DNA of 58,013 nucleotides from a virus. The notes below the pieces were generated by a model. The model had not been told where the DNA came from. It saw only the letters and a program-made list of their open reading frames with translations, and did no database searches. The position numbers and the translations under genes are program-made. Of this stretch, positions 1 through 58,013 are shown in pieces. Numbering within the stretch: position 1 is the first letter of the stretch; each line of letters opens with the position of its first letter. The stretch spans positions 1 to 58,013 of the IMG/VR virus record IMGVR_UViG_3300032157_000010. One strand, 5' to 3'.

Positions 1-91
1 CACGCCGGGCTTTCGCGGCACCAATGCCGACAACCAGAGCATCTACAGCGGCGGCCAGATCCACTCCGCCGGCAAGGCGCAGACCTATCGC
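1..91. repeat. Terminal overlap, copy 1
   Basis: The first 91 bases are repeated at 57923-58013 with one difference: G at 79 versus A at 58001. The difference is silent (Ala GCG/GCA) in the gene that spans the join. This looks like the overlap left when a circular or circularly permuted genome is assembled as a linear contig. A real short direct terminal repeat is less likely because the repeat lies inside a coding sequence. Confidence 0.9.
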
Positions 92-394
92 CCCTGGGCC
101 GATGAGTTCATCCCTTTCGCCAATGCCAATACCGGCGTGGTGACGGGGGCTGGGCTGCAGGGCACTTTCATTCCGACGATCTCGGCGGATGAACTGAAGG
201 CTCAAGCCGCCGCTAATGCCGCGCATCGCCGGACCGTCTATGACGACCTGGTCCAGGCTGGCGGCTGCAATGCCGACTTCCTGCCGGTCGAATATGCCGG
301 CCCTTGCGGCTATGGCGCGTTCGGCAAGCAGACCGAGGGCGGCAATGGCGGAGCGGCCGGCGACGGCGAAAGCTCCGGCGGCGCAGCCGAGTAA
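1..394 (+). CDS. Secreted small protein, 3' part (continues from 57849)
   Basis: The reading frame is open from base 2 to the TAA at 392-394 with no start of its own. It joins in frame to the segment beginning at 57849 when the window is closed into a circle, giving a 155-residue protein with a signal peptide at its N-terminus. The mature part is Gly/Ala rich, has two cysteines (in GGCNAD and GPCGYG) that could form a disulfide in the periplasm, and ends in a low-complexity Gly/Ser/Ala tail. I recognise no family. A strong terminator follows at 438-482. The role is unknown; secretion is inferred from the N-terminus. Confidence 0.8.
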   Translation, partial: TPGFRGTNADNQSIYSGGQIHSAGKAQTYRPWADEFIPFANANTGVVTGAGLQGTFIPTISADELKAQAAANAAHRRTVYDDLVQAGGCNADFLPVEYAGPCGYGAFGKQTEGGNGGAAGDGESSGGAAE

Positions 395-437
395 TGCCAA
401 GGCTTCACCTTTCCTGGGGACGGGTGAAGCTGAGAAG

Positions 438-482
438 AAGCGCCGGGGTTTAGATTGGGTCTGGCGGCCCCGGCGCTTTTAT
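438..482 (+). terminator. Rho-independent terminator
   Basis: A perfect 11-bp stem (438-448 with 468-478) is followed by a T-rich tail. It lies 44 bases after the stop of the secreted protein gene. Confidence 0.85.
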
Positions 483-493
483 TCCTTCATGTC

Positions 494-518
494 AACTATC
501 TCGAGATACGAGATAGTT
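494..518 (+). promoter_or_regulatory. 10-bp inverted repeat just before a ribosome binding site
   Basis: Perfect 10-bp arms (494-503 and 509-518) flank a 5-base spacer. The repeat ends six bases before the GGAGGAG ribosome binding site of the gene at 534, so it could be an operator or an RNA hairpin controlling translation. Confidence 0.6.
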
Positions 519-533
519 CATCTGGAGGAGTAC

Positions 534-782
534 ATGTCCACCTTCATATTGTACGTCGTCCTGTCCTATTCGACCGCTCAGGGCGATATGCCGGGCGGGG
601 CGGCGCTCACGACATTCAAGCAGGAATTCTTCACCATGCAGCAATGCAGGGATGCAGAGAAGGAAGCGCGACGGGCACTCGATCCTGCCTTCAAGCGCTT
701 CGTGACGTTCTGCCTTGCCCGGCCGGAGCCGGGGGAGGAAATCTTCAACCTGGAGCCGAGGGGCTCGAAAAAGGGAGGCTGA
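534..782 (+). CDS. Small exported or membrane protein
   Basis: The 82-residue frame starts at the ATG at 534 because GGAGGAG stands at 524-530; the longer open frame upstream has no such site and would run antisense through the inverted repeat. The N-terminus (STFILYVVLSYSTA) is hydrophobic, like a short signal or anchor, and the rest is soluble with two cysteines. The next gene starts four bases after the stop, so they are probably co-transcribed. No family recognised. Confidence 0.7.
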   Translation: MSTFILYVVLSYSTAQGDMPGGAALTTFKQEFFTMQQCRDAEKEARRALDPAFKRFVTFCLARPEPGEEIFNLEPRGSKKGG

Positions 783-786
783 CCCC

Positions 787-879
787 ATGGAAATCCTGAT
801 CGCGAAAATCCTGCTGCCGGTGTGCTTCGCCGTCGGCATCGCCTGGCGCAACCATCGCAGGAAGAAAGCCAATGGCTGA
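787..879 (+). CDS. 30-residue membrane microprotein
   Basis: The frame has one hydrophobic segment (ILIAKILLPVCFAVGIAW) and a basic C-terminus (RNHRRKK), typical of a single-pass inner membrane peptide. Its end overlaps the start of the gene at 872 by eight bases, suggesting translational coupling. No function can be assigned. Confidence 0.55.
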   Translation: MEILIAKILLPVCFAVGIAWRNHRRKKANG

Positions 880-1018
880 GGACGAGAAACACAAGGCCGC
901 CCGCGAGAAGGCCGAGACCATGCGCCGGGCCGGCGTGTCGCCCCGTGAAGCCGGCAAGCAGCTCGACAAGGAGCGGCGCAAGGAGATGATCAAGCCGGTT
1001 CCGCCAAAGAAAAAATGA
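872..1018 (+). CDS. Small charged hypothetical protein
   Basis: A 48-residue, highly charged and probably helical protein (many Lys, Arg and Glu; ends PPKKK). It overlaps the preceding microprotein and ends in an ATGA overlap with the HNH-like gene at 1015. Its place in a coupled chain supports it as a gene; no family is recognised. Confidence 0.65.
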   Translation: MAEDEKHKAAREKAETMRRAGVSPREAGKQLDKERRKEMIKPVPPKKK

Positions 1019-1635
1019 CGAAATCAAGAGACTTAACTGGCGTGCGGTTCGGCCATCTGACCGGGAAGAGCTTCTCGCACATAGACACCCACGGCAAGCA
1101 CTTTTGGAACTGGGTGTGCGATTGCGGGAAGGAACACTTAGCCAGCAAGGCCGCCGTTGCCAGGGGAAATACAAAATCCTGCGGGTGTCAGAGATGGACG
1201 GGGAACCACCGCACTCATGGCCTGACTGGAACCCCCGAAGAACTTATCTGGGCCAATATCCGGCGCAGATGTGAAGACCCCAGTAATCCCACATACCACC
1301 ATTATGGTGGCCGCGGGATCAAAAACCTCTACGCAAACGTCGGCGAACTCGTTGCTGATATCGGGCGCCGACCATCGAAGCACCATTCTGTCGACCGCAT
1401 CGACAACGACGGCCCTTACGGGGCGGGGAATTGCCGATGGGCGACGAAGGCAGAGCAAGCCTGCAATACGCGAGCCAATGTTTGGATTAAGGCTCACGGG
1501 AAAGTTCAAACGATTGCGCAGTGGAGCCGAGAGACCGGACTGCTCCCATCTGGCATCAGATATCGAATGAAAAGGGGGTTTACCCCTGAAGAAATTGTTG
1601 ATCCGGTCCACAGGAACAGGTGGAAACACAAATGA
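1015..1635 (+). CDS. HNH-like mobile endonuclease (HYGGRGI family)
   Basis: 206 residues. An N-terminal part with four cysteines in CxC and CGC pairs suggests a zinc-binding region. The middle carries HYGGRGI, and near residues 125-145 there is a nuclease-like motif (SVDRIDNDGPYGAGNCRWAT) resembling the core of HNH-type homing endonucleases. The C-terminus looks like a helix-turn-helix. It is a paralogue of the protein at 50278-50934. Both ends join neighbours by ATGA overlaps (1015-1018 and 1632-1635), so it sits in the operon without breaking coupling. Free-standing homing endonuclease is the likely role; many relatives are annotated only as hypothetical. Confidence 0.75.
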   Translation: MTKSRDLTGVRFGHLTGKSFSHIDTHGKHFWNWVCDCGKEHLASKAAVARGNTKSCGCQRWTGNHRTHGLTGTPEELIWANIRRRCEDPSNPTYHHYGGRGIKNLYANVGELVADIGRRPSKHHSVDRIDNDGPYGAGNCRWATKAEQACNTRANVWIKAHGKVQTIAQWSRETGLLPSGIRYRMKRGFTPEEIVDPVHRNRWKHK

Positions 1636-1868
1636 CTGAAGGCCAGAAACAGGACACCCTCTATCGGGAGATGGAAGGCGAGCTCCTGATCATAGAGACG
1701 ACATTTCGGGAGGCCGGGCTTTGCATCGGCAACATCATCTCGATGCTCGAAGCCAGGGTACATGAACTGCGCGATGAAGAGCAAAAGCACCTGGCCGAGA
1801 TGGAGGAAGACGCCCCGGCCGAAGACGACAATGCCGAGCACCGCCTCGGCGCCAAGCAGCTTATCTGA
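1632..1868 (+). CDS. Acidic helical hypothetical protein
   Basis: The 78-residue protein starts at the ATG at 1632, overlapping the HNH-like stop by ATGA; a start 12 bases upstream is possible. It is acidic and predicted helical (LRDEEQKHLAEMEEDAPAEDD). No motif or family recognised. A hairpin-rich gap without clear genes follows. Confidence 0.65.
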   Translation: MTEGQKQDTLYREMEGELLIIETTFREAGLCIGNIISMLEARVHELRDEEQKHLAEMEEDAPAEDDNAEHRLGAKQLI

Positions 1869-1930
1869 TTCTGTTGCCACAAAGCCATAGACGCCAATTC
1901 CCCCGGCGCTTATGGTTGGGCAGCAGTTAA

Positions 1931-1964
1931 CGGGCCGCCAGACTGAAAACCAACAGGCGGCCCG
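1931..1964. promoter_or_regulatory. 9-bp GC hairpin
   Basis: Perfect arms CGGGCCGCC (1931-1939) and GGCGGCCCG (1956-1964) enclose a 16-base loop. There is no T tract. It could be a structured terminator or a processing site after the gene ending at 1868. Confidence 0.5.
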
Positions 1965-2105
1965 AGGCCGGATCGCAGCACGCGCGGGGTAGGTCATCTA
2001 CCTGTGCTGCGGTCACAACTGGAAGCGCTGTCGTTTTGTCGTGCCGAAAGACAAGCAGGCTTATCACGCCCTGTTTCACGCGATAATCACCCAGCGACAG
2101 CCCGA

Positions 2106-2142
2106 AGGGCGGGAGACCCCATGCTCCCGCCCTCTTTCTTTT
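2106..2142 (+). terminator. Rho-independent terminator
   Basis: A 10-bp stem (2106-2115 with 2124-2133) has an 8-base loop and the tail CTTTCTTTT. It ends rightward transcription from the first operon. Confidence 0.8.
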
Positions 2143-2193
2143 GCGGTGCGAGCTTCAGCGATGGAGATCGTCCCCCAGGAGAACGGCGAGAAT

Positions 2194-2349
2194 ATGTCGC
2201 GCTCACAACCCTGGATCAAACACAGAAAAGCCGACCACCCAGCCCTGGTAAGCGTGTGGTCGGCTCTATCCGTCAATCAGTGCATTCGAGAGGGAGATCT
2301 CGATTGCCGCATTAGCCGAAGGAAATCAACCCATGCACTCACTTTGTAG
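2194..2349 (+). CDS. Possible small protein over a hairpin
   Basis: A 51-residue frame starts at 2194 after AGGAGAA and overlaps the next gene's start by 17 bases. A perfect 10-bp inverted repeat lies inside it (2229-2238 with 2256-2265), and the composition is not convincing. It may be a leader region of the next gene instead. Low confidence. Confidence 0.25.
   Translation: MSRSQPWIKHRKADHPALVSVWSALSVNQCIREGDLDCRISRRKSTHALTL
2229..2265. promoter_or_regulatory. 10-bp inverted repeat upstream of the membrane protein gene
   Basis: AGCCGACCAC (2229-2238) pairs perfectly with GTGGTCGGCT (2256-2265). It is the third hairpin in the 1869-2332 gap and lies about 70 bases before the gene at 2333. 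No T tract follows, so attenuation or RNA stability is more likely than simple termination. Confidence 0.5.
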
Positions 2350-3229
2350 CACCAGAGCGAGCCGTTTGGCAATGCTCTTTGTTGGACTGGCCTGCGGCGC
2401 AGTGTCCGCAATGTCGGCCTTTGAAAACGGGCTCACGCAAGGCACCACCGATCTAGCTAAGCTGGTGTTTGGTGTGGGCTTCGTGGCGATCGTTATCGCG
2501 ACCTGGTTCGCTCCCATCGTTGCCGAGGAAGCTTTACGGGAGAGGCAATATCTGCGCTGGAGCATCATTATGCTGCCCTGGTTGGGGGCGGTGATTTTCA
2601 CCGTCACCAATGCAATCGGCTATGCCAGCCTGCACAGGACCGACAGCGTCTCGGGAAGAGAGCAAGGCCTTCAGCAATATGAGCGGGCCGAAGCTTCGCT
2701 CATCCGGCTTGGCGGCGACATCGCCGTCATGAAGGCCTCCAAGCTGTTCGCAAGGAGCGCCGGCTGCGGGAATGACACCGCGCCGGAAAGCATTACGTTT
2801 TGTAATGCTTATCGCGCCAAAGCCGCCGAGATGCGCCAGGCGGAGCAGATCCTGGCCAAGCCGAAGCCCGGCTCGATCGATCCGCAGGCCGACAGCATCG
2901 CGCTCTGGTTCGGCACCGATGCCAAGGCCACGGCGCAGCGTTTGCCGGGGTCTTTCGCGATCACGCTCGAAATCGTGGCCATGATGGCGTTCTACGCGGC
3001 CATGGGCGGGCGAAAGGCCGATCCGGCTCCAATACCTGCCATGGAGCTTTCCGTCGATCCTGAGCCATCCTCGGGGCTTCTGGAGACGGTTCCGGAAAAG
3101 CCCGCGAAACTGACCCGTCAGAAAACACCCCTGGCGCTGCCGGCGCCGGGGATTTTGTTGCGTAAGGATGGACAAATCGACGGACGCTGCGCGATGGCGC
3201 GGCGCACCAGGAAGATCGCCGTCGCATAA
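2333..3229 (+). CDS. Multi-pass membrane protein with C-x3-TAPES-x3-C loop
   Basis: 298 residues. Hydrophobic segments lie near residues 13-30, 44-64, 75-98 and 207-225. Between the third and fourth is a loop with C145 and C157 framing TAPES (C-x3-TAPES-x3-C). The protein at 9010-10434 has the same topology and the same motif with identical cysteine spacing (C166, C178), so the two are paralogues. This copy ends in a Pro-rich basic tail and lacks the winged-helix domain of the other. The cysteines probably form a periplasmic disulfide. Function is unknown. A bidirectional terminator follows. Confidence 0.75.
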   Translation: MHSLCSTRASRLAMLFVGLACGAVSAMSAFENGLTQGTTDLAKLVFGVGFVAIVIATWFAPIVAEEALRERQYLRWSIIMLPWLGAVIFTVTNAIGYASLHRTDSVSGREQGLQQYERAEASLIRLGGDIAVMKASKLFARSAGCGNDTAPESITFCNAYRAKAAEMRQAEQILAKPKPGSIDPQADSIALWFGTDAKATAQRLPGSFAITLEIVAMMAFYAAMGGRKADPAPIPAMELSVDPEPSSGLLETVPEKPAKLTRQKTPLALPAPGILLRKDGQIDGRCAMARRTRKIAVA

Positions 3230-3258
3230 GAAAGAAACGTCAATGCCACCGCAAGTGT

Positions 3259-3297
3259 AAAAGGCCCCGGAGCTGTGCTCGACGGGGCCTTTTTTGT
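3259..3297. terminator. Bidirectional terminator between convergent genes
   Basis: Stem AAGGCCCC (3261-3268) and GGGGCCTT (3284-3291) is flanked by an A run on the left and a T run on the right, so it can stop transcription in both directions. It separates the gene ending at 3229 from the leftward gene ending at 3423. The rest of 3298-3422 holds no gene I can support. Confidence 0.85.
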
Positions 3298-3422
3298 GCG
3301 CGTTTGCGGCGGGGACCAGGACGATGTCTTCCGGCCTTTTCCGGCGGGGTGCGCATAAAGCGCCATCCTAGTAAAAATCACTATAACACAAGACACAAGA
3401 GTTTTGACGTTGCATTTTTGCA

Positions 3423-4232
3423 CTAGGGTTGATTTTCTTCATAATTCTCCGGCAGGCCGTTGCCCATCAGCAAGGTGCGGCGCTCCGCTTCGGCGCGGCG
3501 CTCATTGCGCACCCGCGATTGCTGGACTTCGAACTCGACAAGCAACTCATTCACACTTTCGGCCAGCCGCTTGATTGACCCGACAAAAACGCCCTGGGCG
3601 ACGCGCTTGTCGCCAGTTGCGCCATATTTCAGGGCCCACGATTCGGCCGAAATCGGCGCCGAACCATCGTTTGCAATCCATCTGCAGAGCAAATCGATAT
3701 CGCGCTGCTGTGGAAAGGCGAGCCTCTTCCAGACGAATTGCCTGGCCTGGATGTCGCGCCTCTGGCGTTCGGTGAGCGGGATTCTCTCGCCTGGCGCCGT
3801 GCGGCCGGTGGAGTTGCCATAGGAGCCGCCTGGGGCCCGTCCAGCCGCGGCGATCGTGCCGGCATAGAACCGGGCGAGCGCATTGGCCTCGCATTCGGTC
3901 AGCGCCTTGTCCAACTGACTCAGGCGCAGCTTGGGCGATTCCGCCGCCTCGCCCTGGGCTGCGCGCTGGGCATCCTGCAGCGCCGCTTGCCGCGTGACCG
4001 GCAGGCTCATCGGCGATTTCACCCGCGTGCGCCGGACTTCGGCCCCATTGTCGGCATAGTGCTTCTCGTTCTCGACCGGGCCATGGCGGCCGCGCTCGGG
4101 CGTCGCCACCATGCCGGAGGCCGCCGAAGGTCCCCGGCTGTTCAGCGAGACCACCACAGCGCGGTTCTTCGCCTCTTTCAGGTCGGAGATCTCCCGCAGC
4201 AATTCCCGCATTCGCTCGTCGTAATCGTTCAT
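3423..4232 (-). CDS. Hypothetical protein, last gene of the leftward early operon
   Basis: 269 residues, mostly hydrophilic. It begins with a charged helical segment, has a low-complexity middle, and a C-terminal half with a possible folded domain around TECEANALARFYAGTI and FVWKRLAFPQQRDIDLLCRW. The last 40 residues are a charged helix rich in Arg and Glu. I recognise no family. The gene lies downstream of the DUF433 genes and ends at the bidirectional terminator. Confidence 0.7.
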   Translation of the reverse strand: MNDYDERMRELLREISDLKEAKNRAVVVSLNSRGPSAASGMVATPERGRHGPVENEKHYADNGAEVRRTRVKSPMSLPVTRQAALQDAQRAAQGEAAESPKLRLSQLDKALTECEANALARFYAGTIAAAGRAPGGSYGNSTGRTAPGERIPLTERQRRDIQARQFVWKRLAFPQQRDIDLLCRWIANDGSAPISAESWALKYGATGDKRVAQGVFVGSIKRLAESVNELLVEFEVQQSRVRNERRAEAERRTLLMGNGLPENYEENQP

Positions 4233-4304
4233 GCCCCGCCCGCGCGCATAAAAAATCCCCCCGGATCTTATCGGAGGGATTGTCTGCTGATTTGGTTAAG
4301 CCGG

Positions 4305-4499
4305 TCAATCGGGGCGATCATTCTCCACTGCGGCCAATGCTCGCCGGAAACGCTCGATGGCGGCCTCCCTTTCATCGTGATGATCAGCCATGCGTCTATC
4401 CAGATCAGAACCCGTCTTCGCTGCCCACCACGGCTTGGGTTCATCTCTCTTGAAGAGATGCTTTGCCAGTTCGCGGCAGGCGTCGAGGAGTTCGGTCAT
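4305..4499 (-). CDS. Small hypothetical protein coupled to the DUF433 gene
   Basis: The 64-residue protein starts at the ATG at 4499, overlapping the DUF433 stop by ATGA. It is charged and helical (LDACRELAKHLFKRDEPKPWW; HHDEREAAIERFRRAL). In chromosomal pairs the partner of DUF433 is usually a DUF5615 PIN-like toxin; this protein is too short and lacks PIN acidic motifs, so it is not that partner. Confidence 0.7.
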   Translation of the reverse strand: MTELLDACRELAKHLFKRDEPKPWWAAKTGSDLDRRMADHHDEREAAIERFRRALAAVENDRPD

Positions 4500-4801
4500 T
4501 TTAGGCGCCTGCGCAGCTTGGCCGCCACGTATTCGAAGGCAGCCTTCAGGTGATCGGGCGTCAGGTCCGGGTATTCTCCCAAGATCTGGTCGATGGTATC
4601 GCCGGCCGCCAGTTGGGAAAAGATGATGTAGATGGGAATCCGCGTGCCGTCGAAGCACAGCTTGCCGCCCATGATGCCGGACTTGCTGGTGATGGTGATG
4701 GAACTTGGCGGCGCCGCATTCAGGATATCGACGTCACCAAGCATCTCCGCGCGTTCAGCATCCGCACGCGCGACGCGTTCTTCCCAGGTCATGTGTTTCA
4801 T
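4496..4801 (-). CDS. DUF433 family protein (antitoxin-like)
   Basis: 101 residues. The C-terminal two thirds match the DUF433 pattern: IMGGKLCFDGTRIPI, then a hydrophobic stretch, then AAGDTIDQILGEYPDLTPDHLKAAFEYVA. DUF433 proteins are usually small antitoxins or DNA-binding partners in toxin-antitoxin modules. This one has an N-terminal extension of about 35 residues with an acidic helix. Both ends join neighbours by 4-base overlaps. With no toxin next to it, it may neutralise a host toxin or act as a regulator; that is inference. Confidence 0.85.
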   Translation of the reverse strand: MKHMTWEERVARADAERAEMLGDVDILNAAPPSSITITSKSGIMGGKLCFDGTRIPIYIIFSQLAAGDTIDQILGEYPDLTPDHLKAAFEYVAAKLRRRLK

Positions 4802-5004
4802 GCTGTTTTCCTCAGCCCTTGCCGTTCCTGCGCCCTCACCGCCAACGCGGCCAAAATCAGACGCCGCAATTCAGACAATGAGGCATCTGTCCCGCCATTG
4901 GCAAAGAACGTTGGGATTTCCAAGCATCTAATCCGCAAGCCGCTTTGATCCCGCACAGTATACGGCTGGAAATCAAACGTCAAAGTGACCACAGCGTCCT
5001 GCAT
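4798..5004 (-). CDS. Small hypothetical protein
   Basis: 68 residues, overlapping the DUF433 start by four bases and starting three bases after the stop of the gene at 5008. The N-terminal half looks like beta strands (VVTLTFDFQPYTVRD) and the C-terminal half is helical. No family recognised. Confidence 0.65.
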   Translation of the reverse strand: MQDAVVTLTFDFQPYTVRDQSGLRIRCLEIPTFFANGGTDASLSELRRLILAALAVRAQERQGLRKTA

Positions 5005-5007
5005 GGA

Positions 5008-5829
5008 CTAAGCCTCCTCTCGCTGGCGGCGGCGCGCCTTGAAGGCGTCTCCGTCATCCATGGAAACTGAGTAGCCATGCGCGGCAAACCACATGCCGAG
5101 GCCGCGCCGGAGAATTTCGTGCATCGTTACGCGCTGGTCGAAAGCGGCCTGCCGCAATGCCTCATGGATCTCGCTCTTGACCAGAAAGACGATCTCTTTC
5201 ATGTCCTTGCGGTCCTTGCGCTTCAAGGTGACGCCAACCTCGCCCATGGCCACATCATGCGCCTCCTTCAGACGAGCAGTTATGACATCCTCTTCCTGTC
5301 TTGCCTCCTGCTCGACCCGATACCGCTCTTGAACCGCCCTAGCGTATTCCTGACTTTTCCTCCCGTTCTCGCGCTTGGCAGCCTCCACCTTGGCAACTGC
5401 GGCAGGGTCTCCGCGGAAGAGCATGGCTTGAATGCTCCCGTTGACCTCCGCAATAGCCGCCTCGAATCCTTCGGGCGGCAACTCTGCCAACTTGATCGCA
5501 TTGGTGATTTGCCAATCGCCCATCTGCGCGACAACGGGGTCGCCTCCAAGGCTTGATCGCACGGCCTTCGCTTTGGCTGCTTGAGTGTGGCAGCGCGAAA
5601 AATCAACGTCCAAGAAGAGTTCCCCAATCCTGCGCCAAGAACGCAGTTTGATCTCGTGGAACTTTCTGACAGTTTCGTCATCCTTGATCTGCTTGAAATA
5701 TGTAGCCATCGCCGCTGATCGGTCCGCGATGTCCTTGCATTCATCCACCGCATGGCACTGGGCGATGGCCGTGCGCATGTTGGCATAAAGGGCAGTGTAG
5801 TCTTTGCTATTGATTACTGTGGGTAACAT
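5008..5829 (-). CDS. DNA-binding protein with a C-terminal ribbon-helix-helix-like segment
   Basis: 273 residues. The first 70 residues (TAIAQCHAVDECKDIADR ... KLRSWRRIGELF) resemble the N-terminal helical region seen in some replication- or methyltransferase-associated phage proteins. A long charged helix follows at about 150-200. The C-terminal segment around EIVFLVKSEIHEALRQAAFD with VTMHEILRRGLGMWF has the beta-helix-helix pattern of ribbon-helix-helix proteins. The ATG at 5829 has GAGGGAGAA before it. It is first in its operon behind a promoter with a palindrome, so autoregulation is possible. Confidence 0.65.
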   Translation of the reverse strand: MLPTVINSKDYTALYANMRTAIAQCHAVDECKDIADRSAAMATYFKQIKDDETVRKFHEIKLRSWRRIGELFLDVDFSRCHTQAAKAKAVRSSLGGDPVVAQMGDWQITNAIKLAELPPEGFEAAIAEVNGSIQAMLFRGDPAAVAKVEAAKRENGRKSQEYARAVQERYRVEQEARQEEDVITARLKEAHDVAMGEVGVTLKRKDRKDMKEIVFLVKSEIHEALRQAAFDQRVTMHEILRRGLGMWFAAHGYSVSMDDGDAFKARRRQREEA

Positions 5830-5848
5830 CTGATTTCTCCCTCTCAGA

Positions 5849-5858
5849 ACAGGCCTGT
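5849..5858. promoter_or_regulatory. Palindrome ACAGGCCTGT at the early leftward promoter
   Basis: A perfect 10-bp palindrome sits directly downstream of the -10 element of the promoter at 5859-5887, where a repressor would block initiation. The ribbon-helix-helix protein encoded immediately downstream is a candidate ligand. Confidence 0.45.
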
Positions 5859-5887
5859 ATTCTACCTGATTTGAGAGAAAATGAGAA
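5859..5887 (-). promoter_or_regulatory. Sigma70-like promoter for the 5829 operon
   Basis: On the minus strand TTCTCA (5882-5887) and TAGAAT (5859-5864, five of six to consensus) are separated by 17 bases. The site lies about 30 bases before the start at 5829 and directly after the terminator of the helicase operon. Confidence 0.5.
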
Positions 5888-5907
5888 GGGCGGGGATCTC
5901 CCGCCCT
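5883..5907 (-). terminator. Rho-independent terminator of the replication operon
   Basis: Read leftward, AGGGCGGG (5900-5907) pairs with CCCGCCCT (5887-5894) and is followed by a T-rich tail. It comes just after the small gene that follows the helicase. Confidence 0.75.
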
Positions 5908-5911
5908 CTGG

Positions 5912-6025
5912 CTATTTCTTGTCCTGTTCCTTCTTGGCCTTTTCGATGGCTTCGAAGATTTTCTTCAAGGCCGAATTGGCAGCGTCGGCGATGGTTGTCC
6001 AGTTGTCGAAGCTCTTTACCTGCAT
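5912..6025 (-). CDS. 37-residue helical protein after the helicase
   Basis: The frame starts at the ATG at 6025 behind AGAGGG and overlaps the helicase stop by ten bases. The product is a short amphipathic helix (WTTIADAANSALKKIFEAIEKA) ending in a lysine-rich tail. The coupling and the terminator after it support a real gene. It could be a helicase partner; unproven. Confidence 0.6.
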   Translation of the reverse strand: MQVKSFDNWTTIADAANSALKKIFEAIEKAKKEQDKK

Positions 6026-7398
6026 ATCCCTCTATCCCTGACCGCGTTATTGGCCAAGGATATGAATAGCTCAAGATTGTCGCAAGGTCCGTTCCGGTTC
6101 TTACCCACAAGTATTTCGAGGGTATTCTCGCAATTTGCGAGGGCTTCCCGGCGCAGCATTTCCTTTTCGTGGTCGTCGAACTTGGAGCGCTGCAGATAAT
6201 AGCTGGAGCGATACACGAAAGCCACGGTGTCGGCTTCCTCCTCGATATTGCCGCTGTCGCGCAGGTCCGACAGGCCGGGGCGCTTGCTCTCGCGCCCTTC
6301 CACGCCGCGGTTGAGCTGCTGCAGGACCAGGAAGGCGACATCCATCTCGCGGGCGAGCATGGCAAAGCCGCGAATCAGCTCGCCGGTCTCGTGCACCCGC
6401 TGGCCGGCATAGCGGTCGGAGGCGGCGACCCGGCCGAGATGGTCGACGGCGACGATGTCGAGGCGCTTGCCCTGGCGGGCGAGCTCGTCCTGGTGGCGCC
6501 TGGCGCGCACCGAGATTTCCGCCATCGACAGGCCGGCCTGGTCGTCGACCCGGATGGGCAGGGCGCCGAAGCGCGGGGCAGCCTCGGTGAGCCGGTCGAT
6601 CTCGTGGGCGGCGAGATCGCCCTTGGCGATTTTCTCGTAAGGGATCGGGGTGTCGCGGTTCCAGATGAAATCCGACAGCATGCGCTGGGTGACGGCCTCG
6701 TGGCGCATCTCCAGCGAGAAAATCAGGCTGGAGACGCCCTTGCGGGCCGCGCGCAGCAGGCTGGAGAACAGGAAGGCCGACTTGCCCATCGAGGGCCGGC
6801 CGGCGGCGACCGCGAGCTCGCCGCGATGCCAGCCGCCCAGCACCTTGTCGAGGTCGGACAGGCCGGTGGAGATGATATCGGGGCGCGTGCCGCTCTTGAG
6901 GCGGCTCAGCAGGGCCGTGGCGGCCTCGTCGAGCGAGTGGGAGGATTTCCTGGCGTGGCGCATTCCGGCCGACAGGCGGCCAAGCTCGGCGACCACGGAG
7001 GCATTGAACGCGGCAACGTCGGTGCTGGGCGCAATGGCGGTCGCGTGCATCTGCTCGGCGATGCCGACCATGGCCCGCCTGGCGGTGAACTCCTTGAGCG
7101 CGCGGACATGGTCGACGGCCAGCTTGGCGGGGACCGAGACCGTGACGAGGCGAGCCAGATATTCGGCCACGCTCATCTGGCCGATGCAGTCGGCGGCAAA
7201 TTGCGGGCCGAGCGTCACCGGGGTGGCGATGCGTCCCTGGGCATGCAGGCCGGCGACGGCCTCGAAGATCAGCCGGTGCTCGGGCGCGGTGAAGTCGTCG
7301 ACCTCCAGCAGGCCGGCGATGAACATGGCGGCCGGCGAGGCCAGGATCGAGCCGAGCACGGCCTGCTCGGCGGCCAGGTTGGCGGGGAGTTGGTCCAT
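6016..7398 (-). CDS. dnaB: Replicative DNA helicase, DnaB family
   Basis: 460 residues, the usual DnaB length. The N-terminal domain (1-110) has the NLAAEQAVLGSIL start common to bacterial DnaB. The RecA-like ATPase domain carries Walker A GRPSMGKSA (200-208), the acidic FSLEM segment, Walker B LDIVAVDHL (313-321), QQLNR and LSDLRDSGNIEEEAD. It unwinds DNA at the fork as a hexamer. It lies directly downstream of the initiator gene. I find no DNA polymerase or separate primase, so the host replisome is probably recruited. The C-terminus continues about 20 residues past the last typical motif. Confidence 0.97.
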   Translation of the reverse strand: MDQLPANLAAEQAVLGSILASPAAMFIAGLLEVDDFTAPEHRLIFEAVAGLHAQGRIATPVTLGPQFAADCIGQMSVAEYLARLVTVSVPAKLAVDHVRALKEFTARRAMVGIAEQMHATAIAPSTDVAAFNASVVAELGRLSAGMRHARKSSHSLDEAATALLSRLKSGTRPDIISTGLSDLDKVLGGWHRGELAVAAGRPSMGKSAFLFSSLLRAARKGVSSLIFSLEMRHEAVTQRMLSDFIWNRDTPIPYEKIAKGDLAAHEIDRLTEAAPRFGALPIRVDDQAGLSMAEISVRARRHQDELARQGKRLDIVAVDHLGRVAASDRYAGQRVHETGELIRGFAMLAREMDVAFLVLQQLNRGVEGRESKRPGLSDLRDSGNIEEEADTVAFVYRSSYYLQRSKFDDHEKEMLRREALANCENTLEILVGKNRNGPCDNLELFISLANNAVRDRGICR

Positions 7399-8276
7399 CA
7401 GGCAGCGCCCGCGCTTTCCATGATGCGGGCGGCCTCGCCGAGCAGCCAGTCATCGGCTTTCGACTGGCGGATTTCCTCGAAGGTCTGCGGGCGGGGTCGA
7501 TAGACCGGATGGCCATTGATGGCTTGCGGGAGGCGGATGCCGTTCTGCACCTCGCGGTAGAGCCAGTTCTCCCAGGTGGCCAGCCAGTCCGCCTTCATCG
7601 GGTGCTTGGCGTCCTTGCCGGTCCAGTAGGTTCTGAACCGCTCGGCGACGAAGTCGAGCTGGGCATCGGTGACGCCGAACTTGCTTTTCGAGCGGGCGCG
7701 CCAGTCGAGCGGCATCACCCAATCGGCTGGCAAACGGGTCTTGCCGGCGCGCCCCTTGGCCTTCGGTTTGGGCGCTGCCTTTTGTGAGCTATCGTTAGAT
7801 AGCTCTTTTTCTTCTACTTCCTTAAGGGCTTTATTATGTGGCATCATTTTGATACCGGGCGTGGCATCATTTTGATACCGGGTTTCGAATGGGTCGGTAT
7901 CATTTTGAGACCCTGTTTGAGGCGACCCGGTATCATTTTGACACCCAGACCCGGTATCACCCTGATACCCAGTGGCGCGGATGGCGTTAACCGCCTGCTC
8001 GACGTCGCCGACGGTGATCTTGGGGCGGTAGACGGTGGCGCGGCCGGTGCGCTCTTCGCTCTCGAAGAACAGTTTGATGCCAGCTTGCGCGCGCTTCATG
8101 GTCGGCAGCGAACAGCTTGCCAGCTTGGCCATGCGGGCGCGGGATGGGAAGGCGTCGCCGCCGTCGGTGCCGGAGTGGCGCAGCAGCACGATGGACAGGA
8201 GCTTCTCGACGGTGGAGCGGTCGCTGTCGAGGATGGCGTCGAGGAAGGCGAAGAAATCGAATTTTTCCATGACCAT
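7398..8276 (-). CDS. Phage replication initiator protein (helix-turn-helix, lambda O-like role)
   Basis: 292 residues. The start at 8276 overlaps the upstream stop (TGATG). The N-terminal 75 residues have the helical pattern of HTH_36-type replication proteins (SRARMAKLASCSLPTMKRAQAGI). A low-complexity linker at about 110-150 with repeated QNDT is the translation of five DNA repeats. The C-terminal region (PADWVMPLDWRARSKSKFGV ... WTGKDAKHPMKADW) matches the end of many phage initiators. It likely binds the iterons in its own gene and brings the helicase encoded next. Function is inferred from domain order, the iterons and the neighbour. Confidence 0.8.
   Translation of the reverse strand: MVMEKFDFFAFLDAILDSDRSTVEKLLSIVLLRHSGTDGGDAFPSRARMAKLASCSLPTMKRAQAGIKLFFESEERTGRATVYRPKITVGDVEQAVNAIRATGYQGDTGSGCQNDTGSPQTGSQNDTDPFETRYQNDATPGIKMMPHNKALKEVEEKELSNDSSQKAAPKPKAKGRAGKTRLPADWVMPLDWRARSKSKFGVTDAQLDFVAERFRTYWTGKDAKHPMKADWLATWENWLYREVQNGIRLPQAINGHPVYRPRPQTFEEIRQSKADDWLLGEAARIMESAGAA
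7840..7973. repeat. Five palindromic iterons, candidate replication origin
   Basis: Five copies start at 7840, 7863, 7896, 7929 and 7953 (spacing 23, 33, 33, 24). The consensus is GGTATCA-N3-TGATACC, a 7-bp inverted repeat; copy 5 is perfect and the others have one to three changes. They lie inside the initiator gene, as the lambda O iterons do. An AT-rich stretch (about 7785-7840) is directly adjacent, as expected for a melting region. The repeats are translated as a low-complexity linker, so selection appears to be on DNA. Confidence 0.8.
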
Positions 8277-8551
8277 CACCGCCCCAGAACCCGACCGACC
8301 AGCTTCATCGCGCCTAGGAGGTGTGCATCGACATTGCTCAGCCGCAGCCCGGTCATTTTGCGCAGGCACTCACGCGTCGCCGGCTTACCGATTCGGTAGC
8401 TGTCTATGATCGCGAGCGCGAGGAGCTTGGTGGCCGGCGAGCCGGGGTTCGACCAGACCAGCGCCATGGCGAACAGGTGCTCGTCGTTGTCCACAACCTG
8501 ATTTGCGTTTTCTTGTTGCGCGCTGGCATCGGAGCGGCTAGATGTAGACAT
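8276..8551 (-). CDS. Small HTH-like protein upstream of the initiator
   Basis: 91 residues. After a Ser/Gln-rich start, the segment SPATKLLALAIIDSYRIGKPATRECLRKMTG looks like the N-terminal helices of an HTH domain, as in phage replication regulators. It overlaps the initiator gene at 8276 and may modulate origin firing or expression. No specific family is claimed. Confidence 0.6.
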   Translation of the reverse strand: MSTSSRSDASAQQENANQVVDNDEHLFAMALVWSNPGSPATKLLALAIIDSYRIGKPATRECLRKMTGLRLSNVDAHLLGAMKLVGRVLGR

Positions 8552-8612
8552 GCGATAGAGCTTTCTCCCGATGGTCGTCGGGGGTTAGATTTTCTGCCAA
8601 AACGCGAGGCGT

Positions 8613-8632
8613 CAGATTACCCCAGTAATCTG
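8613..8632. promoter_or_regulatory. Perfect 8-bp inverted repeat
   Basis: CAGATTAC and GTAATCTG flank a 4-base spacer, about 60 bases upstream of the gene starting at 8551. Placement suggests an operator for the replication operon. Other inverted repeats nearby are at 8719-8756 (9-bp arms) and 8788-8806 (GCAAGCA/TGCTTGC). Confidence 0.5.
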
Positions 8633-8838
8633 GCCACACTCGCGAAATATTTTCGAGAACGCGAAACTTGTTGGATAGCAAGGCGTTCGAGACTGCCGAA
8701 AACCCGCAATTCTGTCATAGGCCGATTTTGGGATCTCAAAACCCCGGAATCGGCCTTTGCCATTCTTTGTCCCCGATATCCACCAAAGCAAGCAAAAACT
8801 GCTTGCGGCAGGGCAGGGGATGATTTAGGGCTGGACAT
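8617..8838 (-). CDS. Doubtful small ORF in the control region
   Basis: A 73-residue frame starts at 8838 with AAAGGA nine bases upstream. It runs across three inverted repeats, its sequence is not protein-like in composition, and no family is seen. The repeats suggest that 8552-9009 is mainly a control region; I keep the frame only because of its ribosome binding site. Confidence 0.3.
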   Translation of the reverse strand: MSSPKSSPALPQAVFACFGGYRGQRMAKADSGVLRSQNRPMTELRVFGSLERLAIQQVSRSRKYFASVARLLG

Positions 8839-8892
8839 GACGACGGTTCCTTTCTGCCGATCGGGCCTCGTTACCTTCGTTACTGCGATTTG

Positions 8893-9010
8893 ATACAAAC
8901 CACCCAGACTACCCTGAGCAAGTCGCCCCTCCCAGGACCTTGCTCACCTCAGAATGTGCCCAGACTACCGGCCCGCTGCCTCCCCATCGCAGCGGGCCAT
9001 TTTCGTTTTC
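8893..9010 (+). ncRNA. Candidate small RNA opposite to the flanking operon
   Basis: On the plus strand an 8-bp hairpin (TGAGCAAG 8915-8922 with CTTGCTCA 8939-8946) is followed by a classical terminator: 10-bp stem (8970-8979 with 8989-8998) and the tail ATTTTCGTTTTC. The 11-base word CCCAGACTACC occurs twice (8903 and 8959). All flanking genes run leftward, so this terminator serves no visible gene and suggests a short rightward RNA starting near 8890. No convincing promoter is visible. Confidence 0.4.
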
Positions 9011-10434
9011 TAGGCCACCATGCGCTGGGGCCGCGGCCGGCTGGTCAGGCGGGCCCCGTCATAGACCATGCCGTGCTTGGTGTGGCGCGCGGCATAGCCC
9101 ATCGCCTTCATCGCCCGGCCGAAGGAATTGTGCGAGATGGCGTCGAACCCGGTCTTGGCGCACCAGCGGTCGAAATCCTCATACGCCGCCTTGGCGCGCA
9201 GCTTGGCGTTGCCGTCGCGCTCGTCCCATCGGTCGTCGATCCACAGCTGCACGATCGGAATCACATTGGCGACTTCCTTGGTGGCGAGCTTGGCATTGAG
9301 CCTGGCTTGGTCGCTGAAGGCGTTTTCCGGGGCGCTGGCGGGCGAAGTGAGCATCGCCGCTCCCGAGATAGCCAAAACGCCTTGCGCCGGCCCTGAGGCA
9401 ACCTCGGGCTTCTGAGAGGCATGGTCGATTCCGCCGACGACTTTGAGCTCGCGGCTGGGATGGACGATCTCGGCGAGCATGCCCGACAGGGTGCGGCGCT
9501 TGCGGCCGGGCTTGGGGGGCTCGGGAGCGGGTTCATGCCGGGGCGGGGTGGGATTGTGCGGCGGCATGGCCGGCTTGGCGCCGTCGGGCGTGGCGAAGGC
9601 GGCGGGCCGGGGCATCGCGGCGAGCTTCTCGTCCCGCCGCACCGCGGCGAAGGTTCCCCAGATCGCGGCGAGGCCAAAGGCGGAGATCGCCTCGATCAGG
9701 CCGGCCCAGGCCAACGAGCGGCCCATCACCACATTGCTCTTGGCGGTGCCCATGACGGAGGCGGTTGCCGCGACCAGCGAATCGGCATGGGTTACTCGCT
9801 TGCGGCTGTCGAGTTCGCCCCGCAGCTTCTCGATGCGCTTGTCGTATCCGCTGCGGGCGATGGCGGCGGCGAGCTCGGACTGGATGCCGCGGTGCTTTTC
9901 GCAGAAGGCGCGGCTCTCCGGGGCGGTCGCGTCGGTGCAGGCTTTCGTGCGCTGGAACAGCCAGTCGGCTTCGGAGGCGGCCATGTCGGCGCGCACGATC
10001 GATTCGGGCCGGGCGACCGGGACCATGGATCGGGCCTTGACCGCCTCGTCATATTCGGCCTTCATCGCGCCCCATTGGTCGGCGGTCTGCTCGCGCCCGT
10101 CGACCGCGGCGTCGCGCTCGGAGAGCACATAGCCGACGGCCGCCTGGCTGGACCAGATCAGGCACAGGCCGAACAGCGCCCCGCACAGCGCCGCCGGCAC
10201 CCATTTGCGCGAGGACAGGGCAACGCCGGCTGCGATCGCCATGACGATCTTAAGCACATCGACCGCGAGCGCGGCATAGGCGTTGAGCTGGGAGGAGGTG
10301 AGGGTGAGGAAGATGAAGTCGAAGGTCTCGGCCGAGCCCTGCGACAAGCCGAATTTGAAATTGGCGACGGCTGCAACCAGCCAGATCACGCCGACGGCGA
10401 GCGATGCCGGCACCGCCCATAGCAAGTGAACCAT
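9010..10434 (-). CDS. Membrane protein with a predicted C-terminal winged-helix domain
   Basis: 474 residues from the ATG at 10434, which follows GGGGG. Membrane segments lie near 4-26, 50-74, 79-103 and 240-265. A loop with C166-x3-TAPES-x3-C178 is shared with the protein at 2333-3229. A Pro-rich linker (280-315) leads to a cytoplasmic C-terminal domain (about 390-474) with YEDFDRWCAKTGF, SHNSFGRAMKAMGY and MVYDGARL, which resembles the winged-helix tails of phage and plasmid primases. This would tether a DNA-binding module to the membrane near the replication genes. The domain match is by eye. Confidence 0.7.
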   Translation of the reverse strand: MVHLLWAVPASLAVGVIWLVAAVANFKFGLSQGSAETFDFIFLTLTSSQLNAYAALAVDVLKIVMAIAAGVALSSRKWVPAALCGALFGLCLIWSSQAAVGYVLSERDAAVDGREQTADQWGAMKAEYDEAVKARSMVPVARPESIVRADMAASEADWLFQRTKACTDATAPESRAFCEKHRGIQSELAAAIARSGYDKRIEKLRGELDSRKRVTHADSLVAATASVMGTAKSNVVMGRSLAWAGLIEAISAFGLAAIWGTFAAVRRDEKLAAMPRPAAFATPDGAKPAMPPHNPTPPRHEPAPEPPKPGRKRRTLSGMLAEIVHPSRELKVVGGIDHASQKPEVASGPAQGVLAISGAAMLTSPASAPENAFSDQARLNAKLATKEVANVIPIVQLWIDDRWDERDGNAKLRAKAAYEDFDRWCAKTGFDAISHNSFGRAMKAMGYAARHTKHGMVYDGARLTSRPRPQRMVA

Positions 10435-10526
10435 GGTATTCCCCCGTTTGGTTGCGCCCGAGGACGCAAGTACGGGGAGGGCGCGCATTCCAGCACGCTA
10501 GCTGATTGGCGGCGCCCTATGCAAGA

Positions 10527-10706
10527 TCACTTCTCTTCTGAGAAGCATTTTCTGCAGATGAGGCGATCGCCGAGGGTGACGACAAAGGCGTCTCCGCGGC
10601 GAAGCGGCGACTGACAAGGGCCGGCGCAGGCTCCGACGAGTTCGTCGCCCCTTGGCGTTCCGAGATGGGGGTATGGCGACCTGATGAGGGCGCCCCTACG
10701 CGACAT
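10527..10706 (-). CDS. 59-residue zinc-ribbon-like protein
   Basis: The frame starts at 10706 inside the end of the preceding gene and ends at 10527. It contains CAGPC near residues 27-31 and CRKC near 51-54, two cysteine pairs placed as in a small zinc ribbon, and the phrase GDAFVVTLGDRLICRKC is typical of such folds. It may be a transcription or nuclease accessory factor; the role is unknown. Confidence 0.65.
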   Translation of the reverse strand: MSRRGALIRSPYPHLGTPRGDELVGACAGPCQSPLRRGDAFVVTLGDRLICRKCFSEEK

Positions 10707-10941
10707 CTCCGGCCTTCTCGGTCAGCATCCAGGTTTGTGACGGCATCCCTTTAATCAGGGCGTCGCCCGATGGCTCAAGATAGCCAAGGTCGACGAGCCG
10801 GCTCATGCGCCATGGTGTGACGGCAAAGCTTGTTTCCAGGGCTGGCTGGCCACTTAGATCGAGCGCGAGGAATCCACAACGCTTAATGGCTGCGATGACG
10901 ATCTTGTCTCGGTTGGTTAGCTTTCTGGTTTTGGCGGTCAT
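10696..10941 (-). CDS. Small winged-helix-like protein
   Basis: 81 residues with a strong GGAGGGAG before the ATG at 10941. The order (basic N-terminus, KIVIAAIKRCGFLALDLS, TPWRMSRLVDLGYLEP, then MPSQTWMLTEKAG) fits a compact winged helix such as those in phage early regulators. It is coupled to the zinc-ribbon gene. Regulatory role is inferred. Confidence 0.65.
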   Translation of the reverse strand: MTAKTRKLTNRDKIVIAAIKRCGFLALDLSGQPALETSFAVTPWRMSRLVDLGYLEPSGDALIKGMPSQTWMLTEKAGDVA

Positions 10942-11041
10942 TGATCTCCCTCCGCATTTTTTAGATGAAGAACTGGCTAGCTGATTGGCCCGGCCACAGG
11001 CAAATGAAAAGGGAAGGGCAGGCTTTCCAAAGTGGCGCTCC

Positions 11042-11146
11042 TTAGTGGGACATCCAAAATATTGCGTAGGCTATAGCTGCCGAAACGGAACCAACGGCAG
11101 AGGCCGCAACAAAGCTTATTAATATGGTCTTATCGGCCTCACTCAT
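11042..11146 (-). CDS. 34-residue membrane microprotein
   Basis: AAAGGAG lies six bases before the ATG at 11146. After a short polar start the product has a single hydrophobic helix (ILISFVAASAVGSVSAAIAY). The ribosome binding site and the position in a run of small genes support it. The role is unknown; early phage membrane peptides often act on host division or exclusion. Confidence 0.65.
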   Translation of the reverse strand: MSEADKTILISFVAASAVGSVSAAIAYAIFWMSH

Positions 11147-11158
11147 TGATCGCTCCTT

Positions 11159-11365
11159 TCAGGATTGAGGTTTCAGTATATCGGCCGCGACGGCTTCAAG
11201 CTGCTCGTCCGTCGCACCGGGCCAACCGGGGATGTGCCTGCTCAGTGCAAGGCTGAGCTTGACCGCCATCGCTTCGGTCGGCGACAGGCGCCAATTCGGA
11301 CGGAATTGATTGTCGCATTGGCAGCCGGCCGTCGTTTGGCAGCCCGGCATTGAACAGACGCGCAT
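11159..11365 (-). CDS. Small Cys-rich hypothetical protein
   Basis: 68 residues; four cysteines in the first 17 positions (CSMPGCQTTAGCQC) suggest metal binding or disulfides, followed by a helical part (LSPTEAMAVKLSLALSRHI; DEQLEAVAADIL). AAGGAG precedes the start at 11365. No family recognised. Confidence 0.7.
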   Translation of the reverse strand: MRVCSMPGCQTTAGCQCDNQFRPNWRLSPTEAMAVKLSLALSRHIPGWPGATDEQLEAVAADILKPQS

Positions 11366-11374
11366 AGCCGCTCC

Positions 11375-11512
11375 TTATCGGGATGGATCTATTGAAGTGG
11401 TGCGGATCACGACCTCACCGCGAGGCTTGCCGTCACGCGTTATCGTAACGATGTGGTCGCCCGGCTGAGCGCCAGGACGCACGGTCGAAATTGAATATTT
11501 TGGCTTTGTCAT
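11375..11512 (-). CDS. 45-residue hypothetical protein
   Basis: The ATG at 11512 follows CAGGAGCGGGCA. The peptide looks like a small beta sheet (GDHIVTITRDGKPRGEVVIRTTS), reminiscent of AbrB- or Phd-like N-termini, but it is too short to assign. Confidence 0.6.
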   Translation of the reverse strand: MTKPKYSISTVRPGAQPGDHIVTITRDGKPRGEVVIRTTSIDPSR

Positions 11513-11524
11513 TGCCCGCTCCTG

Positions 11525-11977
11525 TTAGGATTTGGGTTTACGTTTCCTTGGCTTGGCACGGTGCCTCGCCACTTTTGCCGCGATAATCCGCCTCCGCATC
11601 GCGGCTAGCAGATCCGCAGCGTTACCGCCCGGCTTCACCTGATACGCCTCGCTATGGACAGTCAGCAGCGCGCCGGCCGCCGCTAGCTCTGTCAGAAACC
11701 AACTTGCATCCAGTTCGGAAATCCCGAGACAGTAAGGGTCGGCGACTACTACGCTGTCCCCCGGCTGGGTCGCGAGGAGCAGGTCATTTCGGCTTGCCAG
11801 AGCGGCTGTTCCTGTCTGCTCTGGCCCTGGCCGGCCCTGCTTCACGACTTCGATCTTGTCTGTCCACACAGGCGGGTATTTTCCCTCAAGCAAGCCGAAC
11901 ACCTGCATCACGGCTCGCTGCTTGGCGAGCGACGGCCTGCCCGGTCCCTGAAGGATATAGCCCCATGTTTTTGGCAA
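11525..11977 (-). CDS. Resolvase-fold-like protein without the catalytic serine
   Basis: 150 residues, probably from a TTG at 11977. The pattern RNDLLLATQPGDSVVVADPYCLGISELDASWFLTELAAAGALLTVHSEA follows the serine recombinase N-terminal domain (NDLLxxLxPGDxVVVxdxxRLGRS). The usual VS catalytic motif near the N-terminus is replaced by GYILQGPGRPS, and there is no recombinase DNA-binding domain, only a basic tail. It may be an inactive fold or a regulator. It diverges from the rightward operon promoter at 11998. Confidence 0.5.
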   Translation of the reverse strand: MPKTWGYILQGPGRPSLAKQRAVMQVFGLLEGKYPPVWTDKIEVVKQGRPGPEQTGTAALASRNDLLLATQPGDSVVVADPYCLGISELDASWFLTELAAAGALLTVHSEAYQVKPGGNAADLLAAMRRRIIAAKVARHRAKPRKRKPKS

Positions 11978-11997
11978 TGGTTACAGCCCTTTTGATG

Positions 11998-12026
11998 TTG
12001 ACAAAAGGTTACATTGAAACCATTAT
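11998..12026 (+). promoter_or_regulatory. Sigma70 promoter for the 12.1-13.3 kb operon
   Basis: A perfect TTGACA (11998-12003) and CATTAT (12021-12026, four of six) are 17 bases apart. The words AATGGTTACA (11976-11985) and GGTTACATTGAAACCATT (12008-12025) make repeated and inverted motifs around it, which could be operator sites. Confidence 0.75.
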
Positions 12027-12052
12027 CAGGTCAAGAACTAAGGAAAACAGCC

Positions 12053-12082
12053 ATGAAAGAAAGCCTCGCTCTGGGCGTTTAA
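12053..12082 (+). CDS. Possible 9-residue leader peptide
   Basis: ATG at 12053 follows AAGGA and encodes MKESLALGV then TAA. It is the first start codon after the promoter and precedes the first real gene by 58 bases. It could be a leader affecting expression of the operon or chance. Confidence 0.3.
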   Translation: MKESLALGV

Positions 12083-12140
12083 TCGGTTTATGGCGAACCC
12101 TGAAATCAACGACTGATCCCACAACCGCCCGGAGGCCGGT

Positions 12141-12395
12141 ATGCCACTCACCCACGCTCAGCACAAAGTCCTGACCGCTCTTTACCAGCACCCAAGCGGG
12201 CGACCGTTCAAATACGCCGATGAGCTTGAAGCGATCGATCAGCTATGCCGGATGGTGCCACCGCTCGTATGCGACCCGCACAACATGGACGGCGCGCTAT
12301 TCACCCGCATAACTGACGAGGGGCGAACCGCTTTGCTCGATGACAAGACAGCCGTCGAGCGTATGGCCGACCGCGATCTTCTCAAATCCCACTAA
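12141..12395 (+). CDS. Hypothetical early protein
   Basis: 84 residues; ATG at 12141 after GGAGG. The N-terminal helices (THAQHKVLTALYQHPSGRPFKY) and the central LFTRITDEGRTALLD resemble a small winged-helix unit. It is the first sizeable gene behind the 11998 promoter. No family recognised. Confidence 0.7.
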   Translation: MPLTHAQHKVLTALYQHPSGRPFKYADELEAIDQLCRMVPPLVCDPHNMDGALFTRITDEGRTALLDDKTAVERMADRDLLKSH

Positions 12396-12412
12396 AGCCG
12401 GAGCGCCAAGCC

Positions 12413-12595
12413 ATGCCGGAACATGTGAAAATCACGAGCAAGCGGAAGAGCTACACCGTGGTCCGCGATGCGGCTGGCGTGATCCGCGTCATGCATACGA
12501 GCGCTGTGTATGGCGAGAAGCCGATCGACCTTAACGGCAAGCTCGCCGCTCGCTTGCGGCGCGAGTATCCTACCGCGTTTGAACCACAATCCTGA
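12413..12595 (+). CDS. Hypothetical early protein
   Basis: 60 residues with a beta-rich beginning (HVKITSKRKSYTVVRDAAGVIRVMHTS) and a helical end. The spacing to its neighbours is short (17 and 19 bases), as expected in the operon. No function assigned. Confidence 0.65.
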   Translation: MPEHVKITSKRKSYTVVRDAAGVIRVMHTSAVYGEKPIDLNGKLAARLRREYPTAFEPQS

Positions 12596-12614
12596 AATCC
12601 CCCGGAGGCTATCC

Positions 12615-12773
12615 GTGAACATTTTGAAAAAGACTTATCGCGCTTTAACTCATGCTGACCTTGACGATTTTCTGAAGGCGGAGCGCAAGCGCAAAGCGGA
12701 CGAGCGAAGCGCTGCCCAGCGGCGTATCAATGATCTTGAGGCTGAGAACGCTCGCCTAAGACGCAAATCCTAA
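12615..12773 (+). CDS. Basic coiled-coil protein
   Basis: 52 residues from a GTG at 12615, which has CGGAGG before it. The C-terminal half is a charged coiled coil (AQRRINDLEAENARLRR) like the end of a leucine-zipper regulator. No other domain is visible. Confidence 0.65.
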   Translation: MNILKKTYRALTHADLDDFLKAERKRKADERSAAQRRINDLEAENARLRRKS

Positions 12774-12793
12774 CCTAACCGGAGCGCATCCAG

Positions 12794-13057
12794 ATGGATG
12801 AAAAATGGCTGCCCAACACGCCGCAGGGAAAGCTGTGGAGGCTTGTAGAGGAGTGCAATGAGACGATCCACGAAGCCTGCAAGCTTGGCCGTTTTGGCGG
12901 AGCCGGCATCCGGCGCGACGGTCGAACCGCGAAAGAAGCTCTGACGAGCGAACTGCAGGACCTGTCGCACGCAGTCGAGGAAGTTCTGGACTGTCTTCGC
13001 GACGGCCAATACGACGACCACCACGAGGACTTTGGCCGCGTTGCCGCCTCGTCCTGA
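12794..13057 (+). CDS. MazG-like nucleotide pyrophosphohydrolase
   Basis: 87 residues, one MazG-fold unit. The first motif, VEECNETIHEACKLGRFG, matches the EExxE helix of MazG-like phage proteins, and ELQDLSHAVEEVL supplies the second ExxD helix. Such enzymes hydrolyse NTPs or alarmone-like nucleotides to help the phage in starved cells. The substrate cannot be read from sequence. Confidence 0.7.
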   Translation: MDEKWLPNTPQGKLWRLVEECNETIHEACKLGRFGGAGIRRDGRTAKEALTSELQDLSHAVEEVLDCLRDGQYDDHHEDFGRVAASS

Positions 13058-13073
13058 AATCCCCGGACGACCC

Positions 13074-13277
13074 ATGAAGATCCGAGATCTTATTGAAGCG
13101 CTTTAGAAATACCCTGACGACGCGACGGTCACGGCGTTCGATGCAGATGCTGACGGCGTTGCCGAAGTCACCGGCCTGCTGTTCAACCCGACAGGCTCTT
13201 ACCTTGTGGCCGGCGAGGACGGCGATTCCGGAGAGGTCATCAACATGCCGACCCTTCAAATCTGCACCGACGACTAA
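13074..13277 (+). pseudogene. Small conserved phage protein interrupted by an amber codon
   Basis: A 68-codon frame has ATG at 13074 and TAA at 13275-13277, with an in-frame TAG at codon 11 (13104-13106). The sense is continuous on both sides: MKIRDLIEAL before and KYPDDATVTAFDADADG, EVTGLLFNPTGSY after. Relatives of this type usually have Gln at this position, so CAG to TAG is a likely change. TAG is used as a true stop elsewhere here (for example the genes ending at 10696 and 46542), which argues against general recoding. It is a nonsense mutation, a suppressor-dependent gene or a sequence error. Confidence 0.75.
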
Positions 13278-13300
13278 ATCCCAAACTCCCCGACACATGA

Positions 13301-13337
13301 AAAAGGGGCTGGCCCGATGAGAGCCAGCCCCTTTCGT
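13301..13337. terminator. Bidirectional terminator
   Basis: A 12-bp stem (13302-13313 with 13322-13333) has A residues on the left and TTTCGTGTT on the right. It ends the rightward operon and the leftward outer membrane protein gene. Confidence 0.85.
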
Positions 13338-13359
13338 GTTGAAGTGGGAGAGGGGAAGA

Positions 13360-14220
13360 CTAGTCGAGGATCGCGGCCGGGCCCGAGTTCAGCTTCACCT
13401 TCAGGGTGCCCATCACCTTGGTCTCGCCGATCTCGTCGTTGAGGCGAGTGCCGCCAGCGCCTGGCTCGCCGCAGTCTTCGGTCTGACCGCAGGAGTCAGC
13501 CAAGGTTTCCTTGTCGTAGAAGGTATGGGTGCCCTCAACGCCGAGGAAGATGTTGTTGGTGACGGCAAATTCGACACCTCCGCCGACGGTCAGACCGGAA
13601 TGCGTGACATCCTTTGCGGCACCCATTTCGCCGATGCCTGCGTAGGTGAACTCGCTCTCAGTATAGGCCGCCAGCACATAGGCCAACGTGCGTGGGTTGA
13701 CCAGCAGGCCGGCGCGAACACCGAGCGACCACTCGTCGCCTTTCTCGATCGCCTTCAGTTCGGTTCCGGCAACGGAAACCGTGGTCTCGGCGCCGGACAT
13801 GTCGTAGCTGCCGAACGCGCCGAAGACAAAGCGCCCGCGCTGCATGTCGACGCCAAGCTGGCCGCCGCCAGTAACGCCGGAACTGTCAAGGCCGTTCAAT
13901 CCGAACAGTTCGACGCTGGCGCCGGGAGTTCCGCTGCCTTCGCCGCAGATCGGCGTCAGGACTGCTGCGGCCTTATCCGTGTCTGCCGGAGCCGGCTCGG
14001 GGCAAGGCGTGTCGGGAACCGCATTGCGGTAGCTCTCGACGGTGAGATCATGATTCGCGTGGCCATAGCCAAGGCGGCCGCCGACGTAGACGCCGGACCA
14101 GTTCACCGTGGTGCCGGCGACGCTGGGGCCGTCCTTGGTCGAGCCGTTGAAGATATCGGCGCCGAGCACCGGCGACAGCAGCGCGCCCGAGATAGCGAGC
14201 GCCAGGATGGAAGTCTTCAT
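13360..14220 (-). CDS. Outer membrane beta-barrel protein (Omp25/RopB-like)
   Basis: 286 residues with a signal peptide (residues 1 to about 21, ending PVLGA). The mature part begins with WSGVYVGGRLGYG, the hallmark of small alphaproteobacterial outer membrane barrels of the Omp25/RopB and porin_4 type. Alternating strands follow, such as RFVFGAFGSYDMSG, WSLGVRAGLLVNPRTLAYVLAAY and LTVGGGVEFAVTNNIFLGVEG. The C-terminus has a barrel-like strand but does not end in aromatic Phe. GAAGGAAAT precedes the ATG. A phage copy could alter surface receptors or complement modification, as lom does in lambda. A long inverted repeat lies upstream. Confidence 0.85.
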   Translation of the reverse strand: MKTSILALAISGALLSPVLGADIFNGSTKDGPSVAGTTVNWSGVYVGGRLGYGHANHDLTVESYRNAVPDTPCPEPAPADTDKAAAVLTPICGEGSGTPGASVELFGLNGLDSSGVTGGGQLGVDMQRGRFVFGAFGSYDMSGAETTVSVAGTELKAIEKGDEWSLGVRAGLLVNPRTLAYVLAAYTESEFTYAGIGEMGAAKDVTHSGLTVGGGVEFAVTNNIFLGVEGTHTFYDKETLADSCGQTEDCGEPGAGGTRLNDEIGETKVMGTLKVKLNSGPAAILD

Positions 14221-14268
14221 GTGTGATTTCCTTCAGATGTTTGGTTGCAACCGGATCCATCTCAATCA

Positions 14269-14316
14269 TTCGCGTGTCGTGAACAAGCAAAATCGGGACT
14301 GTTCACGACACGCGAA
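14269..14316. promoter_or_regulatory. Perfect 17-bp inverted repeat
   Basis: Bases 14269-14285 and 14300-14316 are exact inverse complements around a 14-base spacer. It lies 49 bases upstream of the outer membrane protein start and 134 bases before the rightward operon at 14451. It is a candidate operator, recombinase site or cruciform. The rest of 14317-14450 shows only a weak TTGACG promoter-like element. Confidence 0.7.
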
Positions 14317-14450
14317 TCGCAAGCTGTGTCTTTTGCGCGACGGTTGGCGTTTGCCGGGAATCGGGCCGAAATGCGGCTTGACGCACCGGGACTGTTTGTG
14401 GAACAAATGCGGTGTCAACAGTGCTGATTTGAAACTTTGGGAGATCTCAC

Positions 14451-14753
14451 ATGCGAGGGCTGAAAGCCTTTTTCGCGGGCGAATGTGCGCAGATGAAAGC
14501 CCGCTCACTGGAAGCTCTGGGCGTCATCGCCCTGTCTTGGTTCGCCACATTCCTCACCTCCGGCTATCTGTTCTGCTTTGCCTGCTGGGTGAGATCTGGA
14601 TCGGCGGCTCTATGCTTTGGCTTTGTCACCCTGATCTGCGGGATCCGGATGGTGATCGCGATGAAAGCTTTCGAGGCCAAGCTGGCGAAGCCTTATCGGT
14701 TCGAGCATGTCGGGGAGCATCGCAAGGCGGTCGGGCGGGAGTTTCAGATATGA
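14451..14753 (+). CDS. Small membrane protein
   Basis: 100 residues with two hydrophobic segments (ALGVIALSWFATFLTSGYLFCFACW and LCFGFVTLICGIRMVIAM) and a basic C-terminus. GGGAG lies before the ATG at 14451. It opens the coupled operon that continues to 20.1 kb, and ends with ATGA. Confidence 0.65.
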   Translation: MRGLKAFFAGECAQMKARSLEALGVIALSWFATFLTSGYLFCFACWVRSGSAALCFGFVTLICGIRMVIAMKAFEAKLAKPYRFEHVGEHRKAVGREFQI

Positions 14754-15049
14754 GCCTTACGGACAAGAATTTGCTTTTGGCACGCCCGCACCCGAACGCC
14801 TTCATCGGCGGCGAGCAGCGCTTGTACAAGCTGGCTAACGGCTATGGCTTGTCGGTGGTCAATGGGGCGATGCTGCGCTCCTACGAGTTCGCCTGGGAGG
14901 TAGCAGTTCTCACCGACATGAAAGAGGACGGCAGCTTCGGCAATCTGACCTATGCAACGCCGCTGACCGATGATGCCGAGGTCTTCTATAGCGACGAAGA
15001 GACCAATGCCTTCATTGAGAAGGCGATTGCCTGGGGAGAAAGCCAATGA
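14750..15049 (+). CDS. Hypothetical protein
   Basis: 99 residues. Start at 14750 by ATGA overlap; a longer open frame exists but its upstream part is a shadow. The product looks globular with beta strands (NGYGLSVVNGAMLRSYEFAWEVAVLT) and an acidic end. The next start overlaps its stop at 15046. Confidence 0.7.
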   Translation: MSLTDKNLLLARPHPNAFIGGEQRLYKLANGYGLSVVNGAMLRSYEFAWEVAVLTDMKEDGSFGNLTYATPLTDDAEVFYSDEETNAFIEKAIAWGESQ

Positions 15050-15969
15050 CCTTCACCCCGAAATACTCCCCCGCCTTCCGCTATTGGGAACTGGCCCTGG
15101 CAGCGTCGGGACTGTCCAGCGCCGATGATCGCGGCCGGCATGAGGTCTGGCGCCATTGGAATTTCGAGGAAGACGGCGATCCGCTGATGACAGGCAAGCC
15201 GCAATGCGGCTACTGGCGCGCTCGGATGAAGGATGGTTCATGGGAGCCTGTGGCCATCACGCGGGATGATTACAAGGGCATTCCGGAGATGGGTGACAAC
15301 CTGATCGCGATTCGCGGCCAGCACCGGATTAAGGTTCCGGCCGAAGACGCCTGGAGCTATTGCGGCCGGAACCCAGTGTCCTATGAGGCTTACAAGGTCG
15401 CCTATGAGACCGGCCGCTTTCCCGGCGAGATCGAGATGCCCGGCATCGGGCACAATTCCGGCGACGACCGGACCGGGCTTGTCCGGGAGAACCTCCTCTA
15501 TCTCACCGGCAAGGTGGAGCAGATCTTAGGCGGCCTTGCCGACGATCTCTCCCGGGCGCAGGCCGACGAGCTGGCCAATTTCCGCGACGCCATCAACGGC
15601 TATCGCAAGGAAGCCGACGCCATGCGCAAAAAGGCCTGCGAGGCCTGGATCGCGGCGCAGAAGGCGGAGAACGCCAACTGGCAGCCCTATCTGACGGCTG
15701 CCGACGAAGCCGCCGGCGCCATCAAGGCCAAGCTGAAACCTTATCTGGAGAAGGATCCGTCGGCCAAGCTTGGGGGCCAAATGGCCAAGCGCGCGAGCCT
15801 GCGCACCAAATGGGTCGCCGAGATCACCGACTGGGAAGCCTTCGCCGCCTATTGCTCAGGGCATCCCAGGGTCAGGGAAGAATTGCAGAAATGCGCCAAT
15901 GCCGAAGCGCGCGGAAGCCGTGAAGAAATGCCCGGTGTCCGTTATATCGAAGAAAGGACCGTGGTATGA
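15046..15969 (+). CDS. Hypothetical protein upstream of RecT
   Basis: 307 residues. Residues 1-100 look globular; a GIGHNSGDD motif near 142-150 starts a second part that is helical and coiled-coil-like (NFRDAINGYRKEADAMRKKACEAW), and the C-terminus is charged. Proteins of this build often precede RecT-type genes in alphaproteobacterial phages and may be accessory factors for recombination. I can name no domain. Confidence 0.7.
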   Translation: MTFTPKYSPAFRYWELALAASGLSSADDRGRHEVWRHWNFEEDGDPLMTGKPQCGYWRARMKDGSWEPVAITRDDYKGIPEMGDNLIAIRGQHRIKVPAEDAWSYCGRNPVSYEAYKVAYETGRFPGEIEMPGIGHNSGDDRTGLVRENLLYLTGKVEQILGGLADDLSRAQADELANFRDAINGYRKEADAMRKKACEAWIAAQKAENANWQPYLTAADEAAGAIKAKLKPYLEKDPSAKLGGQMAKRASLRTKWVAEITDWEAFAAYCSGHPRVREELQKCANAEARGSREEMPGVRYIEERTVV

Positions 15970-16049
15970 TCAAGAAGTTCACGAGCTGGCTTGTCTGGCA
16001 CTGCATCGAGCGCTGGGATGATCTGCTCGACAAGGATTGGAAACGCTAA
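15966..16049 (+). CDS. 27-residue microprotein
   Basis: ATG at 15966 overlaps the preceding stop. The peptide has a Trp-rich amphipathic helix (FTSWLVWHCIERWDDLLD), typical of membrane-interacting peptides. Coupling by overlap on the left is the main support. Confidence 0.45.
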   Translation: MIKKFTSWLVWHCIERWDDLLDKDWKR

Positions 16050-16136
16050 TTGATCGTCTTTCACCCGCTCTGGCTGCTTGTGTGCATTCTTGCGTGGGTG
16101 GGGATTTATTATCTGGTGAAGTGGATTTTCTTTTAG
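16050..16136 (+). CDS. 28-residue membrane peptide
   Basis: The frame starts at a TTG directly after the previous stop and is one hydrophobic helix (LWLLVCILAWVGIYYLVKW). The ribosome binding site is weak (AAGGA about 13 bases upstream), so it may depend on re-initiation after the microprotein. Confidence 0.4.
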   Translation: MIVFHPLWLLVCILAWVGIYYLVKWIFF

Positions 16137-16146
16137 GGAGGGAGAG

Positions 16147-17091
16147 ATGGAAGGCAACGGTTCAAAGGCGGTGACGATCGCGGCGGGGAAGGCTCCGCTC
16201 GCATTGGTGCCGACGACTTTCGATGAAGTGATGCGCTTTGCCAATATGGCGGTGAAGTCCGGCCGGATCGGTAAGGGCATGGATGACGGCGAGGCGCTCG
16301 CGCACGCCCAGATGATAATTTTACAGGGACTTGAACTGCACATCTCGCCGATGCAGGCCTTGAACGGCATCACGCTGATCAACGGCAATCCGTGCATCAA
16401 GGCCCAGCTCGGCCGCGCCCTGGTGCGCCGAGCCGGGCACCGGATCGAGGAATCGATGACCGGTGAGGGCGACGATCGCACCGCCCATTGCAAGATCACC
16501 CGCGGCGACACCGGCGAGGTGATCGAGACCTCCTTCTCGGTCGCCGATGCCAAGCAGGCCAGGCTGTGGTCGCCCGAGCCCAAGGTGGAGCGCTGGAACA
16601 AGTTCGAGAAGAAGAAGGAGCTCAAGGACAATGACAGCGCCTGGTACCGCTTCCCGACGCGCATGATGAAGCACCGGGCGTTCGGCCATTGCGCCTATGA
16701 CGCCTGCGCCGAAGTGATGCTGGGCATGTCGTTCGCCGAGATCATGGAGGACGAAGCGCATGAGGAGCACCGCGGCGAGGTCCGCTCCGTCCCCGACATT
16801 CCCCCGCCGCCGGAAGAACTGACGGATGATGCCGCCTTCGTGGCGGAGATGACGCAGGTTTCACCGGAAGAGCCGGACGAGACCCAACTCGATCTGGAAG
16901 ATGCCGTCACCCTGGAATTCGTGTCCCAGGCATTGGTCAACTTCCAGTGCAAGGCGTCGAACGCCACGACATCAGAGGAAATAGAGGCAGCCTGGGAAGA
17001 ATTCGAGGCCGAGACCGACGGCAAATGCCCGGCAGATCTGAAGCATTCGGCCGAAATCAGCTATGAGACGCAGATGGCGAGGCTGGGATGA
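16147..17091 (+). CDS. recT: RecT-like single-strand annealing protein
   Basis: 314 residues. The domain at about 20-215 follows the RecT/Bet-type order: DEVMRFANMAVKSG, HISPMQALNGITLINGNPCIKAQL, then KHRAFGHCAYDACAEVMLG. The acidic C-terminus (215-314) is rich in Glu and Asp, as in phage RecT proteins. It would anneal complementary DNA during recombination and genome concatenation. GGGAGGG precedes the ATG at 16147. Partner exonuclease is not obvious; the PD-(D/E)XK protein at 18004 is a candidate. Confidence 0.85.
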   Translation: MEGNGSKAVTIAAGKAPLALVPTTFDEVMRFANMAVKSGRIGKGMDDGEALAHAQMIILQGLELHISPMQALNGITLINGNPCIKAQLGRALVRRAGHRIEESMTGEGDDRTAHCKITRGDTGEVIETSFSVADAKQARLWSPEPKVERWNKFEKKKELKDNDSAWYRFPTRMMKHRAFGHCAYDACAEVMLGMSFAEIMEDEAHEEHRGEVRSVPDIPPPPEELTDDAAFVAEMTQVSPEEPDETQLDLEDAVTLEFVSQALVNFQCKASNATTSEEIEAAWEEFEAETDGKCPADLKHSAEISYETQMARLG

Positions 17092-17270
17092 TCGATAGAC
17101 AACAGAGATACAGAAACTTTGTGGTGGGATGGTGCATCATCTCCCTGATCGGCATAATTTCGGCCGTGCTTATCAGTGTCGGCCTCGGCAACAGCGGCTT
17201 CCTTGCCGCAGGTATTGCTCTGTTCCTCTATATGATCATCGGCATCATTCTGTTGGGCAGGATGCCGTGA
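17088..17270 (+). CDS. Two-helix membrane protein
   Basis: 60 residues in an ATGA-coupled position with two hydrophobic stretches (VVGWCIISLIGIISAVLISVG and SGFLAAGIALFLYMIIGIIL). It has the size of a small holin or membrane accessory protein, but it is far from the lysis genes. Function unknown. Confidence 0.65.
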   Translation: MIDRQQRYRNFVVGWCIISLIGIISAVLISVGLGNSGFLAAGIALFLYMIIGIILLGRMP

Positions 17271-17608
17271 AACAGCTCATCACGGACGAGCAGATCGAGG
17301 CCGTCTTTGCCTATCTGCGCGACGGCGCGGAGGTTGCGGCGCAAGCCAAGGCCGACGTGTCGATCGCAGACTTCCGGGTCGAGAAAGCGTTCTCGGAACT
17401 TCTCCTGCAGGCTCCAAAAGGCCTGCCGGCCGACATGCGCAAAGCTTGGGCCAAGGCGCACCCGGATTACGAGAAGGCCGTGATCATCGCGGCCGAGTGC
17501 GAAAAGCAGCTCGAGCTGCACCGGCGGCTGCTCATGCAGGCAACGGCCACCATCGATGCCTGGCGCACGCAGAGCTCGTCCGAGCGGGCATTGGGGAGGA
17601 TGGGGTGA
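17267..17608 (+). CDS. Helical hypothetical protein
   Basis: 113 residues from a GTG that overlaps the preceding TGA. Mostly helical and charged (LRDGAEVAAQAKADVSIADFRVEKAFSELLL; EKQLELHRRLLMQA). The next ATG overlaps its stop. No family recognised. Confidence 0.65.
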   Translation: MKQLITDEQIEAVFAYLRDGAEVAAQAKADVSIADFRVEKAFSELLLQAPKGLPADMRKAWAKAHPDYEKAVIIAAECEKQLELHRRLLMQATATIDAWRTQSSSERALGRMG

Positions 17609-17778
17609 TGGACCCTTGGGACGAACTTCTTGCCGAATGCAAGGGCAGCGCCTTGCGCCGGCCATTGCTGCTTCTGGTGATCGTGTGCTTTGCGATTTCG
17701 ATTCTGGGCTGTGCGGCCAAAGCCGGTCCCGACAAACGCGAAGCGGTGAATTCTATTCTTTGCTGTGGGGGAAGGTGA
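17608..17778 (+). CDS. Small membrane-anchored or lipoprotein-like peptide
   Basis: 56 residues. After an 18-residue polar start, a hydrophobic helix (RPLLLLVIVCFAISILGCAA) ends in LGCA, which fits a lipobox, so it may be a lipoprotein. The C-terminus contains CCGGR. It is not near the lysis genes, so a spanin role is unlikely. Coupled on both sides. Confidence 0.5.
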   Translation: MDPWDELLAECKGSALRRPLLLLVIVCFAISILGCAAKAGPDKREAVNSILCCGGR

Positions 17779-18002
17779 TGAGATCGGAGGCTTTGGACCG
17801 CATCGATTGGGCAGCCGTCGTCAGAAAAGTGCTCGACAGGCATCCGGGTGCCGAGGTGCCCGATGCTGCCGTCGAGGAACTCGGCATGGAAATGCGGGAG
17901 CGCTGCCAGGCGGTGTTCTCCGGAGCGGCTAGGGGAATCAAGCGGTCAGTCGACAAGCATGTCGCGCTGGGCATGATCCGTCATCCGGAAGGGGGAAGGT
18001 GA
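17778..18002 (+). CDS. Hypothetical protein
   Basis: 74 residues, start at 17778 overlapping the previous stop. Helical (DWAAVVRKVLDRHPGAEVPDAAVEELGMEMRE). It precedes the nuclease gene by one base after its stop. No family recognised. Confidence 0.6.
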   Translation: MRSEALDRIDWAAVVRKVLDRHPGAEVPDAAVEELGMEMRERCQAVFSGAARGIKRSVDKHVALGMIRHPEGGR

Positions 18003-18003
18003 C

Positions 18004-18342
18004 ATGGGGAAGATGTCGCGCACGAAGGGATCGCTCATGGAAAGAGCGATCGTGAAGATCCTGCAGGGCTGCGGCTTTGCAGCGGAGCGCGTGCCGCTCT
18101 CGGGCGGGGCGGGGGGCAAGTTCTCGGGCGATATCGACCTGCCCTATAACGGCCGCGACACGCGCTGGGAATGCAAGATCAGGGCCGACGGCTTCAAGGA
18201 GATCTATTCCTGGCTCGCCGATCACCACGGCCTGTTCATCCGCGCCGACCGGAAGGAAGCTTTGGTCGTGCTCCGGCTTTCCGATTTCCTCGATGTGATC
18301 AAGGCGGCCGAAGGCGAACGGGTCAAGAAGGAGGCGGCATGA
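18004..18342 (+). CDS. PD-(D/E)XK nuclease, Holliday-junction-resolvase-like
   Basis: 112 residues. The core is visible: basic N-terminal helix with E14, VPLSGGAGGKFSGDIDLP with D43 and D45, and WECKIR with E56 and K58, the arrangement of PD-(D/E)XK nucleases of the Hjc/VRR-NUC type. YSWLADHHGLFIRADRKEALVVL completes the fold. It likely cleaves branched DNA during replication or packaging and fits beside the RecT-like gene. The substrate cannot be read directly. Confidence 0.8.
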   Translation: MGKMSRTKGSLMERAIVKILQGCGFAAERVPLSGGAGGKFSGDIDLPYNGRDTRWECKIRADGFKEIYSWLADHHGLFIRADRKEALVVLRLSDFLDVIKAAEGERVKKEAA

Positions 18343-18542
18343 CCCGCCAGGAGCGCCGCGCGATCCGCCATGATGTCCGCAAGATCTGGTTCTGGGCGAT
18401 GCTGATCACGGTGATGGCGGCGGTTGCGCTTAGGCGCCAGCCCTGGTTTGCCATCGAGTGGTGGTGGGTGCCGGTTAGCGCAGTCGCGATCAATGCGCTG
18501 TGCACATGGCTGGCGACGAAGATGGTTTGGGGGAACAGATGA
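18339..18542 (+). CDS. Small membrane protein
   Basis: 67 residues, ATG overlapping the nuclease stop. Basic start, then a transmembrane stretch (IWFWAMLITVMAAVAL) and a second one (WVPVSAVAINALCTWLA). Role unknown. Confidence 0.6.
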   Translation: MTRQERRAIRHDVRKIWFWAMLITVMAAVALRRQPWFAIEWWWVPVSAVAINALCTWLATKMVWGNR

Positions 18543-18826
18543 GCCAAGCCAAGGGTGGAGAGATCGTCGGGCACAGGATCGAACTCGACGCGGATCGCTA
18601 TGTGTGGGTCGGCCGTGACGATGAGCATTTCTATCTTCTGTTCGTCAACGGCAAAGTGGAAACGCGCATTGCGCTGTCGCGGGAAGCGGCCGAGGCGCTG
18701 CACCGGCTGCTCAGTCCCAGCTTCCCCGAACATGCGGTCAAGATGTTCATGCCGCTCCTGGAAAGCCTAGCCGATGGCGCTGCCGGCCGGATGGTCTGGC
18801 GAGAGGTAGCGGAGCCGCCGAAATGA
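18539..18826 (+). CDS. Hypothetical protein
   Basis: 95 residues from the ATG at 18539 (ATGA overlap); an upstream start would lie inside the previous gene. Beta strands at the start (YVWVGRDDEHFYLLFVNGKVETRIAL) followed by helices. No family recognised. Confidence 0.65.
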   Translation: MSQAKGGEIVGHRIELDADRYVWVGRDDEHFYLLFVNGKVETRIALSREAAEALHRLLSPSFPEHAVKMFMPLLESLADGAAGRMVWREVAEPPK

Positions 18827-19251
18827 AGCGCAAGCCGCCGACGCTGCGTGAGAAGCTCGCCTCGGCGCTGCTGGAGATCTTCCGACTTCGCGGCGATCCG
18901 ATCCCGCGCGACATCGCCAAGATGATGTCCGCGGACCAGATCTGTTCGCTGGTACAATGGGACCACGATGCCGGCTTCGTCGCCCATGGCGCGGGCAATC
19001 ATCCGACCGAGATCTCGCCGCGCCTGATCCTGGAGCATCGCTGGAAGACCAGCAAGGTCGACCAGCCGGCCATTGCGAAATGCGACAGGCTCTCCCAGGC
19101 GCATGACGAATTCCGGGCCCGCGTGCTCGCGATCAAGGAGGGACGCCCGATCGAGAAGGCGCCGACGATCAAATCCAGGGGCTTCCCGACGAAGGAAGAG
19201 CGCCAAGCGATGAAGGAGCGCTATGCGCGCAAGAGGGAGGAGAAGGCATGA
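18823..19251 (+). CDS. HNH-like nuclease
   Basis: 142 residues. The central order WDHDAGFVAHGAGNHPTEISPRLILEHRWKTSKVDQPAIAK follows a phage HNH-type family (DHD, gap, Gly-rich turn, HPxNLxP, HxxKTxxD). The C-terminus IKSRGFPTKEERQ is also typical. It is an operon gene, not an obvious insert, and is coupled by overlaps. It may process DNA ends in packaging or recombination. Confidence 0.6.
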   Translation: MKRKPPTLREKLASALLEIFRLRGDPIPRDIAKMMSADQICSLVQWDHDAGFVAHGAGNHPTEISPRLILEHRWKTSKVDQPAIAKCDRLSQAHDEFRARVLAIKEGRPIEKAPTIKSRGFPTKEERQAMKERYARKREEKA

Positions 19252-19484
19252 CACCGTTGGAAGCAATGGCGAAGGCAATGCGTGGACGTGACCCGCATTG
19301 TGTTCATTTGGATCTTGATGGTTATTTCCAGGAACTTGCCCGCGCCGCTCTCCTGGCTCTGGCAGAGGTGGAGTTGCCGGAGGCCGTACCGACGGCTGGA
19401 GCGATAGCAATCGACGGCATGGAAGAGAAAGCGGAAGCCGCCTTCCGCGCCATGCTGCGCGCCATTGCGGAGGCCAAATGCTGA
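19248..19484 (+). CDS. Hypothetical protein
   Basis: 78 residues with a C-terminal helix (EEKAEAAFRAMLRAIAEAK) and a His/Cys-containing start (RGRDPHCVHLDLDGYFQELA). Overlaps both neighbours by a few bases. No family recognised. Confidence 0.65.
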   Translation: MTPLEAMAKAMRGRDPHCVHLDLDGYFQELARAALLALAEVELPEAVPTAGAIAIDGMEEKAEAAFRAMLRAIAEAKC

Positions 19485-19792
19485 CCCAGCGCCAGGCCCA
19501 GGTGCTTCGCTTCATCGAAGAGGTGAACAAGGAGGAGGGGACCTCGCCCAGCTATGAGGAGATCATGGCGCATCTGGGCCTGGTGTCGAAATCGGGTGTG
19601 CACCGGATTGTTGGGGCTTTGGAGGAGCGCGGCTTCATCAGGCGGGTGAAGCATCGGCGCCGGGCGATCGAGGTGATCCGCAAGGTGTCATCGATCGGGG
19701 CGGTCAATGACGACTTCGAGCGCGGTTACGAGTCGGGCTACATCAAGGGCTTCGACGACGGGGTCGCCTTTGTCGAGGGGGGGAAGAAATGA
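19478..19792 (+). CDS. LexA-like N-terminal HTH regulator
   Basis: 104 residues. Residues 1-65 match the LexA DNA-binding domain: LTQRQAQVLRFIEEV, then SPSYEEIMAHLGLVSKSGVHRIVGALEERGFIRR. The C-terminus has no peptidase (Ser-Lys) domain, so it cannot self-cleave. It may repress the early operon or a host SOS-type site. Coupled to neighbours by overlaps. Confidence 0.8.
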   Translation: MLTQRQAQVLRFIEEVNKEEGTSPSYEEIMAHLGLVSKSGVHRIVGALEERGFIRRVKHRRRAIEVIRKVSSIGAVNDDFERGYESGYIKGFDDGVAFVEGGKK

Positions 19793-19995
19793 GTGCTGAC
19801 TATCGATGCAAGTCCTGCGGCGGCGTGGTCCCGCGCGGATATCGCATGAAGCAATGCAGTTGCGGCAAGGTCATGGTGGATTGGGGCGCGAGCAATTACA
19901 GCACGATCAGGGTGCTTTGGCCTAGCGGCAACCCCGATGACTGGGTCGAGGTGATCGACCAGATGATGATGCCGGAAGATGAGGACAAGAAATGA
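19789..19995 (+). CDS. Zinc-ribbon-like small protein
   Basis: 68 residues with CKSC and CSCG, two metal-binding pairs in the first 27 residues. The rest is acidic (PDDWVEVIDQMMMPEDEDKK). It overlaps the regulator before it and the frame after it. Role unknown. Confidence 0.65.
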   Translation: MSADYRCKSCGGVVPRGYRMKQCSCGKVMVDWGASNYSTIRVLWPSGNPDDWVEVIDQMMMPEDEDKK

Positions 19996-20144
19996 GCTAC
20001 GCCCGGCGTATGCTTTCCTGGCTTTTCGGGGCGGGACGGGAGGAGGCTTTGCCCAAGCTCAAGCTTATCGAATCGTGCCCGTCACCGCTAGCTCGACGAA
20101 ATGATAGCTGGCCCGCCCTGCCAAAATTGCAGATAAAGCAATGA
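19992..20144 (+). CDS. Last small gene of the rightward operon
   Basis: 50 residues from an ATGA overlap at 19992. The start MSYARRMLSWLFG looks like a short amphipathic segment; the rest is poor in motifs. It ends 18 bases before the convergent leftward gene ending at 20163. The C-terminal part could be read-through into non-coding DNA. Confidence 0.4.
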   Translation: MSYARRMLSWLFGAGREEALPKLKLIESCPSPLARRNDSWPALPKLQIKQ

Positions 20145-20162
20145 TGGCAAGGTTGACCGGGC

Positions 20163-20399
20163 CTATCTTGCCAGCAGCTTCAAGGCATCTTCCAATCGCC
20201 AATTGGCGCCGAGCAGGGCGGAGATGACGGCTAGTTTGATGAGCCAGTGATCGAAGACAAGCGTCCAGTTGATCCCGGCCTTTGGAGCTTTCAACGCGCG
20301 GATTTCCTTTCGCAAGCCTCGGATATCCTGTCGCAGGACGGCCTGATTTCTCAAAACCTCCCGCAAGTCCTGGGAGATCGCCCAGAGCTGATGTGTCAT
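20163..20399 (-). CDS. Putative holin-type membrane protein
   Basis: 78 residues. N-terminal coiled-coil segment (SQDLREVLRNQAVLRQDIRGLRKEI) followed by one hydrophobic helix (WTLVFDHWLIKLAVISALLGANW). The location after the spanin and endolysin genes suggests a holin or antiholin. One membrane segment with a cytoplasmic coiled coil is seen in some holins; the assignment rests on position. Confidence 0.5.
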   Translation of the reverse strand: MTHQLWAISQDLREVLRNQAVLRQDIRGLRKEIRALKAPKAGINWTLVFDHWLIKLAVISALLGANWRLEDALKLLAR

Positions 20400-20501
20400 A
20401 GGTCCGGTCCCAGAAGTCTGCGCGCTGTTTCATCGAGTTGTCTTCTTCCATACCGAGTGAGAGTCATGCTATGACGCTGGCTGGGCCTTTACAGGCTCCT
20501 T

Positions 20502-20557
20502 GACCAGGCCGGGGAATCTCCTGTCGCGCGCAAGCACTGGACGAAACCGGCCTGGTC
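20502..20557. promoter_or_regulatory. 11-bp inverted repeat in the lysis cassette
   Basis: GACCAGGCCGG (20502-20512) pairs exactly with CCGGCCTGGTC (20547-20557) across a 34-base loop. It lies between the outer spanin stop and the putative holin gene. No T tract follows, so an RNA control element is possible. Confidence 0.5.
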
Positions 20558-20565
20558 TTGAGAAG

Positions 20566-20769
20566 TTACGGCTTGGCCTTGAGCAGCCGGGCGTGAATCG
20601 CATTGTGCCGCCGGATCTGCTTCACCGTCTCTGGCGTGTCGGCCGTCGACCAGGAGATGTAAGAATACGCCTTGGGATCACTTCTTACGATCACGACAGG
20701 CTCGGGATTGCTCGCACAGCCGCCCAAGGCCGGCGCGATCAGAAGGAGTAGGAGAGCGCTGCTCTTCAT
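20566..20769 (-). CDS. Outer-membrane spanin (o-spanin, Rz1-like)
   Basis: 67 residues from the ATG at 20769. A lipoprotein signal (SSALLLLLIAPALGGCAS) ends in LGGC, so the mature lipoprotein begins at that Cys. The rest is a short periplasmic domain (PEPVVIVRSDPKAYSYISW ... VKQIRRHNAIHARLL). The gene starts inside the i-spanin gene in another frame, the usual Rz/Rz1 overlap. Together they fuse inner and outer membranes at lysis. Confidence 0.75.
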   Translation of the reverse strand: MKSSALLLLLIAPALGGCASNPEPVVIVRSDPKAYSYISWSTADTPETVKQIRRHNAIHARLLKAKP

Positions 20770-21037
20770 CGAGCGCGTGCTGGACCGCTTCGGCGACTTT
20801 GATGTCATTGTCTTCATTCGCTTTCTGGATTGCCTTGTGCCAGCGCGCGGCTTCCTCCGCGACGGCCTGCTTCAACTCGCCACGCATATGCACCCATGTC
20901 CAAGCCGCCGGCGCCCCCATCAGCACCAGCGCCAGCAGGCCGCCGACGGCAATGAGGGCAAATCTGGGCCCCGCCCAGGGCGCCACCCAGCGGAACAGCG
21001 GCCAGATGAACTGGCCGGCAAGACCGATAAGCCACAT
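20678..21037 (-). CDS. Inner-membrane spanin (i-spanin, Rz-like)
   Basis: 119 residues. A membrane segment (ALIAVGGLLALVLMGAPAAWTW) is followed by a periplasmic helix rich in Glu and Lys (ELKQAVAEEAARWHKAIQKANED), as in i-spanins. The 3' end overlaps the o-spanin gene by 92 bases in another frame. It lies next to the endolysin, in the expected order. Confidence 0.7.
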   Translation of the reverse strand: MWLIGLAGQFIWPLFRWVAPWAGPRFALIAVGGLLALVLMGAPAAWTWVHMRGELKQAVAEEAARWHKAIQKANEDNDIKVAEAVQHALDEEQRSPTPSDRAGLGRLCEQSRACRDRKK

Positions 21038-21038
21038 A

Positions 21039-21857
21039 TCACGCTCCTTTTTCCTTCAGGTCGGAGAGGCGTGCGTAAATCGTGACCATGCGCGCCGAGA
21101 GAGAAATCACCACGCCGAACACTGCAAACCACGGCCAGTACTGGGCAAGGCTGCCGATGCCGTCGCCGATCGCGAGCGCGTCGGGCAGGCTCTCGATCAG
21201 GGTTTTGGAGGTGATCGCGGCAATCACCACGCCGTCGCCCAGCGTGGCCCCGGCGAGCTGGGCGCGCAGCGTGCGAGAATTGGATCCCGTCACCGGCTCG
21301 CGATAGCCCAGCAATTGCGACTTGGGATAGTTGGCGATCTTGACGCTGTCGCCCTGATTGCCGCCCAGCACCGAAATATGGGTGGCGTTCTCCGACAGAT
21401 AGAAGCCGACATGGCCCTGCCAGGAGGAGGGCGAGCCGCGCCAGAACACCACCACGCAGCCGGGATAGGGCTTGGTGACCTTCTTGCCCCATTGCAGGAA
21501 GGAGCGGGCGGCCAGCGATTTGGAGCCGGGCACGCCGCAGCGCTCGAGCATCGCATTGGCAAAGCCGGCGCACCAAGAGGTTTCCTCGGTGTCGATCCCG
21601 GCAAAGCCGGCATCCTTGAAGTAGCCCATGATCTTGGGATTGTCGGCCTCGCCGGCGAACTCCTTGACCCCGATCTCGGATCGAGCCAGCGCCAGCCATT
21701 TCGGCTCGCCGGCGGGACGGGGTGGAACTTTGGGCCCGGCCGGCGGGTTGGGCTGGGATGGGACGGGTTTGTCATCGGTCCCGTCCGCCGCGGCAGGCGG
21801 CAGGGAAGGGCCGCCCCATCGGAAGATGAGGCGCAACAGATCGAGAAGGCTTTTCAT
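21039..21857 (-). CDS. Endolysin of the TIGR02594/C40-type with C-terminal membrane segment
   Basis: 272 residues from the ATG at 21857. The catalytic domain (about 53-190) has WCAGF with Cys96, WQGHVGFY with His149 and GGNQ with Asn167, matching the TIGR02594 phage lysin family of NlpC/P60-like cysteine peptidases or amidases. A short N-terminal hydrophobic segment and a Pro-rich linker precede it. A C-terminal stretch (about 238-260, YWPWFAVFGVVISLSARMVTIY) is a likely transmembrane helix, unusual for this family. It suggests membrane tethering of the lysin, or a fused accessory holin function. Confidence 0.8.
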   Translation of the reverse strand: MKSLLDLLRLIFRWGGPSLPPAAADGTDDKPVPSQPNPPAGPKVPPRPAGEPKWLALARSEIGVKEFAGEADNPKIMGYFKDAGFAGIDTEETSWCAGFANAMLERCGVPGSKSLAARSFLQWGKKVTKPYPGCVVVFWRGSPSSWQGHVGFYLSENATHISVLGGNQGDSVKIANYPKSQLLGYREPVTGSNSRTLRAQLAGATLGDGVVIAAITSKTLIESLPDALAIGDGIGSLAQYWPWFAVFGVVISLSARMVTIYARLSDLKEKGA

Positions 21858-21961
21858 GGGATTGCCTCGGTTTGGTCGGACTATATTACAACAGGTCGAG
21901 GGGATTTCTGCGCCACAGCGGGCAAAAAACTGCTGCCCCACTCAAGGTGACGGCGGCGTTT

Positions 21962-23509
21962 TTAAGACGCCAACTCAGTCACAATCAGAGTGCATTTTGC
22001 AGTTCCGCCAAAGATGCGCCCCCCTGTGTTGCCGTTCAGGCGCAGGGCAGAAGAACCGGTATCCGGACCAACACGGACAGAGTAGGTCACAGAGCCCGAG
22101 GTCGCCGGGGAATCGATGAAGTCCAGGGAAATGCCGCAAGGGTTATCGACGCTATCGAAAGCACCAACTGCCTGCGCGTTGATGCAAGTCGTTCCTCTAA
22201 AGACAGCCACCATTATTCTGTCAGATGCGGCTGCTACTGAGCCCCAAATCGTGACTTCGAGTTTCACCCGGCTGGACGTGCTGGCGAGAGTGATCGCCTG
22301 GGAAAGTATTTCTGTGCCTTCTGATGACGTCGGCGTCGTGTCATCGTAAGGGATGACGGTAGAAAGGTTTGTGTTCGTGACGTAGTCTGTTGACAGCATC
22401 TGGAGAACAAGGCCGCTACCGCTGGCCGACGCGTTGAGCGTGGTCCCGGTGATGCTGAGGCCAGTTCCCAGAGTGAGGTGAGCGGCCGTGTCGGCGCTGT
22501 CGTCCCAGAAATAAATCCGGTCGGCACCGGGATCGGCCAGCGTCAGCAGCGAGCGGCCCGCCGCGGCCGTCGTCAGCGCGGCAATCGCAGTGAGGTCTGC
22601 ATCCAGCGGCTGATAGGCCGCATTCCCCTCGCTCGGTGTCAGGAAGAAGGCGTCCACTTCGGCGGCCAGCGCCGTTGCATTTGCCAGCGCGAGCAGTGAG
22701 CGTCCATAGGCTGTTGTGGAAAGCGCCGCGATCGCCGTCAGGTCGGCATCGAGCGGCTGGTAGGCCGCATTGCCCTCGGCCGGAGTCAGGAAGAAATCAT
22801 CGATCTCGGCGGCGAGCGCATCGTCATCGGCGAGGGTGAGCAGCGAGCGGCCATAGGTCGTCGTGGTCAGCGCGGCGATTGCGTCCAGATCGGCATCATG
22901 CGCCTGGACATCGGTTCCGATCGCCACCCCCAGCGTCGTGCGCGCCGTGGCGGCGTCCGCATCGTCTAGGAGCGCCTCAATGAACGGCGTCACCGTCGCC
23001 AGGTCGATATCGGCGGCCGCGACATTGTCGAAGCCGTCCTCGTCGGTATTCCAGGCGATCAGCTTGCCGGCATCGGGCTCGGGAAGCGAGAGCGGGCCCC
23101 TTGCCTCGGCAGTGATGGCTAGGCGCGGCGCCTGGTCCACCAGCGTCTTGACATGCTGGATCTGCATCAAGGCTTTATCCAGCCCGGCTTCGATCGTCGC
23201 GGAGGAAAAGCCCGAGCCTGGGGTGAAGTCAGACGATTGCAGGAAGTCGGGAAGCCGATAGATGGTTACCCGTGTGCCATCGGCCGGGCGGAAATCCGTT
23301 GGCGCCGTGCCGAAGGTGACCGTCCCGGTGTCGCCGGGATCGGAAATTTCTATTTCCACCCCATTGGTCTTCACCGTGTCGACGCCGGCGGCCGACGTCA
23401 CCACCACGACGATCTGACTTTCCGCGGTATACGAGAACGGGATGGCGAAGATCGACTGAGTCCCATTGGGTTCATATTGAATCAGGTTCGCGGCCGTGCT
23501 GATCGTCAT
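21962..23509 (-). CDS. Tail fibre with T7 gp17-type N-terminus and internal repeats
   Basis: 515 residues. The first 150 follow the T7-tail-fibre N-terminal pattern: TAANLIQYEPNGTQSIFAIPFSY, DGTRVTIYRLPDFLQSSDF, then IEAGLDKALMQIQHVK and SLPEPDAGKLIAWN. This part would attach to the tail. From about 200 to 325 there are tandem units of about 49 residues. The last 140 residues are a beta-rich receptor-binding part (VKLEVTIWGSVAAASDRIMVAVFRG). It is the likely host-range determinant. Confidence 0.85.
   Translation of the reverse strand: MTISTAANLIQYEPNGTQSIFAIPFSYTAESQIVVVVTSAAGVDTVKTNGVEIEISDPGDTGTVTFGTAPTDFRPADGTRVTIYRLPDFLQSSDFTPGSGFSSATIEAGLDKALMQIQHVKTLVDQAPRLAITAEARGPLSLPEPDAGKLIAWNTDEDGFDNVAAADIDLATVTPFIEALLDDADAATARTTLGVAIGTDVQAHDADLDAIAALTTTTYGRSLLTLADDDALAAEIDDFFLTPAEGNAAYQPLDADLTAIAALSTTAYGRSLLALANATALAAEVDAFFLTPSEGNAAYQPLDADLTAIAALTTAAAGRSLLTLADPGADRIYFWDDSADTAAHLTLGTGLSITGTTLNASASGSGLVLQMLSTDYVTNTNLSTVIPYDDTTPTSSEGTEILSQAITLASTSSRVKLEVTIWGSVAAASDRIMVAVFRGTTCINAQAVGAFDSVDNPCGISLDFIDSPATSGSVTYSVRVGPDTGSSALRLNGNTGGRIFGGTAKCTLIVTELAS
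22528..22908 (-). repeat. Tandem repeats in the tail fibre gene
   Basis: About 147-base units encode DADLTAIAAL ... GRSLLTLA ... EVDAFFLTPAEGNAAYQ, with two full copies and one partial. Such units are typical of fibre shafts and can expand or contract by recombination, altering fibre length. Confidence 0.7.
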
Positions 23510-23520
23510 GGGTCATCCAT

Positions 23521-23544
23521 AAAAAAAGCCACCCGAAGGTGGCT
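23521..23544 (-). terminator. Rho-independent terminator between giant gene and fibre
   Basis: Read leftward: AGCCACC-TTCG-GGTGGCT followed by seven T. It lies 24 bases after the stop of the 2386-residue protein and before the fibre gene start at 23509. Confidence 0.9.
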
Positions 23545-23567
23545 GATGGGAACAGGGATAGGTGATG

Positions 23568-26500
23568 CTACCGAGATGCGCGCTCAGGGATACCCAGCGC
23601 CTCGTTGAGGCCGGCTTCGATCTGGTCAATCGGCTTGCGCAGATAGAAAATGTTCTGCCCGGGGATGACCTGTCTGATGCGATGATTGTCTTTCCGGGTC
23701 CATTGCCTGTCGTCGAACACCGAACCGGCAATGTCGAGTGCATCCTCGGCCAGGCCGAAGGTCGGCCCCGCCAGCGACTGCAAGGTGTTGCGGCTGGCAT
23801 AGCGCGAGATCGGCTTGCCGGTCAGGGCGGCCAGACCGACCTTGCCACGCGAGACTTTCTCGACCAGATTATTGCCTTCCATCAGGATGCCGGCAAGGCC
23901 GGACCTGTCGAAGGCTTCACCCATGAACACCCCCCAATTGGTGTCATCGATGGAGGTTGGGATCAGCGCGGGCTTGCCGGCCATCTCGCCCTTGAGATAG
24001 TAGACCAGCCCGCCCAGAACCATCGATAGCAAAGCGCCATTTACGGCTGCGGCGTCGCGCTGTTGCAGTCCGGCGATCAGCATCTTTTGGGTCGCCGAGA
24101 AGGCGAACGACTTGAACTGCAGCATCAGCGCCCCGGTCATGGTCGAGGCGAATTTGGGTTTCTCGCCGACGCTCGGAGTAACAATGGTGCGGTCGATGTC
24201 CTTGCGCAAGGCGACCGAGAGGGCATCGCGGACATTGCCGGCCTCGGGCGCCCAGTTCTCGGCATTCGGCAGCCACAGGCCGTTCTTCTTGACGCCGTGC
24301 TGCTTGAACTCGATGCCCATGCGCCGCGCGGCACCATCGGAGATGCCCAGGAACGCCATATATTCCTGCTCGCCCTTGGACAAGGTCTTGCCCTCGGCGC
24401 GCTTGACGGCGTTGCGCATGATACGGTTCAGCGTCATGATGCTCGCGAACTGCTTCATGGTGGCGTTCCATGGCGCCATCAGCGAGACCATGCCGAACTG
24501 GCGGCCGCCCGACTGGACGAGGCGCTCGAACTTGGTGTTCTGGCCCCAGGTGTCGGAGATGTCGGCCATGCGCAAGGCGCGGCTGTCGGTGATCATTTCG
24601 GCGACGCCATGCAGCCTTTCGAGCTCGCGCGCGGTCTTCTTGAACTGGCCGAAATTGGCAAACATCGGAATGAGGCCGTCGGAGAAGGTGCGGGCAAGGC
24701 CGTGCACCATGACGAAACGTGCCGGGTCGGTGAAGGCCGAGACCGTCATCCCGCCCAGCTTGGACATATAGCTGAGGGTGAGGGCAGTGCGCCCGACGCG
24801 CAGCATGACGGCTTCGGGGTCTTCGGGGATCTTGTACTGGCCCCGCAGCCGGTCGCGGATGGCGGCGACATTGCGGAAGGTCTCGTCCTTTTCCCGCTGG
24901 AGCTTGCGGCGTTCGGCGTCGGTCTTGGCGGCATTGAGCAGCGCGGAATAGTCCTCGTCGATGTCCTTGAATTTGGTGATCATGTCCGGGGTGCCGAAGC
25001 GCTTGGCCAGTTCGATGTCGGAGATCATGGTGTGCGCATAGGAGCGCAAGAGCATGTCGATATCGCGCTCCAGGAAAGGCTCGATCAGCTTGTCCGGGAT
25101 CAGCCATGATCTGGCAGCGAGCGGCCCCCTGGCGTCCATGTCGGCGCCGAAGGCCTGCTGCTTGACGGATGGGGCGTCATAGGGCAGGCGGCCTTCGGGG
25201 GTGCCGATGATGCGGGAGATGATCTGGTCGGCAAGGCCGGGGAGTTCGGCCGGGTCCTTGGGCTCTTGGCCCGCGATCTTCTCGGCGGCGTCGCGCACGG
25301 GTTTGAGCATCTGTTCGGGCCGGCGCTTGGCGGAGGGGTCGCGGGCTTCGTCGGCCTTACGCCTTGCCTCAATGGCAGACTGAGCCTCGCCGGCGGTCTT
25401 GCCCTGGTAGGCTTCGACCTGTTCCTGAACGAGCTTCTCGATCTCCTTCAGCCGGACTTTGGCGGTTTGGATGGCGAGCTGGTCGGCTTCATCCTTGAGG
25501 ACGGCGGCCTCGTCGGTGGTGGAGACTCGGCCCTCCTCACGCGCCTTCTTGTCGGCTTTGGCCTGGCGCTCGGCGCGTTTCTGGATGCGGGTCTCGGCCG
25601 CGGCGATCTCGCCCTCGACGCTGGTGAGTTCATCCATCGACGCGCGCAAGGCATCGCGCACCCGGGCGTTGGATTTCTCCACCTCTCCCAGCCACTGCAC
25701 GATGACCTTCTTGAACTCGGGCCGGTTGTCGATGATCTTCTTGCGATCGTAAAGACGCATCATATAAGTGGGGGCAGTCTCGGGCGTGACGCCTTCGGGC
25801 AGCAGGCCGAGCTTGATGGCTTCGTCCTTCCATTTATCGAAATGCGGGCGCAGCCGCTTGGCGAGCGCTGCGACTTCGGCGATCTCATGGCTGTCGCCTT
25901 CGGCCATGGCGCGGCCGACGGCTTCGCGGAACTGCTTGAAATCCAGCTTGTCGCCGGAGCCGGTGAAGTAATCGCTGAGCGAGGTGACGGTGAGGTCGCC
26001 GGTGCGGCGCTTGTCGGTTCCCTTGCGGTACTTCATGAAGGCATCGTCGATGGCGGTGAAGCCGTCGGCCAGCATCTGCCCTTGGAAGGTCTTGATGCGG
26101 CTCTCCACCGCGCCATACTGGCCCTGTTCGGCACCGCCTCTTGCGGTCTCGAACCAATCGGCATGGTCGGCGCGATAGACGCCACTCTCCTGCAGCTCGT
26201 CTGCGACTTGGCGTGCGATGCGCGAGGAGGCGTTCTGCAGCCACAGGCCAGGGGCCAGCCGGGCAAGGCCCTTCTCGAGGCCGATGCCGGTCGATTTCAG
26301 GCGGTAATCGCCGGTCTGGGACGCGGCGGCACCGACCGAGCTTGCCCCTTGCCGCGGCGCTTTGGCCATGGCTGCACGCTTGCGCCCGTCGGCGCGCTCG
26401 GCGATTTTGCCGGCATCGATCTTGGCGAAGATGTCCTCGGCCGAGTTCATCCCCTTACCGGTCAGCGCGTTCCTGACAGCCTCAAGGAAATTGCGCACCC

Positions 26501-29500
26501 GGGCAAAGGCTGCGCCGATCACGCCTTTATGGGGTTCGGTTCCCCTCACCCATCTCTGATAGGCCATGGCGATGGCTTCTTCGGTGAGGCGGGATTGCAG
26601 ATCGGGGGAGAGTTTTGAGATGTCGAAGGGCTTGGCTTCTCCGCCTTTGCTGCGAACAGACAAGCGAACATCCGGCCCTGCCTGGCCATACCCGCCGACA
26701 TCGTCAATGCGCGCTTCCAGCTCGTCGACGAGATCTTCCATGCGCCTAAGATCGGGATCGACAAGGTCTTCCTTGATGCGGGAGAACTCTTTGGAGGCTT
26801 CATCGCGCTTGTCGAGCAGGATCGTTTCAAGCTGATCAGCCTGATCGCGCGCCAGCTTGGCCGGGTAGACGGCTTCGCCGAGGTCGGCTTGCTGATCCTC
26901 CAGTTCGACCGCTCTTTTGCCGACCGTGTCTGCATCCTTCAGGGCGTCGAATTTGGCGCGAACGTCATCGATAATTCCGCGTAGCCGCGCTGTCTCAAGC
27001 TCTCCTACGTCAAGAATGCTTTTTGTATTTGCATAATCGGGCATGCTGTAGCGCGCGATGATCTGGGATGCCGACGCGTCGATTTGCGCAACATCGACAT
27101 CTCCATCGTCTTCACGCGCCGATCGATCAATGGCCGTTGTATCGCCGGCTTCCTCCCGCAGCGCGATGATGTTTTCAAGGTCTTCAACGTGGCTTTCCAT
27201 GTCCTCAAGGATGCTGTCGGCATCGTCCTTGAGATTTGACATCTGATCGATCGCCTGCTCGAAGCGATTCGAGACGAGTTCATCGACTTCATCGATCTCG
27301 TCGGCGACACGGTAGCCAACCTGCAGGCGGTCGTTGACGATCTGTTGCAGGTCCGACAAGGCGTCAAGAAACGCCTCCTTGTCCTCGGGCGAGATCTGCT
27401 TGAAGTCGATATTGACGTGCTGTTCGGCAATATCGATGATGGCTTGGGTGTCGTGTTTGAAGCCGCGCACATGATCGGCGACCAGCCCCAGACGCGAGCC
27501 TTCCTTCATCTCCTCGACCATTGTGACGAGCGAGCGCAGCGAAAACTTCTCGCTGTCCGGCAGTTCGCGGCGCGGGCGCGTGGTGACGTTCAGCTTGGCT
27601 TTCAATTCGTCCACGGCATTTTTGAAGTCGGCAACATTGCGCACTTGTGGCACGCCGGGGCGCGCAACGACAAGCTGTTTGCCCTGCGCCTGGCCGCCCT
27701 CGGACGAAGGCTTGACACTGGGCGGCGCTGCCGTCTCCCCGGTGATGCTGGGACCGTACAGCTTGGCATAGTCCGCCATTTCGGGAACTGTCATCCAGCC
27801 CTTGGACTTTGCCGCATTCTCCAGCGCTTTCCATTCCCTGGGGGTGAAAGTGCCGAGCTCCTTCAGGGCATGGACCGATTCATGGTGCAGCGTGCCGACG
27901 GGATCGAGGGCTGCCCGCGAGATCGTCACCATCAGATTGCCCTGGGCATCCCTGGAGAAGGAGCCTTCGACGGTGGGGTCGCCACCTGTGCCCTTGCGCA
28001 TGCCCAGCATCTGGCTTTCGCTGAGCGCGCTGCGCACGGTGTTGTCGCCCCAGGAAATGTACCAATTCTCCTCGCCGTTGCCCTCATCGATGTTCCGGAC
28101 GACAAGGCCTGGGGCGCCCTCGCGCTTGGCGATGGCCATTTCGTCATTCAGCGAGCCGCCACTTGGCCCGGTCCCATCATTATGGGTCTGCCCGGCCCAG
28201 TCGATTTCCTTGAACCCTTTCGTTTCGACATAAACGGGATAGACCGCAGGCTTCATATTCATATCGAACGGGCTGTCGAAAAAGGCCTCGCCAGTGTATC
28301 TCGCCGTTCCTTCCGGCCTTGACGTAAAGAAAAACGCGCCGTCATGCGCTTCGCTGGCGTGCTCGGCACGAAACCGTTCGATCGCGCCGTTGGGCGTGCC
28401 GTGATAGCCTTTGACCTCGGTCGGCGTGCGCGGGGTGTCCGGGGTCTGGGGCTGTTCGCCGCGGCGGACGGCAAAGGCGGTCTCGCCGGAATTGGCGTAT
28501 TTGACCGAGCCTTGCCTGATCCCGACGATCTCCCGGTCGACGCCGTCCCTGCGGACGATGACGCTGTCATAGCCGGCCTTGAGAAGAGCTTCCGAGAAGC
28601 GCTTGGCGGCGCGGATCTGGGCATCGCGGCCGACCACGCCGCGGTCCCAATATTCGCCAGGCGAGCCCTCGAAGGTCCAGCCATGCTCTTTCAGCGCGGC
28701 CCAGTCGGCGCTGGATTTGCCGAATTCGGTGGCGTCGATGACGAAGGGCCGGGAGGTCTCCACCTGCAGGATGAGATTGCGCATCGCGCCCGAGCCGTGG
28801 CCATAGCCGACGGTTTTCCCGGCGGCGCCTTGCGCCTTCACCCATTCCTCGGGAAACATGTAGACGCCGTGCCCCCATTCGGAGGGGGCGAATTTGCTTT
28901 CGTCGAAGACCTTGAAGCCGCGATCGGTGCCGTGCACGCCGCGGCGGATGGAGAACAACTCATCGACGACCTTTGCCCGTTCGCCGGCCGCAACCGGCTT
29001 GCCGTCCTTGGCGGTGATTTTCACGAGGCTGTCGTCGAAGGCGACATAATCGGTCGTCTCCGCATTCCAGTAGCGCACGCCGGGGACGCCGGACTCCGCC
29101 AGAAGGCGGGAGGTCGCGACATCCGACATGGTCTTAGCTTCCAGGGCGGCGTAAAAGTCGGAGCCCTTCAGGTCCATCGCCTCTTCGCCAAGGCCGGCTT
29201 TGCGCGCGGCCTCCCTAGCCTTGGCCGCGACTTCGGGCTGGTCCTTGACGGGGACATCCCAGTCGAGGAGCTGGGTCGGCTCGGCATCGAGTTCGACCTC
29301 ATAGAGGTGCCCGCCCGAACGGACCTCGCCCTTGGCGACCCGCTCCATGGCCTCGACGCGCCCCAGCTTGCGATTGGTGGCCTCCACCATGAAATCGGAC
29401 GGGTTCGGCTTGTCGAGAAGCGCCTGCACATCGCGGCGCTCCTGCCCCAACACCTGATCGAGCTTACCTTCGCGGCGCAGCATGGCGGCCTGCCGGACCT

Positions 29501-30728
29501 CGCCTGTCGCCACCACCTCATCGCCGATCACGGTCGGGGCGGTGAATTCCCGGTAGCGCGTGGCATTGGCGGCATTGTCCGCGAAATAGAGCCCGTAGCC
29601 GGCTCGGCGCGTGCCCTCGCCCTCTCCGACATGGGCCATGTCGAACCGGTCGAAATCGGCGCCGGTGCCGTGATAGGCGCGGATGCCCAATTGCTCGGCG
29701 CCCGATTTCACCTTGTCGGCATCGGCGCGCAGGGATTCCACCACATTCAGCTTCACGCTGTCGGGCAGGATCCGGGAGGCGACGGTTTCCAGTTCGGTGC
29801 GCAAAGCGTCGGTTGTGTCCCTTGCAGTTGCGATATCGGCGTCGAGGTCAGGATCGCGCGCGGGCACAGAGCCGGCAAGAGCGGCCGCGCCGGCGGGGGA
29901 AAGGTCGTCGGGGCGCGGCGTGAACGCGGGGGAAGCGGCGCTGTCATCCGGCCCGCGGCCGAGGTCATCCTCGATCGCTTTGCCGACGCCATCCATGTCG
30001 AAGCCCGAGGCCAGCGCACGGCGGGCCAGGCCGGCCCCCAGCAGGCCGGAGAGGACCGTGGCGCCAGCGATAGCCATCGCGCTTTCTTCGCCTGTACGGG
30101 TCTGCTGGGTGGCTTGCAGCGCACCTTCCGTGGCGACCGCGCCGGCCGCGCCATAAGCGGCGACGGAGGCCGCCGAGCGCAGCACCGAAGCGCCGCCCCG
30201 CGCCGAGCGCACCACTGCGCCGCCTGGCAAGAGGATGGTGGGATCGAACAAGCCGGCCGCCAGCCCTTGCGCAAAGCCGACCGCGCCCTGGCTTTCCAGA
30301 TATTTGCGATCCTTCACCTCGCGGTCGATGTCGGATTTGATGGCATCGGCATGCGCCTTGGATCTGGCGCGGGTAAAATTCTCCCAATGCTCCTCATAAG
30401 GCGTGCCGGCGATATCGGCCCAGGGGTCGTAGCCATCCTCGGCCGGGCCGTCGAAGGCGAGGCTATTGGAGGAGAGCAGCGAGCCGACGGTGTTTTCCAT
30501 GCGGAAAGCCGCCGAGGCGCCCTCGCCATCCGCCAGCAATGCGCCGCCGCCGACTGTGGCCATCGCGCCGAGTGTCAAGGCCGGCGCGAACAGCATGCCG
30601 GCGCCGAGGCCCGCCGCCCCCGTCACCTTGGCGGCCGTCGACAGGCCCTCATCTTCCGGAACCGGAGTGGACAGGTCGCGATTGGGCAAAAAGCCGCCGG
30701 TCGGCGCAGTTTCAGGGCGCAGAGGCAT
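23568..30728 (-). CDS. Giant internal virion protein with three ART-like domains and an HExxH motif
   Basis: 2386 residues. N-terminal Gly/Ala-rich hydrophobic segments lie at about 35-65 and 150-240. Three regions have the ADP-ribosyltransferase-like pattern: (1) about 349-572 with YHGT (352-355), GYGLYFAD and a closing YVAFDDSLVKI; (2) about 595-745 with VHGT (598-601), GHGVYMF; (3) about 773-900 with YHGT (775-778), DGAFFF and WYISWGDNTVRS. HESVH (949-953) fits a zincin HExxH metalloprotease. A long charged helical region (about 1030-1370) follows, then a large C-terminal part without recognised domains. The layout matches the polyvalent proteins described by Iyer, Burroughs and Aravind. 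Position between fibre and amidase protein suggests it is packaged and ejected into the host. Activities are untested. Confidence 0.8.
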   Translation of the reverse strand: MPLRPETAPTGGFLPNRDLSTPVPEDEGLSTAAKVTGAAGLGAGMLFAPALTLGAMATVGGGALLADGEGASAAFRMENTVGSLLSSNSLAFDGPAEDGYDPWADIAGTPYEEHWENFTRARSKAHADAIKSDIDREVKDRKYLESQGAVGFAQGLAAGLFDPTILLPGGAVVRSARGGASVLRSAASVAAYGAAGAVATEGALQATQQTRTGEESAMAIAGATVLSGLLGAGLARRALASGFDMDGVGKAIEDDLGRGPDDSAASPAFTPRPDDLSPAGAAALAGSVPARDPDLDADIATARDTTDALRTELETVASRILPDSVKLNVVESLRADADKVKSGAEQLGIRAYHGTGADFDRFDMAHVGEGEGTRRAGYGLYFADNAANATRYREFTAPTVIGDEVVATGEVRQAAMLRREGKLDQVLGQERRDVQALLDKPNPSDFMVEATNRKLGRVEAMERVAKGEVRSGGHLYEVELDAEPTQLLDWDVPVKDQPEVAAKAREAARKAGLGEEAMDLKGSDFYAALEAKTMSDVATSRLLAESGVPGVRYWNAETTDYVAFDDSLVKITAKDGKPVAAGERAKVVDELFSIRRGVHGTDRGFKVFDESKFAPSEWGHGVYMFPEEWVKAQGAAGKTVGYGHGSGAMRNLILQVETSRPFVIDATEFGKSSADWAALKEHGWTFEGSPGEYWDRGVVGRDAQIRAAKRFSEALLKAGYDSVIVRRDGVDREIVGIRQGSVKYANSGETAFAVRRGEQPQTPDTPRTPTEVKGYHGTPNGAIERFRAEHASEAHDGAFFFTSRPEGTARYTGEAFFDSPFDMNMKPAVYPVYVETKGFKEIDWAGQTHNDGTGPSGGSLNDEMAIAKREGAPGLVVRNIDEGNGEENWYISWGDNTVRSALSESQMLGMRKGTGGDPTVEGSFSRDAQGNLMVTISRAALDPVGTLHHESVHALKELGTFTPREWKALENAAKSKGWMTVPEMADYAKLYGPSITGETAAPPSVKPSSEGGQAQGKQLVVARPGVPQVRNVADFKNAVDELKAKLNVTTRPRRELPDSEKFSLRSLVTMVEEMKEGSRLGLVADHVRGFKHDTQAIIDIAEQHVNIDFKQISPEDKEAFLDALSDLQQIVNDRLQVGYRVADEIDEVDELVSNRFEQAIDQMSNLKDDADSILEDMESHVEDLENIIALREEAGDTTAIDRSAREDDGDVDVAQIDASASQIIARYSMPDYANTKSILDVGELETARLRGIIDDVRAKFDALKDADTVGKRAVELEDQQADLGEAVYPAKLARDQADQLETILLDKRDEASKEFSRIKEDLVDPDLRRMEDLVDELEARIDDVGGYGQAGPDVRLSVRSKGGEAKPFDISKLSPDLQSRLTEEAIAMAYQRWVRGTEPHKGVIGAAFARVRNFLEAVRNALTGKGMNSAEDIFAKIDAGKIAERADGRKRAAMAKAPRQGASSVGAAASQTGDYRLKSTGIGLEKGLARLAPGLWLQNASSRIARQVADELQESGVYRADHADWFETARGGAEQGQYGAVESRIKTFQGQMLADGFTAIDDAFMKYRKGTDKRRTGDLTVTSLSDYFTGSGDKLDFKQFREAVGRAMAEGDSHEIAEVAALAKRLRPHFDKWKDEAIKLGLLPEGVTPETAPTYMMRLYDRKKIIDNRPEFKKVIVQWLGEVEKSNARVRDALRASMDELTSVEGEIAAAETRIQKRAERQAKADKKAREEGRVSTTDEAAVLKDEADQLAIQTAKVRLKEIEKLVQEQVEAYQGKTAGEAQSAIEARRKADEARDPSAKRRPEQMLKPVRDAAEKIAGQEPKDPAELPGLADQIISRIIGTPEGRLPYDAPSVKQQAFGADMDARGPLAARSWLIPDKLIEPFLERDIDMLLRSYAHTMISDIELAKRFGTPDMITKFKDIDEDYSALLNAAKTDAERRKLQREKDETFRNVAAIRDRLRGQYKIPEDPEAVMLRVGRTALTLSYMSKLGGMTVSAFTDPARFVMVHGLARTFSDGLIPMFANFGQFKKTARELERLHGVAEMITDSRALRMADISDTWGQNTKFERLVQSGGRQFGMVSLMAPWNATMKQFASIMTLNRIMRNAVKRAEGKTLSKGEQEYMAFLGISDGAARRMGIEFKQHGVKKNGLWLPNAENWAPEAGNVRDALSVALRKDIDRTIVTPSVGEKPKFASTMTGALMLQFKSFAFSATQKMLIAGLQQRDAAAVNGALLSMVLGGLVYYLKGEMAGKPALIPTSIDDTNWGVFMGEAFDRSGLAGILMEGNNLVEKVSRGKVGLAALTGKPISRYASRNTLQSLAGPTFGLAEDALDIAGSVFDDRQWTRKDNHRIRQVIPGQNIFYLRKPIDQIEAGLNEALGIPERASR

Positions 30729-30753
30729 GGATGTCTTTCTTGATTTATAAGAG

Positions 30754-30779
30754 GAAAATCAGCTTAAGGTAGGATTTTC
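30754..30779 (-). terminator. Weak hairpin after the 882-residue gene
   Basis: GAAAATC (30754-30760) pairs with GATTTTC (30773-30779) around a 12-base loop just after the stop at 30787, with a T-rich segment before the giant gene. The stem is AT-rich, so termination is probably partial. Confidence 0.4.
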
Positions 30780-30786
30780 GTACGTT

Positions 30787-33435
30787 TTAGTCGAACAGCC
30801 CCATGATCGCCCGCTGCGCCAGATCGACCGATGCATCCAGCGCCGGCCTTGGATCATGCGCCTGGGACAGAGCCTTCTGCCTGACTTCGGCTTCCTTGGA
30901 CTTGGCGGCCTTGACGTCGACGAAGAAGGGGCGGGGTGCGATCCGGATAGCGGGGATGCCGTTTTCATCCTCGTCGATCCAGCCGATATCGTAGGAGGGA
31001 TGCGGATTGCCCCGGGCAATGTCGCCGAAGGTGGTGGGGCCGGAGCGGATGATGATCTTGTCCAGCGGGATTTCTTTGCCGGCCAGCTCTCGCACCGTCT
31101 GTTTCAGATCGTCGGTGAAGTAATCCATCGACGGCTTGCCATTGGCTCGGGATGCGATCGGGGGATAGTATTTCTCCGGCGGCTCGCGCATCAGGATTTT
31201 CCGGCCGGTGATGGCCGAGGTGGAATAGACCTGGGCGAGATGGTTCTGGGCGGCCTTCTTGGCCCATTCCGCGTCGCCGGTCTCGACATAGTTCATCCGG
31301 AAGGCTTCGCGATAGGCTTCCTGCACCTCGGCCCTGGCGCGGTCGTTGATGAAGCCGGGCTCGGAGGAGAACCAGCCGTCATGCCTGGCGGTGATGTCGG
31401 CGACGGTGAGGTCCTTGGCGAGCTTGGCCCCATCCTCGGCCAGCGCCTTCTTGGCCTTCTGGAATTCCGGGGTCTTGGTTTCCTCGATCTTGGCGATCGC
31501 CTGTTGCGGGGTGAGGCCGAGATCCATCACCAGGGTGTTGAACCGTGTGGTGTCGGCTTCAAAATCCTTGTCCGCCCCCGTCGCGCCCGGCCGCTCGCGC
31601 ATGATGCGCCCGACGGTCTGATAGGCATAGATCTTCTGCTCACCCGAGCCATTGACCGCCATGCCGCGCAGCGACTGCATCGCCCCTTGCGGGATATAGG
31701 AGGTCTCCTGGGCGAGCTTCACCACGGCTTCGGCGGCTTCCGGCTGCCCAGATTGCAGGGCGGTGGAGAGATCCGACGCCGCCCAGGCCTTGTCGACCAC
31801 CTTGCGGTCATCGGCGGAACCGGGATCGACGGGATAGGCGCCGGCGATCAGCATCCGCGCCCGCTCGGCATCGGCTTCCTTCTCGCGCAAAGCATTGGCC
31901 CTGGCGACGATATCGCCGCGGGCGGCCGCCAGTTCGCGGGCGAAGGCGCCGCGCATAGTGGGATCTTCGAGCGTGGCGGTCATCACCTCGCCGCGGATCG
32001 CCTTGAGGGCGGCTTGCCCTTCGCGCGATTCCCGGTCGTTCTGCAATTCGCCATGGCCCAGAATGCGCGAGGTCGGGATGGAATAGGTCTTGGAGAGTGA
32101 ACCCGCCAGTTGCTTGACGGCGGCAAGCTGCTCCGGCGTCTCGTCGCCGCCAGAACCCAGCAGCGAAATCCCGATGGCATTCTCATTGGACAGGCCCGAG
32201 GCATCCTTGCGCTGACCATGGGAGACGGGCTTGACATGGTTGGTGCGCTTGTCCATCGGCGCACCCTGGTAGATGGTGCCGTCCTTGTCGATGTAGAAAT
32301 GATAGCCGAACGAGCCGCCGCGGGCGCGGTCGACGGAATGGCCGTATTTGATGAAGCGATCGGCGCCGTCGCCGCCGGTGTGATGCAGCACGATGCCCTT
32401 GAAAGGCTGGGCATGGCGCGAGGCCGAGCGGCCATATTCGGCGTCGTCGCTGACCCGGTCGACAATGCGAAGGCCATTGACGACAAAGCGCCCGCCTTCT
32501 TCGCGCCCCGGTGAAACAGGTTTTGTTTCACGGGAAACAGCCTCCGCGCGCGGCCCGGTGATCCGACCCTTGCCGCGGGCATAATCGGTGATGGAAACCG
32601 CTCCGTCCGGCTTGGCTTCACCGGTTGTCGGCTTGGCTCTGGTCTCGGGGTTCTCGGCTTCATCCACCTTGCCGGAGATGCCCCCGCCCAGGCTGGGCTG
32701 AGTGCTGCCGGGGGCATCGAACAGATCGCCGGTGAGCCGGTCCAGCGTCTTGGCGTCGGCGTTTTCCTTCAGATTGCGGACGAACTCTTTTGCCGCTTTC
32801 TGGCGCATTTCGTCAAGCACCGGGGCGGGGACGATGCCGCGATAGGCCTCGATCGACTGCTCGATGCGGTCGATGCCGCCGCGCACGTCTCCGCCGGCAA
32901 TCGCGCGCTGGGTGATGGCATCGACATTGGTGGCGAGCTGGTCGCCGAACATGCGGATGCGTTCGTTGTTCTCATACGCAATCGATTTGCCGATATATTG
33001 ATGCTGGCGGCGGATTTTCAGGCTTTCGAATTTCTGCAAAGCCTCTTCCGACGGGCGGAAGCCGCGCTCGGTCAGCCTTGCACGCACGCCCTCGGTGTCG
33101 GTCTCCAGCCGGGCGGTGAGCGTATCGGTCATCCGCTCGGCGCCAGAGCGGGCGCGTGTGGTCTCATCGTTGAAGGCGCGTGAATAGCCGGTGTCGAGTT
33201 CGAGGTCCGCGGCATCGAGGAAAGCGGCATCTTCCGCCGCGCGCCGGCGCTCCTCCAGCTTCTGCTGGGCCTCGACATAGCCGGACAGGGCCTTGCCGAC
33301 ATCGCCGATGGAGGCGCCGACCTGACGCGTTGCCCGCCCGACCTGGGCGCCGAAATCATCACCGTCCGCCCGAGGCAGGGCTTGCGTCGCCGCGCTCGGA
33401 ATCGGGACATTATTGGGGCCGATGACCCTAGCCAT
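30787..33435 (-). CDS. Internal virion protein with Amidase_2 peptidoglycan hydrolase domain
   Basis: 882 residues. The first 240 are helical and charged. Residues about 345-480 form an N-acetylmuramoyl-L-alanine amidase (Amidase_2/PGRP) domain: GIVLHHTGG with His351/His352, FGYHFYIDKDGTIYQGAP, ENAIGISLLG and ILGHGELQND with His461, giving zinc-ligand and catalytic positions. The remaining 400 are helical. As in T7 gp16, a wall-cutting domain inside an ejected core protein lets DNA and proteins cross the cell wall. Located with the other internal proteins. Confidence 0.85.
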   Translation of the reverse strand: MARVIGPNNVPIPSAATQALPRADGDDFGAQVGRATRQVGASIGDVGKALSGYVEAQQKLEERRRAAEDAAFLDAADLELDTGYSRAFNDETTRARSGAERMTDTLTARLETDTEGVRARLTERGFRPSEEALQKFESLKIRRQHQYIGKSIAYENNERIRMFGDQLATNVDAITQRAIAGGDVRGGIDRIEQSIEAYRGIVPAPVLDEMRQKAAKEFVRNLKENADAKTLDRLTGDLFDAPGSTQPSLGGGISGKVDEAENPETRAKPTTGEAKPDGAVSITDYARGKGRITGPRAEAVSRETKPVSPGREEGGRFVVNGLRIVDRVSDDAEYGRSASRHAQPFKGIVLHHTGGDGADRFIKYGHSVDRARGGSFGYHFYIDKDGTIYQGAPMDKRTNHVKPVSHGQRKDASGLSNENAIGISLLGSGGDETPEQLAAVKQLAGSLSKTYSIPTSRILGHGELQNDRESREGQAALKAIRGEVMTATLEDPTMRGAFARELAAARGDIVARANALREKEADAERARMLIAGAYPVDPGSADDRKVVDKAWAASDLSTALQSGQPEAAEAVVKLAQETSYIPQGAMQSLRGMAVNGSGEQKIYAYQTVGRIMRERPGATGADKDFEADTTRFNTLVMDLGLTPQQAIAKIEETKTPEFQKAKKALAEDGAKLAKDLTVADITARHDGWFSSEPGFINDRARAEVQEAYREAFRMNYVETGDAEWAKKAAQNHLAQVYSTSAITGRKILMREPPEKYYPPIASRANGKPSMDYFTDDLKQTVRELAGKEIPLDKIIIRSGPTTFGDIARGNPHPSYDIGWIDEDENGIPAIRIAPRPFFVDVKAAKSKEAEVRQKALSQAHDPRPALDASVDLAQRAIMGLFD

Positions 33436-33630
33436 GGATGGGGGATTCCTCTATGATATGATCGTGACATGCGGCGTGGAAGCAGACACGCAGTTGTGGC
33501 GATGTTCCCTTACCCGACTGCAGGGGAAGCCCAGAGACCGGATACGCAGATAGTCCGCGCGGCCTAGAAAGGCCTTTGCTCAAAATCGGGAAATAGCCGG
33601 GGTAGCGTCCGGCCTGTCACAGCAACGGCT

Positions 33631-34122
33631 CTAGACAAGCGGATTACCCGCGGTCCGACCGGCCTGCGGGTAGTTGTTGAACGCGCGCGAAGCCCCCGAC
33701 AGCAAGGTGGCGGCGGCGGAGAGCTTTCCGGCTTTTTTGAAATTCTTCGCCGCCGTCCGGTCCAGATTGGCCTGGTTCTCATAGGCATTGGCCTTGACCG
33801 CGCCTTCATGGGTGATGCGGGAGGAACCGAGCGCAATCTCATTGACGATGTCTTCGTCCACCATCAAAGGCGTGCCGGCGAGATCGATGCCCGAGGCGCC
33901 GCGGCTCGCGATGGCGGTCGCCCGCTCGCGGCTCATCTTGCGCTCATAGTCGGAGGCCTCGACCGCCGCCCGGTCGCGCTCGGCAGCGGCGTTGATCTCG
34001 CCCACCTTGGCGTTATATTCTGCGGCATTGGCATTGGCTTCGCCTTCATTCCTGGCGCCGACCGCGCCGACGACGGAGCCGGCCATGCCAAGCACGGCGG
34101 AGGCAACAGCAAGAAAAGCCAT
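33631..34122 (-). CDS. Internal virion core protein, T7 gp14-like
   Basis: 163 residues. An N-terminal hydrophobic segment (AVASAVLGMAGSVVGAVGA) precedes a long helical Ala- and Glu-rich body (NANAAEYNAKVGEINAAAERDRAAVEASDYERK), the usual build of podovirus gp14-type internal proteins. Genes for the amidase-bearing and giant proteins follow, with a 195-base gap (33436-33630) that holds no clear gene or terminator. Confidence 0.75.
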   Translation of the reverse strand: MAFLAVASAVLGMAGSVVGAVGARNEGEANANAAEYNAKVGEINAAAERDRAAVEASDYERKMSRERATAIASRGASGIDLAGTPLMVDEDIVNEIALGSSRITHEGAVKANAYENQANLDRTAAKNFKKAGKLSAAATLLSGASRAFNNYPQAGRTAGNPLV

Positions 34123-34156
34123 TGGTTCGATTTCCGATATGTGGTAGGGTTGAGAG

Positions 34157-34372
34157 ATGGACGCTGAGACACTGACCTATTTCCGCGATCACGTGAAAGC
34201 CCTCGAAGCGCGGGCGCTTGACGGCGATGAAGACGCCATCAAATCGCTGTGCTGCATGGTGCTGATCCGCGAATATGGCTCACCGCCCCCCGAAGGCGAC
34301 GGCCTGGAGTTCACCACCTTCCAAGGCGATGTCGTCGATCTGGCGGAATGGATGAAACGGAGGGCGGCGTGA
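34157..34372 (+). CDS. First gene of a rightward three-gene island
   Basis: 71 residues, ATG at 34157, in opposite orientation to the virion operon around it. Acidic and helical (TYFRDHVKALEARALDGDEDAI). It ends in a GTGA overlap with the next gene. No family recognised. Confidence 0.65.
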   Translation: MDAETLTYFRDHVKALEARALDGDEDAIKSLCCMVLIREYGSPPPEGDGLEFTTFQGDVVDLAEWMKRRAA

Positions 34373-34575
34373 GCGATATCGATGACGATGTCTGGTACAT
34401 GTGGGAGCACACCTATCGCATCGTCAACAACATCCCTCACCCAAAAATGCTTTCCGAATTTGACCGGCTTCGCATCGCGTCAGTCATGCGCAAGACTTAC
34501 AGCGCCGACGAGGGGAAAACCGATTCTTCCCTTGCCAAGCTGCTCTCGAACCCTGGAAAACGGAGGGCGGCGTGA
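34369..34575 (+). CDS. Second gene of the rightward island
   Basis: 68 residues from a GTG overlapping the preceding TGA. Segments such as DDDVWYMWEHTYRIVNNIPHP and EFDRLRIASVMRKTYSADEGKT suggest a small globular protein. The next gene starts by GTGA overlap at 34572. Confidence 0.6.
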   Translation: MSDIDDDVWYMWEHTYRIVNNIPHPKMLSEFDRLRIASVMRKTYSADEGKTDSSLAKLLSNPGKRRAA

Positions 34576-34841
34576 GCCGGTGGGAAGCCTTTCTCGAGGG
34601 CATGGCTTCATGCCTCGATCTGTTTCCGCGCCCGCGGCGCTTCGCGTTTCAGGACAAGACGGATGCCGAGGCGCTCGCGGATGACTGGCGCGTCGTCGGC
34701 GAAGACCTCTCCCGCACCATGGCAAACAGCAGCGCCGACCGCCCATCTGCAAAGAACTGCCGCATCGGTAGCGGCGTCTCCTGCTCAAACCCAAGCGTCT
34801 TCACCCAGCGCACCGCCGCGGTGAACCCCGGATCGACATAG
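34572..34841 (+). CDS. Third gene of the rightward island, running antisense into the acetyltransferase gene
   Basis: 89 residues from a GTG. The first 50 residues (SRWEAFLEGMASCLDLF ... DAEALADDWRVVGEDLSRTM) look like a small phage protein. The last 35 residues are antisense to the GNAT gene's 3' end and look like chance coding. The true C-terminus may have been changed by insertion. Confidence 0.5.
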   Translation: MSRWEAFLEGMASCLDLFPRPRRFAFQDKTDAEALADDWRVVGEDLSRTMANSSADRPSAKNCRIGSGVSCSNPSVFTQRTAAVNPGST

Positions 34842-35137
34842 GCTTCCACCCGGGCGAACCGGGTCTGCTCAGCCAGAAACGCCTTCACCGCCTTGTGCAC
34901 CGCGCGCCAATGGAGCGGTGCCCGCGATGACAGCACGCACCAGGCAAGGCCTCGAGGTCCATCCACCGGCATCACCCCCGCCGCCCCGATGATCTCGCCA
35001 GAGACCGCCCCGGAGAAGCACGGGCCTTCCATGAACCGCGCCAGATACTCCTCCGCCGCCAGGGCCTTCATCCATTCCTGCCCGCCATAGTCGGCAAGCT
35101 CTTGCAGATGATCGGGCTTGAAAGGGAGAAGGTGCAT
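34649..35137 (-). CDS. GNAT-like acetyltransferase of the structural operon
   Basis: 162 residues. The pattern EIIGAAGVMPVDGPRGLAWCVLS, then a helix (WRAVHKAVKAFLAEQ) and FARVEAYVDPGFTAAVRWVKTLGFEQE is the GNAT fold seen in many podovirus late operons. Target unknown. The last 25 residues (RSSPTTRQSSASASASVLS) lie in the overlap with the rightward gene ending at 34841 and look unlike the rest, so the tail may be new. Confidence 0.75.
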   Translation of the reverse strand: MHLLPFKPDHLQELADYGGQEWMKALAAEEYLARFMEGPCFSGAVSGEIIGAAGVMPVDGPRGLAWCVLSSRAPLHWRAVHKAVKAFLAEQTRFARVEAYVDPGFTAAVRWVKTLGFEQETPLPMRQFFADGRSALLFAMVRERSSPTTRQSSASASASVLS

Positions 35138-35204
35138 TGGTAGAATCGCCTTGTGTGATCACAAACACGCTCTGCCGTTCATGGCGGGTTCTTTTGGTTG
35201 GAAG

Positions 35205-35234
35205 GTTCCTTCCTGGCTTCGGCTGGGAAGGAAC
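35205..35234 (-). terminator. Hairpin after the tail nozzle gene
   Basis: GTTCCTTCC (35205-35213) pairs with GGAAGGAAC (35226-35234) directly at the stop codon of the tail gene. The T-tract is weak, so it may be a partial terminator. Confidence 0.5.
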
Positions 35235-38200
35235 TAGCCGCTTCGCTCCGACCCTTCCATCTCCGGCACGATCGCCAGCACCGTCACCGGCAGCGGCGAA
35301 GACCCGTAAAGCAGACACCTGACGTCGCCGCGGTCCGGACCTTCCATCGACCGGGTGATCTCCCCGGTGAACAGCGGGATGGCTTCATCCATATCCAGCC
35401 CGTCGCGCTCGAAGGTGAGCTCGCGCGGCTCCCATTCCACCCGGCCTTCGGTCTCCTGATAGGACACCAGCCGCATATTGATCGGGCCGGAGTCGAGGAG
35501 AGCCAGGCCCAGATCCGAGATCGACTTGGTTTTCCCCACACCAGAGCCGGTCTGGGTGCCGAAGGGGAGCTTCAGCGTCTCCACCTCCCAGTCATAGGGC
35601 AGGCCGACCTGCACCACGGAGGCCGAATAGGCCAGCGTAATGCCGCCCGATGACACCGTGCGGTTGGGGTGGATGCGGCCGTCTGCCAGCACCGCCACCT
35701 CGCAGCCCTCCAGGTGATCGAGGCCGGTGATCGAGGTGGTGGCCGAGCCGTCATAGGTGATGCCGGAATGCACATAGAAAGCGTGCTTCTGGGCGTCCTT
35801 GACGGCGGCTTCCCACAGTGCCTCGGTGTCATAGTCCTGGCGGACGGGTGCGGTGAAGAAGCCTTCCATCACCTCGACATAACGCTGGGTGGCCGAGCCG
35901 ATCCGGCGCTTGACCAGGAACCAGACCTCATCGCGCTCGCCCGAAGGATAGACCTGGGTGGCGTCGTCGGCGCCGGGGATGATGGCGATGTCCTCGACGA
36001 TGGCGACATCGGAGATCGCACCCGTCTGTGCCGCATTGGGCACCGGCACCTTGCCGGCCGACAGCGAGCAATGCGTCCAGCCGATGATGTCCTGGGCGCG
36101 GGAATAGGCCAAAGGGGCGAGCCGGCCGTCGGAGCGATAGGTCCAGATGGTGGAGAGCGGCCGGCGCTGGTGCTCCATCGCCTCGATCGCCACCCGCCCG
36201 ACATGCTCGGCCAGGATGGACAGCTCGGCCGCGGTGAAGGTCTCGTTCTCATATTTGAAGCCGACATCGAACAGCCGGCGGCCACCGGCCTCGATCATCA
36301 CCATGGCGTCTTCGATCGAGAGCGCATCGGCGGCCGAGGCCGACACCACCTCGGCATGGGGCTCGAAGCCAACATCGGTCGCGGTGATCGAGGGCCCTTG
36401 GGTATTGGAGACCCAGATGCCGCCGGAGCCGACCAGCATGCGGCGCTTGCCCTTGATCCAGCGGATCGGGTCGTTGTTCTCGCTCTGCAAGGTGAAGGTG
36501 AGGGCATCGTCGTCCTGGACTTCGTTCACCAGGCTCTCGAAGCTGTCGGGGCGGAAATTCTCGATGTCGAAGGACTGCGAAAACCACATGGTACGCGGCT
36601 TGTCGGCGGTGCCGGCGACCACCGCGCGGGACTGGAAGAACGCCCCGATCGTCGGCCAGCCGGTGGTGTCGGACCATTCGCCGAGCTGCCAGTCTTCGGT
36701 CGGGATGTCGGCATAAGGCGCCTGGCGGCGCAGGCGCACCGTCACGGTCGCGGTGTCTGTGAAGGCGGTGATGATGCCCCAGGCCGGTTCCTTGCCCGGC
36801 CAGGTGAAGCGGATGGAGCGGCCGACATCGGTGGATTTGAACGGGGCATGCCCGCTTGCGGTGCAGGTGACGGAGCCTTCGGTGCCCGACAATTCCATCA
36901 GATGGGCATTGGAGCGGTAGAGATAGACCCCGCCGATCGCGCCATTGGTGTCGGCATCGTCGGGAGAACGGAAGCCGACATAGATGGTTGCAGCCGATGT
37001 GGAGAAGGTGATGGAGTGCCAGCCCGGCACATATTCGGTTGCCGACAGGATCTGGGTTCCGCCCGAAGAGGTGCCGATCAGCAGCGTGGTCTCGCCTGAG
37101 GCCCCGCCGCCGCCCAGGATACGAAAATGCAGCACGAATTCGGTGGAGATGGCAATGCCGGTGGACACTGCCTGTTCGATGGCGCCATATTCTCCGGCAT
37201 TGACGCCGCGCTGCAGCACGATGATCTTGGACGCCTCGCTCCATTCGAACGAGCCGGAGGTGTTCGACTTGTCGGTCCAGCTTTTGATGCCGTCTTCGAA
37301 ATCGGGGTTCTGGATCAGGTTCTTCTCGGCTAGGTCGATGCCGGGATTGCGGTCACCCCAGGGGCCGTCCTGGTCGTAGACGTCGACGATCGACCAGGTC
37401 CTATCGCCGCGGCGCTCCAGCCGGCGGCGGCGCTTGTCGGGGTGGTAGAGATAGAGGATATCGTTGGCCTGCTGATAGCGGATATCGAATAGCTGGGCCT
37501 CGGTATAGTCATGGGTAAGCTGCAGGGGCGTGTTGTCGAGCAGTGAGACGTCATCGACATAGACCGTCTCGACCGGATCATCGATGGTGTTCTTGAACCA
37601 GACATAGAAAGGGCTGGCGGCCGGGGTGAACGAGATCACATGGTTGCCAAGGCCCATGACAGTCTCGGGGAACAGATCGTCATCCAGCGAGGCCGAGCCG
37701 ACGCCGACGCTCAGGCTTGCGCCCAGATCCCCCTCGATGGTGAAGGCGAGCACATGCTCCACCCCTGTCGTGGTGGTGGCGACATCCTGCTGGGCAATGG
37801 CGGCTTCCCCGCCCGACGGGGTGAGGGCAAGCCGGCCGCCCCCGGTTGCCGAATGCGCGATCGCCGCGGTCGAGCCTTCGCTCTGATCGTCCCAGTCGGT
37901 GATGTTTGAGGCAAAGGTGCCGTTGGAGATCGTCGCGCCGATATTGGCGGCGGCCAGCCGCGCCTGGCGCTTGTAGAAGCGGAAATAGTTCTCCCCCATC
38001 TCGACGACATAGGCCTCCGCCTCGGAGGCCTTGAATGGCAGCAGCATCGTCGCCTTGGAGGAATCGGCCACCTCCGCGACGAAGCGTGTCCCCGGCATGG
38101 TCGTGAAGCCGCCGGTCGGCAGCAGCACCACATTGCGCGCGGTCGCGGCGCCATTGGCATAGCGGTCGAAGTCGACGCGGCTGGCCATCCTGGGCGCGAG

Positions 38201-38245
38201 CTCGCCCGAATTGACCGAGGTCTGAATGGGTGCGGCTCTTGCCAT
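35234..38245 (-). CDS. Tail tubular protein B-like (gp12/nozzle)
   Basis: 1003 residues from the ATG at 38245; the longer open frame above is antisense to the Acb2-like gene. The start PIQTSVNSGELAPRMASRVDFDRYANGAATARNVVLLPTGGF is a hallmark of podovirus gp12-type tail tubular proteins, and the body has many beta segments (for example MWFSQSFDIENFRPDSFESL, LVGSGGIWVSNTQG). It forms the nozzle with gp11. It is larger than T7 gp12 (794 residues), with an inserted carbohydrate-binding-like beta region at about 130-470. Confidence 0.85.
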   Translation of the reverse strand: MARAAPIQTSVNSGELAPRMASRVDFDRYANGAATARNVVLLPTGGFTTMPGTRFVAEVADSSKATMLLPFKASEAEAYVVEMGENYFRFYKRQARLAAANIGATISNGTFASNITDWDDQSEGSTAAIAHSATGGGRLALTPSGGEAAIAQQDVATTTTGVEHVLAFTIEGDLGASLSVGVGSASLDDDLFPETVMGLGNHVISFTPAASPFYVWFKNTIDDPVETVYVDDVSLLDNTPLQLTHDYTEAQLFDIRYQQANDILYLYHPDKRRRRLERRGDRTWSIVDVYDQDGPWGDRNPGIDLAEKNLIQNPDFEDGIKSWTDKSNTSGSFEWSEASKIIVLQRGVNAGEYGAIEQAVSTGIAISTEFVLHFRILGGGGASGETTLLIGTSSGGTQILSATEYVPGWHSITFSTSAATIYVGFRSPDDADTNGAIGGVYLYRSNAHLMELSGTEGSVTCTASGHAPFKSTDVGRSIRFTWPGKEPAWGIITAFTDTATVTVRLRRQAPYADIPTEDWQLGEWSDTTGWPTIGAFFQSRAVVAGTADKPRTMWFSQSFDIENFRPDSFESLVNEVQDDDALTFTLQSENNDPIRWIKGKRRMLVGSGGIWVSNTQGPSITATDVGFEPHAEVVSASAADALSIEDAMVMIEAGGRRLFDVGFKYENETFTAAELSILAEHVGRVAIEAMEHQRRPLSTIWTYRSDGRLAPLAYSRAQDIIGWTHCSLSAGKVPVPNAAQTGAISDVAIVEDIAIIPGADDATQVYPSGERDEVWFLVKRRIGSATQRYVEVMEGFFTAPVRQDYDTEALWEAAVKDAQKHAFYVHSGITYDGSATTSITGLDHLEGCEVAVLADGRIHPNRTVSSGGITLAYSASVVQVGLPYDWEVETLKLPFGTQTGSGVGKTKSISDLGLALLDSGPINMRLVSYQETEGRVEWEPRELTFERDGLDMDEAIPLFTGEITRSMEGPDRGDVRCLLYGSSPLPVTVLAIVPEMEGSERSG

Positions 38246-38267
38246 GGTATACGGTATCTCGTATGAT
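38239..38267 (+). promoter_or_regulatory. Sigma70 promoter of the Acb2/Tad1-like gene
   Basis: TTGCCA (38239-38244, five of six) and TATGAT (38262-38267, five of six) are 17 bases apart, 24 bases before the rightward start at 38292. It overlaps the first codons of the leftward tail gene. Confidence 0.75.
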
Positions 38268-38291
38268 TCGGGTTTATACGGGAGAGCGGAT

Positions 38292-38657
38292 ATGCGTGAA
38301 CTCACCGGCCACAAGGTCAACCCGGCAAACGACAAGCTCACGGTAACGGTGCTCGACGAGCCGGGCGCCGGTGGCGCCTGCCATCGGTACGTGATCAGCG
38401 GCATGAACAGCGGCAACGTGCTGCACGTCGAGCTTGGCTTCCAGAACGGTCCGATAGCCGAAGCCGGCGTCAACGGGATCACCCACGAGGTGCTGCTCTC
38501 GATCCTGATCGACCGCATGGAGGGGTTCCAGTCCGGTCCCTATGCCAACGAGCATAATGCTGCTGCACTCTTTCATCTGCAGACCGCCCAAGCCGAGCTT
38601 CTTGCCCGCACATCAGAGCGCATGACCCGCGGCGTCGAAGGCACAATGGCCGTCTAG
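38292..38657 (+). CDS. Acb2/Tad1-domain-like protein (anti-CBASS / anti-Thoeris candidate)
   Basis: 121 residues from the ATG at 38292 after GGGAGAG. Beta strands at the start (LTVTVLDEPGAGGACHRYVISG), then GFQNGPIAEAGVNGITHEVLLSILIDRMEGFQSGPYANEHNAAALFHLQTAQAELLARTSERMTRGVEGT. The segment ending in RT-x2-R-x3-RGVEGT matches, in my memory, the Acb2/Tad1 hairpin domain that binds cyclic nucleotides or gcADPR and blocks CBASS or Thoeris defence. It stands alone on the plus strand inside a leftward structural operon with its own promoter, as morons do. The identification is by motif, not search. Confidence 0.65.
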   Translation: MRELTGHKVNPANDKLTVTVLDEPGAGGACHRYVISGMNSGNVLHVELGFQNGPIAEAGVNGITHEVLLSILIDRMEGFQSGPYANEHNAAALFHLQTAQAELLARTSERMTRGVEGTMAV

Positions 38658-38661
38658 CGTC

Positions 38662-39306
38662 TTACCAGGCGCCGCCGTAATAAGATCCGCTCCAGCTATC
38701 GTCGTCGCGCACATCCGACCAGGAGCCGTCGGGGTAGCGTTCGGGCCATGCCTCGATCCCATTGGTGGACTTGGCGATCGAGACCTGCTTGCCGAACTGG
38801 GTGAGGCACCAGTCAGCGTGCTTGACGTCCTTCTTGATCGCGGTGGCAAAAGCCGCCGCCATGCGCCAGGCCAAGGCCTGATAGAAGTCCGGGGAGAACT
38901 GGGCAGCCGACGTCACCTGGCGCACATAGCGCAGCCAGAGCGTGCTGGAATTGGTGAGCAGGACGGGCGTGTCGACCGAGGACACCGAGAGCGTCTCGGC
39001 CTGGTATTTGACGATGGAATGGTCGCTGTCGATCGGGTGCACGCTGATCAGGCGCAGGAAGTCGGCCGGATAGGCGTAGGCGTAGTCATAGCCAAAGATC
39101 GGCTCGGGCACCACCTGGCTGAGCTCGGCGCGCTTCTTGGAGAAGCTCCACAGATATTCCCTGAGCATGGAATCGCGCAGCATCTCGTAATTATCACGCG
39201 CGACCTTGGCTTCCTGGGATGTGTCGGAATCAAAGCTGGAGAGACGCGCGGAGCACTGCGCATAGCCGAGCGCGATATTGGCCAGGGCTGTTGTTGACTG
39301 GGTCAT
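38662..39306 (-). CDS. Tail tubular protein A-like (gp11)
   Basis: 214 residues. The start TTALANIALGYAQCSARLSSFDSDTSQEA and the central PADFLRLISVHP with LRYVRQVTSAAQFSPDFYQALAWRMAAAFA is the usual gp11 pattern of podovirus tail gatekeepers. It joins portal and nozzle. It lies directly upstream of the nozzle gene, interrupted only by the anti-defence gene. Confidence 0.85.
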   Translation of the reverse strand: MTQSTTALANIALGYAQCSARLSSFDSDTSQEAKVARDNYEMLRDSMLREYLWSFSKKRAELSQVVPEPIFGYDYAYAYPADFLRLISVHPIDSDHSIVKYQAETLSVSSVDTPVLLTNSSTLWLRYVRQVTSAAQFSPDFYQALAWRMAAAFATAIKKDVKHADWCLTQFGKQVSIAKSTNGIEAWPERYPDGSWSDVRDDDSWSGSYYGGAW

Positions 39307-39415
39307 GCAAATCACCTATGGGTGAGGAAGGTGGCACGAGCTGGGTCGGGATCGCACCAGCTTGCAGGCGCCTGAACGTCAACATTGGATCTCGCGACCC
39401 TGTGTTGATTGTGGC

Positions 39416-39452
39416 AAGGGCTGTGACCCCATGAAGGCACAGCCCTTTTGCT
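39416..39452 (+). terminator. Rho-independent terminator on the plus strand
   Basis: AAGGGCTGTG (39416-39425) pairs with CACAGCCCTT (39438-39447) and is followed by TTGCTTTAGG. No rightward gene ends nearby; the nearest rightward promoter is at 38239. It may end that transcript after it crosses the gp11 gene antisense. The rest of 39307-39415 shows no gene I can support. Confidence 0.6.
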
Positions 39453-39968
39453 TTAGGCCGCCCGCTTGCCGCCGGCGATGAAGGCTTCTGCCGCCTCGCG
39501 ATCCTTGAAGCTATCGATGATATTGCCCAGGCCGTCCTTCACATGGAAGGTGACGAGTGCCGGCTTGCCGCGGCCCTGGCCGGTGCGCTCCTCGACAACC
39601 TCGAGCGCTTCGATGCGGGGATCGCCGGACTTATGCCAGACATTCACGGTCTCACCGGCTGCCAGTTCGACCGCGGTCAGATCCTCGATCTCGCCGCGCT
39701 GGCGCAGCACCGGGCGGCGGCCATCCGCGCCCACCACCAGGAAGCTGGCGATCTCCTTCAGCACCGACGCATTGCTGCCGCGGTCGGTGAAGTGCATCTC
39801 GATCCTGTCGCCGACGCGGATCCGGTTGGCGACGCGCGAGAAGCAGTCGGGATTATCCAGCACATGGGCGATCGGGGCATAGACCCTTGCGGTGAACTGT
39901 TGCCCATAGGTGACGGCGCCACCGGAAAGTTGAAAATCATTCGGATCGATGCGGTAATCGCTGGTCAT
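39453..39968 (-). CDS. Hypothetical structural protein
   Basis: 171 residues. Beta-rich (QFTARVYAPIAHVLD; IRVGDRIEMHFTDR), with a C-terminal helical segment (IIDSFKDREAAEAFIAGG). Its place before gp11 suggests a virion accessory protein, such as a head or tail decoration. No family recognised. Confidence 0.65.
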   Translation of the reverse strand: MTSDYRIDPNDFQLSGGAVTYGQQFTARVYAPIAHVLDNPDCFSRVANRIRVGDRIEMHFTDRGSNASVLKEIASFLVVGADGRRPVLRQRGEIEDLTAVELAAGETVNVWHKSGDPRIEALEVVEERTGQGRGKPALVTFHVKDGLGNIIDSFKDREAAEAFIAGGKRAA

Positions 39969-40039
39969 TTGTCATTCGCCTGTGTGTATCGGGGACAAGT
40001 TTTCTTGCCGCGGAACGCTGCCGGACTGATGAAGTTGGC

Positions 40040-40819
40040 TCAATACCAGTGAGCCGGGATCCATTTGTGGTGGACATGCAGATGGGTCATCGACGGGTCG
40101 TAATCGGGGCCGTGGAAGAAGACGATTTTCGCGCGCTCCACCATGTCGGGCAACGACGCCTGGCTCCTGGCGAAGGCTTTCCGCTTCATGCCCGAGAACG
40201 GCATCTGGCCGGCTCTGTCGAGATGGAAGCGGAAGGAATAGATGCCGTCGCGCATCCCCCAGCCGGCTTTCTCGGTCGGGAGCATATAGGCCATCCAGGC
40301 CTGGTCCGAGCCGATCAGGCCATGGGTCTTGCGCAGGTTCAGGGCAATATCGGGGTTGAAGTCATGATACACGCCAGGCGCGAAACCGATCTTCAGTCGC
40401 CAAAGGCTTCCACACATCTCCGACCGGCTCTCCCGGCCGATCCGCCAGATGCGGAATGGTTCGGGGTCATTCTCGAACAATGGGCGGATGTCGCCCTTGA
40501 TCACCGCATCGAGGTCGATCGAGATGATGTCATCGCCCAGTATGGGAGCCATTGCCGGATCGAAGGCGCGAAGTCTGCAATAGCATTTCCCGTACTGCCT
40601 GAGGCTGTCCCAGAGGGGCACGATCTCCACGTCGTCTTGGATACCCTCAGGCGAATCGGTGACGCACAGGATCTTGCCTGAAAAGCCCGGCCAGTTGCGC
40701 CGGATCATATTGGCCATCCGGTTGACGTGGTCCGGGGTGAAGGTCTTCTTGGCGCCGTACATGGTGGAGCCGCCCTCGGGCGAACGCCACAGCCACAGGA
40801 TAAAGTTCGGGTGAGTCAC
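40040..40819 (-). CDS. Glycosyltransferase-like protein (GT-A fold)
   Basis: 259 residues. The sequence KILCVTDSPEGI, then SLRQYGKCYCRLRAFDP and IISIDLDAVIKGDIRPLF has the DxD-type motif (DLDAV) and order of GT-A enzymes, similar to family GT8-like proteins. PDIALNLRKTHGLIGSDQAWM and HVHHKWIPAHWY close the fold. It could transfer a sugar to a virion or host surface component. ATGA overlap with the HNH gene upstream. Confidence 0.7.
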   Translation of the reverse strand: MTHPNFILWLWRSPEGGSTMYGAKKTFTPDHVNRMANMIRRNWPGFSGKILCVTDSPEGIQDDVEIVPLWDSLRQYGKCYCRLRAFDPAMAPILGDDIISIDLDAVIKGDIRPLFENDPEPFRIWRIGRESRSEMCGSLWRLKIGFAPGVYHDFNPDIALNLRKTHGLIGSDQAWMAYMLPTEKAGWGMRDGIYSFRFHLDRAGQMPFSGMKRKAFARSQASLPDMVERAKIVFFHGPDYDPSMTHLHVHHKWIPAHWY

Positions 40820-41298
40820 AGCAAGGTATCTTTCCAGGTCTCGCCTCGGACAATGCGGCCGATGCTGCTTTGGGAGATGCCGTATTTTTTAGAAAGATAT
40901 CTTTGCGACAGGCCAGCGGCGGCTGCCTCCCTGATAAGGGTGACCTCTCGACATCTGATCTTTGCCTTCGGATTTCGCTCATTAACGGGGCGATACACCC
41001 TGCCCTTCGCGACCTTATCTGCGTGGTTTATTTCATGTGTGCCCAGAAAAAGGTGCTCTGGGTTCACGCATCTCCGATTATCGCATTTGTGCAGAACCTG
41101 CTGACCCGCAGGAATTGGCCCCCGGTTTTTCATCCAGGAGAACCTATGCGCTCCGATATCCTGCCTCCCGTCGTAAACCCGGCCATAGCCGTCATGGTTC
41201 AGGGCGCGCTGCCATTCCCAGCAGCCAGTTCGTTGATTTTCAATCCAATGCCTGTCGAAAGTCTCTCTGAAAGACTCACCCTTTTTCTGCCGTCTCAA
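40816..41298 (-). CDS. HNH homing endonuclease with helix-turn-helix tail
   Basis: 160 residues, TTG start at 41298. The HNH core is GCWEWQRALNHDGYGRV, then QVLHKCDNRRCVNPEHLFLGTHEIN with the His-Asn-His residues in order. A C-terminal HTH (GLSQRYLSKKYGISQSSIGRIVRGETW) provides DNA recognition. It lies between two glycosyltransferase genes with 4-base overlaps at both ends, so it does not disrupt coupling. Likely a free-standing homing endonuclease. Confidence 0.9.
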   Translation of the reverse strand: MRRQKKGESFRETFDRHWIENQRTGCWEWQRALNHDGYGRVYDGRQDIGAHRFSWMKNRGPIPAGQQVLHKCDNRRCVNPEHLFLGTHEINHADKVAKGRVYRPVNERNPKAKIRCREVTLIREAAAAGLSQRYLSKKYGISQSSIGRIVRGETWKDTLL

Positions 41299-42098
41299 AG
41301 CACCCTCTCATATGGAAAGCTAAGAACTTTTGGCGGTCCTTGCCATTCAGCCGCAATGCGGTGAACGGCTTGGTCCTGAAGCTCTTTCCTGCCATATGTA
41401 GTTGTCGAGGAGTCCCGGTCAAACTCTCGGCGGACAAGCGGACGATTCATGACGGCAATTGGTGCAGTTCTGGCACAGCGACGCCTGAATTCACCGTCAG
41501 AGCCATAATGACCTGAGAAGGCTTCGTTGTAGCCTCCAACGTGGAAGAACATCTCCCGCGTCATGAACCAAGAATTTTTGTGCGGCGGGAGGATCGGGCC
41601 GCCTTGATGCCCTTCATGCCGCGTGAAGCGGTAGATGGTGTCTGCTCTCTGGTCACCATAGGCCAGCCCTACGACCGTCGTGAAGGGCATGGCGTGGTCC
41701 ATATCCGTCATCGCCAGCCAGGAGCCCTCAGGGGCCTCGTGGGCGGCGATGTTGCGGGCGGCTAGCCAGTTCCACCTTGCCTTCTCTTTGACCCTGTAGA
41801 GGCTGAAATTAGGCGGTATGGCCTCGCCCCGGATTGCCTCGGAGGCCGGCGTCTCGCTGGAGCAGTCATCGACCACGCAAAGCGAAATCGGTGCATCCAG
41901 CCGCAAGTTGGCAAAGCCGCGGATCAGATCCCGCAAGGTCTTGGGATTCTCGAAATAGGGCTTGATGATGACGACCGGCTTGGCCTCGACCCCGATCTCG
42001 ACATCGACCACCGGCGCATCATCGCAGCCCGGCGCCGTCACCCGCTGGCCCCATTGGTTCTTGGCCACCCGCATCTGGTTCATGGCAAGGCCCATCAT
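41295..42098 (-). CDS. Glycosyltransferase family 2-like protein
   Basis: 267 residues from the ATG at 42098, with AAGGGG before it. The GT2 order is clear: VVIIKPYFENPKTLRDLIRGFANL, CVVDDCSS, EKARWNWLAARNIAAHEAPEGSWLAMTDMDH (DxD-like) and then REMFFHVGGYNEAFSGHYGSDGEFRRR. It would transfer sugars, probably to polysaccharide or a protein. Clustered with other such genes. Confidence 0.85.
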   Translation of the reverse strand: MMGLAMNQMRVAKNQWGQRVTAPGCDDAPVVDVEIGVEAKPVVIIKPYFENPKTLRDLIRGFANLRLDAPISLCVVDDCSSETPASEAIRGEAIPPNFSLYRVKEKARWNWLAARNIAAHEAPEGSWLAMTDMDHAMPFTTVVGLAYGDQRADTIYRFTRHEGHQGGPILPPHKNSWFMTREMFFHVGGYNEAFSGHYGSDGEFRRRCARTAPIAVMNRPLVRREFDRDSSTTTYGRKELQDQAVHRIAAEWQGPPKVLSFPYERVL

Positions 42099-42105
42099 AT
42101 TCCCC

Positions 42106-42330
42106 TTATCGCGCCGGAATGGTCGATTGGCCGCATTCGGTGCAGCGCAGCCCTGATGTGCGATACCACAGGAAGGTCTGGCTGCCGCACAGGCATTCCC
42201 AGATCTGACCGGAGGCATCCATCTCGCGCTGCCGCTCGCGCCGGGCGACCCACAGATTGGCAACAGAAGATGGCGTGACGGCCTCGCCTCGAGGCAATTC
42301 GCGCCAGATGAAGGGGAGAACCTTGCCCAT
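42106..42330 (-). CDS. Small zinc-ribbon protein
   Basis: 74 residues from the ATG at 42330 (ATGA overlap). CLCGS and CTECG supply two Cys pairs at the C-terminus, a small zinc ribbon. The N-terminal part is a basic region (ELPRGEAVTPSSVANLWVARRERQ). Role unknown. Confidence 0.65.
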   Translation of the reverse strand: MGKVLPFIWRELPRGEAVTPSSVANLWVARRERQREMDASGQIWECLCGSQTFLWYRTSGLRCTECGQSTIPAR

Positions 42331-42536
42331 CAGTCCCGTCCACATTGTTCGATTGCGGCATCCAGCGCTTCTTCGGTGAGCGGGATCCCCGCCTCGATCA
42401 GTTGCGCGACCCGGGCCACGGCCTGCGCATCCTGCCAATGCGCCTTGCGGTGGACATAGAGCGTGGCTGTCGCCTTAGCCTGCGGCGTACGGTGGTCGGT
42501 ACCGTCGAGCAAAGCCGTGATCGCTGCGTAAGCCAT
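42330..42536 (-). CDS. Small helical hypothetical protein
   Basis: 68 residues, helical (VARVAQLIEAGIPLTEEALDAAIEQ), coupled to both neighbours by overlapping stop and start codons. No family recognised. Confidence 0.6.
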   Translation of the reverse strand: MAYAAITALLDGTDHRTPQAKATATLYVHRKAHWQDAQAVARVAQLIEAGIPLTEEALDAAIEQCGRD

Positions 42537-43225
42537 CAGGCATCCTTCCAGACATAGACCCAGTCGGCATTGACATTCAGCACCAGCTCATAGCCAAGAT
42601 CGGCCAGCATTGCCGGGATCACCCGGCCGTCATCGCCATAAAAGCGCGACTTGCCTTTGACCTCGTACATGATGACCGGGTGATATTTGCCGATGGTTTC
42701 CTGGGCGCCGAGCAGGGCCTGATATTCATAGCCCTCGACGTCGAGCTGGAGAAAATCGCAAGCCGCAAGGCCCAGATCGTCAATGCGCAGCACCGGGATC
42801 GGACCGCCGCGCGAGACACGGTGTGCACCGCAATTGTCGGTGCGGTTCAGATCGACGCCGCCGCGGCTGTTGCCGACCGCAGCATTGAGCTTGAAGACGT
42901 TCTCTTCCGGCACATTGGCGCACAGGCAGCGAAAGTTCAGCGGATCGGCCTCGAAAGTGTAGACCGCTTCGAACTGTGTGGCCAGGTGCTTGGGCCAGAC
43001 GCCCATATTGCCGCCGGCCTGGACGCAGACGCGGCGGCCGGATACATGCTCGAGCGCTGCGTAGAGGTCTGGGAGGCGCGCCCAGGCGAGCCGGGCGCAT
43101 TCGGTGTCGATCTCAGGCCACAGCCAGGCGCCGTGCATGTATTTGGTGCGGGAGAGCTTGGCCGCATTGGGCATCGGATCCACCGAGATCTTGCGCGTTT
43201 TGCGGCCTGAGATCGAGAAGGACAA
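42536..43225 (-). CDS. FkbM-family methyltransferase-like protein
   Basis: 229 residues, TTG start with GGAG upstream. CVQAGGNMGVWPKHLATQFEAVYTFEADPLNFRCL has the SAM-binding GxGxxG-like loop and acidic end typical of FkbM methyltransferases, and LAACDFLQLDVEGYEYQALLGAQETI is the signature DVEGxE motif. FkbM enzymes often methylate sugars or glycans. Next to the glycosyltransferases, it likely caps a glycan. Confidence 0.85.
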   Translation of the reverse strand: MSFSISGRKTRKISVDPMPNAAKLSRTKYMHGAWLWPEIDTECARLAWARLPDLYAALEHVSGRRVCVQAGGNMGVWPKHLATQFEAVYTFEADPLNFRCLCANVPEENVFKLNAAVGNSRGGVDLNRTDNCGAHRVSRGGPIPVLRIDDLGLAACDFLQLDVEGYEYQALLGAQETIGKYHPVIMYEVKGKSRFYGDDGRVIPAMLADLGYELVLNVNADWVYVWKDA

Positions 43226-43228
43226 GGG

Positions 43229-43468
43229 TCAGACTCCGCGCATCAGGACGAGCACGATGCTGTCGGACGACAGATCCCCAGTATACCACTGCGTGATCTG
43301 ATCGTCGGTGGAGATGATGGCCTCGAAGGGGAACTCGTTCTGGCGGTTGTTGATCCCGTTCAGAATAACGGCATCGCCTGCCTTCAGGCCGGGAACGCTG
43401 ATCGCCCCAGTTCCATTGCGGCCGTTGAACGATGCCTTCACGAAGGCGACGGGAACAGTCACGGTCAT
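43229..43468 (-). CDS. Small beta-rich structural-like protein
   Basis: 79 residues from the ATG at 43468 with AGGAG before it. Beta strands (VTVPVAFVKASFNGRNGTGAISVPG; SDSIVLVLMRG) suggest a decoration or fibre-type protein. It might be the acceptor of the neighbouring transferases; that is speculation. Confidence 0.5.
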   Translation of the reverse strand: MTVTVPVAFVKASFNGRNGTGAISVPGLKAGDAVILNGINNRQNEFPFEAIISTDDQITQWYTGDLSSDSIVLVLMRGV

Positions 43469-43480
43469 GCACAACTCCTT

Positions 43481-44149
43481 TCAGATCCAATAGCTCGCGA
43501 ACCAGTCGTAGCGCTGAACCGCCTTATGGTTCTTGCATCCCACGCACAGGATGACCTTGGCCTCCTCGCCCCAATTGCCGTCGGCGACATGGCTCAATCG
43601 GCGAATCCAGGGCTTGGGGAAGGTGACCTCGGAAGGCGAGATGTGCTTGATGGCGTCCTGGTCGCCGAAGAAGGCGCGGCGATAGCTGAGCGAGCCTGCG
43701 GTCGCCAGCTTCTTGCGCGAACCCTTGTCCCAAACCATCACGCTGGAGTTGTAGCCTTTTTGCACCTTCTTGCCGCCGATCCCCTGAAAATCCGGCGCGC
43801 TGTCGGCCGCGATCGCAAAGTCCACCGGATAGTCGATGATCGGGTCGAGGTCGCCCACCACCAGGACATCCAGATCCAGGAACAGCATGCGCTTGGAAAA
43901 GCACGGCTCCTTGTCGACGAACACCAGAGGCTTGCGCCAGAAGCCGCGCTCGCCCCGGCTCATTGCGGGCGTGTAGATGGTATCGATATCGGGCGGCAGA
44001 TCGAAGGTGCCGTCGGTCAGGCAAACGGTGTTGAAGTCTTTCGATGTATTGCGCCGCACCATGGAGCGGAGCTTGACGACATAGTCGGAGGTGAATCTCT
44101 GGTTACCCCTGATCAAGAGGCAGACGAGCGTAAAGCTATCATGCCCCAC
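43481..44149 (-). CDS. Glycosyltransferase-like protein (GT-A fold)
   Basis: 222 residues from a GTG at 44149 that has GGAGAG before it and overlaps the end of the HNH gene. FTLVCLLIRGNQRFTSDYVVKLRSM, RMLFLDLDVLVVGDLDPII (DxD: DLD) and YNSSVMVWDKGSRKKL mark a GT-A fold like GT8 or glycogenin types. The C-terminal GDQDAIKHIS matches the usual DQ motif. Confidence 0.75.
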   Translation of the reverse strand: MGHDSFTLVCLLIRGNQRFTSDYVVKLRSMVRRNTSKDFNTVCLTDGTFDLPPDIDTIYTPAMSRGERGFWRKPLVFVDKEPCFSKRMLFLDLDVLVVGDLDPIIDYPVDFAIAADSAPDFQGIGGKKVQKGYNSSVMVWDKGSRKKLATAGSLSYRRAFFGDQDAIKHISPSEVTFPKPWIRRLSHVADGNWGEEAKVILCVGCKNHKAVQRYDWFASYWI

Positions 44150-44711
44150 GAATTCTCTCCATCTTCGCCCGATAAGCGGCGCGCCACTTGGCTCGCAACG
44201 CCTCACGCTCGTCGGGCGACATGGCTCGACGCCTTTCCCTCGCCTTGACATTGGCGAGGGTGTGCCGAACCGTTTTCTCTTCACGGTTCATCGTTGCTCG
44301 CTGCCGCCGAACCCCTGCGTTCTTGCACTCGCGGCAACGCCTAGCGCGCCGACCACCCATGGTGCAGTATATGAGATTGTCGCCTTCATAGGGATGGCCT
44401 TGCGGACAGTGGGTCATCGGTCGCTGCTTGGCCCCCGCCTTTCCACGCATAGTGTTTTCCCGGTTCGTCACCGGCTCCAGATGTGCCGGATTGCAGCAGT
44501 ATGTGTTGCGGCAGAGGTGGTCGATGTTGAGCCCTTCCGGGATCGGGCCGACGAAATGCTCATAAGAAAGCCGGTGTGCGTAGCGCGGCTTTCCTTCAAT
44601 GCGAAGGGTGCCGTATCCAGCCGTGGTGCATCCAGCCGTCCAAAGCCAGCACCCGGAATTCGGTTCCGGCATTACCTTGTCTTCAAAGCGTGCGAAATCG
44701 CTCGTGATCAT
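44139..44711 (-). CDS. HNH homing endonuclease with zinc ribbon
   Basis: 190 residues from the ATG at 44711 (ATGA overlap). Core motifs: GCWLWTAGCTTAGYGTL, YAHRLSYEHFVGPIPEGLNIDHLCRNTYCCNPAHLEPVTNREN. The zinc ribbon HCPQGHPYEGDN with CREC follows. The 3' end overlaps the GTG of the downstream glycosyltransferase by 11 bases. Confidence 0.9.
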   Translation of the reverse strand: MITSDFARFEDKVMPEPNSGCWLWTAGCTTAGYGTLRIEGKPRYAHRLSYEHFVGPIPEGLNIDHLCRNTYCCNPAHLEPVTNRENTMRGKAGAKQRPMTHCPQGHPYEGDNLIYCTMGGRRARRCRECKNAGVRRQRATMNREEKTVRHTLANVKARERRRAMSPDEREALRAKWRAAYRAKMERIRGA

Positions 44712-45286
44712 CCGCCCACCTTCCAAGACCACTTACCTTGATGGGGCATGACGAAAGGCTTGTATTCCTCCGGCGTCCGGAAGGCGAAGCGCCAGCACGT
44801 TCCCCGTCCAGCCTTGACCTCGGAGAAATGCACGCTCTTATAGCCGTTGAAGGTGGCCACGCCGTAGAAGAAGATCTTGTCGAAGCGGTAGAAACCGTGC
44901 TGGGGATAGCCTTGGGCCGGCTTGTCGCCGACGATCAGGCCGCCGGGCTTGCACAGTTCATGCATCGTTTCCCAGGCCCGAGCGACGTTGAAGCAGTGCT
45001 CCGACGTGCCGAAGTCGGTGACGAGGTCGTAATGCTCCCAAGGCTCGATCAGTCCCCACAGATCCCGGTTCAGATCCGCGGTGATCGTCGCCTCGCCATT
45101 GGCGTCGATGCTCTCATATCTGGAGCAGCCGAGTTCCTCGTAGAACTCGCGCGCCGGCCAGGACTTCCAGTTCGGATCGCGCCTGGTGCCGTTATGGGCG
45201 AGCTGCGAGCCGAGTTCGATCACAGTGAAGCCCTTGGGGAGCCTCAGTTCGCGCAGCATGCGCTGCGGGTCGGGTCCGATGCCCAT
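44708..45286 (-). CDS. SAM-dependent methyltransferase-like protein
   Basis: 192 residues. FTVIELGSQLAHNG starts a class I methyltransferase fold, with YESIDANGEATITADLN as the second acidic strand, YDLVTDFGTSEHCFNVARAWETMHELCKPGGLIV. The fold is recognisable; the substrate is not. Coupled by TAATG with the next gene. Confidence 0.75.
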   Translation of the reverse strand: MGIGPDPQRMLRELRLPKGFTVIELGSQLAHNGTRRDPNWKSWPAREFYEELGCSRYESIDANGEATITADLNRDLWGLIEPWEHYDLVTDFGTSEHCFNVARAWETMHELCKPGGLIVGDKPAQGYPQHGFYRFDKIFFYGVATFNGYKSVHFSEVKAGRGTCWRFAFRTPEEYKPFVMPHQGKWSWKVGG

Positions 45287-45531
45287 TAGCGTTCATCCTC
45301 TGGCGGATCGGTTGGCGAAATAAAACCGCACCCGGCTCTGCAGCACCATTTGCCTGGATGGCTGTGCATTTCGCCAAGCTGCCACCAGCCCAGGTCGTGC
45401 TTGCAGCACAGATCGCATATCGTGAACTTCGGCGTTCCGTGTGAGGTGAACTGATATTGACCTGCTCCCTTGCATTTGGGGCAGTCCGACCTTGCATTCT
45501 TCGCGGCATGGTCAAAGATACCCACCGCCAT
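45286..45531 (-). CDS. Zinc-ribbon small protein
   Basis: 81 residues with CPKCKG, CDLCC and later CCRAGCG, three Cys pairs as in DnaJ-type zinc fingers. Could aid protein interaction or nucleic acid binding. Coupled on both sides (TAATG and ATGG). Confidence 0.7.
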   Translation of the reverse strand: MAVGIFDHAAKNARSDCPKCKGAGQYQFTSHGTPKFTICDLCCKHDLGWWQLGEMHSHPGKWCCRAGCGFISPTDPPEDER

Positions 45532-45836
45532 TACGCCCAGGCTCCTGCTGACTTGGCCGCCGGCTCAGCACGTTCCCCGATCGCAATCCGGAACGCACCG
45601 TCTTCCCAGATGACACGAGTTCCAGCCGGCAAGCGCCTCGATTCCCGCCGACCCTTGGCGTCTTCCCAGGAAATCACGATCCCGGCCGGACTTGCATCGA
45701 CCTGCGGGTTTCTCCCCGATGGGATCACCCGGGCATTGAGGCTGCCCTCGCGGATTTCCTTGTCGGTGGTGCCGCGCTTCTTTCTGCCGCTGGAATAGAT
45801 CACCGAACTGTCGGTGCCGATGGTGCTCCACCTCAT
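45531..45836 (-). CDS. Hypothetical protein
   Basis: 101 residues, beta-rich (SPAGIVISWEDAKGRRESRRLPAGTRVIWEDGAFRIAIG). Overlaps both neighbours. No family recognised. Confidence 0.6.
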   Translation of the reverse strand: MRWSTIGTDSSVIYSSGRKKRGTTDKEIREGSLNARVIPSGRNPQVDASPAGIVISWEDAKGRRESRRLPAGTRVIWEDGAFRIAIGERAEPAAKSAGAWA

Positions 45837-46549
45837 ATTTCGGCCTTCACCGCGATGGCATATTCGCGATTTTCCTTCAGCTTCACCCTCTCCACCACAT
45901 AGTCTTCCGGGAGGCAGGCCAGCACCGCATCGGCGACCGGGGGAAGGTGGAAATCGTCGAACAGGATCAGGTCACCTTCCCTCTGCCGGGGAACGATCAT
46001 CGTGATGTCGGCCTTCACCCCCTCGAATGTGTGCGCCCCGTCCACGAACGCAAAGGAGATCCGCCGCGGCGAGAGCACGAAATGGGCGTCATCACCAACC
46101 TGGGTGAAGGCGATCATGCACGCCGGCGGCAGGAACGGGCGCACATAGCCCCAGATGTTCTCGACCTGGCCATCCATCACCGAATTGCGCGGCTCGGCCG
46201 AATTGGGATCGATGATGTCGCGCGACCAGATCGAAGTGTGCGCCATGCCGGCATCCCAGCAGGCATGGGCCATGCACACCGTGGCAAAGCCCTTGGCCGT
46301 CCCACTCTCGAAGAGCATGTCCACAGAGCCCATAGCGAGCCGGTGGCGGGCGAGAGCGTAGACGACGCGGCCATGTTGCCAGTTGGGCGGATTGCGCTTC
46401 AGCGGGCACGCTAGCACCCTTGCGGCGCTCTCCAGCAATTCCCGGTCGATCGCATAGCCATAGCGGGTTTCAAGGGCATCGATGACGGGATAGGTGTTCT
46501 TTCTCTCGGCCTCGAAGGCGGCGGCGTAGGCTTCAGGCGTCCTACTCAT
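45833..46549 (-). CDS. Class I methyltransferase-like protein (Methyltransf_24 type)
   Basis: 238 residues from the ATG at 46549. FESGTAKGFATVCMAHACW has the SAM loop; FAFVDGAHTFEGVKADITMIVPRQREGDLILFDDFH is the typical DGAHxYE ... DD motif of Methyltransf_24 proteins, often linked to glycan or nucleotide-sugar genes. Eight-base overlap with the preceding gene. Confidence 0.8.
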   Translation of the reverse strand: MSRTPEAYAAAFEAERKNTYPVIDALETRYGYAIDRELLESAARVLACPLKRNPPNWQHGRVVYALARHRLAMGSVDMLFESGTAKGFATVCMAHACWDAGMAHTSIWSRDIIDPNSAEPRNSVMDGQVENIWGYVRPFLPPACMIAFTQVGDDAHFVLSPRRISFAFVDGAHTFEGVKADITMIVPRQREGDLILFDDFHLPPVADAVLACLPEDYVVERVKLKENREYAIAVKAEI

Positions 46550-46886
46550 AGCGGTGCCCTGCCTGGAAAGCCCTGGCGTCTTCGACGGCTTGCTGCAGTC
46601 TCTTCGACTGCTCCAGCGCGATGCGGCGCCGGGCGACGCCATCGGGATCGGCGCCGGCGATGATCTGGATCACCTGGTCGGCGGGGGACATTGCGTTGAA
46701 CTCGTCGCGGCGGAGTTCGTCTATTGCAGCCGGGCAAAGATGCATCGGCGAGCAGGTGCAATGCGGATAGGCGCAGACGGCGACGGCCGCCACTTCCTCG
46801 ATCTCGATTCCCTGCCGGGTCTCGGAGACTTTCGCGACAACCCTTTCCTTACGCACAAACCGTTTGAACGGACGCTTGATCGGCAT
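46542..46886 (-). CDS. Cys-containing hypothetical protein
   Basis: 114 residues from the ATG at 46886 (TGATG overlap, with AGGAGG before it). A basic start and CAYPHCTCSPMHLCP (four cysteines, two histidines) suggest a metal site; the rest is a long helix. It ends with TAG. No family recognised. Confidence 0.6.
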   Translation of the reverse strand: MPIKRPFKRFVRKERVVAKVSETRQGIEIEEVAAVAVCAYPHCTCSPMHLCPAAIDELRRDEFNAMSPADQVIQIIAGADPDGVARRRIALEQSKRLQQAVEDARAFQAGHRYE

Positions 46887-47113
46887 CACTCCACCTCCTC
46901 ATAGGTGGCGCGGAAAATGTCGTCCTTGCAGGGATAGAAGCGACCGTCCTTCGGCTCAGGCAAAATCCAATCACCCTCAGCGAGATATGCCCGCTGCTCA
47001 TGAATGGTGACCACGTAGTAGCCGCGCGCGTCACGCGAAACGCCGTCATGCGCATCCCCGCCGAACCATTGCTCAGCCTCTATGACGACCGGCTTTTTGC
47101 GAAACTTTGGCAT
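46886..47113 (-). CDS. Small conserved phage protein (KFRKKPVVIEA type)
   Basis: 75 residues from the ATG at 47113 with GGGAGGG before it. The start MPKFRKKPVVIEAEQW is a well-known phage protein N-terminus; WILPEPKDGRFYPCKDDIFRATYEEV closes it. The function of this family is unknown. Confidence 0.75.
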   Translation of the reverse strand: MPKFRKKPVVIEAEQWFGGDAHDGVSRDARGYYVVTIHEQRAYLAEGDWILPEPKDGRFYPCKDDIFRATYEEVE

Positions 47114-47124
47114 ATCTCCCTCCC

Positions 47125-47778
47125 TCAAAAACCAGGAGGAGCACCCAGCAAATCGCGCGTCCATCCCGAAAGGGAATAGGTGCCGATGCGCGAATCCTTG
47201 TCAAGCTCGATTGCCTTGCGGAAGTTCTTTACCGTCTTGGTGTTTCGCTGCCACCACGGCGCCGGCTGGCCATTTGCATAACGCTGAGTATCGATCGGCA
47301 CGCCGCACAGGATCACTTCGCGAAACCCCATGGCCTTGGCGAGCAGCACCGCCCCCCAGCCGGAGGAGCCCTTGCTCATCACATTGGGCCACCAGTGGTC
47401 AACCCATCTGTAGTTGCGGGTATTGTGGCCCAGCCATTCCGGCTTGCCCGGCGCATGCACCGTGAAATCATCGCCGAAGGCATCGCACTGCGCCGCAACC
47501 CATTTGCCAAGGTGCTCCCGGTCGAAATGCTGGCTGTAGAGCGCAAAGGCTTTCACATGGCCGGCGGCCGCGTTCACTGCAATCGTCGGAAGGTCCGGCC
47601 GCACCGCAGCCAGGGCCGCGAGGTCGTCGAACAGCGTCGCCCCGAAGCCGGCGACGACGCATGTCCCGGAATAGCGCGGGCAGCCGGGGGAAGCCTCCAG
47701 CGCCCAGCTGCTACTCTGGGGAAGCCTGACCCTGCCGTCCCAGTTTAGCTGCTGCACGTCGCGCGCGCTGTTGGGCAT
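47125..47778 (-). CDS. DUF115/MptE-like fold protein, glycan-gene neighbour
   Basis: 217 residues. The central GTCVVAGFGATLFDDLAALAAVRPDLPTIAVNAAAGHV resembles the GxGxS region of DUF115-type proteins that handle sugars or pterins, and GSSGWGAVLLAKAMGFREVILCGVPID is a match to the C-terminal part. The first 30 residues overlap the HNH gene's 3' end in another frame, so the original N-terminus may have been replaced when the HNH gene arrived. Confidence 0.5.
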   Translation of the reverse strand: MPNSARDVQQLNWDGRVRLPQSSSWALEASPGCPRYSGTCVVAGFGATLFDDLAALAAVRPDLPTIAVNAAAGHVKAFALYSQHFDREHLGKWVAAQCDAFGDDFTVHAPGKPEWLGHNTRNYRWVDHWWPNVMSKGSSGWGAVLLAKAMGFREVILCGVPIDTQRYANGQPAPWWQRNTKTVKNFRKAIELDKDSRIGTYSLSGWTRDLLGAPPGF

Positions 47779-48253
47779 TTAGCTTCTCTCGGTTCTTCTC
47801 GCGATGCTGCGCGCGGTTGCGTCGATCCCACTCGCGACGGGAAGCGTCGTAGCAGATTTTGCACTGCTTCCGGCCGTCCTTGTGCACGTGCAAATTTGGA
47901 TGCTCAAGCGGGTGGCCTTGCGGGCAATGTGTCTTGGCGAGCTGCCATTGAGCGCAACGCGGAAGCTGCTTCGCGCCCCATTTTCCGGTCGTCATGTTCT
48001 CTTGATGCGTGCACACCAGAAGATGATCCGGGTTGACGCAACGCTTCACCTCGCACTGGTGATGGATCGACATCCCCTCCGGGATCGGCCCCCGCGCGAG
48101 CTCGTAGCTGATGCGGTGCGCCCGGTTGTTGGAGCAACCATTCCAGAACTGGCCATAGCCCCGGCCATCCAGGCTCGCAGTCCAGAGCCAGCATTCATCA
48201 TCCTTGCCCTTCTGAACTTTCGCCCAGAAAAGCGCTTCTCTTTGCTCGTCCAT
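47711..48253 (-). CDS. HNH homing endonuclease with zinc ribbon
   Basis: 180 residues from the ATG at 48253, with AAGGAT before it; a longer frame upstream runs through a strong hairpin. The core is ECWLWTASLDGRGYGQFWNG, RAHRISYELARGPIPEGMSIHHQCEVKRCVNPDHLLVCTHQEN, then the zinc ribbon HCPQGHPLEHPN and CKIC. It overlaps the next gene by 68 bases. Confidence 0.9.
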   Translation of the reverse strand: MDEQREALFWAKVQKGKDDECWLWTASLDGRGYGQFWNGCSNNRAHRISYELARGPIPEGMSIHHQCEVKRCVNPDHLLVCTHQENMTTGKWGAKQLPRCAQWQLAKTHCPQGHPLEHPNLHVHKDGRKQCKICYDASRREWDRRNRAQHREKNREKLNAQQRARRAAAKLGRQGQASPE

Positions 48254-48262
48254 AAGATCATC

Positions 48263-48312
48263 CTTGCAGAAATGGATGAGGCACAGTAGTGCCCCACCCA
48301 TCCTTCTGCAAG
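48263..48312 (-). promoter_or_regulatory. Long hairpin before the HNH start
   Basis: CTTGCAGAA (48263-48271) pairs with TTCTGCAAG (48304-48312); inner stems (GGATG and GTGCC type) extend it around a 4-base loop with a bulge. The AAGG of the HNH ribosome binding site lies at the base of the stem, so the hairpin may damp HNH translation. Confidence 0.55.
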
Positions 48313-48333
48313 AAAAATACTACGGACGTGTAC

Positions 48334-48699
48334 TCATGGCAACGAATACTCAGCCGATTGGTTCCAGAGACCAGGCGTGACGTTGATGGTGGCGGAAGCG
48401 CCGACATCACCGACGATCATTACTTCATTTACGTCGCTGATGTTCAGCAGATCCTGGCTGATCGGCCGGGAATCGCTCAGCGTGTCGACGTGGTAGATCG
48501 TGATCTTGTCGCCGGGCTGGCAGGTTGCCTTGAAGCCGGCCTCAGTGAAGTAGCCGGCTGTTTCGACCACGCCGATCGCATCGGTCGTGACGTAGCGCCA
48601 TTCGCGCTGACCGTTGCCGTAGTAATCGGCCAGCCACAGGTACTTCTTGGTGCCGTAGTAGTTCGACGTGGTGTCCGTCGCTGCTGCTTTGAAAGCCAT
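48334..48699 (-). CDS. Small structural protein near the capsid
   Basis: 121 residues. Beta-rich (YLWLADYYGNGQREWRYVTTD; GDKITIYHVDTLSD; EVMIVGDVGASATINVTPG). Position after the capsid gene suggests a head decoration or stabilising protein. No family recognised. Confidence 0.65.
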   Translation of the reverse strand: MAFKAAATDTTSNYYGTKKYLWLADYYGNGQREWRYVTTDAIGVVETAGYFTEAGFKATCQPGDKITIYHVDTLSDSRPISQDLLNISDVNEVMIVGDVGASATINVTPGLWNQSAEYSLP

Positions 48700-48728
48700 G
48701 TCTGCTTTCTCCTATAGTCTTGATGATG

Positions 48729-49076
48729 TCAAGTGACGATCAGGTAGAGGGTTCTGTCGGCGCCTTGGTTGACGGGCGTTCCGCTATTCGCGGACACAAC
48801 CTGAAGCCAGCGAATCCCCTTCCAATACTCTGCGAGAGTGTGGACGGAGATATATTCGTTGGCTGCGACCGAGCCGCCCGTGCTTGGGAAATTGCCCGGC
48901 AGATCCCGGATTGGGCCGAACGTCACGCCATCGTAAGATGCGCGAAACGACAGGCCCGCACTCGTCCATGAACTGGGCATCTGAATTGCTGTCAGAACGC
49001 CCCAGCCCAGGTCAACGGGATCCGAAAGGCTCTGCCCGTTCGGAATGGTTGCCTCGATAACCTCTACTCTTGCCAT
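48729..49076 (-). CDS. Small structural protein near the capsid
   Basis: 115 residues, beta-rich (AQSLSDPVDLGWGVLTAIQMP-like strands; LSFRASYDGVTFGPIRDL; EYISVHTLAEYWKGIRWLQVVSA). The pattern of a distance-type strand set suggests a decoration protein. Transcribed with the capsid gene. Confidence 0.65.
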   Translation of the reverse strand: MARVEVIEATIPNGQSLSDPVDLGWGVLTAIQMPSSWTSAGLSFRASYDGVTFGPIRDLPGNFPSTGGSVAANEYISVHTLAEYWKGIRWLQVVSANSGTPVNQGADRTLYLIVT

Positions 49077-49092
49077 TCACTCAAACTCCAGA

Positions 49093-49980
49093 TTACGTGG
49101 TGGGGATAGCGGTCGTGTCGTTGTAGGTGAACTTGATCACCGCATCTTCGATCAGACAGGCGCCGCCCGACATCCAGTTGTTCACGAAATGCGCAGCGCG
49201 CTCGGGAACATAGTCGATCTTGGCGGAGACGCTGTCGTTCTCGGCCTTGTTCATGGCATGGGCGCCAGTGGCGTAGCCAATGGCCTGCTTGTGCCAGACA
49301 TAGCCTGCGACGCTGGACGTGCCGAAGCCGGACAGGCCGGTGTGCATCATCCAGTTGACGCCGAGCCAGGACTTCATCTTGCCGCCAGTCGGAATGCCGT
49401 TGGTGAAGATGCGGCCAGAAGCGTCCACCCAGTCCGAAGATGCGAACTGGTCGACCAGACCAAGGCGTGCCCACTGCATCGGGGTTACGACGGCGAACAC
49501 CTGGCCGTCATTGGGGACATCGAGAGCAAAGATCGACTTGACGACCGTCAGGGCGCTGGCGAAAATGTTGGCCTTGCTGGTCACATCCCAAGTCACGGAC
49601 GAGTTGGCCGTCGTGGCCAGCGCCGTCAGGATCTGGTCGTCGACCTTGCGTCCCAGCGCCCAGGCGCCGCCGCGGGCGATGACCATACGCTCGTCGATAT
49701 TGGTCTTGGCCTCATCGAGGTTGTCGACATAATCGGCGGCGTAGAAGTCTTCGAGCAGGCACTCGATCGCGGTGTGGTCCTGGTTCATCGGGGTGATGAC
49801 ACCATGACGCGCCTTGGTCGTGGCGACGCCCTTGCCAGCACGCTGGAAGGTGGTGGACTTGCCGACAATGCCGGTCTTCAGGCGCACTGCCGGGCGCAGA
49901 TAGCCGCCTTCACGCTGGAAGACGTCTTTGACGTCCGCCTCATATTGGCGGATGAATGAATTAGGGATCTGGTCAGCCAT
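49093..49980 (-). CDS. Major capsid protein
   Basis: 295 residues from the ATG at 49980, with AAGGAGG before it. ADQIPNSFIRQYEADVKDVFQREGGYLRPAVRLKTG starts a podovirus-type capsid fold, and DYVDNLDEAKTNIDERMVIARGGAWALGRKVDDQILTAL is the spine-helix region. Genes order (portal, scaffold, capsid) fits. The length is typical of HK97-fold podovirus capsids. Confidence 0.85.
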   Translation of the reverse strand: MADQIPNSFIRQYEADVKDVFQREGGYLRPAVRLKTGIVGKSTTFQRAGKGVATTKARHGVITPMNQDHTAIECLLEDFYAADYVDNLDEAKTNIDERMVIARGGAWALGRKVDDQILTALATTANSSVTWDVTSKANIFASALTVVKSIFALDVPNDGQVFAVVTPMQWARLGLVDQFASSDWVDASGRIFTNGIPTGGKMKSWLGVNWMMHTGLSGFGTSSVAGYVWHKQAIGYATGAHAMNKAENDSVSAKIDYVPERAAHFVNNWMSGGACLIEDAVIKFTYNDTTAIPTT

Positions 49981-50168
49981 CTGGCTGCCTCCTTGATGTG
50001 ATGATTGCTGTTTGGGGGGAGCCCAATTGCAGTCATCGGCGCGCAATCACCTTGGAATGGCCTGCCTTTCGGGAGGCTGGGCCAAGATCATCACGGGCTG
50101 TTCTGCGGCGGGCGGGGTACGCGGGTATGCTGGCCGGGCTTATCTTGCGACAGGGAGCGGCCGAAGAC

Positions 50169-50197
50169 TTGAAAATCGTTAGGCTGAAGCCTATAAT
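50169..50197 (+). promoter_or_regulatory. Consensus sigma70 promoter with palindrome in the spacer
   Basis: TTGAAA (50169-50174) and a perfect TATAAT (50192-50197) are 17 bases apart. The 14-bp palindrome TAGGCTGAAGCCTA (50180-50193) fills the spacer and touches the -10, an ideal operator. It points to the HNH-like gene at 50278. The rest of 49981-50277 shows no gene. Confidence 0.8.
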
Positions 50198-50277
50198 TAT
50201 GCGGTGCGGCTAGGGTAGCTCCCGAACGCCGTTCAACCATCACGGTTGCCGCACACTCATCAGATGGTCATTTCGGG

Positions 50278-50934
50278 ATGGTCGAAATGCACAGTCGAAA
50301 GTGGGTTGATCTCACTGGCCACATCTATGGCCGCCTCACAGTTCTCTGCCTTGTTCGAAAAGAGAAACACTACTCGCGCTGGCTTTGCCGTTGCGAGTGC
50401 GGCAGATATCGGACCTACGTCTCTACGAATCTGAGGCGCGGGCTCGTACGCGATTGCGGATGCAATCGGGGCGCTCTCATTTCAAAGAAAATGAAGCGTC
50501 ATGGCCTGACCAAGACACCCCTGTATGTCATTTGGACAGGGATGATGGATCGCTGCTTCAACCCCAAGAATTACTCTTTCAGCCACTACGGCGGTCGAGG
50601 CATCACCGTCTGTGAACGCTGGCAAACCTTGGACAATTTTATCAGCGACATGGGGCCGCGCCCCGAAGGCATGTCCATTGACCGCATCAACAATGACGGC
50701 CCGTATTCTCCTGAGAATTGCCGCTGGGCTACGAACAAAGAGCAAGGGCGCAATCGGAGAGACAACCGGAACGTCACTATCGACGGGCGGACGCTGACCG
50801 TAACTGGGTGGGCAGAGGTGATGGGGATTAAGTACCCCACCGTAAGGCAGCGCCTGCGGAAGGGCTGGAGCGTCGAGAAGGCTTTGACCCTTCCAGCGCA
50901 GCCGAGGCGAAAGCGGCTTCCCTCGCCAGATTGA
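50278..50934 (+). CDS. HNH-like mobile endonuclease (HYGGRGI family), paralogue of 1015
   Basis: 218 residues. Starts with WVDLTGHIYGRLTVLCLV, then CRCECG and CGC cysteine pairs, SHYGGRGITVCERW, MSIDRINNDGPYSPENCRWAT and KEQGRNRR, in the same order as the protein at 1015-1635. A C-terminal HTH (TVTGWAEVMGIKYPTVRQRL) follows. It is rightward within a leftward virion operon and has its own promoter. Its 3' end overlaps the leftward gene ending at 50828 by 107 bases. Confidence 0.75.
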   Translation: MVEMHSRKWVDLTGHIYGRLTVLCLVRKEKHYSRWLCRCECGRYRTYVSTNLRRGLVRDCGCNRGALISKKMKRHGLTKTPLYVIWTGMMDRCFNPKNYSFSHYGGRGITVCERWQTLDNFISDMGPRPEGMSIDRINNDGPYSPENCRWATNKEQGRNRRDNRNVTIDGRTLTVTGWAEVMGIKYPTVRQRLRKGWSVEKALTLPAQPRRKRLPSPD

Positions 50935-51166
50935 GTGCTATCATGTGCTTGTGCGTCTCTATGATTTCGGCGAGGCACTGCTCAAATGTGTCCCCGCGAG
51001 CCCGGCTCAATTTTATTTGCAGGGGATCGACCGGATAGCCTTGGGCGAGGATCTCCCGGTCTTCGTCGGCTAGACTTTCGAGCGCTTCGGCGACGAGGCG
51101 CTTATACTCGCCCTCGTGGGACGCGATGCAGGCCTTCACGAGGGCGTTGAACACAGACTGGTCCAT
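50828..51166 (-). CDS. Hypothetical protein between capsid and scaffold
   Basis: 112 residues. Helical (NALVKACIASHEGEYKRLVAEALESLADEDREIL). The last 35 residues lie inside the rightward HNH-like gene and are basic and low complexity, so the original C-terminus was probably near residue 78 (before the insertion point). Function unknown. Confidence 0.6.
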   Translation of the reverse strand: MDQSVFNALVKACIASHEGEYKRLVAEALESLADEDREILAQGYPVDPLQIKLSRARGDTFEQCLAEIIETHKHMIALNLAREAAFASAALEGSKPSRRSSPSAGAALRWGT

Positions 51167-51249
51167 CGGCGGGTGGTCTCCGGTCCATACGCAGGAACGC
51201 TACAACTCAAGGGAATTATGTTTTAAAAACACTATTCCTTCTGGTTGCA

Positions 51250-52161
51250 TCAGTCGTCGAGCATCGAGAACAGCCGCTGCAATTCGTCCTGCACCTTCTT
51301 GGACTTGTAGCCGTCCGAGCCGGCGGGGTGCTCGCGGTAGATCTCCTGGATGCGGGCCCGGGCGTTCTCGCGCTCGTCCTTGGTGACGAACAGGTTGGTG
51401 CCGCCGGGCTGGGCCTCGCCGCCGCGCAGGCCCAGCTTGGCCAGCGTTGCGATGAAGACGGGATGGTCGCCGAGCGGGATCTTGTGCTGGCCATAGACAA
51501 CGGTTGCGCCGAGCAGGTCGTCGATATTGGGGATCTCCAGCCTGTGAAGGAGGTCGCGGCCGGCATTCAGATGCATTTCGAGGTCTTTGCCGTATTCGCG
51601 CTTGAGCTCGGCCTCGCCGGCGCGGCGGCCTTCGGCGATCTCGTCCGCTTCCGCCTGGAATGCGGCCGCCTCCATCGCCAGATAGGTCTCGGCAAGGGCG
51701 CCGAACTCGGATTTGCGCACGCCGGCCTCGAGCGCCTTGGCCTTGAACTGGTCGAGCACGGCTTTGGTGGTCTCGGGCACCTCATAGCCCTCGGGCGCCT
51801 TGACCTCATATTCCTCCGGCTTGGACGGCACGCCGATGGCGCGGTTGAAGGAGGCGATATCTTCCGGGGTCGCATCCTTGCCCGGCAGCTTGATGCGGGT
51901 GGACAGGTCCTTGCGCTGCTTCAGGGTGACGTCGATGACGTCGTCGAAATCCTTGAAGCGCGAGGCCATGTCGCGCTTGCCCTCATCGGTGAGGGAGGCG
52001 ACCCAGTCCTTGTAGGAGGCATTCAGCGCGGCGCGGTCGAAACTGGGAGCATCGGCCGGGGCCGGGCTTGGGGCCGGATCCGCAGCGGGCGCAGGAGGAT
52101 TATCAACGTCGCCGCCAAGAGCTTCAGAAACGGGGGCAGGGGTGTCATTGAGTTCGGTCAT
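51250..52161 (-). CDS. Scaffold protein (head assembly)
   Basis: 303 residues. An acidic, Pro/Ala-rich N-terminus (20-50) and a helical body (residues 100-290) with many Glu and Lys, the build of podovirus scaffold proteins. Regions such as DIASFNRAIGVPSKPEEYEVKAPEGYE are commonly found in them. Overlaps the next gene by 1 base. Located between portal and capsid, as expected. Confidence 0.8.
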   Translation of the reverse strand: MTELNDTPAPVSEALGGDVDNPPAPAADPAPSPAPADAPSFDRAALNASYKDWVASLTDEGKRDMASRFKDFDDVIDVTLKQRKDLSTRIKLPGKDATPEDIASFNRAIGVPSKPEEYEVKAPEGYEVPETTKAVLDQFKAKALEAGVRKSEFGALAETYLAMEAAAFQAEADEIAEGRRAGEAELKREYGKDLEMHLNAGRDLLHRLEIPNIDDLLGATVVYGQHKIPLGDHPVFIATLAKLGLRGGEAQPGGTNLFVTKDERENARARIQEIYREHPAGSDGYKSKKVQDELQRLFSMLDD

Positions 52162-52502
52162 CAGTGCTGGTCCCTTGGATCGTAATCGGTCTCGGGTTTC
52201 TCAGTCTCGATCACGCGCTTACCAGAGAGACGGATGAGGATTTCGCCCCAGGCCCATCTGAGGGCCTCGTTGAACCAGAGATGCTCAGATGCAAGCATGC
52301 CTGGCATCACCGGTGGCGGGGTGAGGATGTCGGAGATGAGAGAAAGCGTTCTGGCGCCATGCGTGGTGCCGAAAGTCAATCGGAAGTCCTCATATTCATT
52401 GCGCGGCGTATAGGGGCCGTCGGGGCGGACCTCGATATCCTTGAGGTCATGCAGGAGCCCCTGCAGCTCCTGAAGGCAGCGCGCCCAATTGGCTGAGCGC
52501 AG
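52161..52502 (-). CDS. Hypothetical protein with uncertain, possibly CTG start inside the portal gene
   Basis: About 113 residues. The C-terminal 80 residues look coding (RPDGPYTPRNEYEDFRLTFGTTHGARTLSLISDI; LWFNEALRWAWGEILIRLSGK). There is no ATG, GTG or TTG in frame at a sensible place after the portal stop. A CTG at 52500-52502 has GGAGGAGGA exactly six bases before it, and the portal codons there use GGA instead of the favoured GGC, which suggests selection for that site. The start remains uncertain; upstream ATGs would overlap the portal by about 200 bases. Confidence 0.55.
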   Translation of the reverse strand: MRSANWARCLQELQGLLHDLKDIEVRPDGPYTPRNEYEDFRLTFGTTHGARTLSLISDILTPPPVMPGMLASEHLWFNEALRWAWGEILIRLSGKRVIETEKPETDYDPRDQH

Positions 52503-54219
52503 CGCCGATTCCTCCTCCAGAGATCTGATCGGCTTCGGCGAGGTTTTTGATGCCGGCTCCGACCGGGGCCGCGGACTTGGCCGCTTCCGCTGCAAAAGCG
52601 GCTTCTTGCTGTTTGGCGCGCTGTTCACGGGCAGCATCCACTTCCTGCTTGGGTTTGAGCCAGCTTTCCGGGAAGGCGCCGGCCTGGGGCAGGTCGCGCA
52701 CGATCTCGTCGGGCTCCAGATTGTCGCCGACCGCCTGGGCAAATTCGGGCGAAGCCTGCATCAACGGCATCAGCATCTCCATCGAGCGGCCGAACGAGGC
52801 CATCTCGACCTGCTTGCGCGCCTGCTGGATCGGCGAGAGATATTCGAACTGCACCCGGACATCCCGGTCGCCGACATCAGGGAAAGGCGCGATCGCGCCG
52901 GGAATGCGCGACATCACCGCGAACACCCGCTCCACCACCTTGGCGATGTAATCGGTCTCGAGCCGCCCGAACACCGGGCCGATGGTGCGCAAAAACTCTT
53001 CCTTGCGCTCCAGCACCTCGGTCGCCGTCATCTGCCGGCCGGCGACGGGAAGGTTGAAGACATGCTTGAAGAACGCCGCCTCCACCTGGTAGCGGACGGC
53101 CTGCTGCATATCCAGGCCAATGGGCATGTTCTTGCCCATTTCCAGCACCCCGATCGGCTCTCTTGCGCCGAGCTGGGCCGCCATCGCCGCCGAGAAGGTG
53201 ACATGGCCGCCGGGCCTTGTGCGAATCGGGGAATGCGCCGCGTCCGAATAGCTCCAGGTCGGCGGATCGACCGCCTTCTGGCCGGCCACCAGCAGCGTCT
53301 TGCCCATCGCCTGCAAGGTCTTGGCATCGGGCAAAGCCATCATGCCGGGCGAGCGGCCGTAGATCTCGACCGGGCTCGTGTCCCAGCGCGGCACCTGATA
53401 GGGGAATTCCTCAAAGCCGCCCTCTTCCATCACACGGGCATGGGTGACGTCGAGCCAGATCGCGCCGAACGGCTTGCCGCGGTGATCGATGCGGCCGGCC
53501 TCATAGTCGGCATTGGGCAGAGTGAGCTGGACGAAGGGGAATTCCTGGTGGCATTTGCCGGGATCGTGGATCGCCTTGACCAGATCGGGATGCAGCTTGT
53601 CCTCGCCCCAGATCCGGGCAGCTTCCCCCGGCTTGAAGGTCTCGATGCAGCCGAACCGGTTGACGACGCCTTCCTCATCCTCATCGATCGCGATGCGCGA
53701 CAGATGATAGGACCGGAAGATCAGGCCGTCCTTCTTGCGGTTGAGCCCGGTGAACATCGCGCCGGTGCCGAATACGACCAGGCTTTCATCCACCTCGCCC
53801 GAGCGCTGCACGAAGCGCGCATTGGGGGCATAGATCGCCCGGCGCATGCGCTCGGTGGTGTCGTCCAGCCAGCGCTTGACCTCATCGAGTTCGGCCAGGT
53901 CCGCATCCGACACCGTCATCCAGAACCATCTGGCGGTTTTCGGCTTGACCAGCCCGTCGATGGTGGTAGCAAGCCCTCTGGCCGCCTGGCGCGGCGCGGT
54001 ATCGTAGATCCGGCGCGAGCGGCGCTCGGCCGGCGCATGGCCGGCGGTGAAGTCCGCCTTGTTCGGGAGCAGGACGTCGCCGAGCTCCTGCCAGTAATCG
54101 TCCCAGCCCGAGCGCCTGGCTTGCATGCGCTTCCAATGGTCCAGGAAGGTCTCGGCCTTCTTCTGCTCGTCACGCGGCTGGGCGTGGCGCAGATAGGCCG
54201 CATTCACCGGGGCGTTCAT
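52447..54219 (-). CDS. Portal, head-to-tail connector protein (PF12236 type)
   Basis: 590 residues. The order KRMQARRSGWDDYWQELGDVLLPNK, RIYDTAPRQAARGLATTIDGL, GEVDESLVVFGTGAMFTGL and MTATEVLER (397-405) is the mark of the podovirus portal family PF12236. The C-terminal 60 residues are an Ala/Gln-rich helix and a Gly-rich tail. It forms the dodecameric ring at the head vertex for DNA entry and tail attachment. Confidence 0.92.
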   Translation of the reverse strand: MNAPVNAAYLRHAQPRDEQKKAETFLDHWKRMQARRSGWDDYWQELGDVLLPNKADFTAGHAPAERRSRRIYDTAPRQAARGLATTIDGLVKPKTARWFWMTVSDADLAELDEVKRWLDDTTERMRRAIYAPNARFVQRSGEVDESLVVFGTGAMFTGLNRKKDGLIFRSYHLSRIAIDEDEEGVVNRFGCIETFKPGEAARIWGEDKLHPDLVKAIHDPGKCHQEFPFVQLTLPNADYEAGRIDHRGKPFGAIWLDVTHARVMEEGGFEEFPYQVPRWDTSPVEIYGRSPGMMALPDAKTLQAMGKTLLVAGQKAVDPPTWSYSDAAHSPIRTRPGGHVTFSAAMAAQLGAREPIGVLEMGKNMPIGLDMQQAVRYQVEAAFFKHVFNLPVAGRQMTATEVLERKEEFLRTIGPVFGRLETDYIAKVVERVFAVMSRIPGAIAPFPDVGDRDVRVQFEYLSPIQQARKQVEMASFGRSMEMLMPLMQASPEFAQAVGDNLEPDEIVRDLPQAGAFPESWLKPKQEVDAAREQRAKQQEAAFAAEAAKSAAPVGAGIKNLAEADQISGGGIGAALSQLGALPSGAAGAPA

Positions 54220-54221
54220 GC

Positions 54222-54455
54222 TTAAGCCGCCTGGCTGTAGCCGGAGGCGGGATTGCTCGTCCCCTGGCGGCCAAGCAGCGTCGAGGCCCCCGGCGTGCGG
54301 GGACGGCCAAGGCTGAGCGCGGTGTCGGCGAGGCCAAAGCGGTTCTTGATGCCCTCCGCCTTGTTGCGCGACTCCAGCGCCTTGGTGTCGACCGTGGGCG
54401 CCGGCGGTGCCGGCTTGGGCGGCTCAGGCTTGGCAGGCTTGGAAAACAGGCCCAT
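54222..54455 (-). CDS. Small Pro-rich protein before the portal
   Basis: 77 residues from the ATG at 54455 with GGAGA upstream. A PAKPEPPKPAPPAP stretch is followed by helical ESRNKAEGIKNRFGLADTALSLG. Such small genes between terminase and portal occur in podoviruses; role unknown. A terminator sits directly upstream. Confidence 0.6.
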   Translation of the reverse strand: MGLFSKPAKPEPPKPAPPAPTVDTKALESRNKAEGIKNRFGLADTALSLGRPRTPGASTLLGRQGTSNPASGYSQAA

Positions 54456-54468
54456 GGGTTGGGTCTCC

Positions 54469-54502
54469 AAAGAAAAAGCCGCCCGGCGTCCCGTGGCGGC
54501 TT
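54469..54502 (-). terminator. Rho-independent terminator after the terminase operon
   Basis: Leftward: AAGCCGCC (54495-54502 read in reverse) pairs with GGCGGCTT (54476-54483 in reverse), then TTTCTTT. It ends the terminase transcript just before the portal operon's first gene, so a promoter for the late genes should be close. Confidence 0.8.
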
Positions 54503-54520
54503 GATTTCAGGTGAATTGTG

Positions 54521-54552
54521 TCCCGGCCTTCTATAACCCAGGCGGCCGGGGA
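54521..54552. repeat. 32-bp repeat with hairpin, copy A
   Basis: The element starts TCCCGGCCTT and ends GGCGGCCGGGGA; the CCCGGCC and GGCCGGG ends form a stem. A second copy starts 72 bases to the right at 54593 with a few differences in the loop. Both lie in the non-coding stretch 54503-54703 between terminase and portal operons. Confidence 0.65.
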
Positions 54553-54592
54553 CCTGTCACGGGGACGCTGCTTTTCCAGCGCAGTTATTCAA

Positions 54593-54624
54593 TCCCGGCC
54601 TTTCATAGCCAAGGCGGCCGGGGA
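54593..54624. repeat. 32-bp repeat with hairpin, copy B
   Basis: Same ends as copy A, loop differing at about five positions, so the stem is conserved but the loop is not. This suggests function as RNA or DNA hairpins, for example a terminator pair or a packaging or processing site. Confidence 0.65.
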
Positions 54625-54703
54625 GCCTTCGGGCGAAGAACCCGTGATTCGGGTGTGATCAGGGCTTCTAGTGTTGAAAGATCACTCTCGGGTTCTGCTA
54701 TTC

Positions 54704-54910
54704 TCACCAGTCGAACGGGCAATAGCCCTCGACCGTATTCTCGTGTTTTGCCACCGGTCTCCGCTCCATCGCGTCATAGGCGCGAAGCTGGGTTCTGGCG
54801 TCGACTTCGGCGAGATACCGCTCCAGGTCCGCGCCGGTCGGCGGGCCGTCCTTGCGTGACGGCTCCGGCCGGCCCATCGCCCGCTGATAGGGGAACAGTC
54901 TTGCCTTCAT
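54704..54910 (-). CDS. Small protein after the terminase
   Basis: 68 residues, ATG at 54910 overlapping the terminase stop by four bases. Polar with a helical middle (TGADLERYLAEVDARTQLRAYDAMERR). No family recognised. Confidence 0.65.
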   Translation of the reverse strand: MKARLFPYQRAMGRPEPSRKDGPPTGADLERYLAEVDARTQLRAYDAMERRPVAKHENTVEGYCPFDW

Positions 54911-56397
54911 GCCGCGCTCAATGGGTCATAGCCTTCGCAGTTCTCGAACCGCCCCTGGTGTGAGCCAGTCGGTGCCGGAAACACTGCCGGGAATTCTGGG
55001 TCTACGATCCGCGCCATGTTGTCAAGCATGTCGTCATGGATCGGCACCGGGAAGGGCTTGTATTCCTCCTCGATGAACTGCTCGATCACGTCGACCGTCT
55101 CGCCTTCCCAATTGGTCTTGAACAGGGTCGGGGGCAGATAGATGCGGCCTTGCTCGAACAGCGGGATCAGCCGCTTGATGCGGTCGACCTTGGGCGTGGA
55201 GCCACCGAGTTCGATGATGCCGAAGCGGTAGTTCTGCCGCTGCTGCTCCTCGCGCACATGCTGGATATCGGCCTGCATGCCATATTGCTCATAACCCACC
55301 ACCAGCGGGCGCCAGCGGCGGTGCATGGTGAACAGCATGCGGGTGCGTTCCGCCAGGTTCAGCCGGTCGCGCACCATGTCGAGCAGCACATAGTTCTCAT
55401 CCGAGCCGAGCCCCAGCGCGATGATGGTGGTGTAGTCCGCGCTCGCCTTCTTGGAGTTGGCCGGGTCGACCAGCAGATAGACGTTCAGCCCGCTGGTGTC
55501 CTTCACCGGATAGTTCAGGAACTGCAGCCAGGCCTCCTGGAAGCCCTGCAGCGCGTCACCCTTGGGATTTAGGAGCATCTGGCTGCCGAAAGTATATATC
55601 CCTTGCACCCTGCGTTTTTCCCTCAGCGTCTCAGGCTGCATCAACACGCAGTTCTCAGGCGTGAAGTTCTCCGTCCCATCCTTCGTGCAGGGATAGGTGC
55701 GAACCTTGACGGACCCCGAATGGATGATATCGCGATACGTGTCACTGAAATGATAGCGCGTGCCGGCGAGGCGCTTCGTTCCGCCCTCGGTCCCGAGGTT
55801 GTCAGAAAGCTGATACGCTTCGGTGGTCTTCTTGATCATTTCAGGGGTGGTGACGGATTCACGGGTCACCACGTCATCGTACAGCAGGATCTTGAAGTGC
55901 TTGGATGTCGGCTGGCCGTCAATGAGCCCCCAGGCCTCAACGGTTCCCTCTTTAGGATTGCTGTTCCGCTTGACCACAATCCCGTTGTCTTCTGACCACC
56001 GCGGCGCCGTCTTCGGGTTCTCCCAAAGGATGTCCGGGAAAAGCTCCTTCAGCATATCATTGCGCTCGAACTCCAGCTTGATCTGCCGGAGAAACTGCTT
56101 CGCGATGGGCCGCGTGTGACTGAAAATGCCAATTGTCACATCCGGATCATTCAGGATGGTGAAAACGGACATGCCAAAAGTCACGATCGAGCTTTTATAA
56201 TGCTCACGGCTCCACAGATCCAGGTAGCCGTCAGGCTCAGCCTGGATCTCCCTGCAGCGATCAAAGAGCCAAGGATGCTCCATATCACGCCGGCCGCACA
56301 CATAGCGCAGCAGAAAATACAGATCAGTTAAGGCCAAGTGCCTTAGCCGCGCTCTCCGTTCGACCGGGTCGTCCAATGTCTTCAAGCCATCGATCAC
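54907..56397 (-). CDS. terL: Terminase large subunit
   Basis: About 496 residues if the GTG at 56397 is used; the true start is uncertain because the gene overlaps terS. The ATPase part has a Walker A-like SREHYKSS (63-70) and Walker B ILLYDDV (170-176). The nuclease part has LLVDPAN with Asp310 and a late HDDMLDNMARI. It packages DNA into the head using ATP. The degenerate Walker A (REHYKSS) is typical for this podovirus type. Confidence 0.92.
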   Translation of the reverse strand: MIDGLKTLDDPVERRARLRHLALTDLYFLLRYVCGRRDMEHPWLFDRCREIQAEPDGYLDLWSREHYKSSIVTFGMSVFTILNDPDVTIGIFSHTRPIAKQFLRQIKLEFERNDMLKELFPDILWENPKTAPRWSEDNGIVVKRNSNPKEGTVEAWGLIDGQPTSKHFKILLYDDVVTRESVTTPEMIKKTTEAYQLSDNLGTEGGTKRLAGTRYHFSDTYRDIIHSGSVKVRTYPCTKDGTENFTPENCVLMQPETLREKRRVQGIYTFGSQMLLNPKGDALQGFQEAWLQFLNYPVKDTSGLNVYLLVDPANSKKASADYTTIIALGLGSDENYVLLDMVRDRLNLAERTRMLFTMHRRWRPLVVGYEQYGMQADIQHVREEQQRQNYRFGIIELGGSTPKVDRIKRLIPLFEQGRIYLPPTLFKTNWEGETVDVIEQFIEEEYKPFPVPIHDDMLDNMARIVDPEFPAVFPAPTGSHQGRFENCEGYDPLSAA

Positions 56398-56851
56398 TTT
56401 CCGATAGCTCTCGATGGACGTGAGAATGCGCGTGGCTGTGGTTGTGGTCAACTTGCCCCTCGACCGCGGTGCGATTTGTGATCTTGCCGAGGATTTTCGC
56501 CTTCGCGACAATCGCAGCGACCGCCGGAGCGTACTGCCCATCGCTCACAGCCAATTTCTGAATGTCAGCCAGTTCGTTAACCAGGTCAAGCGCAGTGATT
56601 TCAGCGCGTTCGGAAGCGCGTTTTTGGGCAGAAAGCAGGTGAGTGGAAATTAAGGGGTGTCGCAGGAGTTTCTGGCTTTCACCGTAAATTGTGGTCTCAG
56701 CCATGTTCTTCGCATTGTAGGCTTTTCGGTAAGCCTCAGCGGCATTTCCAGTGGCGAGGAAGGCGGTGATGAACTTCTGCTGCTTGATGGTAAGCTTGCT
56801 GCTTCCCTTCGGCCGACCTCGTTTTTTCGGCTCGTGGGTCTCGGCAGTCAT
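56324..56851 (-). CDS. terS: Terminase small subunit
   Basis: 175 residues. Begins with a basic tail then KLTIKQQKFITAFLATGNAAEAYRKAYNAKNMAETTIYGESQKLLRHPLISTHL, the typical Terminase_2 HTH domain. A His-rich stretch (VDHNHSHAHSHVH) near 134-146 is unusual and may bind metal. It recognises the packaging site and recruits the large subunit. Confidence 0.9.
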   Translation of the reverse strand: MTAETHEPKKRGRPKGSSKLTIKQQKFITAFLATGNAAEAYRKAYNAKNMAETTIYGESQKLLRHPLISTHLLSAQKRASERAEITALDLVNELADIQKLAVSDGQYAPAVAAIVAKAKILGKITNRTAVEGQVDHNHSHAHSHVHRELSESDRWLEDIGRPGRTESAAKALGLN

Positions 56852-56867
56852 GTGTGTCTTCCTTCAG

Positions 56868-57125
56868 CTACCAAGGAAGCTCTTCGGCTGTCTGGCTTGG
56901 TGAGGTTGGTCTCTGGCTCTCTTCGTCCATCAGCTTTTTTGCGAGGTCGAGGAGATAGTCTCTTGGGATGGAGACGGCGAATTCGGTTGGGGACAGGCTG
57001 GCGCCGGCGGCGAGGGCTTTGTCGAGGGCTGATGTGCCGACGATGATGGCTTCGCGGCCGTCATAGAAGACCTCGGGGCATGCACGGATGTTGCAGCGGA
57101 GGTGGTCTGGCGTCAGCCTTTGCAT
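56868..57125 (-). CDS. Small hypothetical protein
   Basis: 85 residues, starting inside the preceding microprotein gene. Segments HLRCNIRACPEVFYDGREAIIVGTSALDKAL and IPRDYLLDLAKKLM suggest a small regulator or accessory. No family recognised. Confidence 0.65.
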   Translation of the reverse strand: MQRLTPDHLRCNIRACPEVFYDGREAIIVGTSALDKALAAGASLSPTEFAVSIPRDYLLDLAKKLMDEESQRPTSPSQTAEELPW

Positions 57126-57217
57126 TTCTGTTCCCAGCTTGCGCTGTTGGCGCTCAGGATTGAAAGCATAGCGTAGGTGATTGCCGTGGGAAAGGCAAGG
57201 GCGATGATGAAGCTCAT
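57113..57217 (-). CDS. 34-residue membrane microprotein
   Basis: ATG at 57217 overlaps the previous TGA (ATGA) and the stop lies 13 bases inside the next gene. One hydrophobic helix (FIIALAFPTAITYAMLSIL) and a polar tail. The coupling on both sides is the main support. Confidence 0.6.
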   Translation of the reverse strand: MSFIIALAFPTAITYAMLSILSANSASWEQKCKG

Positions 57218-57438
57218 TTCAGTTTCCGGTATCCGGTCAGCTTTGCTTCTGGGAAGGCGGTCTGCCACCTGGCGATGAGCAGGTGCAGGCGGTATTGCTC
57301 TGGCTTGGGCAGTTGCATGAAGTCCCAGGCGAGGCGCTTGTTGTCTTGTGTGACCGGGCCGATGACGGCTTCAAGCTGGGCAAGGCTGAGCGGCGAGCGA
57401 TTGGTGAGTTCTTGGGCCAGCCGGTCGCGATCCACCAT
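57214..57438 (-). CDS. Hypothetical protein
   Basis: 74 residues, ATG at 57438 with GGAGAG before it. Helical (LSLAQLEAVIGPV; YRLHLLIARWQTAFPEAK). It overlaps the 3' end of the ribbon-helix-helix gene by 68 bases in another frame. Confidence 0.6.
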   Translation of the reverse strand: MVDRDRLAQELTNRSPLSLAQLEAVIGPVTQDNKRLAWDFMQLPKPEQYRLHLLIARWQTAFPEAKLTGYRKLK

Positions 57439-57583
57439 CGGTCAGTGTCTCTCCCGCGCGCTCGATCAACCGGCGCAGCATCTCCGAGCGATTGGGCACA
57501 TCGGGCTCAAGGCGCGAAAGCTCCGTGAGGATGCGCTTGTGCTCGTCGGTCAGGCTGACCAGGATTTTGCGGTATGTCGTCAT
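57371..57583 (-). CDS. Ribbon-helix-helix-like regulator, first leftward late gene
   Basis: 70 residues from the ATG at 57583. TTYRKILVSLTDEHKRILTELSRLEPDVPNRSEMLRRLIERA is beta-helix-helix, as in Arc/CopG-type regulators. The last 15 residues overlap the next gene in another frame. It lies next to three CGATATATCCG-like motifs and so may regulate its own promoter. Confidence 0.65.
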   Translation of the reverse strand: MTTYRKILVSLTDEHKRILTELSRLEPDVPNRSEMLRRLIERAGETLTDGGSRPAGPRTHQSLAAQPCPA

Positions 57584-57598
57584 GCGGGAAATGCTATG

Positions 57599-57675
57599 CG
57601 ATATATGCGGAAAAGGCAACCGGAAAGATTTTTCGGATATACGTGTTTTTCCCTATTGCCAATTCGATATATCCG
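57599..57675. promoter_or_regulatory. Three CGATATATCCG-like motifs
   Basis: Matches are at 57599 (CGATATATGCGG), 57634 (CGGATATACG, inverse orientation) and 57665 (CGATATATCCG), spaced 35 and 31 bases, which is about three helical turns. They lie in the divergent intergenic region (57584-57848) between the leftward late genes and the secreted protein gene, where promoters are needed. Probable operators; no strong promoter can be named. Confidence 0.55.
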
Positions 57676-57848
57676 AGATATCTTTCAATCATCGGAAGCG
57701 ACGAAGTCCCCTCGATAACCGACCGGCCGAATGATGCCACGGGGTTCCAGAGGGGGCGGAGGGCCAGCAAAGCCCCTGTCTGCATCTTCTCTTTCTCGCC
57801 GAGCGCCTCAATCCTGGGACGCTCTGTTCGGAAGAGGGAAGACACACA

Positions 57849-58013
57849 GTGAAGACATCTATCATGCTGGTGAGCGTTCTGGCTGTTCTGTCGGGGCCGG
57901 TTGCGGCCGATACTTCGGATGGCACGCCGGGCTTTCGCGGCACCAATGCCGACAACCAGAGCATCTACAGCGGCGGCCAGATCCACTCCGCCGGCAAGGC
58001 ACAGACCTATCGC
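57849..58013 (+). CDS. Secreted small protein, 5' part (continues at 1)
   Basis: GTG at 57849 after GAGGGAAG begins a signal peptide (KTSIMLVSVLAVLSGPVAA, cleavage probably after AA near residue 20). The frame is open to the window end and continues at base 2 up to 394. The first residues KTSI match the start of the outer membrane protein at 14220, which suggests both exported proteins share an origin or are adapted to the same export path. Confidence 0.8.
   Translation, partial: MKTSIMLVSVLAVLSGPVAADTSDGTPGFRGTNADNQSIYSGGQIHSAGKAQTYR
57923..58013. repeat. Terminal overlap, copy 2
   Basis: Identical to bases 1-91 except A at 58001 where copy 1 has G at 79. See copy 1. Confidence 0.9.

What the first reader, a model, noticed from the sequence alone, without database searches (positions are those of the whole stretch)
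23568..30728. Giant ejected-type virion protein with three ADP-ribosyltransferase-like domains and an HExxH metalloprotease motif
One 2386-residue protein in the virion operon carries three separate YHGT/VHGT-type ART-like regions (about 349-572, 595-745, 773-900), HESVH at 949-953, long helices and a large unassigned C-terminus. It lies with internal core proteins, so it may enter the host with the DNA and modify host targets at once. This matches the polyvalent protein idea, but three ART units in one podovirus internal protein seem unusual.
Basis: partly seen in the sequence, partly recalled or inferred. Interest (0 to 1): 0.92.

Follow-up and report, generated by a model that had tools for sequence, protein, structure and literature searches.

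The report
Phage ejection protein carrying effector cargo
A short-tailed bacteriophage has packed three ADP-ribosyltransferase-like domains and a metalloprotease into the protein that builds its DNA-injection channel, at a point where related phages carry other cargo or none, so the enzymes probably arrive in the host cell with the DNA.

Summary
In detail: window 23568-30728, minus strand, encodes 2386 aa with ART-PolyVal regions at 335-585, 590-760 and 765-910 and HESVH at 949-953. The "unassigned" C-terminus is not unassigned. Residues 75-235 plus 1474-2380 form a T7-gp16-type ejection protein (PHROG 342, E 9e-97; T7-like gene order). The ARTs and zincin are cargo of about 1,250 aa set between these halves. 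In relatives two fixed slots are filled, emptied and swapped (slot A changes at least 6 times, slot B 11 times, on the backbone tree). One pair with 64-67% identical backbones differs by a 756-aa ART-ART-zincin cassette. Both slots map to the part of T7 gp16 placed in the host cytoplasm. ART1 is strong, ART3 has altered motif residues, ART2 is weakest. The zincin is split by a 370-aa coiled insert. Polyvalent proteins with several ARTs are known (Iyer 2017), so three ARTs are not the surprise. New here are the swappable cargo slots in gp16 and a linker motif, [RK][YF]S[LIV][RK], enriched in zincin-bearing polyvalent proteins and not in ART-only ones: a candidate self-processing site. Activity, packaging, ejection and cleavage are inferred, not shown.

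The parts
23568..30728 (-). Whole gene: 2386-aa gp16-type ejection protein with ART/zincin cargo
30024..30506 (-). Backbone N module (res 75-235), hydrophobic peaks at 155 and 217; collinear with TMH I of T7 gp16
   Evidence: blastp to relatives, profile match 69-284 E 7e-49, hydropathy, T7 map PMC8954989
28974..29726 (-). ART1 (res 335-585): H353, Y381, third-motif strand DYVAFDD (560-566)
28449..28961 (-). ART2 (res 590-760): H599, Y623, E733; divergent
   Evidence: Pfam E 1.7e-4; profile E 0.014; low-confidence model
27999..28436 (-). ART3 (res 765-910): H776, F800 in place of Tyr, W889 at the acid position
   Evidence: Pfam E 3e-6; profile E 4e-13; model and Foldseek to ParT/tankyrase
27729..28016 (-). 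Zincin, first part (res 905-1000), HESVH 949-953
26619..27728 (-). About 370-aa insert rich in Asp/Glu and helices inside the zincin (res 1001-1370)
   Evidence: HExxH to EEAxA spacing 434 against 20-79 in 79 relatives; helical in the model
26364..26618 (-). Zincin, second part (res 1371-1455) with EEAIA 1383-1387, the presumed third zinc ligand
25530..26309 (-). Backbone M module (res 1474-1733)
25248..25529 (-). Slot B (res 1734-1827): short coil here; up to 763 aa in relatives
23589..25247 (-). Backbone C module (res 1828-2380), includes hydrophobic peak 2227
   Evidence: PHROG 342/16310, T7 gp16 hhalign E 9e-5
28941..28955 (-). Linker motif FSIRR (592-596), ART1/ART2 junction
28461..28475 (-). 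Linker motif FAVRR (752-756), ART2/ART3 junction
27993..28007 (-). Degenerate linker motif LGMRK (908-912), ART3/zincin junction
27531..27545 (-). Linker motif FSLRS (1062-1066), start of the coiled insert
26649..26663 (-). Linker motif LSVRS in context PDVRLSVRS (1356-1360), end of the coiled insert
   Evidence: compare NPDVRYSLR in relatives
30787..33435 (-). Upstream gp15-position protein (882 aa) with Amidase_2 at 343-464
33631..34122 (-). gp14-like internal virion protein (PHROG 418)

Best explanation
This is the gp16-type ejection protein of a T7-like-order podovirus, fused with a removable effector cassette (three ART domains and a split zincin) between its first membrane region and its cytoplasmic body. 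It is packaged in the head core. At infection it is threaded out through the tail and builds the inner-membrane part of the DNA channel, with the cassette on the cytoplasmic side, where NAD+ is. ART1 and possibly ART2 then ADP-ribosylate host targets early. ART3, with two motif residues changed, may be inactive or bind differently. The zincin probably cuts the linkers marked by the [FY]S[LIV]R-type motif and so frees the units. Shown by sequence or model: gp16 backbone, ART and zincin domains, slot gain and loss, linker-motif enrichment. Inferred: packaging, topology, catalysis, cleavage, host target.
For: PHROG 342 (internal virion protein with endolysin domain) E 9e-97 and PHROG 16310 E 2e-136 on the C-terminus. 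Gene order tail tube A, tube B, two small internal proteins, gp15-position protein, gp16, tail fibre, the order seen in T7. The profile of compact relatives aligns to T7 gp16 795-1258 (E 9e-5, probability 60), with a collinear but insignificant match of the N module at T7 317-378. Published topology: T7 TMH I 243-410, gp16-C 411-1118 in the cytoplasm (PMC8954989). Hydrophobic peaks only in the extreme N-terminus, the N module and the C module, none in the cargo. Relatives of about 1000 aa lack cargo. L018 and L016 are 64-67% identical on both sides of a 756-aa cassette. Slot A filled in 7 of 69 with 6 changes, slot B in 13 of 68 with 11. Other cargo in the slots: ddrB-ParB, PRTase-like, two ARTs plus GNAT-like plus zincin. 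Linker motif: R[YF]S[LIV][RK] 30 observed against 0.8 expected in 61 zincin ORFs, 0 in 74 ART-only ORFs, controls at expectation, copies lie outside the ART/zincin domains. In gp16-linked proteins: 7 in three zincin cargoes (0.46 expected), 0 in their backbones, 0 in seven relatives without this zincin.
Against: No proteomics, activity or cleavage data exist for this metagenomic contig. Detectable homology to T7 gp16 itself is modest. Nothing shows that a 250-kDa protein with folded ARTs passes the tail. N4 vRNAP, also zincin-bearing, is packaged uncut (Iyer 2017). The linker pattern was noticed in the window and refined after seeing relatives, so the enrichment test is not fully held out. An earlier looser pattern was not enriched in the ART-locus set, and the four genome loci give only one or two independent positions.
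Confidence: 0.68

Rival explanations
1. The cassette is delivered as one uncut gp16 fusion and stays tethered to the channel; the zincin attacks a host protein (for example a defence factor) and does not process the cargo.
For: N4 vRNAP and plasmid TraC1/ArdC carry zincins and travel uncut (Iyer 2017). Polyvalent zincins may also act after injection.
Against: The linker motif follows the zincin and lies at domain junctions.
Confidence: 0.2
2. The zincin cuts the protein during head assembly, so ARTs are packaged as separate pieces or removed, like phage P1 DarA/DdrB.
For: P1 DarA and DdrB are cut before packaging (Iyer 2017).
Against: No packaging signal other than the gp16 backbone is evident, so freed pieces would have no known route into the head.
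Confidence: 0.15
3. The ART and zincin regions are decayed or purely structural inserts that lengthen gp16 and have no enzyme role.
For: ART3 has F800 and W889 at motif positions; ART2 is very divergent; the zincin is interrupted by 370 aa.
Against: ART1 keeps the motif pattern; the zincin keeps HExxH and EEA and models as one fold; cassettes with ARTs recur in L018, L011 and L047.
Confidence: 0.12
4. The [YF]SLR motif is not a cut site but a recombination footprint or docking motif that marks module edges.
For: Modules are swapped at these edges; some right flanks are shared (mean identity 14% against 6% random).
Against: Flanks are otherwise near random, the core is conserved at protein level, and zincin-less multi-ART proteins have a different linker (DITKAxGG).
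Confidence: 0.35

Closest known systems
T7 gp16 internal virion protein D / PHROG 342
   Same: Position in the ejection operon, C-terminal body, hydrophobic regions at matching places
   Different: T7 carries an N-terminal lytic transglycosylase; here that is absent, an amidase sits in the gp15-position protein, and a 1,250-aa cassette is inserted after the first membrane region
Polyvalent proteins with ART-PolyVal (PF18760) and zincin MPTase (Iyer et al. 2017, PMC5512222)
   Same: ART family, several ARTs in one chain, zincin, GNAT/ParB/PRTase cargo in relatives, idea of zincin processing
   Different: The text of that paper does not mention gp16 or internal virion proteins, and searches of it showed no linker motif; here the delivery part is identified and the zincin is split
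Schitoviridae N4 vRNAP (3,500 aa, ejected; PMC12633501)
   Same: Giant third ejection protein with a HExxH domain; a Roseovarius-phage vRNAP also carries an ART
   Different: No RNA polymerase domain was found here; the backbone is gp16-type, which N4-like phages lack
T4 Alt
   Same: Head-packaged ART injected with DNA (Iyer 2017)
   Different: R-S-E class ART, not built into an ejection-channel protein
Klebsiella phage ST512-KPC3phi13.3 QBQ71875.1 and Vibrio phage 1.138.O AUR90136.1
   Same: Same gp16-type backbone
   Different: Slot A empty, 1129 and 1057 aa

Membership tests
gp16-type podovirus ejection protein | Sequence homology to the internal virion protein family | tested here: met
   PHROG 342 E 9e-97; hhalign to T7 gp16 E 9e-5, probability 60
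gp16-type podovirus ejection protein | Last of the gp14-gp15-gp16 cluster, before the tail fibre gene | tested here: met
gp16-type podovirus ejection protein | Two membrane-inserting regions | tested here: inconclusive
   Hydropathy peaks at 155, 217 and 2227, plus one at 41; insertion itself not testable
gp16-type podovirus ejection protein | Present in virion and ejected | not testable with these tools
   No proteomics
T7 gp16 subtype | N-terminal lytic transglycosylase | tested here: not met
   No Pfam hit in res 1-340; Amidase_2 in the neighbouring protein
ART-PolyVal | Profile match | tested here: met
   Whole protein E 2e-15 above cut-off; segments 9e-7, 1.7e-4, 3e-6, each below cut-off
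ART-PolyVal | H-Y-acid motif | tested here: inconclusive
   Kept in ART1 and ART2; ART3 has F800 and W889
ART-PolyVal | ADP-ribosyl transfer | not testable with these tools
   No assay
Zincin MPTase of polyvalent proteins | HExxH plus downstream glutamate helix | tested here: met
   HESVH 949 and EEAIA 1383; both halves match one profile, E 6e-24 and 3e-23; core pLDDT 94-97
Zincin MPTase of polyvalent proteins | Contiguous domain | tested here: not met
   434 aa between motifs against 20-79 in 79 relatives
Polyvalent protein | Several unrelated activities in one mobile-element polypeptide | tested here: met
   ARTs, zincin and ejection backbone

The most novel reading that the evidence does not exclude
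The gp16 ejection protein of many podoviruses is a general effector-delivery platform with two exchangeable, cytoplasm-facing cargo slots, and zincin-bearing cargoes carry a common cut-site code, [RK][YF]S[LIV][RK], by which the embedded zincin releases each effector after delivery.
Probability: 0.33. Interest if true: 0.82.

Novelty: new variant of a known kind. Interest (0 to 1): 0.62.

Why it matters
It joins two literatures that the papers searched keep apart: the podovirus DNA ejectosome (gp14-15-16) and polyvalent effectors. If right, the large unexplained size range of gp16 homologues comes partly from swappable effector cargo placed where T7 gp16 faces the cytoplasm, and the long-standing guess that the zincin processes polyvalent proteins gets a concrete site to test.

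Tried and rejected
Three ARTs as the novelty: rejected, others have three or more. A looser pattern [FYLM][SAG][LIVM]R as a general polyvalent motif: not enriched in the ART-locus ORFs (16 against 34 expected); only zincin-bearing proteins show the tighter form. ART2 or ART3 alone as IMG/VR queries: no relatives. PDB sequence search of the whole protein and of the gp16 C-module profile: nothing meaningful. Foldseek of the long AlphaFold model is swamped by the coiled coil. A short-ART alignment was too divergent for a collection scan. Zincin search in seven genomes holding gp16 prophages: none; in 399 genomes of the same phylum: three, giving only one or two independent motif positions. NCBIfam: no hit on the window protein. 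Cargo in L042 and L173 looked RNase-like by eye, but Pfam gave no hit, so it is not claimed. No virion proteomics could be consulted.

Full report
Observation. The ORF at 23568-30728 is real, runs on the minus strand and encodes 2386 aa from an ATG. ART-PolyVal matches at E 2e-15 with three stretches; each region alone also matches (9e-7, 1.7e-4, 3e-6). A profile grown from an ART of another multi-ART phage protein (L151) finds regions 1 and 3 strongly (E 1e-30, 4e-13) and region 2 weakly (0.014). AlphaFold2 with alignments of fetched relatives models region 1 and the zincin core well, region 3 fairly and region 2 poorly. Foldseek of the region 2-3 model returns ART folds first: ParT, RES, tankyrase and diphtheria toxin A in the PDB, PolyVal ARTs in BFVD. 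So two ARTs are secure and one (ART2) is probable. At the motif positions ART1 has H353, Y381 and the strand DYVAFDD; ART2 has H599, Y623, E733; ART3 has H776 but F800 and W889 (read), so ART3 may not be an active enzyme.

What the rest is. Residues 1512-2376 match PHROG 342, internal virion protein with endolysin domain, at E 9e-97, and PHROG 16310 at 2e-136. Named phage relatives without cargo are 1,057-1,129 aa and align to window 75-220 and 1474-2380 only. A profile of 16 compact relatives fits T7 gp16 795-1258 (E 9e-5, probability 60); the N module shows a collinear but statistically weak match near T7 317-378. The neighbours are tail tube A and B, two small internal proteins, a gp15-position protein and a tail fibre, the order seen in T7. 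The window protein lacks the T7 transglycosylase; an Amidase_2 domain sits in the gp15-position protein, much as lysozyme sits on the gp15-like protein in K1E (PMC8954989).

Cargo slots. In 80 IMG/VR relatives the backbone splits into N, M and C modules. Compact ones have about 64 aa between N and M and about 7 between M and C; others carry large inserts at one or both places. On a tree of the C module, slot A is filled in 7 of 69 with at least 6 changes and slot B (200 aa or more) in 13 of 68 with at least 11. L018 and L016 are 64-67% identical on both sides, yet L018 has 756 aa (two ARTs and a zincin) where L016 has almost nothing. Slot contents differ: ART or ART-ART-zincin (L047, L018), ART-ART-GNAT-like-zincin (L011, closest kin, 53% identical in the C module), PRTase-like (L033), ddrB-ParB in slot B (L002). 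All these domain kinds are known from polyvalent proteins (Iyer 2017).

Topology. In the published T7 model TMH I spans 243-410 and gp16-C (411-1118) forms a ring in the host cytoplasm (PMC8954989). Slot A lies just after the TMH I-like module and slot B inside gp16-C, so both should face the cytoplasm, where NAD+ is. Hydropathy agrees: peaks at 41, 155, 217 and 2227, none in the cargo. This is inference by homology, resting partly on a weak N-module match.

Zincin. Both halves match one zincin profile at E 6e-24 and 3e-23. In 79 relatives HExxH and the second-helix EEAxA lie 20-79 aa apart; here 434, because of a 370-aa insert rich in Asp and Glu (22% together) and predicted helical. The predicted core still closes. 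I know of no function for the insert.

Linkers. All six matches of a loose pattern in the window protein lie at module edges. In 61 non-redundant zincin-bearing ORFs the tighter R[YF]S[LIV][RK] occurs 30 times against 0.8 expected; 74 ART-only ORFs have none and controls are at expectation; of 62 copies of [YFL]S[LIV]R one lies inside an ART or zincin domain. At matching ART tails, zincin-bearing proteins mostly read NPDIRYSLR or a variant (21 tails), zincin-less ones DITKAxGG or a variant (4 tails). Three gp16-linked zincin cargoes hold 7 copies of F[SA][LIV][RK] (0.46 expected), their backbones none, seven relatives without this zincin none. Flanks of copies within one protein are nearly unrelated. 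The simplest reading is a processing site for the zincin. Cautions: the pattern was not fixed before all test data were seen, sampling came from one zincin clade, and the independent genome loci are few. Searches of the paper library found no earlier report of such a motif, but that library is open-access only.

Mechanism. Most likely: packaged in the head core, ejected with the other core proteins, anchored at the inner membrane, ARTs exposed to the cytoplasm, units freed by the zincin, host proteins ADP-ribosylated early. Packaging and every later step are inferred. The host is probably an alphaproteobacterium, since the nearest genome relatives are Rhodospirillales and Rhizobiales; this too is inference.

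Novelty. Polyvalent proteins, several ARTs per protein and zincins within them are known (PMC5512222), as are head-packaged phage ARTs (PMC9503650). The gp16 link with two mobile slots, the split zincin, and the zincin-linked linker motif were not found in the papers searched.

Noticed in passing
window 39453-46642, minus strand: Between tail tube A and the head genes lies a block with two glycosyltransferase-like genes (40040-40819, 43481-44284), a methyltransferase (42536-43225) and a weak DNA-methyltransferase match (45833-46642): an unusual sugar-modification insert inside the structural operon.
   Followed up: partly
window 30787-33435, minus strand; L018 1398-4703: The gp15-position protein also has a swappable slot: Amidase_2 here (residues 260-480), an unrelated insert of about 180 aa at the same place in L018.
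   Followed up: partly
L109, L116, L151, L163: Multi-ART proteins without this zincin carry a different repeated linker, DITKAxGG or similar, at the place where zincin-bearing ones have DIRYSLR; possibly another processing site.
   Followed up: partly
L171 3404-11092 (Prochlorococcus phage P-SCSP1o): A T7-like (Autographiviridae) cyanophage has a 2563-aa protein with a related zincin (HESFH 1204) and a PHROG 'portal protein' match at 451-763; it may be a tractable system in which to test zincin-bearing virion proteins.
   Followed up: partly
L004 4918-6081 (Sulfitobacter phage phiGT1 QLB38217.1): A 387-aa protein with an ART close to the window's ART1, encoded near portal and scaffold genes.
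   Followed up: partly
L042 7430-8150 and L173 8120-8760: Slot A cargoes of unknown kind with no Pfam hit; they look RNase-like by eye.
   Followed up: partly
window 47711-48301 (-) and 50278-50934 (+): Two HNH endonucleases in the head-gene region.
   Followed up: no
window 16147-17091 (+) and 9010-10488 (-): RecT-like annealing protein and a primase-like protein: probable early or replication region.
   Followed up: no
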